Part shown: positions 1-64,000 of the stretch, in pieces
How the letters are laid out: each line of letters begins with the position of its first letter
Position numbering within the stretch: the first letter of the stretch is position 1
NCBI GenBank assembly: GCA_001692895.1
Contig: KV748252.1
Coordinates: 1-64,000 of the forward strand
From: Cenococcum geophilum 1.58
Lineage: Eukaryota; Ascomycota; Dothideomycetes; Gloniales; Gloniaceae
Length of the DNA stretch: 64,000 bases
Direction: 5' to 3'
Notes under the pieces: model-generated
Seen by the model: only the letters and a program-made list of their open reading frames with translations
What the model was told of the DNA's origin: nothing
Databases searched by the model: none
Program-made: the position numbers and the translations under genes

Positions 1-581
1 TTGTAAGGTAATTATATAAAAGTATATTTAAGATATACTTTTTAAAGACCTTTATAGAGATTTAAATTAATATAATACTTATTAATGTTTTAAAACTTAT
101 TACTATATACTTATAATACCCTAAAAAAGCTTCTAAAAAAGATAGTTATAAAATNTATATAAGAAGCGGCGGAAATATAGAAGCTGCTACTATGGATATA
201 AATAAGCATAAGAAAGAAAAGATCGACTCTCTTAGCTCTTTCCCTAATTACCTTTTATATTTAAGCGGTATAGTAAGCTTATCTAGGATATACTATATTT
301 ATACTAAGCTTAGACCTAAGCGGAGTATTAGATAATATATTATATAAAAGACTTTTATAAATTCTAAGAAGTAAAGGCCTACTAAGCTAGATAATTAAGT
401 TTATCTAATCCTTTCTAATATGGCGTACTATAAAAATTATAATTAAGGGCTATAAAAGCGAATTAATACTAATACCTCTAAATATCCTATAGGGATTACC
501 CTTATTACTAATTCTATTCCTTTTTTTTATATTTAAACTACTAGAGATATATAATAATAGCTAGAATATAATAGCCCTAGG
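1..581 (+). mobile_element. Tad-like LINE relic, RT part (5' portion)
   Basis: Plus-strand remnant of a non-LTR retrotransposon reverse transcriptase that continues at 2854 after an inserted LTR element. Around 480-540 the frame reads like the conserved block before the catalytic site (a G-L-P-Q-G-S-P-L-S-P type motif ending in F-F-Y-I), with glutamine codons turned into stops as expected from RIP. The segment ends at ALG, immediately before the F-I-D-N catalytic box across the insertion. The 5' end (ORF1, endonuclease) lies outside the window. Broken beyond expression. Confidence 0.75.
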
Positions 582-775
582 TGTCGGAATATATGGACAA
601 AGGTTACGTAGTTACAAATGTCTCTAATTAGTCACCCTTATGGTAACTCATCAGCCCCCTACTTAGGCACTACGATCTTTACGATCCTTTGCTTTCTAAA
701 TCAATTAATAAGAAGAACAATTATTATACTATCTACGAACCGTAGCTACGTGATATCCCCCTTATATAACTAACA
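582..775 (+). repeat. Left LTR of the 2.27 kb element
   Basis: Direct copy of 2655-2848, starting TGTCGG and ending TAACA, next to the left CTAGG duplication. Confidence 0.88.
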
Positions 776-1676
776 CTGATTAGTAGTTAACTTTACTGTT
801 ATACCACAGAACAGTAAGGTATTCTACTAAAAAGAGACGAGCCACTATACCAGTGCTACTCGTACTAGAGGAAGCTGTCTTTTAAGGTTAGAACTGGTCC
901 TAAACTTTAAATAGAACTCTTCCATAAATCTAAGGATCTAAAGGCTAGAACTGGTCCTAAGCCTTTCTAAGATTACAGATTCTTGCGTCCATTACGCAGA
1001 ACAATATGCTTTATAAGTCTTCGCGATTTAAGGCCAGAACTGGTCCTGAGCCCCATAATCGCAAATACACGTCATAAACGCGTACCAAACCATAAACGCG
1101 TACTAAACCACGAACGCGTACTAAATGACAATCTCTATACCGATAATACTTCCCTTTCTCCGAAAATATGGCTACTCTAAATAACTGGAAAGACTCCTTA
1201 CCACTAGGGGTAGCTGCGTACGCGAAACTTATCGATAAAGATTGGGACGAATTTACTATTAACATAATAACTTATACCGCAAAACAAGTTAACGGCTTTC
1301 TCCTACACCGTATTCTATTTTACTAAAGTAGATACTATACCGATTTACAGCTATAGGAATATTTTAGGGAGGATTTTATAGGATGGACTGCCGACACCTG
1401 GGTACTTGGCAATATTTATATTATTTAGAATTTTTAAGACTTCCTACGGGAGAATGGAGTGTTTGTACCTATAAATGGGGGTACTATTAGAGATAATATT
1501 TAGTAAGTCCTTAACGTAAAAGAAAAGTATAAATGGACTCTACAAGAGATTAAGCACTAAAAGAAGTTTAACTCTTGAGGGAATCCTAATAACGGATAGC
1601 TATAAGCAACACTATAGACAACCTTAGGCTATTAAACACCTTAAGTTCCTTAGGCTGCCGTATCTTAACCCGTGCC

Positions 1677-2095
1677 TTAAGCTCTGTAATAAGCTCCGTA
1701 TTAAGCTCCGCAATAAGCTCTAAAGTAACCTCTACAGCAACCTCCGTAAGAACCTCCGCAGCAACCACAGTAGCCGCAGCAACCTCTATAAGAACCTCCG
1801 CAAGAACCACCGTAAGAACCTTAGCAGCAACCACAGCAACCTCTGTAAGAATCTCCGCATTAACCTCCGCATTAACCTCCGCATTAACCTCCGTATTAAC
1901 CTCCGCAAGAACCTCCGCAGCAATCTCCGTAGGAATCCCTACAGCAACCACTACAGATAACCTTAGGCTATCAAACACCTTAAGTCCCTTAAGCTGCCGT
2001 ATCTTAACCCGTGCCTTAAGCTCCGTCCCACCAGCAATCTCCGCAGCAATCTCTATAGCAATCTCCGTAGTAATCTCCGTAATAAGCCTCTACTT
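1677..2095. repeat. Degenerate 12-bp-type minisatellite with flanking 70-bp duplication
   Basis: Units of the type CATTAACCTCCG and CAGCAACCTCCG run through the middle of the short LTR element. On the minus strand they give an alternating E-V-x-A-E-V low-complexity frame, which I treat as a by-product and not a gene. A block of about 70 bp (about 1615-1686 and 1953-2026, containing GTATCTTAACCCGTGCC) stands on both sides, so part of the array was duplicated with it. Confidence 0.7.
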
Positions 2096-2654
2096 CTCTA
2101 TAAATATTTAATAAGCTTTAGAAGATCTAGTATAGAGGGGAATTTTAAGACTCCTATAGTTCCCAAGGTAGCTATAGAGGTAGCTACTAGCGTGATCTAG
2201 ACAGGAAGTTCTTGTGGAGGGTACCGTAAAGAGAGAGTAATGTAGGGGGGGCATAAAAGAAAGAACTGCTAGTATCTACGGCAGCTACGAACCCGATAAC
2301 TGTTGTAACTAATATACCTACGAACCAACCCTATAATAAGATTCCGTGCCGATCTGCCTACGGAACCGACGCTCGCACCGTACTGCTACCTAAAATAACA
2401 ACTATCGCGCCGATACGCCTGCGATCTACTAACCGAATAATTATGCCTATACGCCTACGATTAACCGACCAACTGATAGATAAGCTCTATGCTTAACCAC
2501 TATCACCACCGCTGCTAGTACCGTACTACCACCTGAATAGACTATTGCTGCTTCTACCTCCAGCTAAACCGACACCTTGCTGCCTTGCTGCCTTACTACC
2601 TTACTGCCTTGCTACCTTCTTACAGCGCCACAAGCATAAAGAAAGAACTGCCAG

Positions 2655-2848
2655 TGTCGGAATATATAGATAGAGGTTACGTGGTTACAAATGTCTCTGA
2701 TTAGTCACCCTTATGGTAACTCATCAGCCCCCTACTTAGGTACTGCGATCCTTACGATCCTTTGCTTTCTAAATTAATTAATAAGAAGAACAATTATTAT
2801 ACTATCTACGAACCGTAGCTACGTAATATCCCCCTTGTGTAACCAACA
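2655..2848 (+). repeat. Right LTR of the 2.27 kb element
   Basis: Same 194-bp sequence as 582-775, ending CCAACA and followed by the second CTAGG. Confidence 0.88.
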
Positions 2849-2853
2849 CTAGG

Positions 2854-4490
2854 ATTTATAGATAATATAAATCTAATTATATAGGAAAATATAGTAGTAG
2901 AAAACTATATTAGGCTAAACTAGGCGTATAATAGGTATATTGTATAGGTAAAANAATACGGCGCTAAATTCGCATTAGATAAATATTAGCTTATCTACTT
3001 TATAAGGAAAAGGAGGGTAAGTAGTAACCTAGCCTTAATAGTAAATATCTAGAGCTATAAAGTAAAACTAAAAGCTACCCTTAAGGCCCTAGGGATTTAG
3101 GTAGACTCTAGATTAAACTAGAATAAGTATATTATATAGACTACTTATATAGGAGCAGCAGTATTTTTAGCAATATTATAAATTACTATCTTAATATAAG
3201 AACCCTCTTTTAAATATATACGCCTACTATATATAGTAATAGTAAGGCTAATAATACTATACGGCTCCTAGATCTAGGGCTTAAGACTAGGTAGTAAGGT
3301 ATTAATAAAAAGCTCTTTAGCGCCGCTAGCTAAGCTATAAAACTAGTACTTATATAGAACTATAGGGGCCTATAGAAGAATACTACACGCTATACTAGAA
3401 TGAAGGGTGGTAGTTCCACTACTAAACTTATATATTAACTTAACTATTATATAGANAGTAGTTATAGTATAAGGCTACCTAGTAGAAGAAAATATATAAT
3501 AAATACTAAAATGTATATAAGGAACGAGATATATATATAAAGCAATAGCCCCTTAAAGAGGCGATATACCTAAATATACTAGTTAGGAAGCCCGCTACCT
3601 ATAAATAATAAAGAGAGAAAAGGAAATATAAGAATTATTAGCTTATAAGGTAAAGACCTAGCGCTATACTAATAGAGCGCTATAATAGTAATAAAGGGTA
3701 GGAGGTTACTAATATAGATAGAGATTTATTATATTAATTATAAGATAGGCAGATCTTAAATAGAAGCAATAATAGAAGGAGGTAGTAAAAATATAAAACG
3801 CAGCTATATATAATACCCTATAGTTAATACTAACTTTATCCCTATATAAAGGACTAATAAAGGTAAAATCTATAGCCGCCTTTCTACTATAGATAAAGGT
3901 CCTAGGTCTAAATATATAGCTAGNATCTATATTTTAAACATTGTACCTTAATATATATACGGGTGGCCTATTTAGTTAGTATACTATATACTACTATTTT
4001 ATAGCTACCGCTTAATAAAAGACTAGCTACTTACTAGCGTAGGCTTAAATAATATTACTTAGATATTCTCTATAAGTAGGGGCTTATAGGTAGTAGTAAA
4101 ATAGCTTATAGGCTAAGGAATTCTCTAGTAGTTTTAAATAGTNTATAAGATCTAATAGGAGGACACTAAATAATACGCCCTATTCTAGCCCCTTAAGGAC
4201 TAAATACCCCCGCCTAGCTATAAATGGCTTACTAGCAAACTACTAGACCCTCCTATTACCCCCCTTAGATCTTTTAATATACCTAGAAAGTATAGTATAT
4301 AAGGTAGACTAAAAGATATAAAGATATACTAGCTAGGCGAAGATAGAATAAGTAAAACTAGCTAAAAGGAAATACTTAAGGGTTTCCCCTTATAGGGCTT
4401 TTTCCTATATAGATCTAAAAAGGGACTAAATTGGGTAATAAATAGAATTAATAANTATTATTATATAGGTAGTTATATAGCTAATTATAG
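2854..4490 (+). mobile_element. Tad-like LINE relic, RT end and C-terminal region
   Basis: Continuation of the LINE. It opens with the catalytic box, read as G-F-I-D-N at 2852-2866 (second aspartate lost; D to N fits RIP), then K-Y-G-A-K-F-A at about 2955-2975, and the post-RT region with Y-G-S and A-Y-R-R-I motifs (about 3240-3400). The C-terminal stretch at about 3830-4130 resembles the end of Tad-like LINE proteins, including the region where a C-x-C-G motif normally sits. Many TAG/TAA replace CAG/CAA. 4150-4490 is untranslated-looking AT-rich 3' sequence. The exact 3' end is uncertain because no poly-A tract or target duplication is visible. Confidence 0.75.
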
Positions 4491-4551
4491 AACCTTCCTA
4501 GTATATTAGTGCTGTGTATTGGTAGAGCTTTAAAGCTCCATATAATGTTTT

Positions 4552-5100
4552 GAGCAGAGCTTCGAGCAGACCCTTGACCAGAGCTTCGAGCAGACCCTCG
4601 ACCAGAGCTTCAACCAGAGCTTCGACCCTCGAGCAGAGCTTCAACAAGAGCTTCGACCAGGGCTTCAAGCAGACCCTCGACCAGAGCTTCGACCAGACCC
4701 TCGACCAGAGCTTCGACCAGACCCTCGACCAGAGCTTCGACCAGAGCTTCAAGCAGAGCCTCGACCAGAGCTTCGAGCAGGCCCTCGACCAGACCCTCGA
4801 CCAGAGCTTCGACCGGAGCTTCGACCAGACCCTCGACCAGACCCTCGAGCAGAGCTTCGAGCAGAGCTTCGAGCAGACCCTCGACCAGACCTTCGAGCAG
4901 ACCCTCGACCAGACCCTCGAGCAGACCTTCGAGCAGTGCTTCGACCAGAGAGCTTCGACCAGACCCTCGACCAGACCCTCGACCAGACCTTCGACCAGAC
5001 CTTCAAGCAGACCCTCGACTAGAGCTTTGTATAGGCATTCGTGCAGGCGTTCGTGCAGGCGTTCGTGCAGGCTTTTGTGCAGGCGTTTGTGCAGGCAGCG
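4552..5100. repeat. 12-bp minisatellite, AGCTTCGACCAG type
   Basis: About 45 imperfect 12-bp units alternating AGCTTCGACCAG, ACCCTCGACCAG and variants, ending in GTTCGTGCAGGC units (5035-5095). The long open frames across it on both strands (Q-S-F-D-Q-T-L-D on plus, L-W-S-K on minus) follow from a repeat length divisible by three and are not evidence of a gene. It keeps CpG and high GC inside very AT-rich surroundings. Confidence 0.9.
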
Positions 5101-5139
5101 GAGGAGCAATAAAGCAGGTAATAAGGCCCAGAGTTAGTC

Positions 5140-5466
5140 TAGATATAATACATTAGCTATTTAGGTGTTTATCTACTATAAATATTAATATAGGAGGTTA
5201 AATGTTAAGAATTAGTGGCTCTAGCTGAATGTTTACTGTTTTGGCGGTAATATTTAAGGTAAAACGTAGCGGTAACCACCAGGCCGTTCGCAATAATTTT
5301 GGCAGCGTTAGAATTACCCTATAAAGCTCTAGAACGTAACGTTTACTAATTGTTTATAAAGATGTTGGTTTGTTGTTAATTGGTAGCTAAAAAAATAGTA
5401 TGGCGCGTGAGTTTATATAAGAATTACATACAAATTGGCGCGAGGGACTAATAAATTTCCGAACCG
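5140..5466. other. No gene recognised
   Basis: Moderately AT-rich single-copy-looking sequence between the minisatellite and an LTR-like relic. I see no coding frame, repeat or terminal structure in it. Confidence 0.4.
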
Positions 5467-5708
5467 TGTACCAGACGACAATAACATAAGATAATTAATC
5501 TGTTATGTAAGCAGCTTATGATTGGCTGATCGTCTGGGACCGAGATAACGGGTACGTGGTCACGTCTCTGATTAGTTATCCTTACGGTGACTAATCAGCC
5601 CCCTACTTAGGCACTGCGATCCTTACGATCCTCTGCTTTTGATACCTATTAGACAAGAATTAATTCAACAGTTAATAGGCCAATCAAGTGCACTTAGGTG
5701 ATACCGAC
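5467..5708. repeat. LTR-like relic related to the 582-2848 LTRs
   Basis: The core 5555-5640 (GGTACGTGGTCACGTCTC, then AATCAGCCCCCTACTTAGGC) matches the middle of the 194-bp LTRs at 582 and 2655. Candidate ends are TGTACC at about 5467 and CCGACA at about 5708, where repeat X begins, but no target duplication is visible, so it may be a solo LTR of a sister family or a fragment. An imperfect inverted pair (CCAGACGA at about 5471, TCGTCTGG at about 5531) lies in its left half. Confidence 0.5.
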
Positions 5709-5860
5709 ATAAACCCTACTAATGCTATAACCTCTTAAAATAGCAAGAAACTAATATCTTTAATTATTAGAGTTTCTATATTGGCTTCTATAATATTATA
5801 GATCGTGTAAAGCTCTATAGTGTTTTAGGTGGTTAAGTTTATTCTTTAAAATTATATTAG
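5709..5860 (-). pseudogene. Repeat X, copy 1, distal fragment
   Basis: About 150 bp matching 23,440-23,582. In that second copy this sequence runs straight into the part found here at 15,207, so 5,861-15,206 is an insertion inside copy 1. The minus strand looks like degraded coding sequence; family not recognised. Confidence 0.65.
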
Positions 5861-5904
5861 CATTTTGTTGGGGTGCTAAGATCCTAGAGGCCTCCTACTA
5901 GGAT

Positions 5905-6150
5905 TTTGATTTTCCTAATCGTCCTGGTCGTCCTGACAGGCTCTTAATAGGCTCCTGCCAGGAGCTACTAGGATCTTGATCGTCCTAATTGTCCTAACAG
6001 GCTCCTACCAGGATCTTTGATTTTCCTAATCGTCCTGTCAGGCTTCTAATAGAAAACTAGTATTTCCTAATCGTCCTAACAGGCTCCTAATAGGAAACTA
6101 GTATTTCCTAATTGTCCTATCAGGTTCCTGGTAGGATAACCCCCCAAAGC
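5905..6150. repeat. CCTAATCGTCCTGACAGG minisatellite, left block
   Basis: Irregular units built from TTTCCTAATCGTCCT, GACAGGCTCCTAATAGG and AAACTAGT. The same motifs in the same orientation occur at 14,987-15,200, suggesting one array later split by the intervening elements. Confidence 0.75.
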
Positions 6151-6184
6151 AACNCCCTATGCATNCCCCTCAAGCCACACTACT

Positions 6185-6430
6185 AAGGCTCTGCACGAGG
6201 CTCTGCACGAAGCTCTACACGAAGCTCTGCACGAAGCTCTACACGAAGCTCTGCACGAAGCTCTATAGAAGCTCTACACGAAGCTCTATAGAAGCTTTAC
6301 ACGAAGCTCTGTACGAAGCTCTACACAAAGCTTTATACGGGGCTCTGCACGAAGCTCTATACAAAGCTCTATACGAAGCTCTAAACGAAGCTCTGCACGA
6401 AGCTTTGTATAAGGCTCTACACGAGACTCT
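6185..6430. repeat. 12-bp minisatellite, GAAGCTCTGCAC type (left block)
   Basis: About 20 units of GAAGCTCTGCAC / GAAGCTCTACAC directly outside the left arm of an inverted repeat. Its reverse complement resembles the 4,552-5,100 unit. The open frames across it are repeat artefacts. Confidence 0.85.
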
Positions 6431-6434
6431 AGGA

Positions 6435-6763
6435 GTTCTCCCCACTCCGTACACGTTACCACTCAATGCACGGTCTTTCCTCACCAAAATTTGCCCAAAT
6501 ATACCTTTTTATACCACCTATAACTTAATAACCTTTTAATAGAATTTTATAAAATTTTAAATATAGCTTATTAAATACTAAAACTATAATTTTATATAAA
6601 AATATTATAAAATATTATAATATATATATACTTAAAATTAGGTTAAAAAAGTACTTTTTTAATAAGACTTAGTATTATTAATATTATTATTAATAAAGCT
6701 ATTATATAGCTAGATTTTATATATATTTATATTTATTATATAAATAAGTGTTTTTAATATTTA
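6435..6763 (+). repeat. Left arm of a ~330-bp inverted repeat
   Basis: Starts GTTCTCCCCACTCCG and is repeated in reverse complement at 13161-13491 with only scattered differences. Together they look like long terminal inverted repeats of a non-autonomous DNA element of about 1.1 kb once the inserted Copia is discounted. No transposase is visible and no clear target duplication could be read because both sides are minisatellite. Confidence 0.8.
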
Positions 6764-6767
6764 TATA

Positions 6768-6986
6768 TGTATGATTACAGCACGTGGTACACCAAACGCG
6801 TGGTTACGCGTTTGGTGCACTAACCACTTAGGTGCTAACTAATTAGGGGGAGGCGCGTTAGTATATAGACTACGTAGTCTACCTTAATAGAATCAACAGT
6901 CACCACTATCCCAAAGAGCATACGATACTATACGTATTTCGTGCCCCGGGATATAACTCACTTATATTATTAAGTTGATACAAACA
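6768..6986 (+). repeat. 5' LTR of the Copia at 6768
   Basis: 219 bp, TGTATGATTA to ATACAAACA, with an inverted pair CACCAAACGCGTGG / CGCGTTTGGTGC near its start that could form a hairpin. Confidence 0.93.
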
Positions 6987-9900
6987 CTAATCAGTAAGCG
7001 CGCACAGATTAGCAATCACTCAACACCTCCCCCCGAGCGATATACGACAGCGACTACCCGTTTAGACTCCTAGTACGACCTGCTAGAAGGTTGGAAGCTG
7101 GGGATTACGGAACTATCACCAACTCTATATACTTATTTAAGTCTTAATACGGTTTACTAGAAGTTTATAAACGCGAATATAGACCCTTACGGAACCCCCT
7201 ATCCTTAACCCCTTAAACCTTAAACCCCTCCGGACCTTTTACGGAAACCCCCTACCCCCCTACAAACCATTACGGACCTATTAATCGCCGTTACGGACTA
7301 TTATAAGACCTCTCAAACTATTACGGACCCTTTAATTAATTTTACGGACCGTTACAAGACCTCCCCCACCCGTTATAAGCTACTACCACCCGCTACGTAC
7401 TATACTACACAGTATGGCAGACACAAGTAAGCAGATTAATAAAGGTCGAGAGAAATGGAGACAAGGAGTCGACCTTACGTCTATAGCTGACGTCAACAAC
7501 TATATTAAGTATAAAATCCTTAAATACGGATATTTTAAGCTTATGAATAACAACCTATAGGAGCAATATAAAGAAGACTTTACGGACTTTACGGAAGATA
7601 TTTTTAAGACTTATAACCCTACTGCTATCCATAACCTATAAACCCTTTTACGTCACCAAGGTATATAGGTTAAAAAGGATAAATAAGTTACTGTTATATG
7701 GTCCTTATACAACATAATATAGAAGGAGGACCAAACGGAATAGACTAAAGAGGAAATCCTAGACTAGGTTAAAGTCACTAATAAACTCTTTGCTTCTCCC
7801 AAACTTAATAGTATCGCTAGCCTTATACCTAACCTACTTAACCAAATTTGTCCTATAAACCTAAGCGATTTTAGAATTAATCTTACGGGCTAAAGTATAC
7901 CTAGTACTTAAGTTACGGACCGTAATACCCCCGTAACCCAAATTACGGACTATAATACCCCCGTAAACTAAAATACGGACTAAAACCCTTTTGTTGCCTA
8001 AGCTATAGATCCGCAGACCGCCTAAGTTATAGATCCGTAACCCACTTAAGTAAAGACCTACGGTAAGGAACTAGCCAACTTAGCTAAGCTCTATACTGAC
8101 GAATCCAAGTATAGCGGTAAAAACGATAACTTTAACTTTAAACTCACTATCTTTACGGACCTCTGTTAGAAGGCTGATATTCCTAAATAGGAATTTAGCC
8201 AAGCCTATTCCACTATGCTGCGCGGCCTAGCCCTTAACCACTACTACACTAACCTTAAGAGTAACCCCCTTGGTGTCTCCTTTAATAAGCTATGCGAAGC
8301 TATACATAACTACTTTAAAGGGCCAGAATATAGGCGTGATATCCTTACCTAATGGAATGCGATCAAGTTACGGACCGTAATTAATAAGAATACTAAAAAG
8401 TCGACCATAGAGTGCCTGCAAATTCTTATTAAAGACCTCCGGCACCTATAGCACGGCCTTAATATTAAGCTTTAAACAGATGACTTCCTATATAATAAGC
8501 TTATTATAGCTTGCCAGGAAGTAGAACCCTATAAATACGCCTGCTATAAGCCCACAGACACCGTAGCTGGTCTTATTAACGATTTATAGTCCTTTATTAT
8601 AACATACAAAGTCTTAAACCCGCCAGATAGTACCTAAGCCTTTATTACGGACCTGTAAAACCCGTAAACTGACTTAGACGCCTACTTTACGGACCGCCGC
8701 TACCGCTAGCAGCACCCGCATTGACTAGGTCCTACCCGTAACCCCTACAGCAACTCCCGTACAAAAGCATACCCCCATAGACAAACCAGCCAAAAGTGCT
8801 TTGTGTGCGGTAAGGAAGGATGTTAGTCTATAAGGCATACCTAGGAAGAACGTGCCAAGTCTAAAAAGAGACTTAATAACCATATTAACCAGTTTATTTT
8901 GGAATACGAAGGAAAGGAAGCGGAAGAGCCTCCTGATGAGTTAATAAAAGCCCTTATAATTAACTTTAACTTAGATACTTAGGAATAGGAGACCTTAGAG
9001 ACGTTTTTAACTACTTTTAGACCTTTTACGGATAGCTAAGCCTTTAATATTACGACCGTATTAGCTGACCGCTCCTTTATATACTTAATTGCACCCGAAA
9101 ACTAGCCCGTAAATATACCCGTTGGACCCGTTATGGACGTTACGGACCGCGAACAGGACCTATTTGCATATATTACCACTAAACGCTATACCCCTAAAGA
9201 ATTTTACGGCGTTATAATTAATATAGGTGCCTCTAAGAAATCTACTGCAGGTTACGGATAATACCTTGCATATAAGACCACTATAAATAATAATATAGAT
9301 ATTAATACTATGCAAACTAGGGCCGTAAACGTCTAATTCGGCATCGGCTTAACCACATTAATTGGATTAGTGGCAGTTAAGACCCTAATTGGCCTAGTTA
9401 ACTTCCACGTAGTAAAAGCGGATACCCCTTTTCTACTCTGTCTTGCGGATATGGATAGGTTATAAGTTTACTATAATAATGTTACGGACACCGTAATTGG
9501 CCCCGCAACTGCCCTAGGAAGCAAGTATATCACCCTGCTAATTATACGACGATTTGGACACCCGTTCCTTATATAGGGAGAGACTTTACGGACCTATATT
9601 TAGGAATCTTTTGACTATAACCCGTGCTACCTTACTAGTACTAAAATCCACCAACTGTACCGCTGCTTTGGCTACCCGTTAGCCGAAAAGCTATACAAAG
9701 TCCTTAAACGCTCTGGATATGATGATGTTAATAGGAAGGCAATTGACCACCTAACTAAATATTGCTCTTTTTGCCAGAAATACGGACGTTCCCCAAGTAG
9801 ATTTAAGTTCACCCTTTGTGAGGACCTTAACTTTAACCGCTTAGTATACATAGACATTATATACATTAATGGTAGTCTAGTATTACATATAATTGACGAG

Positions 9901-12533
9901 GTAACCCGCTATTAAGCCGCCTGTTGGTTATAAAATATATCCGTAAAACATACTTGGGACATTTTACAGACCTGCTGGATTGATATATACCTTGGACCTC
10001 CTGAGTATATTACCCACGACGCTAGTAGGAACTTTATCAGCAAGGAATTCTAATAGTATGCTATGGCTATGGCTATTTTAATAAAAGCCGTTCTAGTTAA
10101 GGCGTACTAGTCTGTTAGGCTTATTAAGCGAGCTTACCTAGCCCTACGGAGAGCTTACTAGATTATTATGGACGAGTATAAGGATATTTAAAAGGAACTG
10201 GCTTTACAGATGGCCGTAAAAGCTGTTAACGACACCGCTGGCCCTGACGGACTAGTACCTACCCTCTTGGTTTACGGAGCCTACCTAAGGATAAGTAACC
10301 TAGGCCCTGCTGCCCCGTCTATTATGGAATGAGCAGCTATAATACGGAAGGTAATGGCCGAAATAGTTAAATTACGGGCCAAATAAGCCGTTAATAGCGC
10401 TTTATATCACCGCAATGGACCTAACACAACTTTAGTTTATAACCTCCCGCTTAATTCTAAAGTCCTTATATGGCGTGAGAGCGGCAATTGGACTGGACCT
10501 TACCGTTTACTGGCTATAGAAGACGAAACGTGTTATATATAACTCCCTAGCGGACCAACTAACTTTAGAAGCACGTCCGTAAAACCCTATTTTCGGTCCG
10601 AAAATACCTGTGCTGTTAAACTAGATAAACTGGAAGCACCCGCTGAACCAGATAAACTAGAAACACCCCTACCTACTCCGGAAGTCCCCTGCAAACCTAC
10701 TGAACCTGCTATAAAGCGTGGCCGAGGACGCCCCTAAAAGCACCCTATAACGGAGAACCCTATAACGGAGAACCACCTAACCTCCGCAGGCATATCCGTA
10801 AAGCAATCTCCGCCTGTGGATATATTAGTTCTAGTATAGGAAACCCCTTTTACGGACTTACGACGTAAAGAGATTAACGGACTACTTAAGAAGGGCGTCT
10901 TTGTGGTTATAACAGAGAAAGACGTTCCGTAAGGCGTCCGTATATTTAACTTACGCTTTATTAATAAGATTAAGCACCCTAGTACTAACAAAGCCTTTAA
11001 GAAGTTAAGGCTCGTTATATAAGCCTATAACGACTAGGGAAAGGGCTTAGTCCTTACGCAATCGCCTATAATTTAACGAGTTAGTTAACGGATTATACTT
11101 ACACTTATGCCTGGACTACAGTAAACTAAGCCCATAGCCCTCTACTTACGGGACATCTTATAAGCCTACGTATAATCTAATACCTACCTAAGTAGGGATA
11201 TCTTTATACGACTACCCCTTAAGCTTAACTTATAACTAGGAATAATTTTATGGGTTATAAAACCCCTTTACGGAGTGCCAGAAGCTAGAAACCACTGGTT
11301 TAAGACGTACCACCAGTATTACGTCCGTAAACTTAAAACGGAACAGTCGACCTATGACCCCTGCCTTCTATATATACTATTAAACGGCCTTGGTATTATT
11401 AGACTCTAAACGGATGATACCCTCTTTATAGCGGACCGGACTTTTATAGATGCTGAAGAGAATAAATTATAAAAGGCTAAGTTCCTAGCAAAGCCGCAAG
11501 AGCAGTTAACTAAGCAGACCCTAGTTAAGTTTAATGGAGGCTTAATTACACAAAAGGGCAACCTAATTTAGTTAACTTAGGAACGCCAAACTTAAAACCT
11601 AAGGCTTGTTACAGCAAAGCCTACGGACCTTACTAGTTCCCGCGGAGAGACCCGCAAGACCATAAATACGAAGGACTAATACGTCGCATAGCGTGTAAGA
11701 GGCGCCTATATTGCCATAGTTTGTTAACCCAAATCTGCCTACAACTTATCCTTTACGGCCCAGGTAATAGATCTGTAAGAGGAAGATATTAAGTAGCTGA
11801 ATAAGCGTATTTAGTGGCAAATTAATAATGCAACAAGAGGACTTACTTTTATACCACTAGACCTAAATTCCCTTAGCGTAATAGTATTTACGGACGCCTC
11901 CTTTACTAATAATAGGGACCTATTATCGCAAATCGGCTTTATAATTGTACTTACGGACCATAATCAGAACGCAAATATACTATATTAGTCTTCAATTAAA
12001 TACAAATAAGTAACCCGCAGCGTACTAGCTTTTGAACTATATACACTAGCCCATGGCTTTAATATAGCAGCCGTAATCAAATCAACAATCTAGAAGATCC
12101 TACAATTGGAGCAGCTACCCCTGGTTTTATGCACCAATTTAAAGTCCCTCTACGACTGCCTAGTCAAACTAGGTACGACATAGGAGAAGAGGCTTATGGT
12201 CGACCTAATGTGCTTACGTCAGGCCTATGAACGACGTGAGATTACGGAGGTCAAATGGATCAGCACCGAAGATAACCCAGCAGACGCTATGACTAAGAAT
12301 GGGTGGAACGAGACTAACGGAGCACTTACGGTTCATTTACGGCCCGTTGGAAGGCCGTATGGTCTACTTTACGGACCGCAAGTAGGACTTACGACCAGCT
12401 TAGAGCACCGTTTGGAAGGCAGCCCAGAAGGCACCTCGGGAGGGATTTCCTATGTATTTCTTTTGTGTTTTACGGCTCCATTAAAGCGATTACGGAGGTT
12501 AGATACAATTGAGTCATTTCCAAGTACCGCCAG

Positions 12534-12752
12534 TGTATGATTATAGCACGTGGTACACCAAACGCGTGGTTACGCGTTTGGTGCACTAACTACTTAGGTG
12601 CTGACTAATTAGGGGGAGGCGCGTCAGTATATAGACCACGTAGTCTACCTCAATAGAATCGACAGTCACCACCATCCCAAAGAGCATACGATACTATACG
12701 TATTTCGTGCCCCGGGATATAACTCACTTGTATTATTAAGTTGATACAAACA
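12534..12752 (+). repeat. 3' LTR of the Copia at 6768
   Basis: 219 bp, about 96% identical by eye to 6768-6986, followed by the ATATA duplication. Confidence 0.93.
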
Positions 12753-13160
12753 ATATAGTTTATAAATTATATATTAAGTAAATTATATTAAAATTTAATA
12801 TAGTTAAAATATATATATTTATATTATAAATAAAGTTTTTATATAATAAATTAAGGCCATAAAATACTTTATTATAAGTAAAATTAAGTATAAAAAATAT
12901 AATTAAGCTTATTATTATATCTAAATATAAAATATAATTTTTTTTGTATAGATAAAAAGTAAGCTTCTTTATTTTATATTATAACCAACGATATTTTTTA
13001 AATTTTATTTTATAAATGCTTTTACTTTTTATATAATAAGCTATATTAAATTTTTTATATTAATTGCTATTATAGTAATTAAGTTATAAGGATTTTTAAA
13101 AAATTCTATAAATTTTTTTTCAGAACTATATNCAAGCTAACTATATATATAAGCCGGTTA
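12753..13160. other. AT-rich core of the inverted-repeat element
   Basis: Very AT-rich, no coding frame or repeat seen. It separates the Copia insertion from the right inverted-repeat arm, so it is the remaining inside of that element. Confidence 0.5.
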
Positions 13161-13491
13161 CCTATATATTAAAAAAGCTTATTTATATTATAAATATAGA
13201 TATATATAAAATCTAGCTATATAATGGCCTTATTAATAATATTATTATTAATATTAAGTTTTATTAAAAAAGTGCTTTTTTAATCTAACTTTAAGTATAT
13301 ATATTTTATAATATTTTATAATATTTTTATATAAAATTATAGTTTTAGTATTTAATAAGCTATATTTAAAATTTTATAAAATTCTATTAAAAGGTTATTA
13401 AGTTATAGGTGGTATAAAAAGGTGTATTTGGGCAAATTTTGGTGAGGAAAGACCGTGCCTTGAGTGGGAACGTGCACGGAGTGGGGAGAAC
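13161..13491 (-). repeat. Right arm of the ~330-bp inverted repeat
   Basis: Reverse complement of 6435-6763, ending CGGAGTGGGGAGAAC at the boundary with the next minisatellite. The short frames with the same translated end on opposite strands in both arms follow from this relation. Confidence 0.8.
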
Positions 13492-13690
13492 CCGTACACG
13501 AAGCTCTGCGTACAGAGGCTCTGCACGAGCTTCTGCACGAGCTTCTGCACGAAGCTCTACACGAAGCTCTACACGAAGCTCTGCGCAAAGCTCTATACGA
13601 AGCTCTACACGAAGCTCTACGTACAAAGGCTCTGCACGAGGCTCTGCGCGAAGCTCTGCGTACGGAGGCTCTACACGAAGCTCCGCATGA
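13492..13690. repeat. 12-bp minisatellite, GAAGCTCTACAC type (right block)
   Basis: Same unit and same plus-strand orientation as 6185-6430, although the adjoining arms are inverted. The simplest reading is that the inverted-repeat element inserted into an existing array. Confidence 0.85.
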
Positions 13691-13825
13691 CACACATTAC
13701 TATCGGGTCCCCGCTATATTCCCGATAGCCTACACGTGCCTCTGCCAAGTTACCCCTTAGTAGCCACCTTATTTTTTACCCTTCCTTATATCCTCCCTAC
13801 CTTAGGAGGCACTGGAACGGCAGCC

Positions 13826-14144
13826 AGTAGAGGACCGTCGCTAGAACTAGACGACCGTTGCCAGAACCAGACGACCGTTGCTAGAATGAGATGACCGTCC
13901 TGGGGCCAGACGACCGTTTAAATAACCAGCCAGCAAATACCACGAACGATTTAATTAATCGATTGAATTGAACTAGAGCTTTAATATTGGCCCGTCACCG
14001 AATCGAATTAAGGCCTTATAGGGAGGCACCCTAGACGACTACCGTTCGAATGTATAGCTAGCGAACGGCTATAGAGAACGATTCGAATCAATCAGAGCCT
14101 TCGATCAGGCCGACTCCTCCCCCAAATTAAACCAATTACTGACG

Positions 14145-14184
<40 letters not shown>

Positions 14185-14570
14185 TAGGTAGGTAGGTAGG
14201 TAGGTAGGTAGGTAGGTAGGTAGGTAAGCAGGTAGGAGAGGACCGTCGCCAGAACTAGAGACCGTCGCCAGAACCAGACGATAATCGTCCAAACGACCAG
14301 CCAGCGAACACCACGATCAATTTAATCGATCGATCGAATCGTACCAGAGCCTCGATATTATCCTGTTACTAAATCAAATAGAATCAAGGCCTCTTAGGGA
14401 GGCACCCTAGACGACTACCGTTCAAATGTATAGCCAGCGAACGCCCATAGAGAATGATTCGAATTAATACAATCAATCGCAATCGAATTAATACGATCAA
14501 TCGACCAATTGAATTAAGCAGAGCCTTTGATCGGGCCGACCTCTCCCCCGAATTACAGATACGGACAGGT
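13826..14570. repeat. Two tandem ~400-bp units, GC-balanced
   Basis: Unit 1 (about 13826-14140) and unit 2 (about 14236-14560) share AGAGGACCGTCGC, GGGAGGCACCCTAGACGAC and GAGCCTTYGATCRGGCCGAC in the same order. The last motif also occurs several times in the LTR element at 47.2-49.1 kb. Little RIP-type bias compared with the neighbours. No gene recognised. Confidence 0.75.
14145..14235. repeat. Tetranucleotide microsatellite (CAGG)n(TAGG)n
   Basis: About ten CAGG followed by about ten TAGG units between the two ~400-bp units. The C-to-T switch between the two halves is abrupt. Confidence 0.95.
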
Positions 14571-14900
14571 AGGCATAGATAAGTAGGCACGACAGGCACA
14601 GATAGGTAGGTATAGACAGGTAGGTACAGACAGGTAGGCATAGACAGGTAGGCACGAACAGGTAGGACGGTTAGACTGGCAGGACAGGCAGGTACTAGGC
14701 CTAGTTAGGAAATTAGTACACGGCCGGCAGATTATCGGGAACACCGCCAATTAACGGTTTGGAGCCTCTGCAAGAGCCTTACCCCTTATCTCCTTAATTA
14801 ATCGCTTGACGCCCGAGCAGACACAGACACAGACATAGGTGGTAGGTAGGAAGGATCGATTTAGATTATTTAAATTGCTTAAAGCATCGTGTATATAGAA
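14565..14900. repeat. GACAGGTAGGCA-type array and shared dispersed segment
   Basis: Imperfect units around GACAGGTAGGCA run to about 14,690. The next ~140 bp (ACTAGGCCTA, then AGTACACGGCCGG, then GAGCCTYTGCRAGAGC) match 48,546-48,690 in the gag-only LTR element, so this region is probably a decayed piece of that family. Confidence 0.7.
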
Positions 14901-14986
14901 TAGGGCCTAAAATTAACCTNATTTATATATTTTAACTGCTATAAATACCGGAGTATTAATATACCTTATTTTGAAATCTAGAATTT

Positions 14987-15206
14987 TAATTATCCTAATT
15001 ATCCTAATTGTCCTAATTGTCCTAATTGTCCTGATGGTCCTGATGGTCCTGGAGGTCCGTTTGGTCCGTTTGGTCCGGGCGGCCTCCTAATAGGCTCCTG
15101 ACAGGAAACCGAGTGTAAGGGTCTCCTAGAGATCCTGGCAGCCCTAACAGGAGCTGTTAGGAGCCTATTAGTACTGTCAGGAGGCATGAACATTTTCCTG
15201 ATGTAG
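14987..15206. repeat. 9-bp minisatellite GTCCTAATT and CTCCTGACAGG block
   Basis: Begins with 9-bp units (TCCTAATTG, then TCCTGATGG, then TCCGTTTGG) and passes into CTCCTAATAGGCTCCTGACAGG motifs like those at 5905-6150 in the same orientation. It ends where repeat X resumes. Confidence 0.8.
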
Positions 15207-15930
15207 AAGGTTATATTTTTAAGTAAAAGCGGCTTACCTAATAATATAGGGCCTAGTAATTCCGAGATTTGCTTAGGAGTAAATATAGGTGCTAGCGTTA
15301 TTATGGGTTTAAATTTAGTTTAAGTCTAACTTCTAGGTTTTAACTTATTTTACTATTTTATAGCATTAGTTCTTTAAGATATTATTAAAGCAATAATAGT
15401 ATCTTTAGACTAGCTTTCTAAAACACCTTCCCTCTTAGGTAAATTGCTAAGAACCTTTTAAATAAAGTTATTATATAGTACTTTATCTCTAGCGGTATAA
15501 AACGCGACTTTATTAAGCCTAGCCTTTACTATACCATCCAAGATTGTCTTCTTAATTTCCTTAAGGCGATAAGCATTAATTTTCCATCCATTTATAATAT
15601 CTGAGTCCTTTATAGTAATGCGTAAAGATACTAAGATAGGATAAAGAAGAAGTAGAGCGTTATTATATAAGAGCGGAAGAATCTAGTTAGTATTTAGTAA
15701 AAGTACAAGTCTAAAGTAGGTAGGTAAGACAAACTAATTATAAGAATTAATTAACTAAGTAGATTACCGTAGTTTTGGGGTATAAGTTACAGCTTAAAGC
15801 TGCAATTAGCGGTTAAATAAATAAATTAACTAATTAATATCGCGTAGAGGTACCATGCGAGAGTTAGTTAAGGTAGTAGAGGTAAAGAGTTAGGCGAAGT
15901 GGATATTAAAGTTAAGTACTCCCGTAGTAA
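15207..15930 (-). pseudogene. Repeat X, copy 1, main part
   Basis: About 720 bp matching 23,583-24,320. The minus strand has long coding-like stretches interrupted mainly by TAG/TAA in RIP context, including a readable K-A-R-L-N-K-V-A-F-Y-T-A-R at about 15,490-15,530. I do not recognise the family. Copy 1 is split from its distal end (5709-5860) by 9.3 kb of inserted repeats. Confidence 0.6.
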
Positions 15931-17225
15931 CACTAGTAGGTAAATTACCGCCATCTAATGCTTATTAATGGTAAGGTAAATTAAGAAGTTCTAGTAAATA
16001 TGCAGAATGCCAAGTCTAGCGGCATTTTATAGTAGATTGCCTTAGGTAGTATAAGTCTTATATAGTTATAATCTTTAGGATTTAAGAACTAAACCAACTT
16101 ATTAGTTTATTAAACTTTGTAAATCCTACCTAATCTACTAATATAAAAAGATAATAACTTAGCTAAGTATAGAATTTACGTATTATTTTTAATTATTTTA
16201 TAATAGAAGACTAGGTAAAGCTAATTAAGCCTTTACTATAGCCTCCTAGCCGTCGAAAACGGACTCTACACCTATACGTGGTGACGGCTACGAACCTAAG
16301 TCTTTAAAGTTTAGACTCAGAGCTAACGCAGAGACGTTGTATAGCGTGCGATACGACCTAGTGGTGGTAGTGGGTATTATAGGCGGTGGTAAAAAGTTTT
16401 TATATAGGATGGTAAGATCTCGAAAACTACTACTAAGTACCCCTTACGAATAACAGCAACACTATTCTCCTATTAAGGCACCTATACGATCTAACATAAA
16501 TGCGCGGCATTTAATAACATCCCCCGACCCCTAGTAGAGAGCATTAACAACCTCTTACGTTAACGAACGAGCGATTGTAAACGAACGAGCAACGAGCAAA
16601 TATACGGCCCCTCCTAACCCCTAGGGCGATCGCCCGCGGAGCATACGGTTACTTACCATTAACTATTAAATACTACCTAGCAGCCTGGATAATACCGTAC
16701 GGTTTTCCTGTCTCCTTTTAAGGAGTGGTAACCTTTAGCGAGGGCCTAGTAACTGGGGCCTAGGTATAAAAGATACTTAGGCACACACGTCCCGCTCGCC
16801 TTTTAGTATAGTAGTAGTTTATAAATAAATCCCCCTTACGCCTTTAATAGGCCTTAGGGGGGGGAAGGCATGGCGTATATAGCAATGGTTAATAAGAGAT
16901 AGTATATAGGGGGTGGTTAAAATACGGAACATAACCATAAGTGTATAGCAATCGAACGGTAAGGCCTAGCTAGGACGTAGTGAACCCTAGCTGGGATAAG
17001 CTAGAGAAGGAAGTAGTGGTTCCTAAGGAGTTTAAACATCTAAGGAGGATAGGACGTAGCCGTAGGCCTATAGGGCCGCCGCTATAGACGGACATAGCAA
17101 ACTAGGGTTTTTTATCCTACTAAGGTGGCTTATAGGGTTTTTCCTCCCCTAAACTGCAGGGTTTTCTTCCTGTAAATTATAAGTTTTCCCCCTGTAACGG
17201 AGTAGTCTGCGTGGGCCTAGATAGG
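15931..17225. other. Unassigned spacer with promoter-like segment
   Basis: 15,931-16,240 is AT-rich with weak similarity to the sequence beyond repeat X copy 2. 16,240-17,225 is less AT-rich and has a TATA-like GGTATAAAAG at about 16,770 and three or four imperfect TAGGGTTTTTCCT motifs at about 17,105-17,200. It could be an LTR or element end, but no partner copy exists in the window. Confidence 0.35.
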
Positions 17226-17229
17226 ATCC

Positions 17230-18060
17230 GTATTAGACGTTAATTAAGAATTACTACTACTATAGCCTCCTTTAAGCACTCCTTCCGCCTTTAATTAACC
17301 CTCTATTAAACAGCCGCTGGTTAAACCGTTTAACTACTTATAGCGCTTAATACACCTTATTTAGCGTATATAGTACGTCCTCCCTTATAACCTTAAGCTG
17401 GTCCTTTACCAAAAGCGCTTAAAATATTACCTTTCTCTAACTCACATTATTATGCGCTTTGGTTAGTTGCGAATATAATTTTATAACCTTAAAGATGGTC
17501 CTACTTTATTACTTAGGCGTCCCGAATTAGATTAACGATAGATATATTTTAAGCCTTTTTAGCTTTTTAAAGTTCCTTAATTTCTATCTTTAAACTCTTA
17601 ATATTCTGGTAATTAGCGGGTAATATAGTTTATAAAGCATCCTACCCCTCCTTTATGCAACTAATTGTCTAACCTATAATATTAAAAAGGTCCCTCTTTT
17701 ATGGGTTTCTAGCTTTTATAACAGCTATCTCCGTAGCGCTATTTTTATTTAACTTGGTTCTCTCTAGATTATATATAGCGGTATTTCTAGCGGCCAGTAG
17801 GACAGAATAGGTTAGTGGAGGCTTTTTAACAGGTAGCTAAGCTATCTTTATAGCTTTAGCTACCTTACTGTTCTTCTCCTACTTAATTAGAAACCCTCTA
17901 ATCTCCTTTTAGTAACTATCCACCACTTTCTTCTTTTACGGCTTTAGAGCTAGCTTAGTAGTCTTATCTCTATTCTTTAGTAATGCCTTTTTAATATAGG
18001 GACGCTTAGTACGCTTAGCTAGGGTAGCTATATACCTAGGGTTTTTATTTATCTATAATA
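17230..18060 (-). pseudogene. Unrecognised minus-strand coding relic
   Basis: On the minus strand the region reads as lysine-rich coding sequence with stops almost only where glutamine would sit. Visible pieces include K-K-P-P-L-T-Y-S-V-L-L-A-A-R-N-T-A at about 17,780-17,835 and I-K-S-L-K-I-E-I-K-E-L near 17,585, the latter coiled-coil-like. It could be the C-terminal half of a transposon protein (a LINE ORF1 or a pogo-type tail come to mind), but no catalytic motif decides this. Confidence 0.45.
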
Positions 18061-18099
18061 ACTAATTAGCGTAAAATATCTATAACTCCTTATTAGCAT

Positions 18100-21000
18100 A
18101 TATACTATTATAATGTTTACTTTAAAAATAGGTTAAAGGCTAGTATATAGTTAAGTTAAGGGGAAATTGGTTCTAATGCAGAGAATAGGTAATAGATAGA
18201 TGGATAGTGTTTAGTAGTAAGATCTAAGAGGGAAGCTTATTCTTATTAACGTTAAGAACGCGTATAAAGTAGATAAGTGGTAGTAATTTAGGGGAAGACT
18301 TTAATAGAGGATTTTTCTATATAATCGGCAGCTAGTTAATAGAGGAAGGGTAGAAACCTATAGTTATACTATTATATATTACGACTTTTTGCCTAACTTC
18401 CTTAAATATATATATATAGGTAGTGGCCTTTTATAGCATTTTACCGGCATTATAAGTTAACGCGTTTTAGTAAGGCTTACTAATAAAATCACGCTAGCTA
18501 GGGTACCTATAGCATGCTAACTTAGGTAGAAGCGCCTAAAGCGCCTAATATTAAATGTCTTTTTTACTAGACAAAGGGATATAGGGCTTAAAGCTCCTTA
18601 CTATTTGCTTATAAATCGCCTCTATATTATAACTTTTCGATCTATATACCTTTTAGTATTACCCGTTTTATAATTAGTAGCGGCTACTACTATAGCTTAT
18701 ATAAATCTATAATTAAGTTAATTATTTAGTAAGGCTCTAGAATAAGGCTCTAGATTTAACTTCGTATATTAATATATAATTAACGTTAATAAGTAATTTA
18801 AAAGAGCCCCTTTACTACTAGGCCTTTACCGTAACTCCCTACTTTAGTATAGTAATGGAGCCTCCTCCTTAACTAACGTCCTCTCTGTAATTAGCGTTTC
18901 CTATATCTTTACCTACCTCCTATATAAACCCCCTAGAAATAAGCTTATCGCGATTACGAAGGTTAAGATAATAATATTATATAAGGCATCTAAACATAAC
19001 TATAGTATCGCGATTGGGGTATATGGAGTCGCCATATTATAAGAAGTCGTCACTTTAGCGCGTATACGAAAGCTCTAGATTAAAATAGAACATGGAACGG
19101 GAGCTTAAAGCTATATATTAAAATGGTGCTAAGAACCTTATTTTAACTACTATAATCTAAAATAAGCCGTATACTGGTATAAAGAGAATAGTAATAGAAT
19201 AAGTAGGTGTTTTAAATTCTATAGCTAATATACCCCTTAATAAATACTAAATTAATAGCAGAGCTTTAGGAGTTACTAATTAGCCTTATATTAAGTACGG
19301 AGTCACTAATAATCTATTCTTCCTTAGCCGCATTTTAAATTAGGTATAGATCTAGAGCTCTAAGAGCTATATTAACTTTATATTCACTCCGCTCCACTAA
19401 TTATAACTCTAGCCAGGAGCTCTAATCTAATAAGATTACTGCCTTAAAGAGCAAACTAGTAGACTTCAATCACTAAGCGCGAAATTGCTGTATATTGCCT
19501 AGTACATTACCTAGTTCCTTAAGTGGCAAGCTAGTAAACTTCCATTACTAAGCGAGAAATTGCTATATATTGCCTAGTATATTACCTAGTTCCTTAAGCG
19601 GTAAGCTAGTAGACTTCTATTACTAAGCGCGAAATTGCCGTATATTGCCTAGTATATCGCCTAGTTCCTTAAGCGGCAAGCTAGCGGACTTCTATTACTA
19701 AACGCGAAATTGCCGCATATTGCCTAGCACATCGCCTAGTTCCTTAAGCGGTAAGCTAGCAGACTTCCATTACTAAGCATAAAGTTGCCGTATATTACTA
19801 AGTATATTGCCTAATTCTTTAAATTATATGCTAGTAAGCGTCGCCTATTAGTAGAGTATTTTAATATATTAGCTCGTATATTACCCGGTTTCTGCGTTAT
19901 AAGCCAATAAACTTATTAATAGAGCACTACAATATATCGCCTGGCGTATTACTTAGGTCTTTAAATAGCAAACTAGTAGTTATTGCTTATTAATAGAGCA
20001 CTATAATATATCTAATTATATATTGCTTAGTTCCTACATTATAAGCTAGTAGCTCCTCTTATAAGCAGAGTATTCTAAATATTAGCTCGTATATTACCCG
20101 GTTCCCGCGTTATAAGCTAGCGGCTTCTTTTATTAACAGAGCACTACGATATATTACTCGCGCATTACCTAGTTCCTTAAATAGCAAAATAGTACACTTC
20201 TCTTATTAATAAAAGAATTGCGGCATATTACTAATATATCGCCTAGTTCCATAAAAAATAACTTAGCATATGCCTTCCATTAGCCGTAAGACTGCGGCAC
20301 ATCGCTAAGTACATTACTTAATTTTATAAAAAAAACAATCTAGCATTTTTCTTTTACTAACCTTAAGACTGCGGAATACTGCTTACTATATTACCTAATT
20401 CTAAAAATAATAGTCTATTATACTTCTTCTACTAGAGAAGAATTTAGGGCAAACTACCTAGCATATTACCTAATTCCGCGCTAAAAGGATTAAAAATACA
20501 TTGCTACTATAATCTATAACATTTACATTAGCTACTTCTTTAAATTTCTTAGCTTATTTATATCTACGTCTAGTCTCTTATTAGCGGCGTTTTTCTTAAA
20601 CTTAAGCTTATTTAGAATTCCACTTTCAATACAAAAAGCTATTAATAGTAACACCCTCCGTAATAGCCTTTGGAAATAATAAGAGAATTTATAGTCTATT
20701 AACTGCTTCTACGAGTTATAGATTATATAGTCCTTTTACTTTAGTAATATTCCTCTAGAGAGGTATATAACGGCATCCTTACTATATTTAGCAACTAAGG
20801 CCTAAAATAAGTATTAGCTTAGAGTTCTAGTTAAGCATACTACTATTAGGAGGTAAAAAGACAGAGTATTTTGCCACTTACTGCTATATATACCGCCCTA
20901 ATAATTAAAAAATTAGTACTAATAAAAAATTTACTACAATAGCCTTTAACATATAGTACTGCTATAACTTCTTTATAGATAGCTAAAGCGTCTTAAACTT

Positions 21001-23440
21001 CGCGTCGCTATAAAGAATTTCCTTATTCTAACCCAAGATACTTCTAATAGGATTTTTAACTGTGTTAGCGTGGTATTAAACTAGATGTTTATTTTTATTA
21101 TTATCTAGAAGATCCTTATTAAATCTATCCTTTTATAAAAGTAACCCGGGCGTTATTACTATATTATAGCATATAAAGTAGCTGCTTAAGGAGCCGCTGG
21201 CCATTTATACCAGTTTTTCCCCAATAGAAGAACTATCTTCTCTCTACTCAACCATTTTCTGCTAGAGTACCTCTTCTATTTTTAACACTATTGCACTTTC
21301 TATGCTATATAGGAATTAAGTTCTTTAGTTTTATAATTACACTTTATATATTAAATTTGGACCTTATCTAGGACAGCTTTTAGTTTTTAGTTATCAAAGC
21401 TAATAATATCCCAGTTACGGCGAATAAGAAAATTTATAAAAATTAGGCCACTAACCTTAACCGATTCTTTATATATCGCAAACTGCAAGGCACTTTTAGG
21501 GTTACTCCTTCCCTACTTTAAAAATTAGGTCTATAGTTTAGCTATTTTATTAACTTCCGCGGATATACATTTTCTAAAAATACTAGGGCCAGCTTAAGCA
21601 GTTACCCAATCTGTATCTTTAAGGGGGCTTATAATAAACTAGCATATATCCATAACACTATTCTCTATTACTGTACTAGAAATAGCCTAGGTAAAGAATC
21701 TTAGGTATAGCAGTACTACTTTTTTTTTAAGAATAAAGGAATTGGTTAATATAAGTTTCTTAATTTTTATTATTATAAAACTCATCCCATAAGATTCTAC
21801 TAAAGGGCGTAGCTATAACGGTCTGTATACCTCTATAGGGGGCTATTAGAGAACTATAAATAGGGCGTTTTCTTTTTACCTATAAGAGTCTAACTATTAT
21901 CTATCGCATCGTAATCTAACTAGTCCCCTAAAGTCCCCATTTAAAGGCATTCCTAAGGGTTTAATTACGCCATTCCTTTAGACACACCTTTTATCTTATA
22001 GTATATTGCAAACTATAGTAGCGTCTGCTCTTTTATTATAAGCATAGAGTCCTTAAATAATAAGATGTAATTATCTAGTAATTATACTTAGAATTGCAAT
22101 AACTAGATTTAAACTATGCTGTCTTCGCATTATAGATATAGCGTTTTAATTTATATATAAGTATAGAAAAGGCATCTTATCCTGGCTAGGACACTTAGCG
22201 TCTTTAGCTTAGTTATCCTTTTATAGATACTAATTCGCATTCCTAGCCGCTTAATTAGCAGCTACTTTATCTAGGTTTATAGTATAGCGGTAACTAAGGA
22301 TAATAGTTAAGTACGTAATTACGGTTTTTCCGATTCCTATACTATTAGCAAAAACACTACTATTTAGTTGCGTGCGCTCCTAGTAGAACATCTTAAATAC
22401 GCTATATAGCTAGTACGGAAACGCCCTAAACTTTAGATTTAGACCCTATTTACTCAGAACGGCGACCGTATTATTTACTAAGACGGCCTTTTTAGGAACT
22501 TTGTATAGCTTAGCCGAAGGTTTATATATCCACTACACTATTTAATAAACCCTGCCTCCTGCTTTGGCTATAGCCGCCTTTTAAAATATAAAAAGAGCTA
22601 ATATTAGTCTAATTTAAGATATACTCTATATAACTATATACTTATACCTTTACGTAATAGGCATTATAGCCTATATCTCCTTAGCTTAGGTTATATTATC
22701 CTTAAGCGCACCCTTATAAGGTATCTTAGATTATATTAGTTTCTATAGTTTTACTAAGAAAAGCTTTTATAAATATAGAGTTTAATTATTATATAGGGTC
22801 TGAGCTAATTAGGGATATAAAGCAGTTTTGCTCTAAGGAGTATTGCGATTATCCTTACCGTGCTCTATATTGTCGGGATTATCTATAGGCTAGATAACTA
22901 GATTATTACGGCTATTCCTAATAGCTTACCGTAGTTTACTGTAGTTTGCCCATAGATGCCTCTAGTAGGTTACTCCCTTTTATAATTATATTTCTTTAGA
23001 CTTAATAAACTTAGAATGCCGCTATATATTAATAAGATAGACAAAGCATCTCTTATTCTCTCTATCTTTATTAATAAACTTAACATCTAAGTGCTTGCGG
23101 ATCGGCTTAGGCGTAATCTTCTACCGTTTCTTAAGTGCGGCCTTAGTACGCAAATACTAGTAGTTAGAGTATCGGCAATACTAGGAGGGTTTATACCTTA
23201 CTTATTTAGTAATTAGTACGGTACTTTTACAATTAAATACTTAGCTGTAATTATTAGCATATAGATAGCTAAATATTGTTAAAGGGACTTATAAACTATA
23301 CTCTTAAGTAGAAATTCCACTCTGCTCCTATTATATAGCATATACTACTAAAACACGGCTTATAATAGCCCTTACTAGGTAATATAAACCTCCTTATTAG
23401 TAACCACGTTAAGCTAGGTAATTTTATCCTTATCTAAGAC
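18100..23440 (-). pseudogene. SNF2-like helicase/ATPase relic
   Basis: A long decayed minus-strand gene. At 22323-22337 it reads G-I-G-K-T-V-I after V-F-A-N-S, matching the Walker A region of SNF2 ATPases (L-A-D-x-M-G-L-G-K-T), and about 25 residues upstream lies P-Y-x-L-Y-S-V-F as in the SNF2 Q-motif region. W-D-E-F at 21778-21789 could be motif II but lies in another frame, so at least one frameshift separates them. Downstream, at 19,440-20,480, sits a 75-bp repeat array. Stops in RIP context occur throughout. SNF2-like genes occur both as host DNA-repair or chromatin genes and as cargo in large fungal mobile elements; flanking copies of repeat X favour the latter. Ends are approximate. Confidence 0.55.
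19440..20480. repeat. 75-bp tandem array, about 14 units
   Basis: The CTAGT/CTAGC mark recurs at 19456, 19531, 19606, 19681 and 19756, exactly 75 bp apart, within units containing GCGAAATTGC and CCTAGTTCCTTAAG. Units beyond 19,830 are more degenerate. 75 bp is 25 codons. On the minus strand a unit reads L-K-E-L-G-D-I-L-G-N-I-R-Q-F-R-A in one frame, so it may have been a leucine-rich repeat at the end of the SNF2-like gene (inference). Confidence 0.85.
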
Positions 23441-24330
23441 AAAACCTATTAATACTATAATCTCTAGAAATGGCAAGAAACTAATTTCTTTAACTATTAG
23501 AGTTTCTATATTGCCTTTTAAATTTTATAAACTATATAAGGCTCTACAGTGTTTTAGGTAATTAAGTTTATTCTTTAAAACTAGAAGGTTATATTTTTAA
23601 TATAAATAACTTATTTAGTAATATAAAACCATATAATTCGAAGACTGGCTTAGGAGCAAATATATATACTAGCGTTATTATAAGTTTAAATTAGGTTTAA
23701 CTCTAACTTCTAGGTTCCAACTTTATATTATTTTACTATTTAGTAGTATTAGTTCTCTAGGATAACATAAAAGGAATAATAGCCTATCTAGACTAGATAT
23801 TTAAAGCACGTTCCTTCTTAGGTTAGTTACTAAGAATCTTTTAAATAAACTAATTGCGCGGCACTTTATCTTTAGCAGTATAAAATATAGATTTTTTAAG
23901 CCTAGCCTCTTATATATTATCTAGGATTATCTCTTAATTTCCTTAAGGCAATAAGTATTAATATTCTATCCCTTCCAGATATCTAGGTTATTTACTATAA
24001 TATATAAAAATACTAGGACGGAATAAAGGAGTAGAGTATTACTATATAAAAGTAGAAGAATCTAGTTAGTATTTAGTAAAGGCGTAAGTCTAAAGTAGGT
24101 AGGTAAGATAAACTAATTATAAGGGTTAATCTACTAGGTAGATTACCGTAGTTTTAGGGGGTAAGTCGCAGCTTAAAGTAGCAATTAGCAGTTAAACTAA
24201 TTAATTAACTAATTAATATCCCGTAGAGGTGCCGTGCAAGAGTTAGTTAAGGTAGTAAAGGTAAAAAGTATAAAGTAAAGTAGACAAGCCTAAGGTAAAT
24301 GCTCTTATAGTAACAATAGCTAAATAGTTT
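23440..24330 (-). pseudogene. Repeat X, copy 2
   Basis: Uninterrupted copy of the sequence split between 5709-5860 and 15207-15930. It lies just upstream (minus strand) of the SNF2-like relic and keeps the same coding-like pattern. Because both copies face the same way and are 8.4 kb apart, they may be the same gene in two element copies in tandem; no family recognised. Confidence 0.6.
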
Positions 24331-25295
24331 TCGTATTTATATGCTTATTATAACCACTTAAATAGGGAAAGGCTAACCAGAATAGTTGGCGTTAAGTAAT
24401 AAGGTTAAGGTAAAGCTAGTTTACGCTAACGGAATATAACGCGCGCGCGTTAAAGGGCAATTTACTATAGCAAATTGCCGCTATATACGCTTCCTCTAGT
24501 TATAGAAAATATTCTTTATAAATAATTAGTATAATAGGCGGAGTTAAAAGTACCTAAGAACGAGGGTTAATGCCCCTAGGACGTTTTACCTGCCTAGAAT
24601 TAATATTTTAGCTTAATTAAGACCGCTTTAATATACCCTTTTAAGTAGGGCTCCTAATAAATAATTAAGACTCTAAATAGTATTAGATTTAAAGCTATAA
24701 GGACTACTACTATATACCGCGTATATTTGTAACTATAAAAACAATTATATCCTTAGAGGCTTTAAGTGTTTATTATATTACATACTTTAAAAGTCCCACA
24801 TTTTAAACCGGTATAATTATTAGTATATCTACCTATAACTCCTCTATCTCTAGGTTAACTCTAGCGTCCTAGGCAATATTAAGAAATTTAAGGAAATTTA
24901 AAAAAAACTTGTCTACCCTTTTACTAAGTTAGTTTAAAGTAGACTAGCACTTAAATCTATATAAATTATAGACCGTAGTATATTCTCTAGATCTTAATAT
25001 ATATAGATTATAAGACCCTAAACGTTATATTTATTAATATATTTAAGTAAAAGAGATTAATATACATCCTAAGGCTCTATATAAGGGTACCCTATAGCAA
25101 AATTTATAGCTCTATACCGAAGTCCTAATTTAGCACTAGCCCAGCTAGCTTTTTTGCGCATATTAAACTACGTATAAATAAGGAGATATTAAGCCACTTC
25201 CTTAGTCTACTTAACTGGAGTATTACTAGACTCTAGGATTTAATTAACAATTTTAGCTATAATCTCACTTTAAATAGCGTAATTTATTTAGTCTT
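24331..25295 (-). pseudogene. Minus-strand coding relic upstream of repeat X copy 2
   Basis: Coding-like on the minus strand (for example L-F-K-V-R-L-Q-L-K-L-L near 25,250) and continuous with 31,217-31,600 once the Copia at 25296-31216 is discounted, as shown by the GTCTT duplication. Product unknown; possibly the N-terminal part of the same unit as repeat X and the SNF2-like relic. Confidence 0.45.
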
Positions 25296-25462
25296 TGCTG
25301 GTCATATAGGGTGACTCACCAATAACAACTACTCGAGTAGGTTATAGTAATATTGGTTAATATGCTTATATCCATTAAAATAAGAAAGGGCGAGGAGCTT
25401 AAAACTCCTCACCACGCTAGTGCCGCGGCGTCACGTGACAACCGCTTACCTCATTTCTAACA
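25296..25462 (-). repeat. 3' LTR of the Copia at 25296
   Basis: 167 bp, read on plus from TGCTGGTCATATAGGG to TTCTAACA; pairs with 31050-31216. Confidence 0.85.
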
Positions 25463-28400
25463 CTAGTAACTCTTCTTTTATAGTTGCCATCTATATATAA
25501 ATACTGCTTAACTAGCGTAATAAATATTAATCCTCCTTACTTACTATTACCGTTATAATATAAGTCTCGCTATCCTAAAATTTGCCTCTTAGCATATAGT
25601 GCTTTCTTACTTAGGAGTTATAGGTAGATATTATATCTGGGCTGCTAAGGCGTTAGTTATAAGTAAGCTAATAGTAATTTTCTATCCTGGGGATAGAAAA
25701 TCCTAATTAGCTAGTTGGAATTAGGGTTTGTAGATTATTATACTCCTACTCCCTTTTAACATAACCTTTAACCTATATATATAGAGTATTTATATTAATA
25801 AACGTCTTTAGAGCCTTATTTAGGTTTACCTTTATTATTACATCTATTGGGTTATCTTAACCGTTAATCTATTAAATTTTAAAGAGTTCTCGCCGTTTGT
25901 AGGATTAATAAAGTACTATAATATTGATTATAAGGCGCTTCTCCTTTATAGTACTAAGCTTAACTAAGCACTTATAAAGGGAGTATATGTTAATATATAT
26001 AATTATTTTTAGGGTAGTTCCAATTGTAATTACTATATTAACTCTACTAACTATTCTATATATCTCTAACGCTAGAACGCTTTAAGTAACGCGCTTACTC
26101 TTAGTTAAGCTCTAATAGATAAGATTGCCGTAGATTATGAAGTTATTCTCTTTAGTAGATTTGTTTGCGATAATAATCTTATATTCTAACTAGGAGCTAA
26201 AATCTTTGTTATTTATAAACGACCTATTAATAAATATAAAGAGCTTAGCGGTGAGGAGATTAGTAGGTATATAGAGTAGTCCCTAATCAAGATGGTTTAT
26301 TTACTAGGAAAGACGCTTATTTAGGGCAAGAATATTATCCTTAGTTAGTTCCTAGTATTAAGTAGTAATAGAGAGATTAAATAAAGCCTTAGGTTAATAG
26401 ATAAAAGTAACATAAGCTCTATAAGCGCGTTACTCTATATATCCTTACTTAAGAGAATTAACATTAATAACGTCGATCTTCTTGCCTTAACCCTTCTAGC
26501 GTAAAGTAATAGAATCCTTATTTAGGGAGAGGATATATCTATTAAAGAGTAATAGTGTTATTAAATTAAGCTTTTCCTTTAGCTTTGCTATAAGATTTAC
26601 CTTTACTAGCTCGTCTTCTTTAAGAGCTAAGAACTAGTCGTCTCCTAAAATAATTATATTATTAGTTTATATGCCGATAATTCTAAATAGGGTTCCTATA
26701 GTTATAATAAGAAAGCAGGGATTAAATATAAAAGTAGTTATTAAAAGCTTCTCTTTATAGTGCTTACTGTAGGTAGCCTACTAGTAAGTTCCTACCTCTG
26801 CAATTCTATATAATAGCTTAAGTATAACTATAATTATATCTTTAGGATACTAGTGGCAAATTTACTCTGGAAGGTATGCCAATATTAAGCGCTAAAGGTG
26901 CGTCTCTAATTAGGTATAGGTTTAAGTAATATTTTATAAATAAACCGCTATTCTATTCTTTATTAAGGAGGGAGCTAACGCAATAATAACTCGCTAACTA
27001 GCTTATTAAATTATAGGAGATTGCATAAAAATTACCTCCTTACTATTATTATTATAACCTTAGATAACAAGCCTTAATTTCTTAAATAGGGCGTTAGTAG
27101 CTTTACCTTTAATCTCATTAACCATTCTTAACTTAAAAATGCGAACTTTATTGAACTTAGTAGGGTCATACTTTTTAAACTTAAAGACTCCTCTTATAAT
27201 AAGACTATCGATCTCCTACTTATTAGATGCTTAAAAAGGAGCTCTAAAAGTTATAATACGACCTTCCTTTTAGAGCTATTTTACGAGCTTAAAGTTAGCC
27301 TTCTCCTTAGCTGTTATAAAGGCCATCAATAACTTAACTCCATTCTTAATGGTAGCAATAAATTGCTCTTTAAAATTAATAAGATATTAGCGATTTTGTA
27401 ATCCTTTCGGGCGACCTCTACCGCGTCATAGTTACGGCATATCTACTATAATTATATTAGGATTGTAGTCGCCTTCTAGAGCACGTTAATTGTGGTTCTT
27501 CTTTAGGGAATCTTTTAAGGCATCCTGTAAAGGCTCGGAACTATTATCTTTATAGTAAAGCTTAATAATAGTTAAATAGAATTAAGTGGGTCTATAAGGC
27601 ATCTAAATAGTATAAGTTTAACTATTAACTATAATAAGTTAATATAGGCCTAACTATTTTCCCTTTTTACGCTATACGCGTACCTTAGACTAGAGTAGTA
27701 GATTAAGCGTAGTTAAGGTATTTAGGCTATTTCTTATTCCTAGTGCATTGTTAACCTAGCGTATAGCGTAGAGACGTTATACCTCCTTTATTGCCTTATA
27801 AATAGCCTTAGCTTATTACACAATAGAGGAAGATAGTAGAGAATTATTAGTTATTTAAGGGTAGGCGCTAAAGACTAGTAATATAAGTACGAGTCCATCC
27901 AGGCTAGCGGAATCGTTAATAGCTTTAATAGCTATTTATAAGGTAAGTTCTTTACTAGCGTCCTCTAGTTCTAAAGAGATAATCTTGTATACGCGGCGTA
28001 ATAGCGTATAATATCGCTCTACTTTTTTTAACGCTATTATATACCTTAATAGGGACTTCCTTAACCTTAATTACTATTGCCTTTATCTATTATTAAAACT
28101 CTATAGATAAGAAGTTCTTTCCTACGTTGTAAACGATTTAATTAGGGGGTTCTAGGTAAACATTAATCTAGTATAATTAAAGGGTATCCCATGTATTCCT
28201 AGCTAATATATCCTTTAAGAATCGTGCGGCTTAGAAGAAGGTTAAAAAGTTAATAACTTAGAGTACTAGCTTGCCGCTAAGATATATAACGTCAACAATA
28301 ATATAGAAGTTAAAGTCGTAGTTATCTTTAAGGGTGAACTTAAATCGGCTAGGGGACTTTGAGTTTATTTAGTAGTAATAGTAGTACTTTATAAGATGCT

Positions 28401-31049
28401 TAATTGCCTTAACCTTAACTTTATAGCCTACTTGCTAAAGAACCCTAAGCAATTAATAAATAAATAGGTGGCTAAATTAACGGTATAGTTAACGTAACTC
28501 TAACTTAGTTAGGTGGCTTTAAGCAATACTCCTCTCTAGTTAATAAAGGAGCAACTAAGGGTAACCCTATTTGCGTACAATAGGTACCTAATTATCTCCC
28601 TATGCGAGCATATTCTTAAAGTTATTAAGCTTAACGCCTAATTTATTTATATCTTTAATGCAAAATAGAAATGGGGTATTTATGGGAACAATATGGAAAG
28701 TAATGCGCCCTAAGGGGGTTTGAACCCTAATTATGCTAAAAAAAATTACAGTACCCTTGCTAAAACGTATTATATATTAGCTTGCCGTTAATTAGTTAAT
28801 CTAAATAGAGGTATTAAGTTATTAAAGAGCTTAAACTTAAGATTCTCCTGCTATAGATACTTCTGCGGCTTTAGTATCTAGTATAATACCGTAAAAGATA
28901 TTTGCTAAGTATTTATTGTTAAAGGAGAATACGGAGCTCTTCTTTGGCTTATTAAAGATATCTAACTTTATAATAGAATATAGTGTAGATTAGTTATTAA
29001 GAATAGCGACGGTTTATATACTATCTACCTTACTATACTTAGTAAAGTATTAGTTGGGTAAGTAGTCCTTAATTTCTATATCTATAAGGAGCTATTCGAC
29101 CTTATTAACTTTACCCTTAAGATCTTTTACGCCTTTATATTAAACTAGGAAGCTTTAGAAGTAGGCTATAGTAACCTTATAATTTTTAACGTTTCTTATA
29201 CTCTAGCAAAACTTATTATATACCTCCTTTTACTTATTAAAAGAATGCCTAGTTAACTAGTAATTTGGTTTTTTATAAATATAGCATTTTTTTTAGCAAT
29301 TACTTTGAAATAAACCTCCACGAGGACCTCCACCTTTACCTTATAGTTGTTAATTGTACCCTCTACTATATTACCTACTACGGCCACTATATATTTAATT
29401 AGTCTAGTTATAATTATATTAGTTAGGCGAGTTAATTAAAGTAGGTTAAAGTTAGGCGTTAAATTACTATACTTTTTAAGAGCGTAGAGCGGTACTAATA
29501 GAAGATCTTAATTAAGCATATATACCTTTATAAGTATTTATAGGATTAAAGAAAGTAAGGTTATATTCTTTAACACCTTAATATACGCTAATAACTTAAT
29601 TATATAGGCTAAAATCCTCTTAATATAATTCGGATAAACTACGCTAAATCGTCTAAAGTTAATTAAAAAGCTTTTAAAGATAATTAAGCTGAGGGATACC
29701 TGGGTTTATAGCAATAATCTTTAGGAAGGTAATCTCTCTCTATTTTAATATATACTACTACTTATTCTCTTTTATTTTAAAGTAGTATCTTAACTTATAT
29801 ATTATACGGTTAAAATTATATCCTTTTTCTACCAAACGATTATAGTAGAAGGTATTAGCTTGGCCCTTAAGCATAATAGAATAGGCGTTGTGGTATTAAT
29901 TAGACTCTATTCCTACCTTCTAGCAACAGTTATAGAAGATACGTAGTTTTGAATTAAGAATATTATATAATTCCCCGCTAAACTTCTTCTCTTAATCTAA
30001 ATAGAGCTTCGTAAGCTCTATAAGCAATTTTAAACTGCCTCTAATTTAAGATTAAAATAGAGGAGGTAAGAGTTATATTATAGGCTGTAGTAGGGACGTA
30101 GGTCTAATCGGTGGAGTCTAAAGGTTAGTAAATTGTAAAGCGATAGGATCCTATGCCTGCTTTCGTTGGGGTATAGTATTTAAAGTTAAAGTTATAGGTT
30201 AAATTAGATATAGAGGAGTTAAAAGCGGAGGTAGGTTCGTCTCTAGAGGTATATTACTTAGATTCTATTATAAGTTAAGCTTCCTTATAGTGCGTAGTTA
30301 GTGCTTAATCTCTTATAGAGTCTATTTATGCTCTTCTTTTATGTTAATAACCTGCTCCTAAATATTATCTTTAATAGTACCCCTATCTATAGGTATAAAG
30401 ACTCTATACTCCCGTAAGAAGTTATGGAAGTCTTATACAATATCCTTCTTTATAGAAGTCTATATTCCCTTTATCTATCTAATAAAGTCCTCCCTTATAC
30501 AGTACTATAGTATAGTGTCGTTATATTCGCTATCTTTGTAGTATATTATACGGTATAATAGGAATTCGTTTAAGTCTTGCTGATTAATATCTTTAAGGGT
30601 GGTTATGTCGGTGTTTTATATCTCTAGGTTAATATCGTCCTCATACTTCTTTAGGTAGGTTAACGCTATAATAGCTATTATTAAAGGTTGTTTGGCGTGT
30701 AATTAGGTAGTAATTGTGATCTTATAGTCTGCGAAGGTACAGAGAGGTATTAAGGTGGTTATTTAACGCGTTTTGGATATTAACTTAGGACCTTAGGTTT
30801 AGTAACACTTTTAACCTAAAGTACTTAACCAAATCTTCATAAACGCGGTTGTTCTGCGTAATAGACGCAACTTAGTATCTCCTAGTACTTAGTAACACTT
30901 CTGTTACTAGTTTTTTGCAAGTTTAAGGTAGCATAGTATCGCTGGGATCTATTTTATATAAGCGCATATAGCACCCCTATATAAGACTGTCTCTTCTATT
31001 TAAAAACCTAGCTACTCTGTGGTTAACTATGTATTTAACCGCTAATCAG

Positions 31050-31216
31050 TATTAGTTATATAGGGTGACTCACCAATAATAACTACTTAAGTAGGTTATA
31101 GTGATGTTGATTAATATGCTTATATCCATTAAAATAAGGAAGGGCGAGGAGCTTAAGACTCCTCGCTACGCTAGTGCCGTGGCATTACGTAACGACCGCT
31201 TGCCTCATTCCCGACA
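31050..31216 (-). repeat. 5' LTR of the Copia at 25296
   Basis: 167 bp ending TTCCCGACA on plus. The adjoining minus-strand leader begins CTGATTAGCGGTTAA, a candidate primer-binding region also seen next to the LTRs at 582 and 57051. Confidence 0.85.
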
Positions 31217-31600
31217 GTCTTAAAAGTATATAGATATTGCATTGCTTTAATTTATAATATCCTTAACTGCCCCTTTAATCTTATATAAATAAGCGCTGCT
31301 AATACTAAACCTAGATATAATCTGCTTATCCTTCCTAGGAGTTTTACTAGCAGACTTATACTATACCTTATCTATAGTATACACACTATCTAATTATATT
31401 ATTGCTATGCTAGGTGCGTATAGTATTAGTAAGGGACGTAGGATTAAAGGTTTATAAATATTTGGCAGTTATAAATTAATTATAATAGGTACTATAGGAT
31501 ACAATACTGCTTTATATATTATTAGCGCTTAGGATAATATACTACTTAGTATATTTAACTTATAATTTAAAAGGAGCAAGCCGTTATGGTTATTAGGATA
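31217..31600 (-). pseudogene. Continuation of the minus-strand coding relic
   Basis: Upstream half of the sequence interrupted by the Copia at 25296. Minus-strand reading contains K-T-P-R-K-D-K-Q-I-I-S-R-F at about 31,300-31,350. Product unknown. Confidence 0.4.
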
Positions 31601-33560
31601 GCTAGTAGATCGCCATAAATTACGGCTATTAGATTAGTTATGCAATCCACTATAACATAAACCAACTTATCTAATCTTAATAACAACGTAAGGAGCCGCA
31701 TTTATTGCTATTATAATAGGCTTAATAAATCGCTAGTGCCCTAAATATAAGCACACGATTTTTACCGTAGGTAGATTAGCGCAATATAAGCTATACTGTA
31801 AAGCTATAGGCATAGACTATTTTAACCAACAGGATAATATCTATCCTATAATTTAGGCTCAAGCGGATATATATAAAGACGATAGGTTTACTATAAAATA
31901 ATAGGTATATAACCTTATAGCAACTAACACCGCTATTAATAATACTTTATTAACCATTATAGGAGATACCGGCTTAATATTAGCAGAGGAGCTAAGCTAT
32001 ATAGCATCCACAGAATAACTAATTAGCACTAAAACGCACAGTTACGCGGCAACAAGCCTCTCTACCTTAGATATTTATTGCACCTAAACTTATTATAAAA
32101 CAACTAGCCGCTATATAGGAACCCTACTTAGCCGCCCGGAGGGGAACTCTAATTAGTAGTCTACTGTAGATCGCGACTACCTACTAAGGCCTAGCTAGCT
32201 AGCAGATAGAATAAATAAAGGTAATAATATATTCTACCCTTTTACAAGCTCTATAGAATAGGCGTAAGTTACCTAGTAGATACGCAATAGTACGTTAATA
32301 AAAGAAATAGACGCGTGGTTATAAGACCCCTATATTAAAAATATAAGGGACGGATATATATTATACTAAAATATAAAAAAAAGTTAAGACAAAACTATGT
32401 TCTATTTCTAAAGGTGTAAGTAATAAAAGCTAGCGAATTATAGAACTTAATATATATGGTAAAAACCTAAAGATATACCACTATAATATACTTAGCGTAG
32501 TGGCCTTCCTAATCGGTTATTTCCTATTTAAAGATAATATAGTTTATTCTCCTATTTATTAATTTAATATAAAAGGTAATAGAGTATATAATAAGGTATA
32601 TACAGCTAACCGTTAGTAAAAGATCTAAGATTAATTACCTAATAGTGCGATAGTTATTATAGTAATACCTAGCAGCGACTAAACTAAGCTAACTATACTA
32701 TCTAGAGACAAAAAGGCGTATCTGGTTTATATTATAATACTTAATATCCTATTAAAGACTTAACGTACAGCTAGTAGGCTAGTAATACTTTTACTAGGTT
32801 ATATACCTATAGACTTACTAAGTAACTGAATAAACAAACTAGATATATACTATTAAGTAATAAGCATTATATTTAAACGTAAGTATTTACCTTAGCAGTA
32901 TATTAGTACTTAAGTTAATATAAAAGCTAGTTCTTAAATACACTACTAGGCGCAGTATACCAATATAATACGCGAATAGGTTTATCCGATAATACTACCC
33001 TATACTTATTAGGTTTATAGTAGACTATAAGGAGTAGGTTATATTAACAGAAGTAAAATTAGGGTAATACTATATAATATATTATATACCGCCTTATAAA
33101 TAAGGTAACCTACTAAGCATTATATCCGGCAAATAGCCGCAATAGATATATAAATCGACCATTAAGTAACTTAAATGATAGTAGAACTTACAGTTAGATC
33201 GCAGTAACCCTAAATATATTAGGCCAATTTAAAATTTTGCCTAGTCCTATTATATAGCGGGTATATACGCTATAATGGCCCCTAATTTATTGTACTAGCT
33301 ATATAAAGGCGTTACAGAGCATTTAATAAGCTTGCTTTAGGTACTACTGCTTAATATTAAAAAAGAGAAAGGAAGGGTTCTAATAACTAATTAGAGTAGT
33401 ATAAAAACTCTATTATCTGCTAAGGATAGGGTAGAACGTCTTTTAACCGTATAATTCGCCAAGGTTAAACCCTTTAAGGATATAATTAGGTAGGATAACT
33501 TCGCAGAGTTAAGCTAATAGACTAAAAAGATGTATAAGTCCCTTCTTTAACAGATTATAC
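31600..33560 (+). pseudogene. Unassigned relic before the Gypsy RT
   Basis: Plus-strand coding-like sequence with many RIP-type stops. By position it could be gag and protease of the following Gypsy, but I see neither a zinc knuckle nor a D-S-G/D-T-G motif, and no 5' LTR, so the boundary between it and the Gypsy is not resolved. Confidence 0.3.
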
Positions 33561-35406
33561 TAGTTATGGCACCCACTATATAGTGCTAAGTACTTTACTA
33601 AACTTAATATAATTGCTACATTTAACCGGATCCGGATTGCGAAGGGCTATAAGTAGCTTATAGCATTTATTACCCGATTTGGACTCTATAAAATACTAGT
33701 TATACTATTTAGCCTCTATATCGCACCCGCTATATTTTAAAACTATATTAACTATATTCTATATAACGCCCTTAACGACTACTGCACTGCCTACCTTAAT
33801 GACGTCCTTGTCTTTTCTAAAACACGCGCTAAGTACACTAAGTATATAAATAAAGTTATCTAAAGACTTAGTAATACTAGACTTTAGATTAATATTAATA
33901 AGTTTAAGTTCTACTCTACTAAAATAAAATACCTTGGCTTAATTATCTTAACTAATAGCATAACTATAGACCTTAAAAAGGTATAGGCCTTATAGGAATA
34001 GAAGAACCCGATATTAATTAAAGAACTATAATAATTTCTTAGCTTTGCGAACTTCTACTAATAATTTATCCAAGGCTACTCTGCTATCGCTATACCTATA
34101 ATACAACTCCTAAAGAAGGATATTAGATAGCTATGGGGACTAAAATAAGCCAAATTATTTAAGGCCCTTAAGGGAGCCTTTACTTTAGCACTAGTACTAG
34201 TATACTATAACTATATAAAGAAAACAGTAGTAAAGATAGATATATTAAATTAGGCTTCTAGCGGAGTCTTTTCCTAGTATAATAATAACGGAAAATTAAA
34301 ACTAGTTATATTCTTCTCCATAAAGCATTTTATGCTAGAGTATAATTATAAGATCTATAATAAAGAACTCTTAGCTATTATTAAGGCTTTAGAGAAATAG
34401 CGTCTTAAGCTATAAGGGACTAAGGAGCTATTTAAAATTATTACTAACTATAAAAACCTATAGACGTTTATAACTACTAAGTAGCTAAATTAGCGCTAAG
34501 TCCGGTAGGCAGAGTTTCTTTTATAGTTTAACTTTATAATTATATATAGACCTAGTAGCAAAGCTACGTTCCCTAACGCCCTAAGCTAGCTACTAGGAAT
34601 AAGGCCTAAGGACGCCGATAATAAACGCCTCCGCTACCAAGCCTAAGTCGTTATACCGCCCCAGAAAGTTAACTCTATAATCCTAGGAGAATTACTACAT
34701 AAGTCCTATAACTCTAATAACGCGGAGTTTATAGCCGCTCTAGACCCTAAAATAGCCGAAAAGTTACTAAATAAGTTAATTTAGCTAGGATATTAAGAGA
34801 ACGAACTCATAAAAGATATAGTGGCGGCCCTATGTAATTAGAAAGCTTGCTATTAGCTAAAGAAGATTAGGAAATTACTCTATTATAATAAGTTAAAATA
34901 TAGTATTATTAACGGACAGATCTACTTTTACTAACGTTTCTTTATCCCCAACGCCCTAAACCTCCGCCTAGAAGTTACCTATCGCTCTTATAGTAGCGGC
35001 CCCGCTAATTACCCTAGCCAGGTTAAAACTCTTAACTTCTTAAACTAAATATACTAGTGGCCAAAAATCTCCTAGTTTACGGCTACCTTTATTAAATACT
35101 GTGCCCTATACTTTTATACTAAGATCCCCTATTCTACCCTACCTAGTTTCTTAAAGCTACTAAAATTACCCGCCTGCCTATAAACCAATATCTTAATTAA
35201 CTATATTATAACACTACTAGTATACTAATGCTACGGCAAGGCATATAAATATATCCTTATTATTATAGACCGCTTAACTAAAATGTAACACCTTGTTCTA
35301 GTAATAGGACTCTTAATAGAGGAGCTAGTTAATAGCTTTATTAACAACGTATATAAGCTTTACGGTATACTAAGCACGATTATCTCTAATTACGACATAT
35401 AATTTA
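33560..35406 (+). mobile_element. Ty3/Gypsy fossil, RT to integrase (left part)
   Basis: Plus-strand Gypsy pol: RT from about 33,590 with the catalytic box read Y-L-N-D-V-L-V-F-S at about 33,791-33,820, RNase H about 34,190-34,600, integrase from about 34,900, up to the ATTTA target where the minus-strand Gypsy entered. It continues at 42,279. Broken at dozens of points. Confidence 0.85.
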
Positions 35407-35616
35407 TGTCACGGCTTATATAAATGCCTCTGAACCAAAGCTTGTAGAATGCTGTATTACGAAGATACTAAGCTAAAGAGAAGGAAAAGGGGTTGCTAGG
35501 ACCGGTGTAAATAAATATATAGGGTAAGCCGCTAAGGCGCTAGCTTTAGGCGGGCCAATCGTAGGTTGGCAGAATTTGGCAAAATTTGGCAGGTAATGTG
35601 CGATAGCGCCGTTATA
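35407..35616 (-). repeat. 3' LTR of the minus-strand Gypsy
   Basis: 210 bp; on minus it has a CCAAT-like GATTGGCC followed by GCCTTAGCGGC and a TATA-like CCTATATATTT. Further copies are at 42069-42278 and about 50428-50636. Confidence 0.9.
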
Positions 35617-38600
35617 TTACCCCCCTCTTTAAAAGAAAGCCTGCCCTTAGGCTTAGTTAGAAATAGGGTAATACTAGGCTTATAAACGTAGGATTATAAA
35701 ATATAAAATAAGGAGATAAAAGGGGATATAAGTATATCCAGACTACGTATAAAGGGCGATTGTGGGCTAAGTAGAAGCACTAGGCTAGAAAGAGTAGCCG
35801 CTAAAAGTCTTAGCATAGATCTAACTAATTAGATAAGTTTAACCGGTGGTTAAAGTTCCTAGACATCTGAAATTTTACGGTACTAGCAGAAAACGGTAGA
35901 ATATGGCAGAATTTGGCAGATAGCTGTATTAGGGCTTTGGGGCGTTTTTATCCCTATGTTCTTCCGGTAACTTATTATCTTTATTATACTAGTATTCTAT
36001 CTATTCGTCTAGGTACTTTAGGGGTCTAGGCGTATTAGGGTATTAGTTATAGAATTCTTTAAGCTTCTGGGGGTAGCCTATAAAGTTCTATATAGGGTAC
36101 TAGGTTAGGTTAGGATTGTAGCCCTTTTATTAAATATAGTATTTTAGCGTTCCCCGTACTATCTTATAGGCTAGTATTTTATTAACCTCCTATTTATTAT
36201 TACCGTTTACTTAAACTAGTAGGGGAGGCTCGTTCTTTTGTCTAGGTAATAGGTTGTTTATAGCTTTCCGTAACTTATCTGGTAAAAAAATAGGGTAAAC
36301 CCTAATTAAATCTAGGAGCTTTATCTTATATAAGTTGCCTATCTTCTTAAGAACCTTATACGGTCCTGCTATCTAGTAGTCTAGCTTATGGCTAGGTTGT
36401 TTGGTCTTCTAATTCCTTATTATAACCTAGACTATATCGCTAGGGGCAAAATTGGGCTCTTAACGGTATTTGTTTACCTACTGTTTTATTGACTTTTAAG
36501 CTTTTTCTAGGTTCCCGCGGGTTACTATCTAGGCTTCCTCTAATTATTTAGCGTATTGTTAGGCCTTAGTAAAGAATAGCTTCTCTTATATAGTCTAGGG
36601 TTTTTCTAGCCTTTTCCAGTTAAAGCTTATGCGGGGTAAGTATCCCATTTTTAGCTAAATTAGGGCAAACCCTGTGGAGTTATGGGGTAGGGTTGCTTGC
36701 GCGTAGTTTATTAAGGGTAGTAATTTAGACTAGTTGTTTTAGAAATAGTTAACGAAGGGCCTAAGCCTCTGGTTTAGGTACTAATTTATAATCTCTATCT
36801 AACCGTTTATCTAGGGGTAATAAGCCGTAGAAAGCTTTAGCTTAATGCCTAGGATTTAGGTAAACTTATTCCAGAAGGCCGATATAAACTATAGCCTATA
36901 ATTAGATATAATAGTATCTAGTAGTCTATAGATTTGGTAAACGTAATAGATATATAGCCGGGCTACCTCTTTTACATTAATGTTTTTATAATAAGGAATT
37001 AAGAACGGGCGTTTACTAAAGCGGTTAACTATAACTATAACTATATTATATCCGTTACGGTCTCTAGGTAGTTCGTAGAAGTCTATAAAGATATACTACT
37101 AAGGGTGCTCTAGTATTGGGAGTAGCTTAAATAGTCCTAGGGTTTTATCCTATAAGATTATAGCTCTCTAGCAGTCTTCGCAGTTCCGTATATATTAATT
37201 GATATCCGCAACTATTCTTAGCTAGTAGTAGCGGTAGTTAATAATTTTATGGGTCTTGTTCTTGCTAGGGTGTGCTATAAAGACTTAGTAATAAGCTTTA
37301 TAGATTAGTTTAGTCCGTAGATTGTTGATATTAGGGACTATAAGCCGCTCCTAGTATAGGAGCAATCCTTCCTCCGTCTTAAAATTAGGGTCTCCTTTTA
37401 TAGCTTATTTACGGAGGGCCCTTAAGGTATTAGCCGTGCGGTTTACAGTTAGGAGGCGGTTAATTAGCCCTATTAGCTTATCTAATAACTCCTCTATTAG
37501 TGCTAGTTTGTTTTGCTAGGAGTTTAGCTCCTTAAGGATCCGCGGGTCAAGCTGTTCTAGATAGAAGAGGGCGTACGTTTAATATTGGGTCTTTAGCTTA
37601 TTCTAGGGTCCTATATCTTATTCTCTTTAGGTTAAGGTATTAGCCTTAGAGTTTTGCTTGCTAGAATAATATATAATCGTAAAGAAGAATTAGGAGAGTA
37701 TTTCGGCCTACTAGGCTTATTATTTAATAAGCTACTTTATAGTTATAAAGTACTCTAGGGCTTTGTAATCTGTATATATCTTAATTTAGGAGTTCGTACC
37801 TTTGAGCTCTACACGCTATTAGGAGAGTGATTAAATAATAGCCAGCATTTCTTTGTCGTGTACTTTGTAGTTATACTTAACCGGGTTTATTATCTTTAAG
37901 AAGAAAGCTATAGGGTACTATTTGCCGTCTAGATATAACTATAATAGGATTCCCGCTACGACCCTATTAGAGGCATCCGTTTCTAGCATTAATTTAAGGT
38001 CTAGGTTATAGTAATAAAGAATTAGGGAAGAGATAAGCCGATCCTTTATCTCTTTAAAGGCTTTTATATAGCTATTATTAAAGACAAAAGGCGTGTCCTT
38101 CCTAGTTAGTCGTATAAAAGGTTTTGCTATAATCCTATAGTTATGGATAAACTAGCGGTAGAAGTTATAAAAGCTAAGGAAGGATTAGATTTCTCTTACT
38201 ATATAAGGGGCTTTTAGTTACGGATTGCCTCTACCTTCTTAGGGTTAACCTTAATTCCTTCTATAGTTACGATAAACCTAAGGTATTTTATACGTTTTAC
38301 CCTAAACTCGTATTTCTTAATATTAACTTATAAGCCCGCGTTCCGTAGTCTCTCTAGAACCTTCTTAACATAAACTTAATGCTTAAGTTCGTTGTCTAAG
38401 TATATAAGAATATTATCTAGGTATACCGTGCAGAATTCGTCTAGGTAATTAAAAAGAACGTTATTTATATACCTTTAGTACGTAGCTAATCCGTTTATTA
38501 GTCTAAAGGAAAGAACTTTATATTTATAGGAGCCATAACGGGTACGGAATATGGTTAAATCTTTAGATATGGGGTCTATTCCAATTCGGTAGAAAGCTTA

Positions 38601-40224
38601 ACGGATATTAAGTTTAGTAAAGATCTTTGCCCAGCTTAGACGTGTAAGGGTTTTATTAATTAAAGAAATAAGATACCAATCCTTTTAAGTAATAGCGTTT
38701 AGCTTTTAATAGTCGATGTAAAAGCAAAGGCCTTTATTAGGCTTTTTTATAAATAGGATAGGGGAAGTAAAAGGGGCTTAACTTGGCTTAATAAACCCTT
38801 TATCTAGGTTATTAATTAAGTACTACTTTGTTGCTTTTAGCTTATTTATTAATTGTTAGTAGAGGGGGCTATAACCTAGCGAGTTATTAGCTTTTAATTA
38901 AATCTTATAATCGTATGTTTAGTAAGGGGGTAACTTGTCTAAAGCCGTCTTTAAAAATATATCCTTATAATTTGTATAGATAGTAAGAAGGAGGCGTTTA
39001 ACTAGTTCCTTGTCGGTTTCCGCGGCTGGCTCTTCCTCCCTATTATTAATAATTTGGTTAATCTTATATAGGCTTATTATAAAGACCTCGTTGTCCTTCT
39101 GGTACATATTAAAGTAAAACGCTATAGCGCTAATTACGGCAATATCTACGGTGGGGGGGTTATATAACAATAGGGGCGTATATAACTTTATGGACTTCTA
39201 GGGCACTAGCGTTATTATTACTCCTTTTAACTCCTATTGTATCTTTTAGAGGTTATCCCTTATATCCTGTTAATGCGTTCTTTTCTATACTAGTTAGATC
39301 TGCGCAATTTAGACGTCATTTATATTACTATCTGTCCCGCTTCTATATATAGAGTCCTCTTTAAACGTAGCGCTTTGGGAGAGTATCTTTATTAGTACGG
39401 AGTTCTTTTTAGCTTCGCGGCGGGCGTTTTCTTAGGTAAAGGCTGGATTACGGGCCAGGACATCCTACTAGTAGGTAGGGTTAGCCCTTACGGCTAGTGT
39501 CTTACGGTCGGTTCGGATTTCCCTAATAAAGGAGGGCAACCTTAGTCTATTCTCCGGCTAGACGAACTATCTTTGTTGTATATTTAACTAAATATTAAAA
39601 TAGGATATCTATTTTCGTCTAAGGATTATATCGTAGGACCCTAGGTCTAGGATATAAAAGGGGATGCTGTATTAGCGTTATCCGTTAAGAGTAATATATA
39701 ACTTTAAGACGTGGGTAATAGGCTAACCAGCTTAGCCGTTATAGCCTTTTACCTAGATAGGCTTCTCTAGTTAGATGGCCTCTGCATTTAAAAACTTAGC
39801 AATATTATTTGTATAGGCAGTGTTTATAAAGGTAAAGCTATTTACTCTAGTGTTAATAAGGGCGGTTATATTAACTCTATATCTATTTTAAGATACTATA
39901 TATAGAACCGTAAAATGCTTTCTACCTATTAACTAACTAAGATTAATCTCTTTAAGATCAATAGGGTACCCTAGGGGGGAGTCTTTCCCTAGGGTTCTTC
40001 TTTTTCTAACTTATCGGACGTTTCTCTTACCTCTATCTCCTTAATATCGCCTATATTCTTTAGCTCTGGGCAAAATAAAATAAAGTGACCCTCCTTATTG
40101 CAGTTATAGCACGTAGCCGAGGCAAGATTAATCGGAGTATTACGGTAAATACTAGTTAATGGCGTGGTACGTAGCTAGTCGGGCGTTACTTACTAGTGCG
40201 TAGTTATAACCGCCTTTAGTGTAA

Positions 40225-40909
40225 GGGCGTGTTCGGTTGCAGCTCCAGATTGAATCTGGAGGCTTCAGAACCGAGTTGATCTGAAGCCTCAATCTGATCT
40301 GGAGGTGGGTGTTCGGTCAATCTGACGACTTTCTGATCTGGAGCTCCTCCAGATCGGCAACCGCGTCAAATTCGCACGCTTTACCGTATATAGTAGTTGA
40401 ACTTGAGCTCTTGGCGTCAGATCAACCTGTAGCTTTTTTCTACAGGTCAATCGTCAAGTCGAATCTGGAGCTCTGCTCGTGCGCCCGTCCACCAATCCAC
40501 CATGCTCCCACCGCTACCGCCCTTACTAACGACGGTATTACTACAGCAGCTGCAGGCCCTATACGATGTCCTCTTTTTAATTCTTTCTATCGCCATTTAG
40601 ATCTAATTAGGTAGAAGATATTGCTAATTTTAACCCTTATCTAAGGCCTTTTTATTAGAATAATTAACCTGTAAAGAGTACATATATTATTAGATCCCGC
40701 AAGAGTCACTTAAGTTCGCGAGTACTCTCTGTCTTTTTGGCAGTATGGCGTTATGGTGTGGGACACGTTACATAACCGAACAGTCGGCTTTATTTCAGAT
40801 TGAGCACAACCACCAGATTAAGCGCCACTAATTATCTACTAATTAACGCCGGTCAAAGCACGGATCAACGTCAGATTGAAAAAGCTCCAGATTGCAACCG
40901 AACACGCCC
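40225..40909. mobile_element. PIF/Harbinger-type MITE
   Basis: A 685-bp element with inverted ends GGGCGTGTTCGGTTGCA and a TAA target duplication (40222-40224, 40910-40912), both typical of the PIF/Harbinger superfamily. The subterminal region is rich in hairpins (CTCCAGATTGAATCTGGAG; GGCTTCAG with CTGAAGCC). A 101-codon open frame at 40309-40614 has no recognisable domain and no transposase features. Unlike the surrounding Gypsy it is GC-balanced and shows no RIP bias, so it inserted late or was below the length or copy threshold for RIP. Confidence 0.88.
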
Positions 40910-42068
40910 TAAGAGTAGTTATAGCTTGTCTTTCTACTTTAGCTCCTATAGGTGTGGCTAGCGAGTTCCGATCGCTATAGAGTTGCTTCTACTAATTAGG
41001 GCAGGCGTTAATCCGCTTTAGTTCTAAGTCTAATAATAGGCAATAAGCTGCGAGTCTTTTATAGGTTAGTAGGTTATTTAAGGTTACAGCGATCTTTTCT
41101 TATAGCCGGATTATTAGCTTATTGTATAGGTCTAATTAGTAGTTCTTAAGGGGAACCTAGCCTTCTTCTGCAAGGTATAGAAATTAAGTCTAGAATTTAG
41201 TAAAGGGTTAGTTTAGTTTTATTATTAGGCGATTATAGTTATAACAGGTATCCTGTACTTTGTTTGGGTTAATATAAATAGCTACTAAGTGCTATATTAT
41301 CTCGTTAATAGATATAAATCGGATAGGGGAGTTGTCCTTAAACTTGGCTTAAAGGTGCCGTTGGGCATCCCTAGTGGTTCGACCAAAGAGGTAGAGCATT
41401 TTAGCTTCTTTAAAAAGGAAATAGTTATAGTTAACACGGAGCTTTCCTTATACTTAAATCCTCTAATTTTTAAAGGTGGAGTCTATCCCGTTAGATAAGT
41501 AGTAGGGGGTTAGGGAGCTTAACGGACTTTAATTACTTTGTTATTATATCCGTACTCCCTGGTATATTACATTTAGTGGAGTAAATAGGTCGGCTAGGGC
41601 TTTAAGAAGGGGAAGCCAGGCTATTTTATAGGGCTATAAAGCTTTCTAGGATCTCTTATAGGGTCTCTTATATATTTCTTGCTTTAAGATAATTAGCTTC
41701 CTAGCTAGCTATAAGGGCGCGAATCTACTCGCGTATATCTACGATATTATTATTATCTTTAATTTCTAATCCTAATTAGATCTTAGGTTCCTCTTAGGTA
41801 GAGGCAGCTCTCTTAGATAAGCTTGCTTTAGGTGCCATTATTAGCTTCCTAAGGTTTATTAGTATTATATGCTTTAGTTTCGATTCTGGGGGTATAGGTC
41901 CAGTTCTATCTAGCTTATAAGGTGGGATATTATCTAGGCCTTCCCAGGTAATGTAGAGTTATTTTAGTGTCTAAGTATAGCGCGTTAATACGTCGTTGCA
42001 GATAAAGTTTCTTTAGGGTGGGATATTTTTAAGGCCTTCCTAGGCAAGGTAGGGTAAGCTTAGTATAA

Positions 42069-42278
42069 TGTTATGGCTCGTATAAATGCCTCTAAACCAA
42101 AGCTTATAGAATGCTGTATTATAAAGATACTAAGCTAAAGAGAAGGAAAAGGGGTTGCTAGGACCGATGTAAATAAATATATAGGGTGAGCCGCTAAGGC
42201 GCTAGCTTTAGGCGGGCCAATCGCAGGTCGGCAGAATATGGCAGAATTTAGCAGGTAACGTGCGATAGCGCCGTTACA
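42069..42278 (-). repeat. 5' LTR of the minus-strand Gypsy
   Basis: 210 bp, paired with 35407-35616; differences between them are mostly transitions and are more numerous than in the Copia at 6768. Confidence 0.9.
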
Positions 42279-43260
42279 ATTTATTAGCGACTTTTAACAA
42301 TAATTAAGTAAACGCCTTAAGATAATCTTGCAACTAAGCTTAGCATAATATCTAGAAACGGACGGCTAAACTAAAATTATTAACGCTACCGTAAATAAAT
42401 ACCTTTATACTTTTGTTAGCTTTATATAAAACAACTAGGTTAACTACCTACCGCTTATTAAGTTTACTATAAATAACTAAGTTAATAAGAGTATAGGTAT
42501 CTCCCCGTTTTTTATAAACTATAGCTTTAACCCTCACCTCAGAATTAAGCCTACTAGCCCCCGCCTATTAACACTATTAGTATAAGTAAAGAAGAAGTTT
42601 TGTTACGTAGACTCTATAGCTAACTACTTTAAGCGAATATTAATATAGCTTAAGGCCCTAGCCTAGATTTTATAGTAACGCTATAAAGATAATGCTAATA
42701 CCTATAGGGATAAGAGCGCGTTATTCTATAAAGGCGATATAGTTATAGTTAGCTTAAAAAATATAAAGATAAATAAACCTAAGAAGAAATGGGACGATAA
42801 ATAGGACGGCCTATACCCCGTACTCGTAGTATACTAAAGGATAGTTATAGTAGACCTTCCGGACTATATCTAAGTAAATAAATTCTTTTATATATCTAAG
42901 GTCCGCCTTTAGGCTGCTAAAGAGATCTCTAGCTAAGCAAATATTAATATTATAGAGCGCCGTAATATATAAGGACGAGTGGTAGAGAGAGATAATAACG
43001 GCAATATAAAAGATAAATAGGAGTTTAAGAAAATCCTTAATATATATAACGAAGACCCCTAGGGCCTAACTTATAAGATTAAATGGAAATATTATAAGGA
43101 TATAACCTAGCAGCTAAAGGAAGACCTAAAGGGTTACGAATAAGCTATATAGCGCTTTTATAAGCAATACCCTAAGAAGCTAGGACCCCCAAACTGGGCA
43201 TAAAATAAGGAAAAGTTACGCTAAGGTCGCGGCCAACCACCGTATTAAAATTTATAGTGG
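42279..43260 (+). mobile_element. Ty3/Gypsy fossil, integrase end and chromodomain (right part)
   Basis: Resumes the integrase interrupted at 35406, with E-T-D-G near 42,356 as in the Gypsy integrase core, and ends with a chromodomain-like stretch at about 43,050-43,190 (K-I-K-W-K-Y-Y-K-D readable). Marks the element as a chromovirus. Broken like its left part. Confidence 0.8.
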
Positions 43261-43264
43261 TTAA

Positions 43265-43700
43265 GATGTTATAGAACTTTAACTAGTAGTTAAAGTTATT
43301 TAATTAGCTAAATTCTTGCTAAGAAACGCCACGCGGATTAATTTAGGTGGCGGTATAGAGTTCTACTAACTTTACTCACTAAACTAACTAATTAGGATTT
43401 TCTATACCCGGTATAGAAAATCGCTATTAGCTTAGTTAAGGGCGGTAAGCGGAACTAATATCTTTATAGTAAAAAATAGACAACTCTATACACTGCCTAT
43501 TTTTAAGTTATTTATTTAGTTTAGGGACTAAACTATCTAGGGAAGAGGAGTACTGTTATAGCACTAGCCTAACGCATACTGTTTTATACTATCTTATACT
43601 ATTTCCTACTATTAGCTAGCCCACCACTAGTGACTTAGCGGCCGGCCCTACTATTTATATACAATACCCCCTTTCCACCTTCTTCCCCTCTTTATACTAT
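43265..43700 (+). repeat. LTR-like segment with palindromic module
   Basis: Follows the chromodomain. It contains the shared palindrome (43396-43422) and then GACTTAGCGGCCGGCCC and a TATA-like CTATTTATATAC at about 43,650, in the same order as the promoter part of the Gypsy LTRs. Probably the 3' LTR of the plus-strand Gypsy, but no matching 5' LTR or target duplication was found. Confidence 0.5.
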
Positions 43701-43739
43701 AACGTAGTTATTTAGTCTACTTTATTATAGTACTATAAT

Positions 43740-44078
43740 AATACCGGAAGAATATAGAGACAAAAACGCCCTAAAGCTGTCTGCTAAATTCTACTAAATT
43801 ATGCCATTTTCTACTAGTACTGTAAAACTTTAGATATTTAGGAACTTTAGCTGCCAGTTAAAGTTATCTAATTAGTTAGATCCTTACTAAGACCCTTTAG
43901 CGGCTCTTAGCCTATTGCTTTCCATATAACCTATAGTCGCCTTTTATACTTAGTCTAAACGCACTTATATCTTCTTTTTCTTATCTTATATTTTATAACC
44001 TTATGTTTATAAGCCTAGTGCTATCTTATTTCTAACTAAGCCTAAGGGCAGGCTTTCTTTTAAAAGGGGGGGTAATAT
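43740..44078 (+). mobile_element. 3' tail of another Gypsy copy
   Basis: Reverse-complement match to 35,617-35,990 of the minus-strand Gypsy, including the run into a G-rich purine tract (44066-44072). Its 3' LTR is displaced to 50428-50636 by the gag-only element. The upstream body of this copy is missing. Confidence 0.8.
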
Positions 44079-44321
44079 TGTGGTTGGGTAAAATGGGCCG
44101 CTACTTAGTGCCTTGGCATTTTCCTGTATATATTAAGCCTTCGGCTTCTCTCCTTCTCGACATCACGACCCTACCAGTTACCGGAAATACACTCTTTTCT
44201 TTCTTTCTTACTGACTGATTATGACTAACTAACTGACTGACTGACTGACCGACCGACCGACCGACAGACAGACAGACAGCACTGTGACTTTTCCATCTTA
44301 GAGAGGTCGTACCCTCCCACA
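44079..44321 (+). repeat. 5' LTR of the gag-only element
   Basis: 243 bp, TGTGGTTGGG to CCCTCCCACA, with an internal CTGA/CCGA/CAGA tetranucleotide tract. About nine differences from the right copy, nearly all transitions. Confidence 0.92.
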
Positions 44322-47159
44322 TATTTTATGGCATTCCACGTGGGGACGACGGCAAGCTCTTTAGATTAGAAGTCTAGTGCTACATACACGCAGGAACATA
44401 CTACAACTACCAAAGAGCCGCCAGCTGCAGAAGAACAACCAGCTGCAGAAGAACCGCCAGCCAGCCAGACAGACGAGACAGAAGCAGAGAACCAGGCAGT
44501 ATCGGACAGCGAGGGGAACCAGGTAGTCCCTGAACAGAAAGACAGCGGAAAAGACGGACATTAGACTCGACGCACAGGCCAAAGAGTGGCAACAGGAGGC
44601 AAAAGAGTGTCTCGGAAAATTACGAGCAAGGACGTCCAGCGAACAGGCGAGCTAATCAGACGACTTCGACCGGTCGGAATTACCCGATATCTCACCACCC
44701 GCGCGCGCACGAGCATGGCCAGAGCTTTATTGAAGATGCAGAGACGACAAGTAGCTAAGGGCTAACGAGATCTAAGGTATCTGGCGGCGAAGGAAGTTAG
44801 CGCTGCCCTTTAGGAACAGAAGAGAGAACACCAAGAAAGGTCGCAAGCATATAAGATCAGATCTACCCTTAAAAGCTTCCTATTCTGGCTTAGCTTTATC
44901 TTCTTTTAAGTTATCCGGATTGTGTTGGAGGCAGCTTTAGAGGCATTCTGTGAAGAAGCAGATATAGGTAAGAGCGTAAGGCTTAGCAGTACCCTACCGC
45001 ATAAAATAACGGCAGGTCAAAACAGATGGACGTATTAAGACCCAGTGGCCGTAGATGAAGACGCCGTGCTCTCTTAGGAAGACCGACCTCTAGGCGTTAA
45101 GAAGCAGTTAGAAGGAACCGAAGCCTATACTTCTTTTGCTGAGTATAAGCTAACACTAGGACAGCCATCTAGGATACTATTACCTCAGGCGGCAATGCAA
45201 GCAGACCTACCGTAGCGTTTACCCGCGATACCTAGGACTGACTCTTGGCGGACGAAGGACAAGAACCGCGAGGACCGCCTGCAAGCTCCTAAGGAAGCTC
45301 TAGATGCACCTTATAACCAGCAGTCAACAGCTTAAGATAGGATTTACGTTATGGTCTAGCCGATGCTAGCCCTAGGAGCTACTGGAACTCTATACTTTAT
45401 AGGACAGGACGTGTTACAGTTTATTGAGTAGTACGAGCGACTATGCGTCTGACACTATATAACGAGTAAGGAGAAGCACCAGGGCCTTCCGGAGTACTGC
45501 GATTACTGGATAGGGATGTAGATCCGAAGCTTACCTAAATTTATAGCTGGTGACTGGACGGAGCTTGTGAGAAAGCTTAGGGTAGAATACCGAGGAAGTG
45601 ACCAATTTCGATAAATAGAAACGGTAGAATTCTTAAAAGCCTATGTACGGTAGTGTAGGGACAGTCCGCTAAGTAGCGTACGCGAGTACTGCAGGTAGTT
45701 CATACTGATCTCCTAAAGGGTTACGCAGGCAGGCAATCTAGGGAACGCTTAGCGAGGGTACTGGTTTATAAAAGGACTTCCGCTTAAATATTAAAGGCAT
45801 GCTATGGCTAAAACGGGAGCTAATCTAGATAGATAAGAGTCCTTTGACTTCTATCAGTTATAGAGAGCTATAGAGGACAGGCTTAGTTCATATAAGGGCG
45901 CGGATCGTCTATCGAAAATGGACCTTAAGGAGCAGAGCCTTCGTTAGCTGGTTAAGCAGTTCTGTAATCAGCAGCCAGTTATAGGCAAAGATGCTACCCT
46001 TCGACCACCTGCGATCTTTTAGCCAAATAAGACAGCTGACGCCCGTTAAGCCAGCTAGAAAACGGACCCAGTTGGACCAGGTGTACACGGAGGAGCCCTA
46101 ATATAGTAGCAGTTACCCGCCACAGATCAAGCTGCAGTTTAAAGCCTAGCATAAGGATATAGCCTGGCACCAGGATACGAAGACTGGCAGAACAGCACCC
46201 GGCCTCCGCAAGACTTTTAATATCCGCAGGACTTCCGATATCCGCAAGATTCTACTGCCTTTGGACGACCGCAGCGGGACGCACGGGGTCAGCAGGATGG
46301 CACGCGATCTGGCCCGGGCCGATAGACCTATTTTGGATGCGGAGGAAGTCACCGTTTCACTAAGTACGAATATTAGGGGTTAAAGGATCTTATTCAGCAA
46401 GGACTTGTACATCTGTCTGATCGAAGAAGACTAGTAGCTGGGATATGCGATCGGCCTGGACCTGTACTTCCATGGCTCGGTAATAAAGGACGACTGAAGG
46501 GTATCAAGGACTGGCTCCGTACGTACTAAGGAACTAACCTAGATAAACCAAGGAAAGAACAGACGCAGCAACCAGCTTTCCATAACGGAGCAGCGCTAAA
46601 GATCAGTAACGAGAAAAGTACGAACTGGGGGGACTACTATTAGAATCGCCTAACCCTTAAAGACAGCCGCGCAACCAGGACAGCTATTAAGCTATAGGAG
46701 AGCAATGTACAACCAGAAGACTATATGCAGATTAGGTCACGGCCTACGAAAAAGGCAGCTGAAGCTAGGGAGGACTACTATTAGAATCGCCCGACCCTTG
46801 GAGACGGTCATTAGAGACGGTCATTAGAGGCGGACGCTTAAAGCAGACTCTACAGCAGGTGTAGAATGTTCGACTAGGGGACAGTCAAGTTCTAAGGTGG
46901 GGGAGGGGACGTAGGTGGCGGCCGTATAAAAGATTTCTATTTGTCTGCTTAATTACAGTATTTCCTAAAGCTCCTTTTCTTGTTTATTTTCTTAATTACA
47001 ACGCGTTAAGACGCGTCAATCGCGACGACCTGCTGCAGAGATGTTAGCTCAGCTTACCGCCTGTCACCGAGCCAATAGCGATTTTCTATCCCGGGGATGG
47101 AAAATCCTAATTAGTCCATTCAGCAATAGAGCCGGCAGAACTCTACACCGCCCCTGGAA

Positions 47160-49460
47160 TTCGATAATACAGCTGCACGACGAGAACGGCACCAAGAGCC
47201 TCAATTGATTGCACGGATACAGAGCCGATTGTACGATGCAGAGCTAGACGCAGAGCTGCATGCAGAGCCTTAATCGAACGACTGCACGGAAGCCTTGATC
47301 AATCGAATGACTGCACAGAAGCCACGGTCAGTCAAGGAATCAAACCAAGCCAGAGCCTCAATACCAGCACGTCACGTCACTAAATCAAATCAGTCGAATG
47401 TCGTTAAATTAGAGCCTTCGACCGGGCCGACCTTATTCCTTATTCAAACAACAGCTAATCGCAGCACGACTATCACTGCCATCCGAATTCAGCGCTGCAC
47501 CAGCTGTATGACGAGAACAGACACCGCGGCAAGGAAGGGACCTATACAAGGGCAGCAGCATAATATTAGAAAACGGGCGCCGCAGAACGGTAAAGCGGTA
47601 TACAAAAGAGGCGCTAACAAAGATGCTCCGCAAGAGATTGTACATAGGGCGCAGATAACCACGTTAAGCCTAAGCCATTACTACACGACTGAAGACAGGA
47701 CCGAGCCGTATCTGGCTAAGCTAGTAAAGGACCTTGTCGAGAATTATAAGGGAAACAGGAATTGGACGTACAGGAGCCAGCGCTTTTCCTCAGAGGTCGT
47801 CTTGACGAAGGACCGTGTTGTAGACATAAGGGCAAGGGATATGCGACGGAGGTAGTCACAACAGCCGAGAAGCTGCCACCGGATGACAAAGAGACTGGAA
47901 GCAGAAGACAGCCCCTAGAAGGCTCTTAAGCTAAAAGAAGATCAAGGACACGTAAGCGTACTACCAGCAGCGAGGGCAAAGGAGCAGCCGTAAAGACCTA
48001 AGATACACCAAAGAAGCCAAGAGCAAGGACAGTTCAGAAAAGGAAAAAAAGCAGCTGTCAAGGACGTCTTATGAAAGCGCTAGGCCTGTTATAGTAGTTC
48101 AGAGGAAGCTACCGTTAGTGCTCGCAAAGGAGGAAGTCTTAGGACAGGTCTCTGGATTGGACGTCTGGAGGATGCCGAGAGCCTTAATTATACGATGCGG
48201 AGCCTCGATCGATTGCATGGATGCAGAGCTTTAACAGAACAACTATACAGCCAGAGTCTTGATCGATTGTCCGCAGATGCAGAGCCTACGGATGCAGAAC
48301 CCAGGTCGTACGCACAGCAGAAGACACCTTAAGTCAAGCCAGGGCCTCAGTCAAATCCTAATCAGTCGAACGCCGCCTGTACAAGTCAAGTCGTCAAATT
48401 AGAGCCTTCGGTCGGGCCGACCTAATACCCTATTTAAACGTCAGTTAATCGTACGGTCACAGTCAAATCAAATCAGTCACCCGTCGCCGTCAAACGTCTT
48501 TAATCAGCAGTCAAAGATCCTACAATGGCAGACACGCAGGCATGCGGACACTAGGCCTAATCAGGAAACCAGTACACGGCCGGAAGAACATCAGAAGCAC
48601 AGCCAATCAACGTCTTAGAGCCTTTGCGAGAGCTTCTTCCCTTGGCTGTCCCCCCCTTATCAATCGATTGCTGCCCGTCTTAACGCCCACGGATTAGTTA
48701 ACCAGAACGATCTTTCCTGCAGATATAGATACGGAGCTTTACACGGAGTCTCACACGGAGTCGTATATGGACCCTACGGATATAGAGCAGGTGCAGAGCC
48801 TTGATTGGACAACCGTACGGCAGCTTAACTAGACGCCTATAGATGCGAAGCCTTAATCGAACGGCAGATGCGGAACCTTGGTCGATCGGACGTCTACACG
48901 GAAGCTTTAATCAACTGTCTACGGATGCAAAGCCCCAGTCGTACATACAGCAGAAGACACCTTGAGTCAAGCCAGGGCCTCGTTAAGTCTAGATCAGCTG
49001 AACGCTGTCTCCGCATTCAAATCAGGACAATCAGGGCCTTCGACCGGGCCGACTTTCTACCTTAATCAAACGACCGAACGATCAGTTGCAGCACGTCGTC
49101 GCCAACCAATCAGTCTTCGGCCAGCAGTCAAGGCAGCCATACACGCATACACGCAGACACAGACGCAGACACGGACGCAGAATATGCAATACAGAGCCAC
49201 TAATGCACAGCCAGACGCGCAGCCAGACGCACAGCTAGATGCAGGGCCTAATGCAACGCCACGGACAGAGCCTTAATTAAGAGCCGTGTACGATGCAGAC
49301 CGATGCAGAGCCAGATGCAGAGTCTTAATATTAAACAACCAGCCGAACCACCGAGTCGGGTCATAGCCTCTGCCGTCTTAATCGACTGCCCTACTACCGC
49401 CGCCGCTACTGCTGCTACTCCGTCTGACTGTTCTGTCCCTACTGTCTTAACCAATTGCTC
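47160..49460. repeat. Dispersed GAGCCTTGATCGA repeat field
   Basis: Irregular recurrence of CAGAGCCTTGATCGAT, GATGCAGAGCC and GAGCCTTCGACCGGGCCGACC (47,412; 48,402; 49,029). The last motif also marks the tandem units at 14,095 and 14,521, tying both regions to one family. Confidence 0.7.
47295..47855 (+). CDS. 186-codon open frame in the gag-only element, doubtful
   Basis: Opens at ATG 47295 and closes before 47,858. The first half overlaps the dispersed GAGCCTT repeat and is probably non-coding. The second half (from about 47,640) is less repetitive, basic and hydrophilic, with T-E-D-R-T-E-P-Y-L-A-K-L and R-V-V-D-I-R-A-R-D-M-R-R-R. No signal peptide, membrane segment or known domain. It could be a remnant of captured host sequence or chance in GC-balanced DNA. 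Confidence 0.2.
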   Translation: MINRMTAQKPRSVKESNQARASIPARHVTKSNQSNVVKLEPSTGPTLFLIQTTANRSTTITAIRIQRCTSCMTRTDTAARKGPIQGQQHNIRKRAPQNGKAVYKRGANKDAPQEIVHRAQITTLSLSHYYTTEDRTEPYLAKLVKDLVENYKGNRNWTYRSQRFSSEVVLTKDRVVDIRARDMRRR

Positions 49461-49499
49461 TGTCTCTACTGTTCTAGATCTATACCGTTACTAAATCTA

Positions 49500-49990
49500 T
49501 TTTACTGCTAGATCTGCTGGATCTGCTATAACGCCCAACTGTTCCGACCGACCTATTCCGTTCTAGTTTCCACCGACTACTATTCCAACCAATCTATTCT
49601 ACTGCTGCCGACCAGCTGTTCTACCGCTGCCACTACTGCCATTACTGTTCCGACTGTTCCGTTCTATTATTCCAATTGTTCTACTGCTACCGTTCTTACT
49701 AACTGCTACCGACTGACTACTACCGACTAACTACTACCGACTGTCTACTACCGACTGTCTACTACCGACTGTCTGCCGCTACCAAGATTTCTACTACTAA
49801 AAGTTCTGCTGCTAGATGTCCTACTGTTTACTAACTGTTACCGAATTCTTCTACCGAGTATTCTACCGCGCTAACTGTCTGCCGTATTACTATTGCTACT
49901 ACTATTACTATTGCTGCTGTTACTGCTATTACTACTGTTGCTACTATTGCTGCTACCGTTATTGTTTCTAGTTTACTGCTGTCCTAGTTA
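49500..49990. repeat. CTG/CCG-type simple-sequence region
   Basis: Degenerate trinucleotide-rich sequence (CTACTGCTGCCGAC, then ACTACCGACTGTCT repeated) leading to the 3' part of the gag-only element. No gene. Confidence 0.75.
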
Positions 49991-50182
49991 CTAGGTTAGA
50001 TCTTAGCTATGGGTAACGAAGGGGCACTATAGAACAGTTCTATAGGAGAGCTGAGGATAGGGTTATCTAAGTTCTTTTAGGGGTGTGCTTTCCTTTTTCT
50101 ATTTTTCTTTTGCTTTACTTTCGTTTAGCTATTCTTCTATAGTATAGAACGTTAGGGGACAACGTTCTTAGTGGGGGAGGTA

Positions 50183-50425
50183 TATAGTGGGGTAAAATGG
50201 GCCGCTACTTAGTGCCTTGGCATTTTCCTGTATATATTAAGCCTTCGGCTTCTCTCCTTCTCGACATTACGACCCTACCAGTTACCGGAAATACACTCTT
50301 TTCTTTCTTTCTTACTAACTGATTATGACTGACTAACTGACTAACTGACTGACCGACCGACCGACCGACAGACAGACAGACAGCACTATGACTTTTCCAT
50401 CTTAGAGAGGTCGTACCCTCCCACA
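50183..50425 (+). repeat. 3' LTR of the gag-only element
   Basis: Pairs with 44079-44321; followed by ATATAATGGCGC, the interrupted Gypsy LTR start. Confidence 0.92.
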
Positions 50426-50427
50426 AT

Positions 50428-50636
50428 ATAATGGCGCTGTGGTACGCTACCTGCCAAATTTTGCCATATTCTGCCAACCTATAATTGGCTCGCCTATTAC
50501 TAGCGCCTTAGCGGCTGCCCCTATATATTTATTTACTTCGGTCCTAGTGACCCCCTTTTTCTTCTCTTTAGCTTAGTATCTTTGTAATACAGCATTCTAT
50601 AAGCTTTAGTTTAGAGGCATTTGTACGAGCTATAAT
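50428..50636 (+). repeat. Gypsy 3' LTR, plus orientation
   Basis: Reverse complement of the 210-bp LTR family at 35407 and 42069. It belongs with 43740-44078, from which it is separated by the gag-only element inserted at its first bases. On plus: CCAAT-box-like ATTGGCTCGCC, CGCCTTAGCGGC, then TATA-like CCTATATATTTATTTAC. Confidence 0.88.
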
Positions 50637-51246
50637 AACTTTAGCTTATCTACCTAAAAATACCCTTAGTAAGTTCCTTAGGCCTAATAGAATATTTAAT
50701 AGATTGGGGTCGTGTTTATCCTCTATATTATCGTTAGGGAGGTTTTAAAGCTCCCTTAGAATACTTATAGGTAGCGTCGCGCGCTATAATAGTTGTTTAT
50801 ATATAATTGTCACTATATATTAAACCGTTTTATACAGTAGTTAGTAAAGGGTAAGAAAGTCTTTAATATATCGTTTAAGGTACTGTAGTATTCTCTCTAT
50901 GTACTACTTAAGCTAGAGTAACCTATAATAATAGAAGTATTTATAAGATCTTTAAGATTGCTACCTTTTTATAATATCTCCGCGACCTATTTAGTAGTTC
51001 CTTATAGGGTTTCTATTATAGAGGGGTTATTACCTATACTAGGTTCAATACCTATTTTACTATTAAATAAGGGTTAGATCTAATACTCCTTTAGGTATAA
51101 AGCGTATACTATTTTACCTAGGGCTATATCCTCTAGAATATCCTTTAGGCTTATTAGTAATATACACCTTTCTAATTCTTTATCGTTCTACTATTTAAAG
51201 GCTCCTGTTTTAAAGCGTATTTTAATTTTTACTTCTATAAGCTAAG
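50637..51246 (-). pseudogene. Minus-strand relic, left part
   Basis: Coding-like on the minus strand, with stops mostly in RIP context, and continuous with 57,245-57,650 across the Copia at 51247 (CTAAG duplication). Family uncertain; see the right part for a protease-like motif. Confidence 0.4.
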
Positions 51247-51440
51247 TGTTGGAAACACAGGGCAAATCACCAATACTACTCGAGTAGATACAGTGATGGA
51301 AAAAGTTGTTGTTCTAGATAGGGGAGGGTGAGGAATTTAAGGTTCCTCACCACGCTAGTGCCGCGACGGCACGTGACGGTAAGTTGCCTTACGTGACGGC
51401 AATATGCCGCACGTAAGGGCAAATTGCCTCATTCCCGACA
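51247..51440 (-). repeat. 3' LTR of the Copia at 51247
   Basis: 194 bp, on plus TGTTGGAAAC to TTCCCGACA, containing three short units of the type TACGTGACGGCAA that are absent from the sister's 167-bp LTR. Confidence 0.9.
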
Positions 51441-51577
51441 CTGGCAACTCTTCTTTTTGTGGTTGCTATCTATATGCAAATAGATAGTATACGACAATAC
51501 GACCGTGGGCAGACTATGGCAGAATTTGGTAGGTAATACGCCTTATTCTGCCGACCCAGACTTCTACTAACCAATTA

Positions 51578-51606
51578 CGATTTTCCATCCCCGGGATGGA
51601 AAATCG
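51578..51606. promoter_or_regulatory. 29-bp palindrome in a shared module
   Basis: CGATTTTCCATCC, three bases CCG, then GGATGGAAAATCG: 13-bp arms without mismatch. Flanked by GAGCCAAT-type and CGCCTTAGCGGC sequences also found in the Gypsy LTR promoter region. Mutated copies at 25677-25701, 43396-43422 and 47080-47106. Function unknown; could be a protein-binding site or the centre of a small mobile module. Confidence 0.75.
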
Positions 51607-54600
51607 CTATTGGCTCGCTTACTACTAGCGCCTTAGCGGCCCTCGCCGCATCTTCTACTCCCTCTTAACCTAACCTTTAACTCGTATATATAGAGTATTT
51701 ATATTAACAAACGTCTCTAGTACCTTGTTTGGGTTTACCTTCGTTATCGCATCTGCCGGGTTATCTTAGCCATTAATCCATCGAATCTTAAAGAGTTCTT
51801 AACGCTCGTAAGATTGCCGTAGTGCCATAATATTAATTATAAGGCGCTTCTCCTTTATAGTACTAAGCTTAACTAAACACTCGTAAAGGGAATATAAGTC
51901 GGTGTATATAATTGTAGGGATAATAGGGAGTTTAAGTCGATCTATAATCATCTTTAAGGTAGTTCCAATTGCAATTGCTATATTAACTCCGCCGACTATT
52001 CTATATATCTTTAACGCTAGAACGCTTTAAGTAACGCGTTTACTCTTAGTTAAGCTCTAATAGATAAGATTACCGTAGATCGTAAAGTCACTCTCTCCAG
52101 TAGATTCGTTCGCGATAATAATCTTATATCCTAGCTAGGAGCTAAAATCTTTATTATTTGCAAACGATCCATTAATAAATACAAAAAGCTTGGCGGTAGG
52201 AAGGTTAATAGGCACATAGAGCAGTCCTCGATTGAGATGGCTCCTTTACTAAAAAAGACGCTTATTTAGGGTAAGGATGTCCTCCTTAGTTAGTTCTTGG
52301 TGTTAAGCGGCAACAGAGAGATTAAAGGAAGCTTTAGGTTAACAAATAGAAGCCACATAAGCTCCGCAAGCGCGTTACTCCACGTATCCTTACTTTAGAG
52401 AATTAATATTAATAATGTTAATCTTCTTACCTTAACCTTTCTGGCGTAGGGTAATGGAATCCTTATTTAGGGAAATAATGCATCCATTAAAGAGTAATAG
52501 TATTATTAAATTAAGTCTTTCCTTTAGCTTTGCTATAAGATTTACCTTTACTAGCTTATCTTCTTTAAGAGCTAAGAATTGGTCGTCTTCTAAGATAATT
52601 ATATCGTCCGTTTATATACCGATAATTCTAAATGGAGTTCCCGTGGCTGTAATAAGGAAGTAGGGATTAAATGTAGAAGTAGTTATTAAAAGCTTCTCTT
52701 TATAGTGCTTGCTATAAGTAGCCCACTAATAAGTTCCTGCCTCTGCGATTCCATATAGTGGCTTAAGCATAACTATAATTGTATCTTCGGGATATTGGTG
52801 GCGAATTTACTCTAGAAGGTATGCTAGTATTAAGCGCTAAAGGCGTGTCTCTAATTAGGTATAGGCCTAGGTAATATCTCGCAAATAAACTGCCATTCTA
52901 TTCTTTATTAAGGAGGGAGCTAGCGTAATAATAACTCGCTAACTAGCTCGTTAAATTGTCGGGGATTGCGTAAGAATTACTTCCTTACCGTTATCGTTAT
53001 AACCTTAAATAACTAGCCTTAACTTTTTAAATGGGGTATTGGTAGCTTTACCTTTAATCTTATTAACTATTCTTAACCTAAATATGCGAACCCTATTAAA
53101 CTTAGTAGGGTTATACTTCTTAAACTTAAAGACTCCTCTTACAATAAGACCGTTAATCTCCTGCTTATTAGATGCTTAAAAAGGAGCTCCTAGAGTTATA
53201 ATACGGCCTTCCTTTTAGAGCTGTTTTACGAGCTCGAAGTTAGCCTTCTCTTTAGCTGTTATAAAGGCTATTAACAGCTCAACTCTATTCTTAATGGCGG
53301 CAATAAGTTGCCTTTTAAAATTAATAAGGTATTGGCGGTTTTGTAATCCTTTCGGGCGACCTCTACCGCGTTATAGTTGCGGCGTATCTACTACAGTTAT
53401 ATTAGGGTCGTAGTCGCCTTCTAGGGCACGTTAATTGTGGTTCTCCTCTAGGGTATCTTCTAGGGTATCTTCTGAGGTATCCTATAAAGGCTTAAAACTG
53501 TTATCTTTGTAGTAAGGCTTAATAATAGTTAAATGGAATTAAGTAGGTCTATAGGGCATCTAAAGAGTATAAGTCTAACTATTAATTATAATAAGTTTAT
53601 ATGGGCCTAACTATCCTCCCTTTTCACGCCATACGCGTACCTTAGATTGGAGTGGCAGATTAAGCGTAGTTGAGGTATTTAGGCTATTTCTTATTCCTAG
53701 TGCGTTGTTGACCTAGCGCGTAGCGTAGAGACGTCGCACCTCCTTTATTGCCTTACGAATCGCCTTAGCTCGTTATATAATAGAGGGAGATAGTGGAGAA
53801 TTATTAGTTATTTAAGGGTAGGCGCTAAAGACTAGCAATATAGGTATGAGCCTATCTAGGCTAGCGGTATTATTAACAGCCTTAATAGCTATCTATAGAA
53901 TAAGCTCTTTGCTAGCACCCTTTAGTTCCAAAGAAATAATCTTATATACGCGGCGTAATAGCGTATAGTATCGTTCTACCTTTTTAATACTATTATGTGC
54001 CTTAACGGGGACTTCCTTAACCTTAATTGTTATTGCCTTTGCCTATTATTAAAACTCTATAGATAAGAAGTTCTTTTCTACGTTGTAAATAATTTAATTA
54101 GGGGGTCCTAGGTAGATATTAATCTAGCATAATTAAAGAGTATCCTATATATTCCTAGCTGATATATCTTTTAAAAAGCGTGCGGCTTAAAAGGAGGTTA
54201 AGAAGTTAATAACTTGGAGTACTAGCTTATTGCTAAGATATATAACATCTATAATAATATAGAAGTTAAAGTTGTAGTTGTCTTTAAGGGTAAACTTAAA
54301 TCGGCCGGGGGACTTTTGGTTTATTTGGTAGTGATAGCAGTACTTTATAAGATGTTTAATCGCCTTAACCTTAACTTTATAACCTACTTGTTAAAGAACC
54401 CTAAGTAGTTAGTGAACGGATGGGTGGCTAAAATGATAATGTAGTTAACGTAGCTCTGACTTAGTTAAGTGACTTTAAGCAACGCTCCTTTCTAGCTGTT
54501 AAAGGAGCAACTAAGGGTGACCCTACTTGCGTACGATGGGTACCTAATTATCTCCCTAAACAAGTATATTCTTAAGGTTATTAAGCTTAACGCCTAATTT

Positions 54601-57050
54601 ATTTATATTTTGGATATAGAATAGGAACGGGGTATTCGTGGGAATAATGTGGAAAGTAATATATCCTAACGGGGTTTGGACCTTAATTGTGCCGAGAGAG
54701 ATTATAGTACCCTTACTAAAGCGAATTGTATATTAGCCTGCTATTGATTAGTTAATCTAAATAGAACTATTAAGCTGCTAAAGAGCTCGGACTTAAGGTT
54801 CTCCTACTATAGATACTCCTGCGGCTCTAGTATCTAGCATAATACTATAAAAAACGTTCGCCGAGTATCTGTTATTAAAGGAGAACGCGGAACTTTCCTT
54901 TAGCTTATTAAAGATATCTAACCTTATAATAGAATGGAGCGTAGATTGGTTATTAAGGATAGTAACGGTTTGTGTGCCATTTACCTTACTATACTTAGTG
55001 AAGTATTAGTTAGGAGAGTAGTTCTTAATTTCTATATTTATAAGGAGCTGTTTAGCCTCGTTAATCTTACCCTTAAGATATTTTTCGCCTTTATATTGAA
55101 CCAGGAAGCTTTAAAAGTAGGCTATAATAACTTCTTAGTTTCTAACGTTTTGTGCGCTCTAGCGAAACTTATTATATGCCTCCTTTCGTCTATTAAGGGG
55201 GTGTCTAGTTAACTAGCAATTTGGCTTCTTATAAACGTAGTATTTCTTTTGCTAATTATTGCGAAATAAACCTCTATAAGGACCTCCACGATTACTTTAT
55301 AGTTAACGTTAATTATACCCTCTACTATATCCCCTGCTATAACCACTATATATTTAATTAGTCTAGTTATAATTATATTGGTCGGCCGGGTTAATTAAAG
55401 TAGGTTAGAGTTAGGCGTTAAATTACTGTACTTCTTAAGAGCGTAGGGCGGTGCTAATAGAGGATCTTAATTGGGTATATATTCCTTCGTAAGTACTTAT
55501 AGGGTTAAAGAGAGCAAGGTTATATTCTTTAACACCTCGGTATGCGCTAATGACTTAATCGTATAGGCTAAAGTTCTTTTAATATAATTTGGATAAACCA
55601 TACTAAATTATTTAGAGTTAATTAAAGAGCTTTTAAAGATAATCGAGTCGAGAGGTACCTGGGTTTATAGCAATGATTCTTAGGAAGGTAGTCTCTCTCT
55701 ACTCCGATATATACTGCTGCTTATTCTCCTCTATTTTAAAGTGGTATCTTGTTTTATATATTATTTGGTTAAAATTATATCCTTTTTCTGCTAAACGATT
55801 ATAATAGAAGGTACTAGCTCGGCCCTTAAGCATAACTGAATAAGTAATGTGGTATTAATTAGGTTCTAGTTTAACCTTCTAGCAATAGTCATAGAAGATA
55901 CGTAACTTTAAATTGAGGATATTATATAGTTCTCTGCTAAACTTCTTCTCCTATTCCGAATAGAGCTTTATAAGCTCTGTAAGTATTTTTAAGGTGCCTC
56001 TAATTAGTGTTTAGCTGCATTATATTACAGGCTGCAATGGTAATGTAGATCTAGTTAGCAGAGTTTAAAGGTTGTTGGACCGCGAAGCAAGGGGATCTTG
56101 CGCTTATTAGGGGTTGTTAATTAAGGCTGTAGGTTAAGCTGGTTAATATAGGGGAGTTAAAGACAGAGGTGGAGGCGATAGATGTAGAATATTAGAATTT
56201 ATGCCTAGAGCGATAGAGTTAGAACGTGTCTCTAGTGGTGTATTACTTGGGTTCCATCGTAATTTAAGCTTCTTTATAGTGCGTAGTTGGTGCTTAATCT
56301 TTTATAGAGTCTATTTATGCTCTTCCTTTACATTAATAACGTGTTCCTAAATGTTGTCCCTAATACTACCCCCATCTATAGGGATAAATACTCTATACTC
56401 CTAAAGGAAGTTACGGAAGTCCCGCACGATATCTTTATTTATAGAAACCTATGTTTCCTTTGTCTATCCAATAAAGTCCTCCTTTATATAATACTATAGC
56501 GCGGTATTATTGTATTTGCTATCTTTATAGTGTTTTATACGGTGTACTAAGAATCTATTTAGGTCCTGTTACTTGGCGGTTACAAAGTTGGTTATAGCTC
56601 TATCCTATATCTTTGGGTTAATATCTTTCTCGTACTTCTTTAGATAGGTTAACGCCATAGTAGGTAGAATTAACGAGGTGTTGTACGTTAAAGGTAGGTA
56701 GGATTTTCAGTTTTGTAGGATCTCGTAGGTTTACTGTCTAAAGGTGGGCAATTTGAGATGTTGTTCGACGCGTTTCGGACGTCGACTTAGGACCTTAGGT
56801 TTAGTGATACTTCTGACCTAAAGTATTTAACCAAATCTTTGTAAACGTGATTGTTCTGCGTAATAGACGCAACTTGGTATCTCCTAGTACTTAGTAATAC
56901 TTCTATTACTAGTTTTCCGTAAGTTTAAGGTAGTACAGTGTCGCCGGGATCCATTCTATATAAGCGCATATAGCACCCCTATACGAGACTATCTCTTCTG
57001 TCAATAACCTAGCTGCTCTATAGTTAACTGTATATTTAACCACTAATTAG

Positions 57051-57244
57051 TGTTAAAAACATAGGGCAAATTACTAATACTACTCAAGTAGATACAGTGA
57101 TGGAAAAAGTTGTTGTTCTAGATAGGGGAGGGTAAGGAATTTAAGGTTCCTCACCACGCTAGTGCCGCGACGGCACGTGACGGCAAGTTGCCTTACGTGA
57201 CGGCAATATGCCGCACGTAAGGGCAAATTGCCTCATTCCCGACA
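57051..57244 (-). repeat. 5' LTR of the Copia at 51247
   Basis: 194 bp, pairs with 51247-51440. Minus-strand leader next to it contains TTGCGTCTATTACGCAGAAC at about 56,850-56,870. Confidence 0.9.
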
Positions 57245-57650
57245 CTAAGAATATCTAAAAATAAGGTTATAGCCTATAAAGTTAGCCGCCTAGAAGGGTT
57301 GCGGGCTAACTACCTTAGTATAGTTATATATATCGGCTACTAATACTATAAGCTTATAGGTACTATATAGTTTAATCTGGTACTTATTTAGGAAGCCTAT
57401 AATAGGTTTTCACCACCTTAATAATAGGATAAGTTTATATTCTTTTACTAATTATATTATATAAGATTAATTTCGGCGCCGCTATTATATAGTACTTAGA
57501 ATTATTATACCTTACCTATAGGGAATACCGTTTTTAGCTTAATAGCAATATAGAAAGTCTTTTCTTCTGTATCTTGCCCTAGCTATAGCTATAAAAAAAA
57601 GGTTCATAACTAAGGCTTTTCTTTTTTTAGATTATTAGTGCGGTTATTAC
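57245..57650 (-). mobile_element. LTR-retroelement relic with aspartic protease-like motif
   Basis: On the minus strand at 57461-57489 it reads Y-N-S-G-A-E-I-N-L-I, like the active-site region of retroelement proteases (D-S-G-A-E). It continues into 50,637-51,246. No RT or LTR can be attached to it, so the family is not settled. Broken. Confidence 0.45.
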
Positions 57651-57689
57651 CCTACTTATTTTCCTAATAAGATCTACCTCTAAAGTTTT

Positions 57690-60600
57690 CTATAAATGTT
57701 ACGGACCTTATATTGGCAGTAGTACGACTATTAAGAAGAGATATAAACGGGTTAGTTAAGATAATATAGGAGGCGCTAAAATCAATTAAGCTATAGGATA
57801 AAAGGTAGCTAAGTTACGTAGCTAGTTACGTTATAAGTTTAGAACGTAGGATTTATAAGATCTATTGGAACATTATATACTTAGGTATTTCTTAGGCACA
57901 GTATTATATATTTAAAGGACTACAGTCCCTACTTAGATAGTTCTCTTCTTTATAGTAAATTTTAGAATATAATTAGAGTTAATCTATTAGGCAACTACTC
58001 TACTAGTTATTATTACGTTATTAACTTTCTTATTATCTATACACCTAGCCCATTAATAAGTCTACCATAGTTATTACTATAAGGCTTTATTATACATTTA
58101 CTACCTAATTATAGTATTAATAAAGTTAAATAACATGCTATTAGAAGCACTAGTTATAACGCTATTAACGGCAATAACTACTTTAGAAATAAGTAGGGAT
58201 ACTAGCATATAGGATATAGACTCGCAGCTAGTTATAGTAGGTTAACTATAGAAAATAGTTAATTAATTAATAAATAATAACCAGATACTTAAGGAATAAA
58301 TTAATAGTATCTAAGTAGCAAAGGTTAACTTACTATTAGTTAAGCGATTTCTAGGAAAGAAGTTAAAGCTTAAAGGGTTTTTAGTATAAATGCGTTTTAA
58401 GGTAATATAGGAGGATATAAAGCTTGCTATACTAATAGACTAAATAGTTTATATAGGATTATTTCTAACGGAAAGAGTACTTGAGTGGTTTAAACTTTAC
58501 CTTATAAAGATATAGGAGAACGAAAATATAACTATAAACCCGGAGGTTAAGTTTATATTCTTAAGTTAGGGAGAATTTGCGGAATAACTTATCCCTTAAC
58601 CCGCCGACGTCCACTAAGTATATGGTCCGTGCGGGAACACCAGAATGAGAAGTACGCGTATAGCCTAAGTAGATTTAATCAATACAATACTATTAAATAT
58701 GCCCTCTAATCATACTTCCAATGATATAGACTTTGTTCAGCCGACTTAATATAACGTTTAACAAAATTGGGTCGCTAAAAGCCCACCACTAGAACCGTAG
58801 CCGCTGCCCGATTTTACAACGGCTTTATATTTCTAGTCACGACGATTTAATTGCATTGGTCTTATTAGTTAATTCTTATCGATACCAAGTGGACGAATTT
58901 CGGCGGGTTAAGGGATATAGATATTTAGGAACCTAAAAGTAACTACTATAGTAGAAAGAAAGCTTTAAAACTTAGTATAGTAAACTTTAGCTATTAAGTA
59001 TATAACGTAGTTTTAAATACTAGCTATATAGGTTAAATGGAATAATAGGGCGCTTATAGCACAGTATAAATAGGGACTTAAAGTAAAAGTTTAGGACGTA
59101 ATTATCCTAATAGAAGATGCGGATACCCTAAAGAAATTAATTAATTAAGTAATTAAGATTAATAATAGGATCTACTAAAGGGAGTAGGCTCAAAAATGTT
59201 AAAATAGAGTTTTATAGTTATATAAGGCGCAGAGTATATATTAACTAAGTTAGAAACTATAAAATAGCGGACTAGAGCTAATAGACCTAAGTAATACTAA
59301 AAAGTATAAAAGTAAACGACTATAGAAACCTAGAGGATAAGGTTTAAGTAATTAAAGGTTTAAGAAGTAGAGGCTAAACTAGGGATTTTAGTAGTAGAAG
59401 ATATTTAGGTGGACTTTATAATAAGAAAAAATGTTTAAAGAAGGAGCTTATATAAATTGCAGAAAATATAGTTATTTTACTAGAAACTATAAAGATAGTT
59501 AAAGTAATTATATAGTAAAGGAAACTAGACTAACAGATAATATATATATATAGAGGGACAATAGTGTACTATAAGGAACCAAAGAGTGTTTAATTAAGAG
59601 TTTTACGTTTTATTATAATAACGTATACCGAATTTACAAGGACGCTAAGTATGGCGTAAGCTATTAGCTATAAAAGCCAAAATTATTAGAGTTTAGAGGA
59701 ACTAATAAACTATTTTATAGATTGGATATTAAGGATAATAAGTTTAATATAGGTAAAATATTTAGTAATAATAAGGTAATAAAGACAGCTTACTAGAAGC
59801 ATGTAGACCTTAAGGATATTATAATAGAGGTAAAAGTTAAATCCACTATAGAGGAAGGGTTAGTAATAGGGATTAAGACTCTATTAGATATAATGTTTAT
59901 TACTTTATAAGACGCAAGAGAAGTAGGATAGTAAACTACTTTAGTACTTAATAAAGGCAAAAGGCTAAAGGCTTAAGATTCTTAAGATAAGATAAAAGAT
60001 GCTTAAGGACCCGCAATAGACAAAAATCGATAGAGTAGAGTAATAGCTTAGTTTAAAAACATACAAATAAGCATAGAGAAAGAGTTTTTAGGGACTTAAG
60101 ATTTTAACGAACGAATAAGGGTGCCTATAGTAGGTAAATAAAGTATTTAGCCTTAGAGTCGGACAGTTAACACTAGAATTATAAAATTTATAAATTTAGA
60201 GGATTTTATAGCTAAACGCAGACTAGAAGAAGACTAGAAAGGATTTAAGAATTAAATTAAAGCGTAGTAAGAATAAAGAGGCTACTAAGGGTTAGGAATA
60301 CTAGGTAGACTTAGGGTTAGAGTACCTATATAAAAGATTACTAATAGGCTAAAAGTAGGTACGCTAAAAGTAAAGTAGCTTAAAAAACTAGAATAAGAAG
60401 AGGACCTAAGGGTTCTAACTAGATTTAAAGAACGGCATACTAAAGGTTATAATAATGCAGTAATAATAAGATATTTTTTTACGGATAGATTATATACGCT
60501 TATAAAGCTATACTAAAAGTGGTATAAGCAGCGACATAATAATAAGTAGGAAGATTTTTACATATAGTTAGATAAAAGAGTTATTTAAGATTAAGTAATT

Positions 60601-63600
60601 ATAGAGAAACGTATAAGTTATATTAAAGGAGCATTAATTATAATGTTAAGAAATCTAGAAGAAATATTAGAGGACTAGAGAGGTAAAAGGTAAATTATAG
60701 TATTAGCAAATAATAAACTAGCGTTTAGATTAACTAGATAGAGGTTTAAACTTAAGGATAAAAATAAGCCGAGAGTTAACCTAAGACACCTAGCATATTA
60801 TATATTAGTATAGATTATATATATATAATATATACAATATATATAAGAATCCAAAAGAAAAGAATTAAAAGTACCTTATAAGGATATATTAGGCGCTAGA
60901 TAAGCAATAGTATAGAAATACTAAGTATATATATAGATAGCATCTAGTAAAAGTTTAGGGATTAAGAGATCTAATACTTTAACTAAAGAGATTCCTTACG
61001 GAAAAATACTTAGATAGATAATGGTGGTAGGAATACCTAGAGAATATATATTTATAGTATATTAAGGATAAGAAGCGAACTAAGTATTAGCTAAAAAGTA
61101 AGCTAAGTATATAAGGATTAAGCAGCTAATATTTAGGAAAAGTAAAGGCCTATAGGACTAGAGGGAGCTAGTAGTAAAGTCTTAGACCCTTAAAGGAATT
61201 TAAGGACAATACCTAAATTTATAAGTTAATTAGTAAGATTAATAGTTTAAAGCACTAATAGATAGTGGAGTAATAAGAAACTATATCTTACTAGTAGCAG
61301 TTAAGCGGATAGGACTACTTTATAGATAAAAGGAGCGCCTTTATCTATTAATTACAATTTTAGGAGATCTAATAGTCTATAAAGGAGGCATTATTAACCT
61401 TAAAATAGGACCTATTTAGATAACTATTAAAGGGAGACAAATTAAAATATCTTTTAATATCCTACTATTGGGATAGGATAAGGCAGTATTAGAAATACCT
61501 TAGTTACAAAAATATAATCTAAAGATTAATTAGGTTATAGGTTAAGTTAATATTAAAGATACTTAATAACGTAAGAGGCGTATAGCAACTAAGTTAGTAT
61601 AGCCTTAAGTTGGAGCGATATATAAGGAAACCGAGAAGGGGTTATCCTATATACTAAAGAAATATTATAAGTATAGTAAAAAGCTATAGAGCCTAGAAAG
61701 TAAAAAGCTATTAGAGTATATAGTATAAGACTATAAGATAGAGTTAGAACTAGAAATAAGTCTAAAGTTCTTTCTAATCTATAAGCTTACTAAAGAAGAG
61801 TTAAAAGCACTTAAGAAGTTTGTCTAGGAAACCCTATAAAAGGGATATATTAGACTATTACAGTTATTAACAGGATATTTAGTACTATTTATGCTAAAGA
61901 AGAATAGAAAGCTTAGACTATGCATTAACTATAAATAGTTAAATAGTATTACTAGAAAGGATAAATATCCTTTACTCTTAATTAGTAAGATCTAAGATTA
62001 TATAGGTAATATATAAATCTTTATAAAGATAGATCTAAGATAGGAGTACTATTAGATTAAAATTAAGGAAGGCGATAAATAAAAGGCAGCCTTTAGGTTA
62101 AAGGAAGGACTATATAAACTATTAGTTATATAATTTAGACTTATAAATGTATTAGTAATATTCTAAAAGTACATTAATAGTATATTAGAAGAATACCTTA
62201 ATAGGTTTATTATAGCATATTTTAATAATATTATTATCTACTTAATAACTAAGAAAGAGTACGGAGAATATATTAAGTGGGTTTTAAAAAGACTATAAGA
62301 AGAATAGATGCTAGTAGTAATTAAGAAATACGAGTTTTTTATAAGGAAAATAGATTTTATTAAATTATTATTAAGCTAATTTATATTAGTATAGACCTAA
62401 AGAAAATAGAAGCTATAGTAAGTTAGTAAAAGCTAGAAAATATAACGCAGTTAAGGTTATTTTTAGGGTTTTATAACTACTATAGAAGGTTTATAATATA
62501 ATAGTTAAAGAATATTAAACCCTTTACTAGGCTTATAAAGAAAGAGGAACTGTAAGTATAGGGAAATAAGTAAAAGAAGTTGTTTAAGGAACTTAAGGAG
62601 TTATTTACCTAGAAACTAATCCTTAAAATCTATTAACTAGGGTTAAAGATGGTTATAGAAACGGATGTATTAGACTTTATACTAGGAGTATACTTACTAT
62701 AGAAGTATAGAAATACATAGCATTTAGTAGCATACTATAGTTGGAAAATAACACTACTAGAGTTAAACTATAGCATCTATAATATGGAGTTATTAAATAT
62801 AGTTATAGTACTTAAAAAATAGAAAGCATTCTTATAAGGTATAGAGAAACTATTTATAGTTAAGATAGATTATAAGAACCTAATAGGGTTCCTAAGGATA
62901 AAAGAACTTAATTAAAGATAGGTTAAATAGGTAGAGATATTTATAGAATACTATTTTAAGATTTAGTATATTAAGGGCACTAAGAATATAAAGGTAGATA
63001 TATTAAGTAAAAAGGCTAAACTATAGAATAATAAAAAACTATTAGGAGTAATACTATATAAAGATAGTAATAAATTAATTAGATATAATTATCCTAAAAT
63101 TATAGTAACTTAAGAATATAAGCTACTAAAAAGTAATTAGATAAAAAGGACCTAAGAGGCGTAATTTAAGGACTTAGAAATAGACTAGTATAAGTAGAGA
63201 ATAAATATATATATCCTAAGGGGAATAGTAAAAGATTTTATTAAAGATTTTTATAGGGGAATAATATAAGGACATAATAGAGCTATAGGCTTAGTGTTAA
63301 GACTTTAGGAAGAATATATTATTTATAAAATTTAGGGCTTAGTAAGAAAAGTTATAAAGGAGTATTTAAATTACTAAAGGAATAAGCTAATAAGGTATAA
63401 GCCGTATAGGAAGCTATAGCCTATTAAAGTACTAGAACGTCTATAGGGGACTATATTATAGGACTTTATTATAAAGTTACTAAAGTTAAAAGATCTTATT
63501 ACCAGATAGGAATATAACGCGATCTTTATAATAGTAGATAAGCTAACTAAATAGGGCTACTTTATAGTATATATAAAAGAAATCTTAATGGAAGATATTG

Positions 63601-64000
63601 CTAGAATCTATATTAAAGAAGTATTTATAAGATATAGAGTACTAAGTAAAATTATATTAGATAGAGATTTAAGATTTATAGTAGTATTTTAGGAGGTATT
63701 CTTAATAGAATAAGGAGTTTAAGTAGTAACTTCTACCGTATATTATCTATAGACAGATAGATAAATAAAAAGGTCAAATTAGATACTAGATTAGTATTTA
63801 AGACATTATATTAATTATATATAGAATAATTAGGTATTATTACAACTATTTATATAGTTTGTATATAACGCGACACTATAGAAGGGCATAGAGATATTAC
63901 TATTTTAGGTAAATTACAGATATAGGCCTAAAATATTATTATTACTAAAATAAGCGAAGAAAATAAGTAGTATAGTAAAATAGAGAATAGAAACTCTAAT
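57690..64000 (+). mobile_element. Ty3/Gypsy fossil, running off the window
   Basis: Plus-strand Gypsy. A 5' LTR candidate begins TGTTACGGACC at about 57,697; its end is unclear, before a gag start at about 58,135. Gag spans about 58,135-59,400 (E-W-F-K-L-Y-L readable near 58,480), split by a MITE. Protease A-L-I-D-S-G at 61252-61269; RT about 61,900-62,350 with F-N-N-I-I-I-Y at about 62,220; RNase H about 62,640-63,000; integrase from about 63,150 past the end. The order is Ty3/Gypsy. Dozens of breaks in RIP style. The 3' LTR is not in the window. Confidence 0.85.
58592..58915. mobile_element. Mariner-type MITE
   Basis: 324 bp with inverted ends TCCCTTAACCCGCCGA and a TA duplication (58590-58591, 58916-58917), as for Tc1/mariner elements. 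GC-balanced, no coding frame, inside the gag region of a RIP-degraded Gypsy. Confidence 0.8.

Follow-up and report, generated by a model that had tools for sequence, protein, structure and literature searches.

The question raised by this locus is why LTR retrotransposons of unlike kinds should carry one and the same palindrome. The window, meaning the whole 64-kb stretch of Cenococcum geophilum DNA that was analyzed, is AT-rich (G+C 36%) and crowded with LTR elements. The ratio TA/AT was 1.29–1.94 in all 32 blocks of 2 kb, a signature of RIP, and the LTR elements are degraded by RIP-like mutation to the extent that their activity is not readable from them. The Rfam scan of the window at gathering score found no family and the tRNA search no tRNA.

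Four palindromes, at 51578, 47080, 43396 and 25677, had been recognized in a sequence-only reading, and all four were recovered. A profile of 59 columns detected exactly four copies of a palindromic core in the window, all within 26 kb:

51563–51621, plus strand: core M51, in the 3' noncoding region of Copia2
47064–47122, minus strand: core M47, inside the LTR element 44079–50425, in which pol was not detected
43380–43438, plus strand: core M43, in the extended 3' region of GypsyB
25660–25718, minus strand: core M25, in the 3' noncoding region of Copia1

The members scored 62.0–69.9 bits with the profile of all four cores, compared with a best score of 15.7 bits in 100 dinucleotide-shuffled windows. 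Each of the four was also recovered when left out of the profile (E 2.4e-15, 1.6e-16, 7.7e-15 and 3.3e-13), which excludes the possibility, raised in the earlier reading, that the matches are short chance similarity only. Pairwise BLASTN within the window joined four pairs of cores (E 1.5e-14 to 1.0e-10 over 45–57 bp). The similarity covers about 55 columns and includes the asymmetric positions 14–16 and 44–46, so that the cores have a defined orientation and are most naturally read as sharing descent.

The palindromes taken alone were less distinctive. The 13-base arm by itself is not significant, as with up to three mismatches it gave 12 matches against 7.4 expected, a number reached in 5 of 100 shuffles. 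In M51 the perfect 29-bp palindrome (51578–51606) lies within a dyad at 51571–51613, the best of the window with 19 of 21 pairs (best of 10 shuffles 16 of 18). Those at 43396 and 47080 fall within the range of the best dyads of the shuffles, and the dyad at 25677 is absent among the 40 dyads listed of the 66 counted. Only one of the four palindromes, that at 51571–51613, is remarkable singly; jointly the four are far beyond chance.

The palindromes had been assigned to four different host elements. They do sit in four insertions, but these represent three kinds of elements and not four, the two Copia elements belonging to one family. The elements and segments concerned were the following:

51247–57244, minus strand: Copia2, GalEa-type, with LTRs at about 51247–51442 and 57049–57244 and target duplication CTAAG
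51739–51783, minus strand: RNase H end of Copia2, RWINGxDNPADAITK
25296–31216, minus strand: Copia1, of the same family as Copia2, with target duplication GTCTT
35407–42278, minus strand: GypsyA, with target duplication ATTTA
43194–43741, plus strand: GypsyB-specific segment of about 500 bp, absent from GypsyA
44079–50425, plus strand: pol-less LTR element with the 4-bp duplication ATAT, at the edge of the GypsyB 3' LTR

Copia1 and Copia2 are 81% identical over 5.6 kb and are, judging from their own target duplications, separate insertions of one family. Because their coding is on the minus strand, M51 and M25 lie in the 3' noncoding region. The homology of the two copies ends at about the end of pol, where a variable segment starts, and resumes near 51482 in Copia2 and 25503 in Copia1.

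According to PMC5445492, the LTRs of fungal GalEa Copia elements are 138–311 bp long and bordered by TGT and CA, the sequence CHSeq1 is CTGATCAGT or CTAATTAGT in 85% of families and stands directly after the 5' LTR, and the motif ADxxTK is described for the group. The Copia2 LTR is about 196–198 bp long with the sense ends TGTCGGG...CCAACA, and both copies have the 5-bp target site duplication of GalEa elements. CHSeq1 follows the 5' LTR as CTAATTAGT in Copia2 and as the derivative CTGATTAGC in Copia1, and the RNase H end reads ADAITK in Copia2 and, in degraded form, IDVIIK in Copia1. The reverse transcriptase motifs KSRLVI and QTDD were present in degraded or partial form only (KLRLVI in both copies, TDD in Copia2); for CHSeq2, expected 12–41 bp downstream and complementary with an A/A mismatch, inspection by eye suggested no more than a degraded resemblance. 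In Pfam, three minus-strand frames of Copia2, with stops written as X, matched no family despite recognizable Copia motifs, and a search of PDB with a Copia fragment gave no relative. A tie between the CTAATTAG edge of the palindrome and the GalEa CHSeq1 was considered and rejected, as CTAATTAG is common throughout the window (22 matches against about 8 expected).

The Gypsy assignment is based on a match to RT_RNaseH_2 in one Gypsy fragment (6.2e-9) and on visual reading of fragments. GypsyB probably encloses GypsyA as a nested insertion, and an integrase-like tail of GypsyB follows the latter at 42679–42801. The segment specific to GypsyB, whose left edge is defined by weak matches (E 7e-4 and 0.002), holds core M43, one copy of the block P described below and a duplicate of 64 bp from the Gypsy 3' region (43261–43324; E 1.3e-9), a combination that would be expected from template switching or unequal exchange. 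The LTRs of the pol-less element are 95% identical. Its three plus-strand frames, of the six possible, gave no family in Pfam, as was also the case with the degraded Copia frames, and its 193-aa frame at 47274–47855 had no credible Pfam match, so that the label 'gag-only' of the earlier reading was not confirmed. The non-autonomous LTR classes against which this element was compared were LARD and TR-GAG.

The sequences around the cores divided them into two contexts. In context I, 51544–51642 and 25737–25639 (M51 and M25) match over 99 bp with 75.8% identity (BLASTN E 2.3e-18), and in context II, 43340–43463 and 47161–47039 (M43 and M47) match over 124 bp with 77% identity (BLASTN E 1.2e-22). 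Flanks were also compared across the contexts, with p-values obtained by comparison with about 4,000 40-mers drawn from the window. In seven of the eight comparisons p was not low on both sides; the remaining one, between the left flanks of M51 and M43, was nominally low (p 0.009/0.025) but aligned at non-matching offsets. The flanks of the two contexts are thus unlike, and what is common to all four copies is little beyond the dyad, about 55 bp.

In context I the block 51544–51642 is inverted relative to 25737–25639, while from 51652 onward Copia2 matches Copia1 from 25743 onward on the same strand. The block therefore lies inverted between collinear Copia flanks, sense in Copia1 and antisense in Copia2. 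As its divergence is like that of the elements as a whole, the block may be as old as the split between Copia1 and Copia2.

Two blocks of the palindrome's surroundings recur elsewhere in the window. Block P, ATTGG...CTAGCGCCTTAGCGGC, has six copies; block W is a GGCAGAATATGGCAGAATTTGG-like sequence:

51606–51642, plus strand: P at M51, overlapping the core, antisense to Copia2, TATATA only at +76
25638–25676, minus strand: P at M25, overlapping the core, sense in Copia1, TATAAT 37 bp past ATTAG
43607–43645, plus strand: P about 170 bp downstream of core M43 on the same strand, TATTTAT 41 bp past ATTAG
35525–35563, minus strand: P in the GypsyA 3' LTR, without palindrome, TATATA at +38
42187–42225, minus strand: P in the GypsyA 5' LTR, without palindrome, TATATA at +38
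50480–50517, plus strand: P in the GypsyB 3' LTR, without palindrome, TATATA at +38
51501–51540, plus strand: W at M51
35560–35601, 42222–42263 and 50443–50481: W in the three Gypsy LTRs
35892–35927: a further copy of W

The claim that the Gypsy LTRs at 35407, 42069 and 50428 carry flanks of the palindrome and not the palindrome itself was borne out, since both the GAGCCAAT-like and the CGCCTTAGCGGC flanks were found there and the palindrome was absent. The P block at 43607–43645 is a sixth copy, additional to the flanks known from the earlier reading. When left out in turn, the P copies were recovered with E 5.1e-10 (M51), 2.8e-5 (M25), 1.1e-5 (43607) and, for those in the Gypsy LTRs, 2.1e-10, 3e-10 and 5.1e-10; their scores were 20.5–36.5 bits compared with at most 16.3 in 100 shuffles. 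Three of the six P blocks are in LTRs, and three of the four cores overlap a P block or sit no more than about 170 bp upstream of one on the same strand.

A CCAAT box followed by a TATA-like site at a fixed spacing is the layout of a CCAAT-TATA promoter. In five of the six P copies a TATA-like site stands 37–41 bp past ATTGG or ATTAG (76 bp in the sixth, M51), the three related copies of the Gypsy LTRs not being counted as three independent cases. Window-wide, 28 of 471 ATTGG/ATTAG sites have a TATA-like match at this distance, the P copies included. The combination of CCAAT box, conserved 3' block and TATA-like spacing supports the view that the architecture of P is promoter-like. For the shared promoter proposed in the earlier reading this means that the architecture was upheld, whereas the expected location of the palindromes inside LTRs was not: none of the four cores is within a recognized LTR, and three of them are located past the end of pol and ahead of the 3' LTR.

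The left flank of M51 resembles the flank adjoining ATTGG in the palindrome-free Gypsy LTRs (p 0.001–0.009), and that of M25 does not (p 0.09–0.79); outside the core, the left flanks of M25 and M51 are weakly alike at most (p 0.15/0.28). P contexts thus exist that have the palindrome and others that lack it, and the palindrome itself is found in two contexts. Also M47, although devoid of a P block, has ATTGGCTCG, the edge of P, next to its palindrome, and this suggests that the unit once left a P context.

These observations are consistent with a cis-regulatory cassette of LTR-promoter (U3) origin that has been exchanged among LTR elements via their 3' noncoding regions, a reading that we consider about evenly poised between right and wrong. 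Its parts would be a palindrome some 43 bp long, the outer arms of which are CCAAT/ATTGG, then block P and a TATA-like site. All of it, or its palindromic part, would have been passed among GalEa-type Copia elements, Gypsy elements and the LTR element in which pol was not detected. The transfer likely took place in the noncoding region from the end of pol to the 3' LTR, by recombination or by template switching of the reverse transcriptase, with RNA as the presumed template of the exchange. The palindrome may be bound by a dimeric regulator of the host, next to a complex on the CCAAT box, and may drive transcription from the LTR; the inverted copy could have arisen since a palindrome can pair in either direction. 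Module exchange, one of the explanations offered in the earlier reading, is supported by the P context having the palindrome in some places and lacking it in others, by the two unlike contexts of the palindrome and by carriers that look like separate insertions with target duplications of their own.

Several observations count against parts of the cassette reading. Regarding a promoter cassette, the position of all four palindromes outside LTRs places none of them in a demonstrated promoter position today, and P at M51 is antisense to Copia2. The boxes of M47 and M43 themselves are also without a near TATA-like site: no TATA-like match was found in the 110 bp downstream of the ATTGG of M47, and none before +83 from the ATTAG of M43. 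The left flank of M25, moreover, resembles neither the Gypsy LTR flank nor, outside the core, the left flank of M51.

MITE and fold-back elements are short, palindromic and repeated, as the palindrome is here, and the palindrome could itself be a tiny mobile element of this type, about 45–60 bp long, inserted in several LTR elements. The limited stretch common to contexts I and II and the existence of P contexts both carrying and lacking the palindrome would suit such an element, and M43 has in addition a longer imperfect dyad across 80 bp and an outer 10-bp inverted repeat (43353–43362 / 43482–43491), a weak one (E 0.5) found in M43 only. The small mobile sequence was also among the earlier suggestions, but the cores differ from MITE and fold-back elements. 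They have no common outer boundary, as the similarity ends after 99 bp in M51/M25 and 124 bp in M43/M47, no terminal inverted repeat shared by all copies, no fixed ends and no convincing target duplication. Among the edges of the variable segments, a shared 5-mer was present at GypsyB and another (ATACT) at Copia1, with none at Copia2, numbers that were judged to be within chance by judgement rather than by formal test. Moreover, ATTGGCTCG of block P would need to belong to the element. An inserted mobile element is thus unlikely.

Somewhat less likely again, and offered as a speculation, is that the palindrome, some 50 bp long, forms a self-contained and orientation-independent exchange unit, a parasite of retrotransposons, that has moved among the Copia, Gypsy and non-autonomous elements of one fungus during reverse transcription. 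Its dyad would let templates pair either way, and it would bring along a host-factor site helping its carrier.

The earlier reading named as a refuting condition an origin of all sites in one old recombination of adjacent elements. Such an origin, by local recombination or by gene conversion, agrees with the location of the copies within 26 kb, with the probable nesting of GypsyA in GypsyB and with the position of the pol-less element at the edge of the GypsyB 3' LTR. Against this, the duplications of their own in Copia1 and Copia2 (5-bp) and in the pol-less element (4-bp) indicate that these arrived separately as insertions, and M51 and M25 (75.8% identical over 99 bp) have diverged about as far as the remainder of the two Copia copies (81%). 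We therefore regard a single local event as improbable, later gene conversion between the copies being possible.

The palindrome could also function as an RNA hairpin in the transcript, in dimerization, packaging or stability, and be shared so that one machinery can serve different elements; its orientation would then be irrelevant. The folding z-scores were strong for M51 (−4.98 on the minus strand, which is sense in Copia2, and −4.65 on the plus strand), M25 (−4.32 on the minus strand, sense in Copia1, and −3.22 on the plus strand) and M43 (−3.30). In the 19 dyad pairs aligned on one axis in the four sequences, 93.4% of the 76 cells were paired, and three of the 19 pairs were altered on both sides. 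Two of these pairs, with the changes C-to-T/G-to-A, could result from RIP of both strands. The remaining one, from C-G to A-T in columns 27/33 of M43, is a double transversion unexplained by RIP and favors the view that selection or arm-to-arm conversion has kept up the dyad. On the other side, M47 did not stand out from its shuffles (z −0.46), 64 out of 200 of which folded equally well, and the DNA folding of the cores gave a picture equal to that of the RNA. The shuffle controls of the dyad were modest, 27, 31, 31, 73 and 31 of 500 shuffles equaling the five measures obtained with the four sequences only, and pair 16/44 was formed in just one of the four. We know of no case of packaging shared between Copia and Gypsy elements, and a hairpin as the explanation appears quite improbable.

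Convergence, that is, independent selection of one host-factor site in unrelated families, would agree with the strong dyad, its CCAAT arms and the one non-RIP double transversion preserving it, but is highly improbable and appears largely refuted by the length of the asymmetric similarity, as some 55 columns with their asymmetric positions and the 99 and 124 bp of the two contexts point to descent, although selection could still maintain the palindrome.

Searches of the collections viral_contigs and genome_contigs yielded no relatives of the palindrome. Two IUPAC patterns of it had no match in viral_contigs, and a relaxed pattern found 16 loci in genome_contigs, all with bacterial or archaeal titles. 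These 16 were dismissed as chance, since BLASTN against the window (E ≤ 0.01) gave one 23-bp match (locus L004), consisting of the palindrome itself. A 17-mer of P matched three viral loci without further similarity, and longer patterns of P and W had no matches. In protein searches of viral_contigs with Copia and Gypsy fragments, 24 and 22 pattern matches, respectively, were obtained and none was confirmed.

Among the papers listed by the literature searches, none describes, by title or abstract, this palindrome or a cross-superfamily cassette in fungi. The main text of PMC3248453, which is cited in PMC5445492 for chimeric fungal elements, does not contain the strings 'chimer', 'mosaic' or 'nested'. 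Precedents for the mechanism are known: template switching of LTR elements, mosaic LTRs and, in fungal Copia, a short hairpin domain crossing families within species. According to PMC1950507, complex LTR retrotransposons of Triticeae arise by template switching; parts of different LTR elements are joined during reverse transcription, as proposed here, but whole elements are fused there, compared with a block of about 55–124 bp crossing superfamilies in the window. Mosaic cis-regulatory evolution by inter-element recombination has been presented for LTR7/HERVH (PMC8912925). Also there LTR regulatory blocks are swapped between elements; the exchange concerns subfamilies of one retrovirus family, whereas here it would involve Copia, Gypsy and an element with pol undetected, and the four palindromes all lie outside recognized LTRs. 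A further likeness is the 'extended CHS' of 33–62 bp that PMC5445492 reports as conserved between families within species in fungal GalEa Copia, a short noncoding domain with dyad symmetry in distant families of one species, and the Copia elements of the window are GalEa-type. The CHS, described for GalEa, directly follows the 5' LTR, while the palindrome here stands before the 3' LTR in Copia and is present also in Gypsy.

If the exchange of a promoter-derived cassette were confirmed genome-wide, it would mean that regulatory sequences of LTRs cross the divide between Copia and Gypsy as small cassettes, and that the promoter evolution of LTR retrotransposons forms a network rather than a tree. 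The comparison of copies with and without the palindrome makes such exchange testable in related genomes, and, if confirmed, the defined palindrome would provide a handle for a host factor needed by fungal retrotransposons.

The first 20.5 kb of the window include several tandem repeats. Those at 19437-20476 consist of several 75-bp copies arranged head-to-tail, with a mutual likeness of about 70-86%. The 12-bp repeat arrays at 1586-2111, 4498-5156 and 6135-6539 form open frames of 130-211 codons, the frames of the first two being open on both strands. Tandem arrays of 12 bp also adjoin the inverted arms and LTR-like direct repeats of 6430-13496. The arms (6430-6763 and 13163-13496) are 334 bp each with 94% complementarity, and between them lies the LTR-like direct repeat pair, 6768-6989 and 12534-12755 (95%).

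Block W, the flank block at 51501-51540 (+), is an array of units of about 10 bp, GGCAGAATTT. Besides the LTR, the Gypsy 3' region also has this block at 35892-35927 (E 1.1e-9) and 43776-43807 (E 0.005).

The palindromic core copy M43 (43380-43438, +), in the extended 3' region of GypsyB, is flanked by a 10-base inverted repeat, GTATAGAGTT, at 43353-43362 and 43482-43491. The match is weak (E 0.5), but the two repeats may mark where a fold-back unit of about 140 bp begins and ends.

In the LTR element at 44079-50425 (+), where no pol was detected, the stretch TAGGGGACA..TTCT.AG.TGGGGGAGG at 50153-50180 precedes the 3' LTR. A diverged second copy (46875-46906; E 0.014) is located upstream of M47, the core copy at 47064-47122 (-), and this position looks as if it were the site of an older LTR end.
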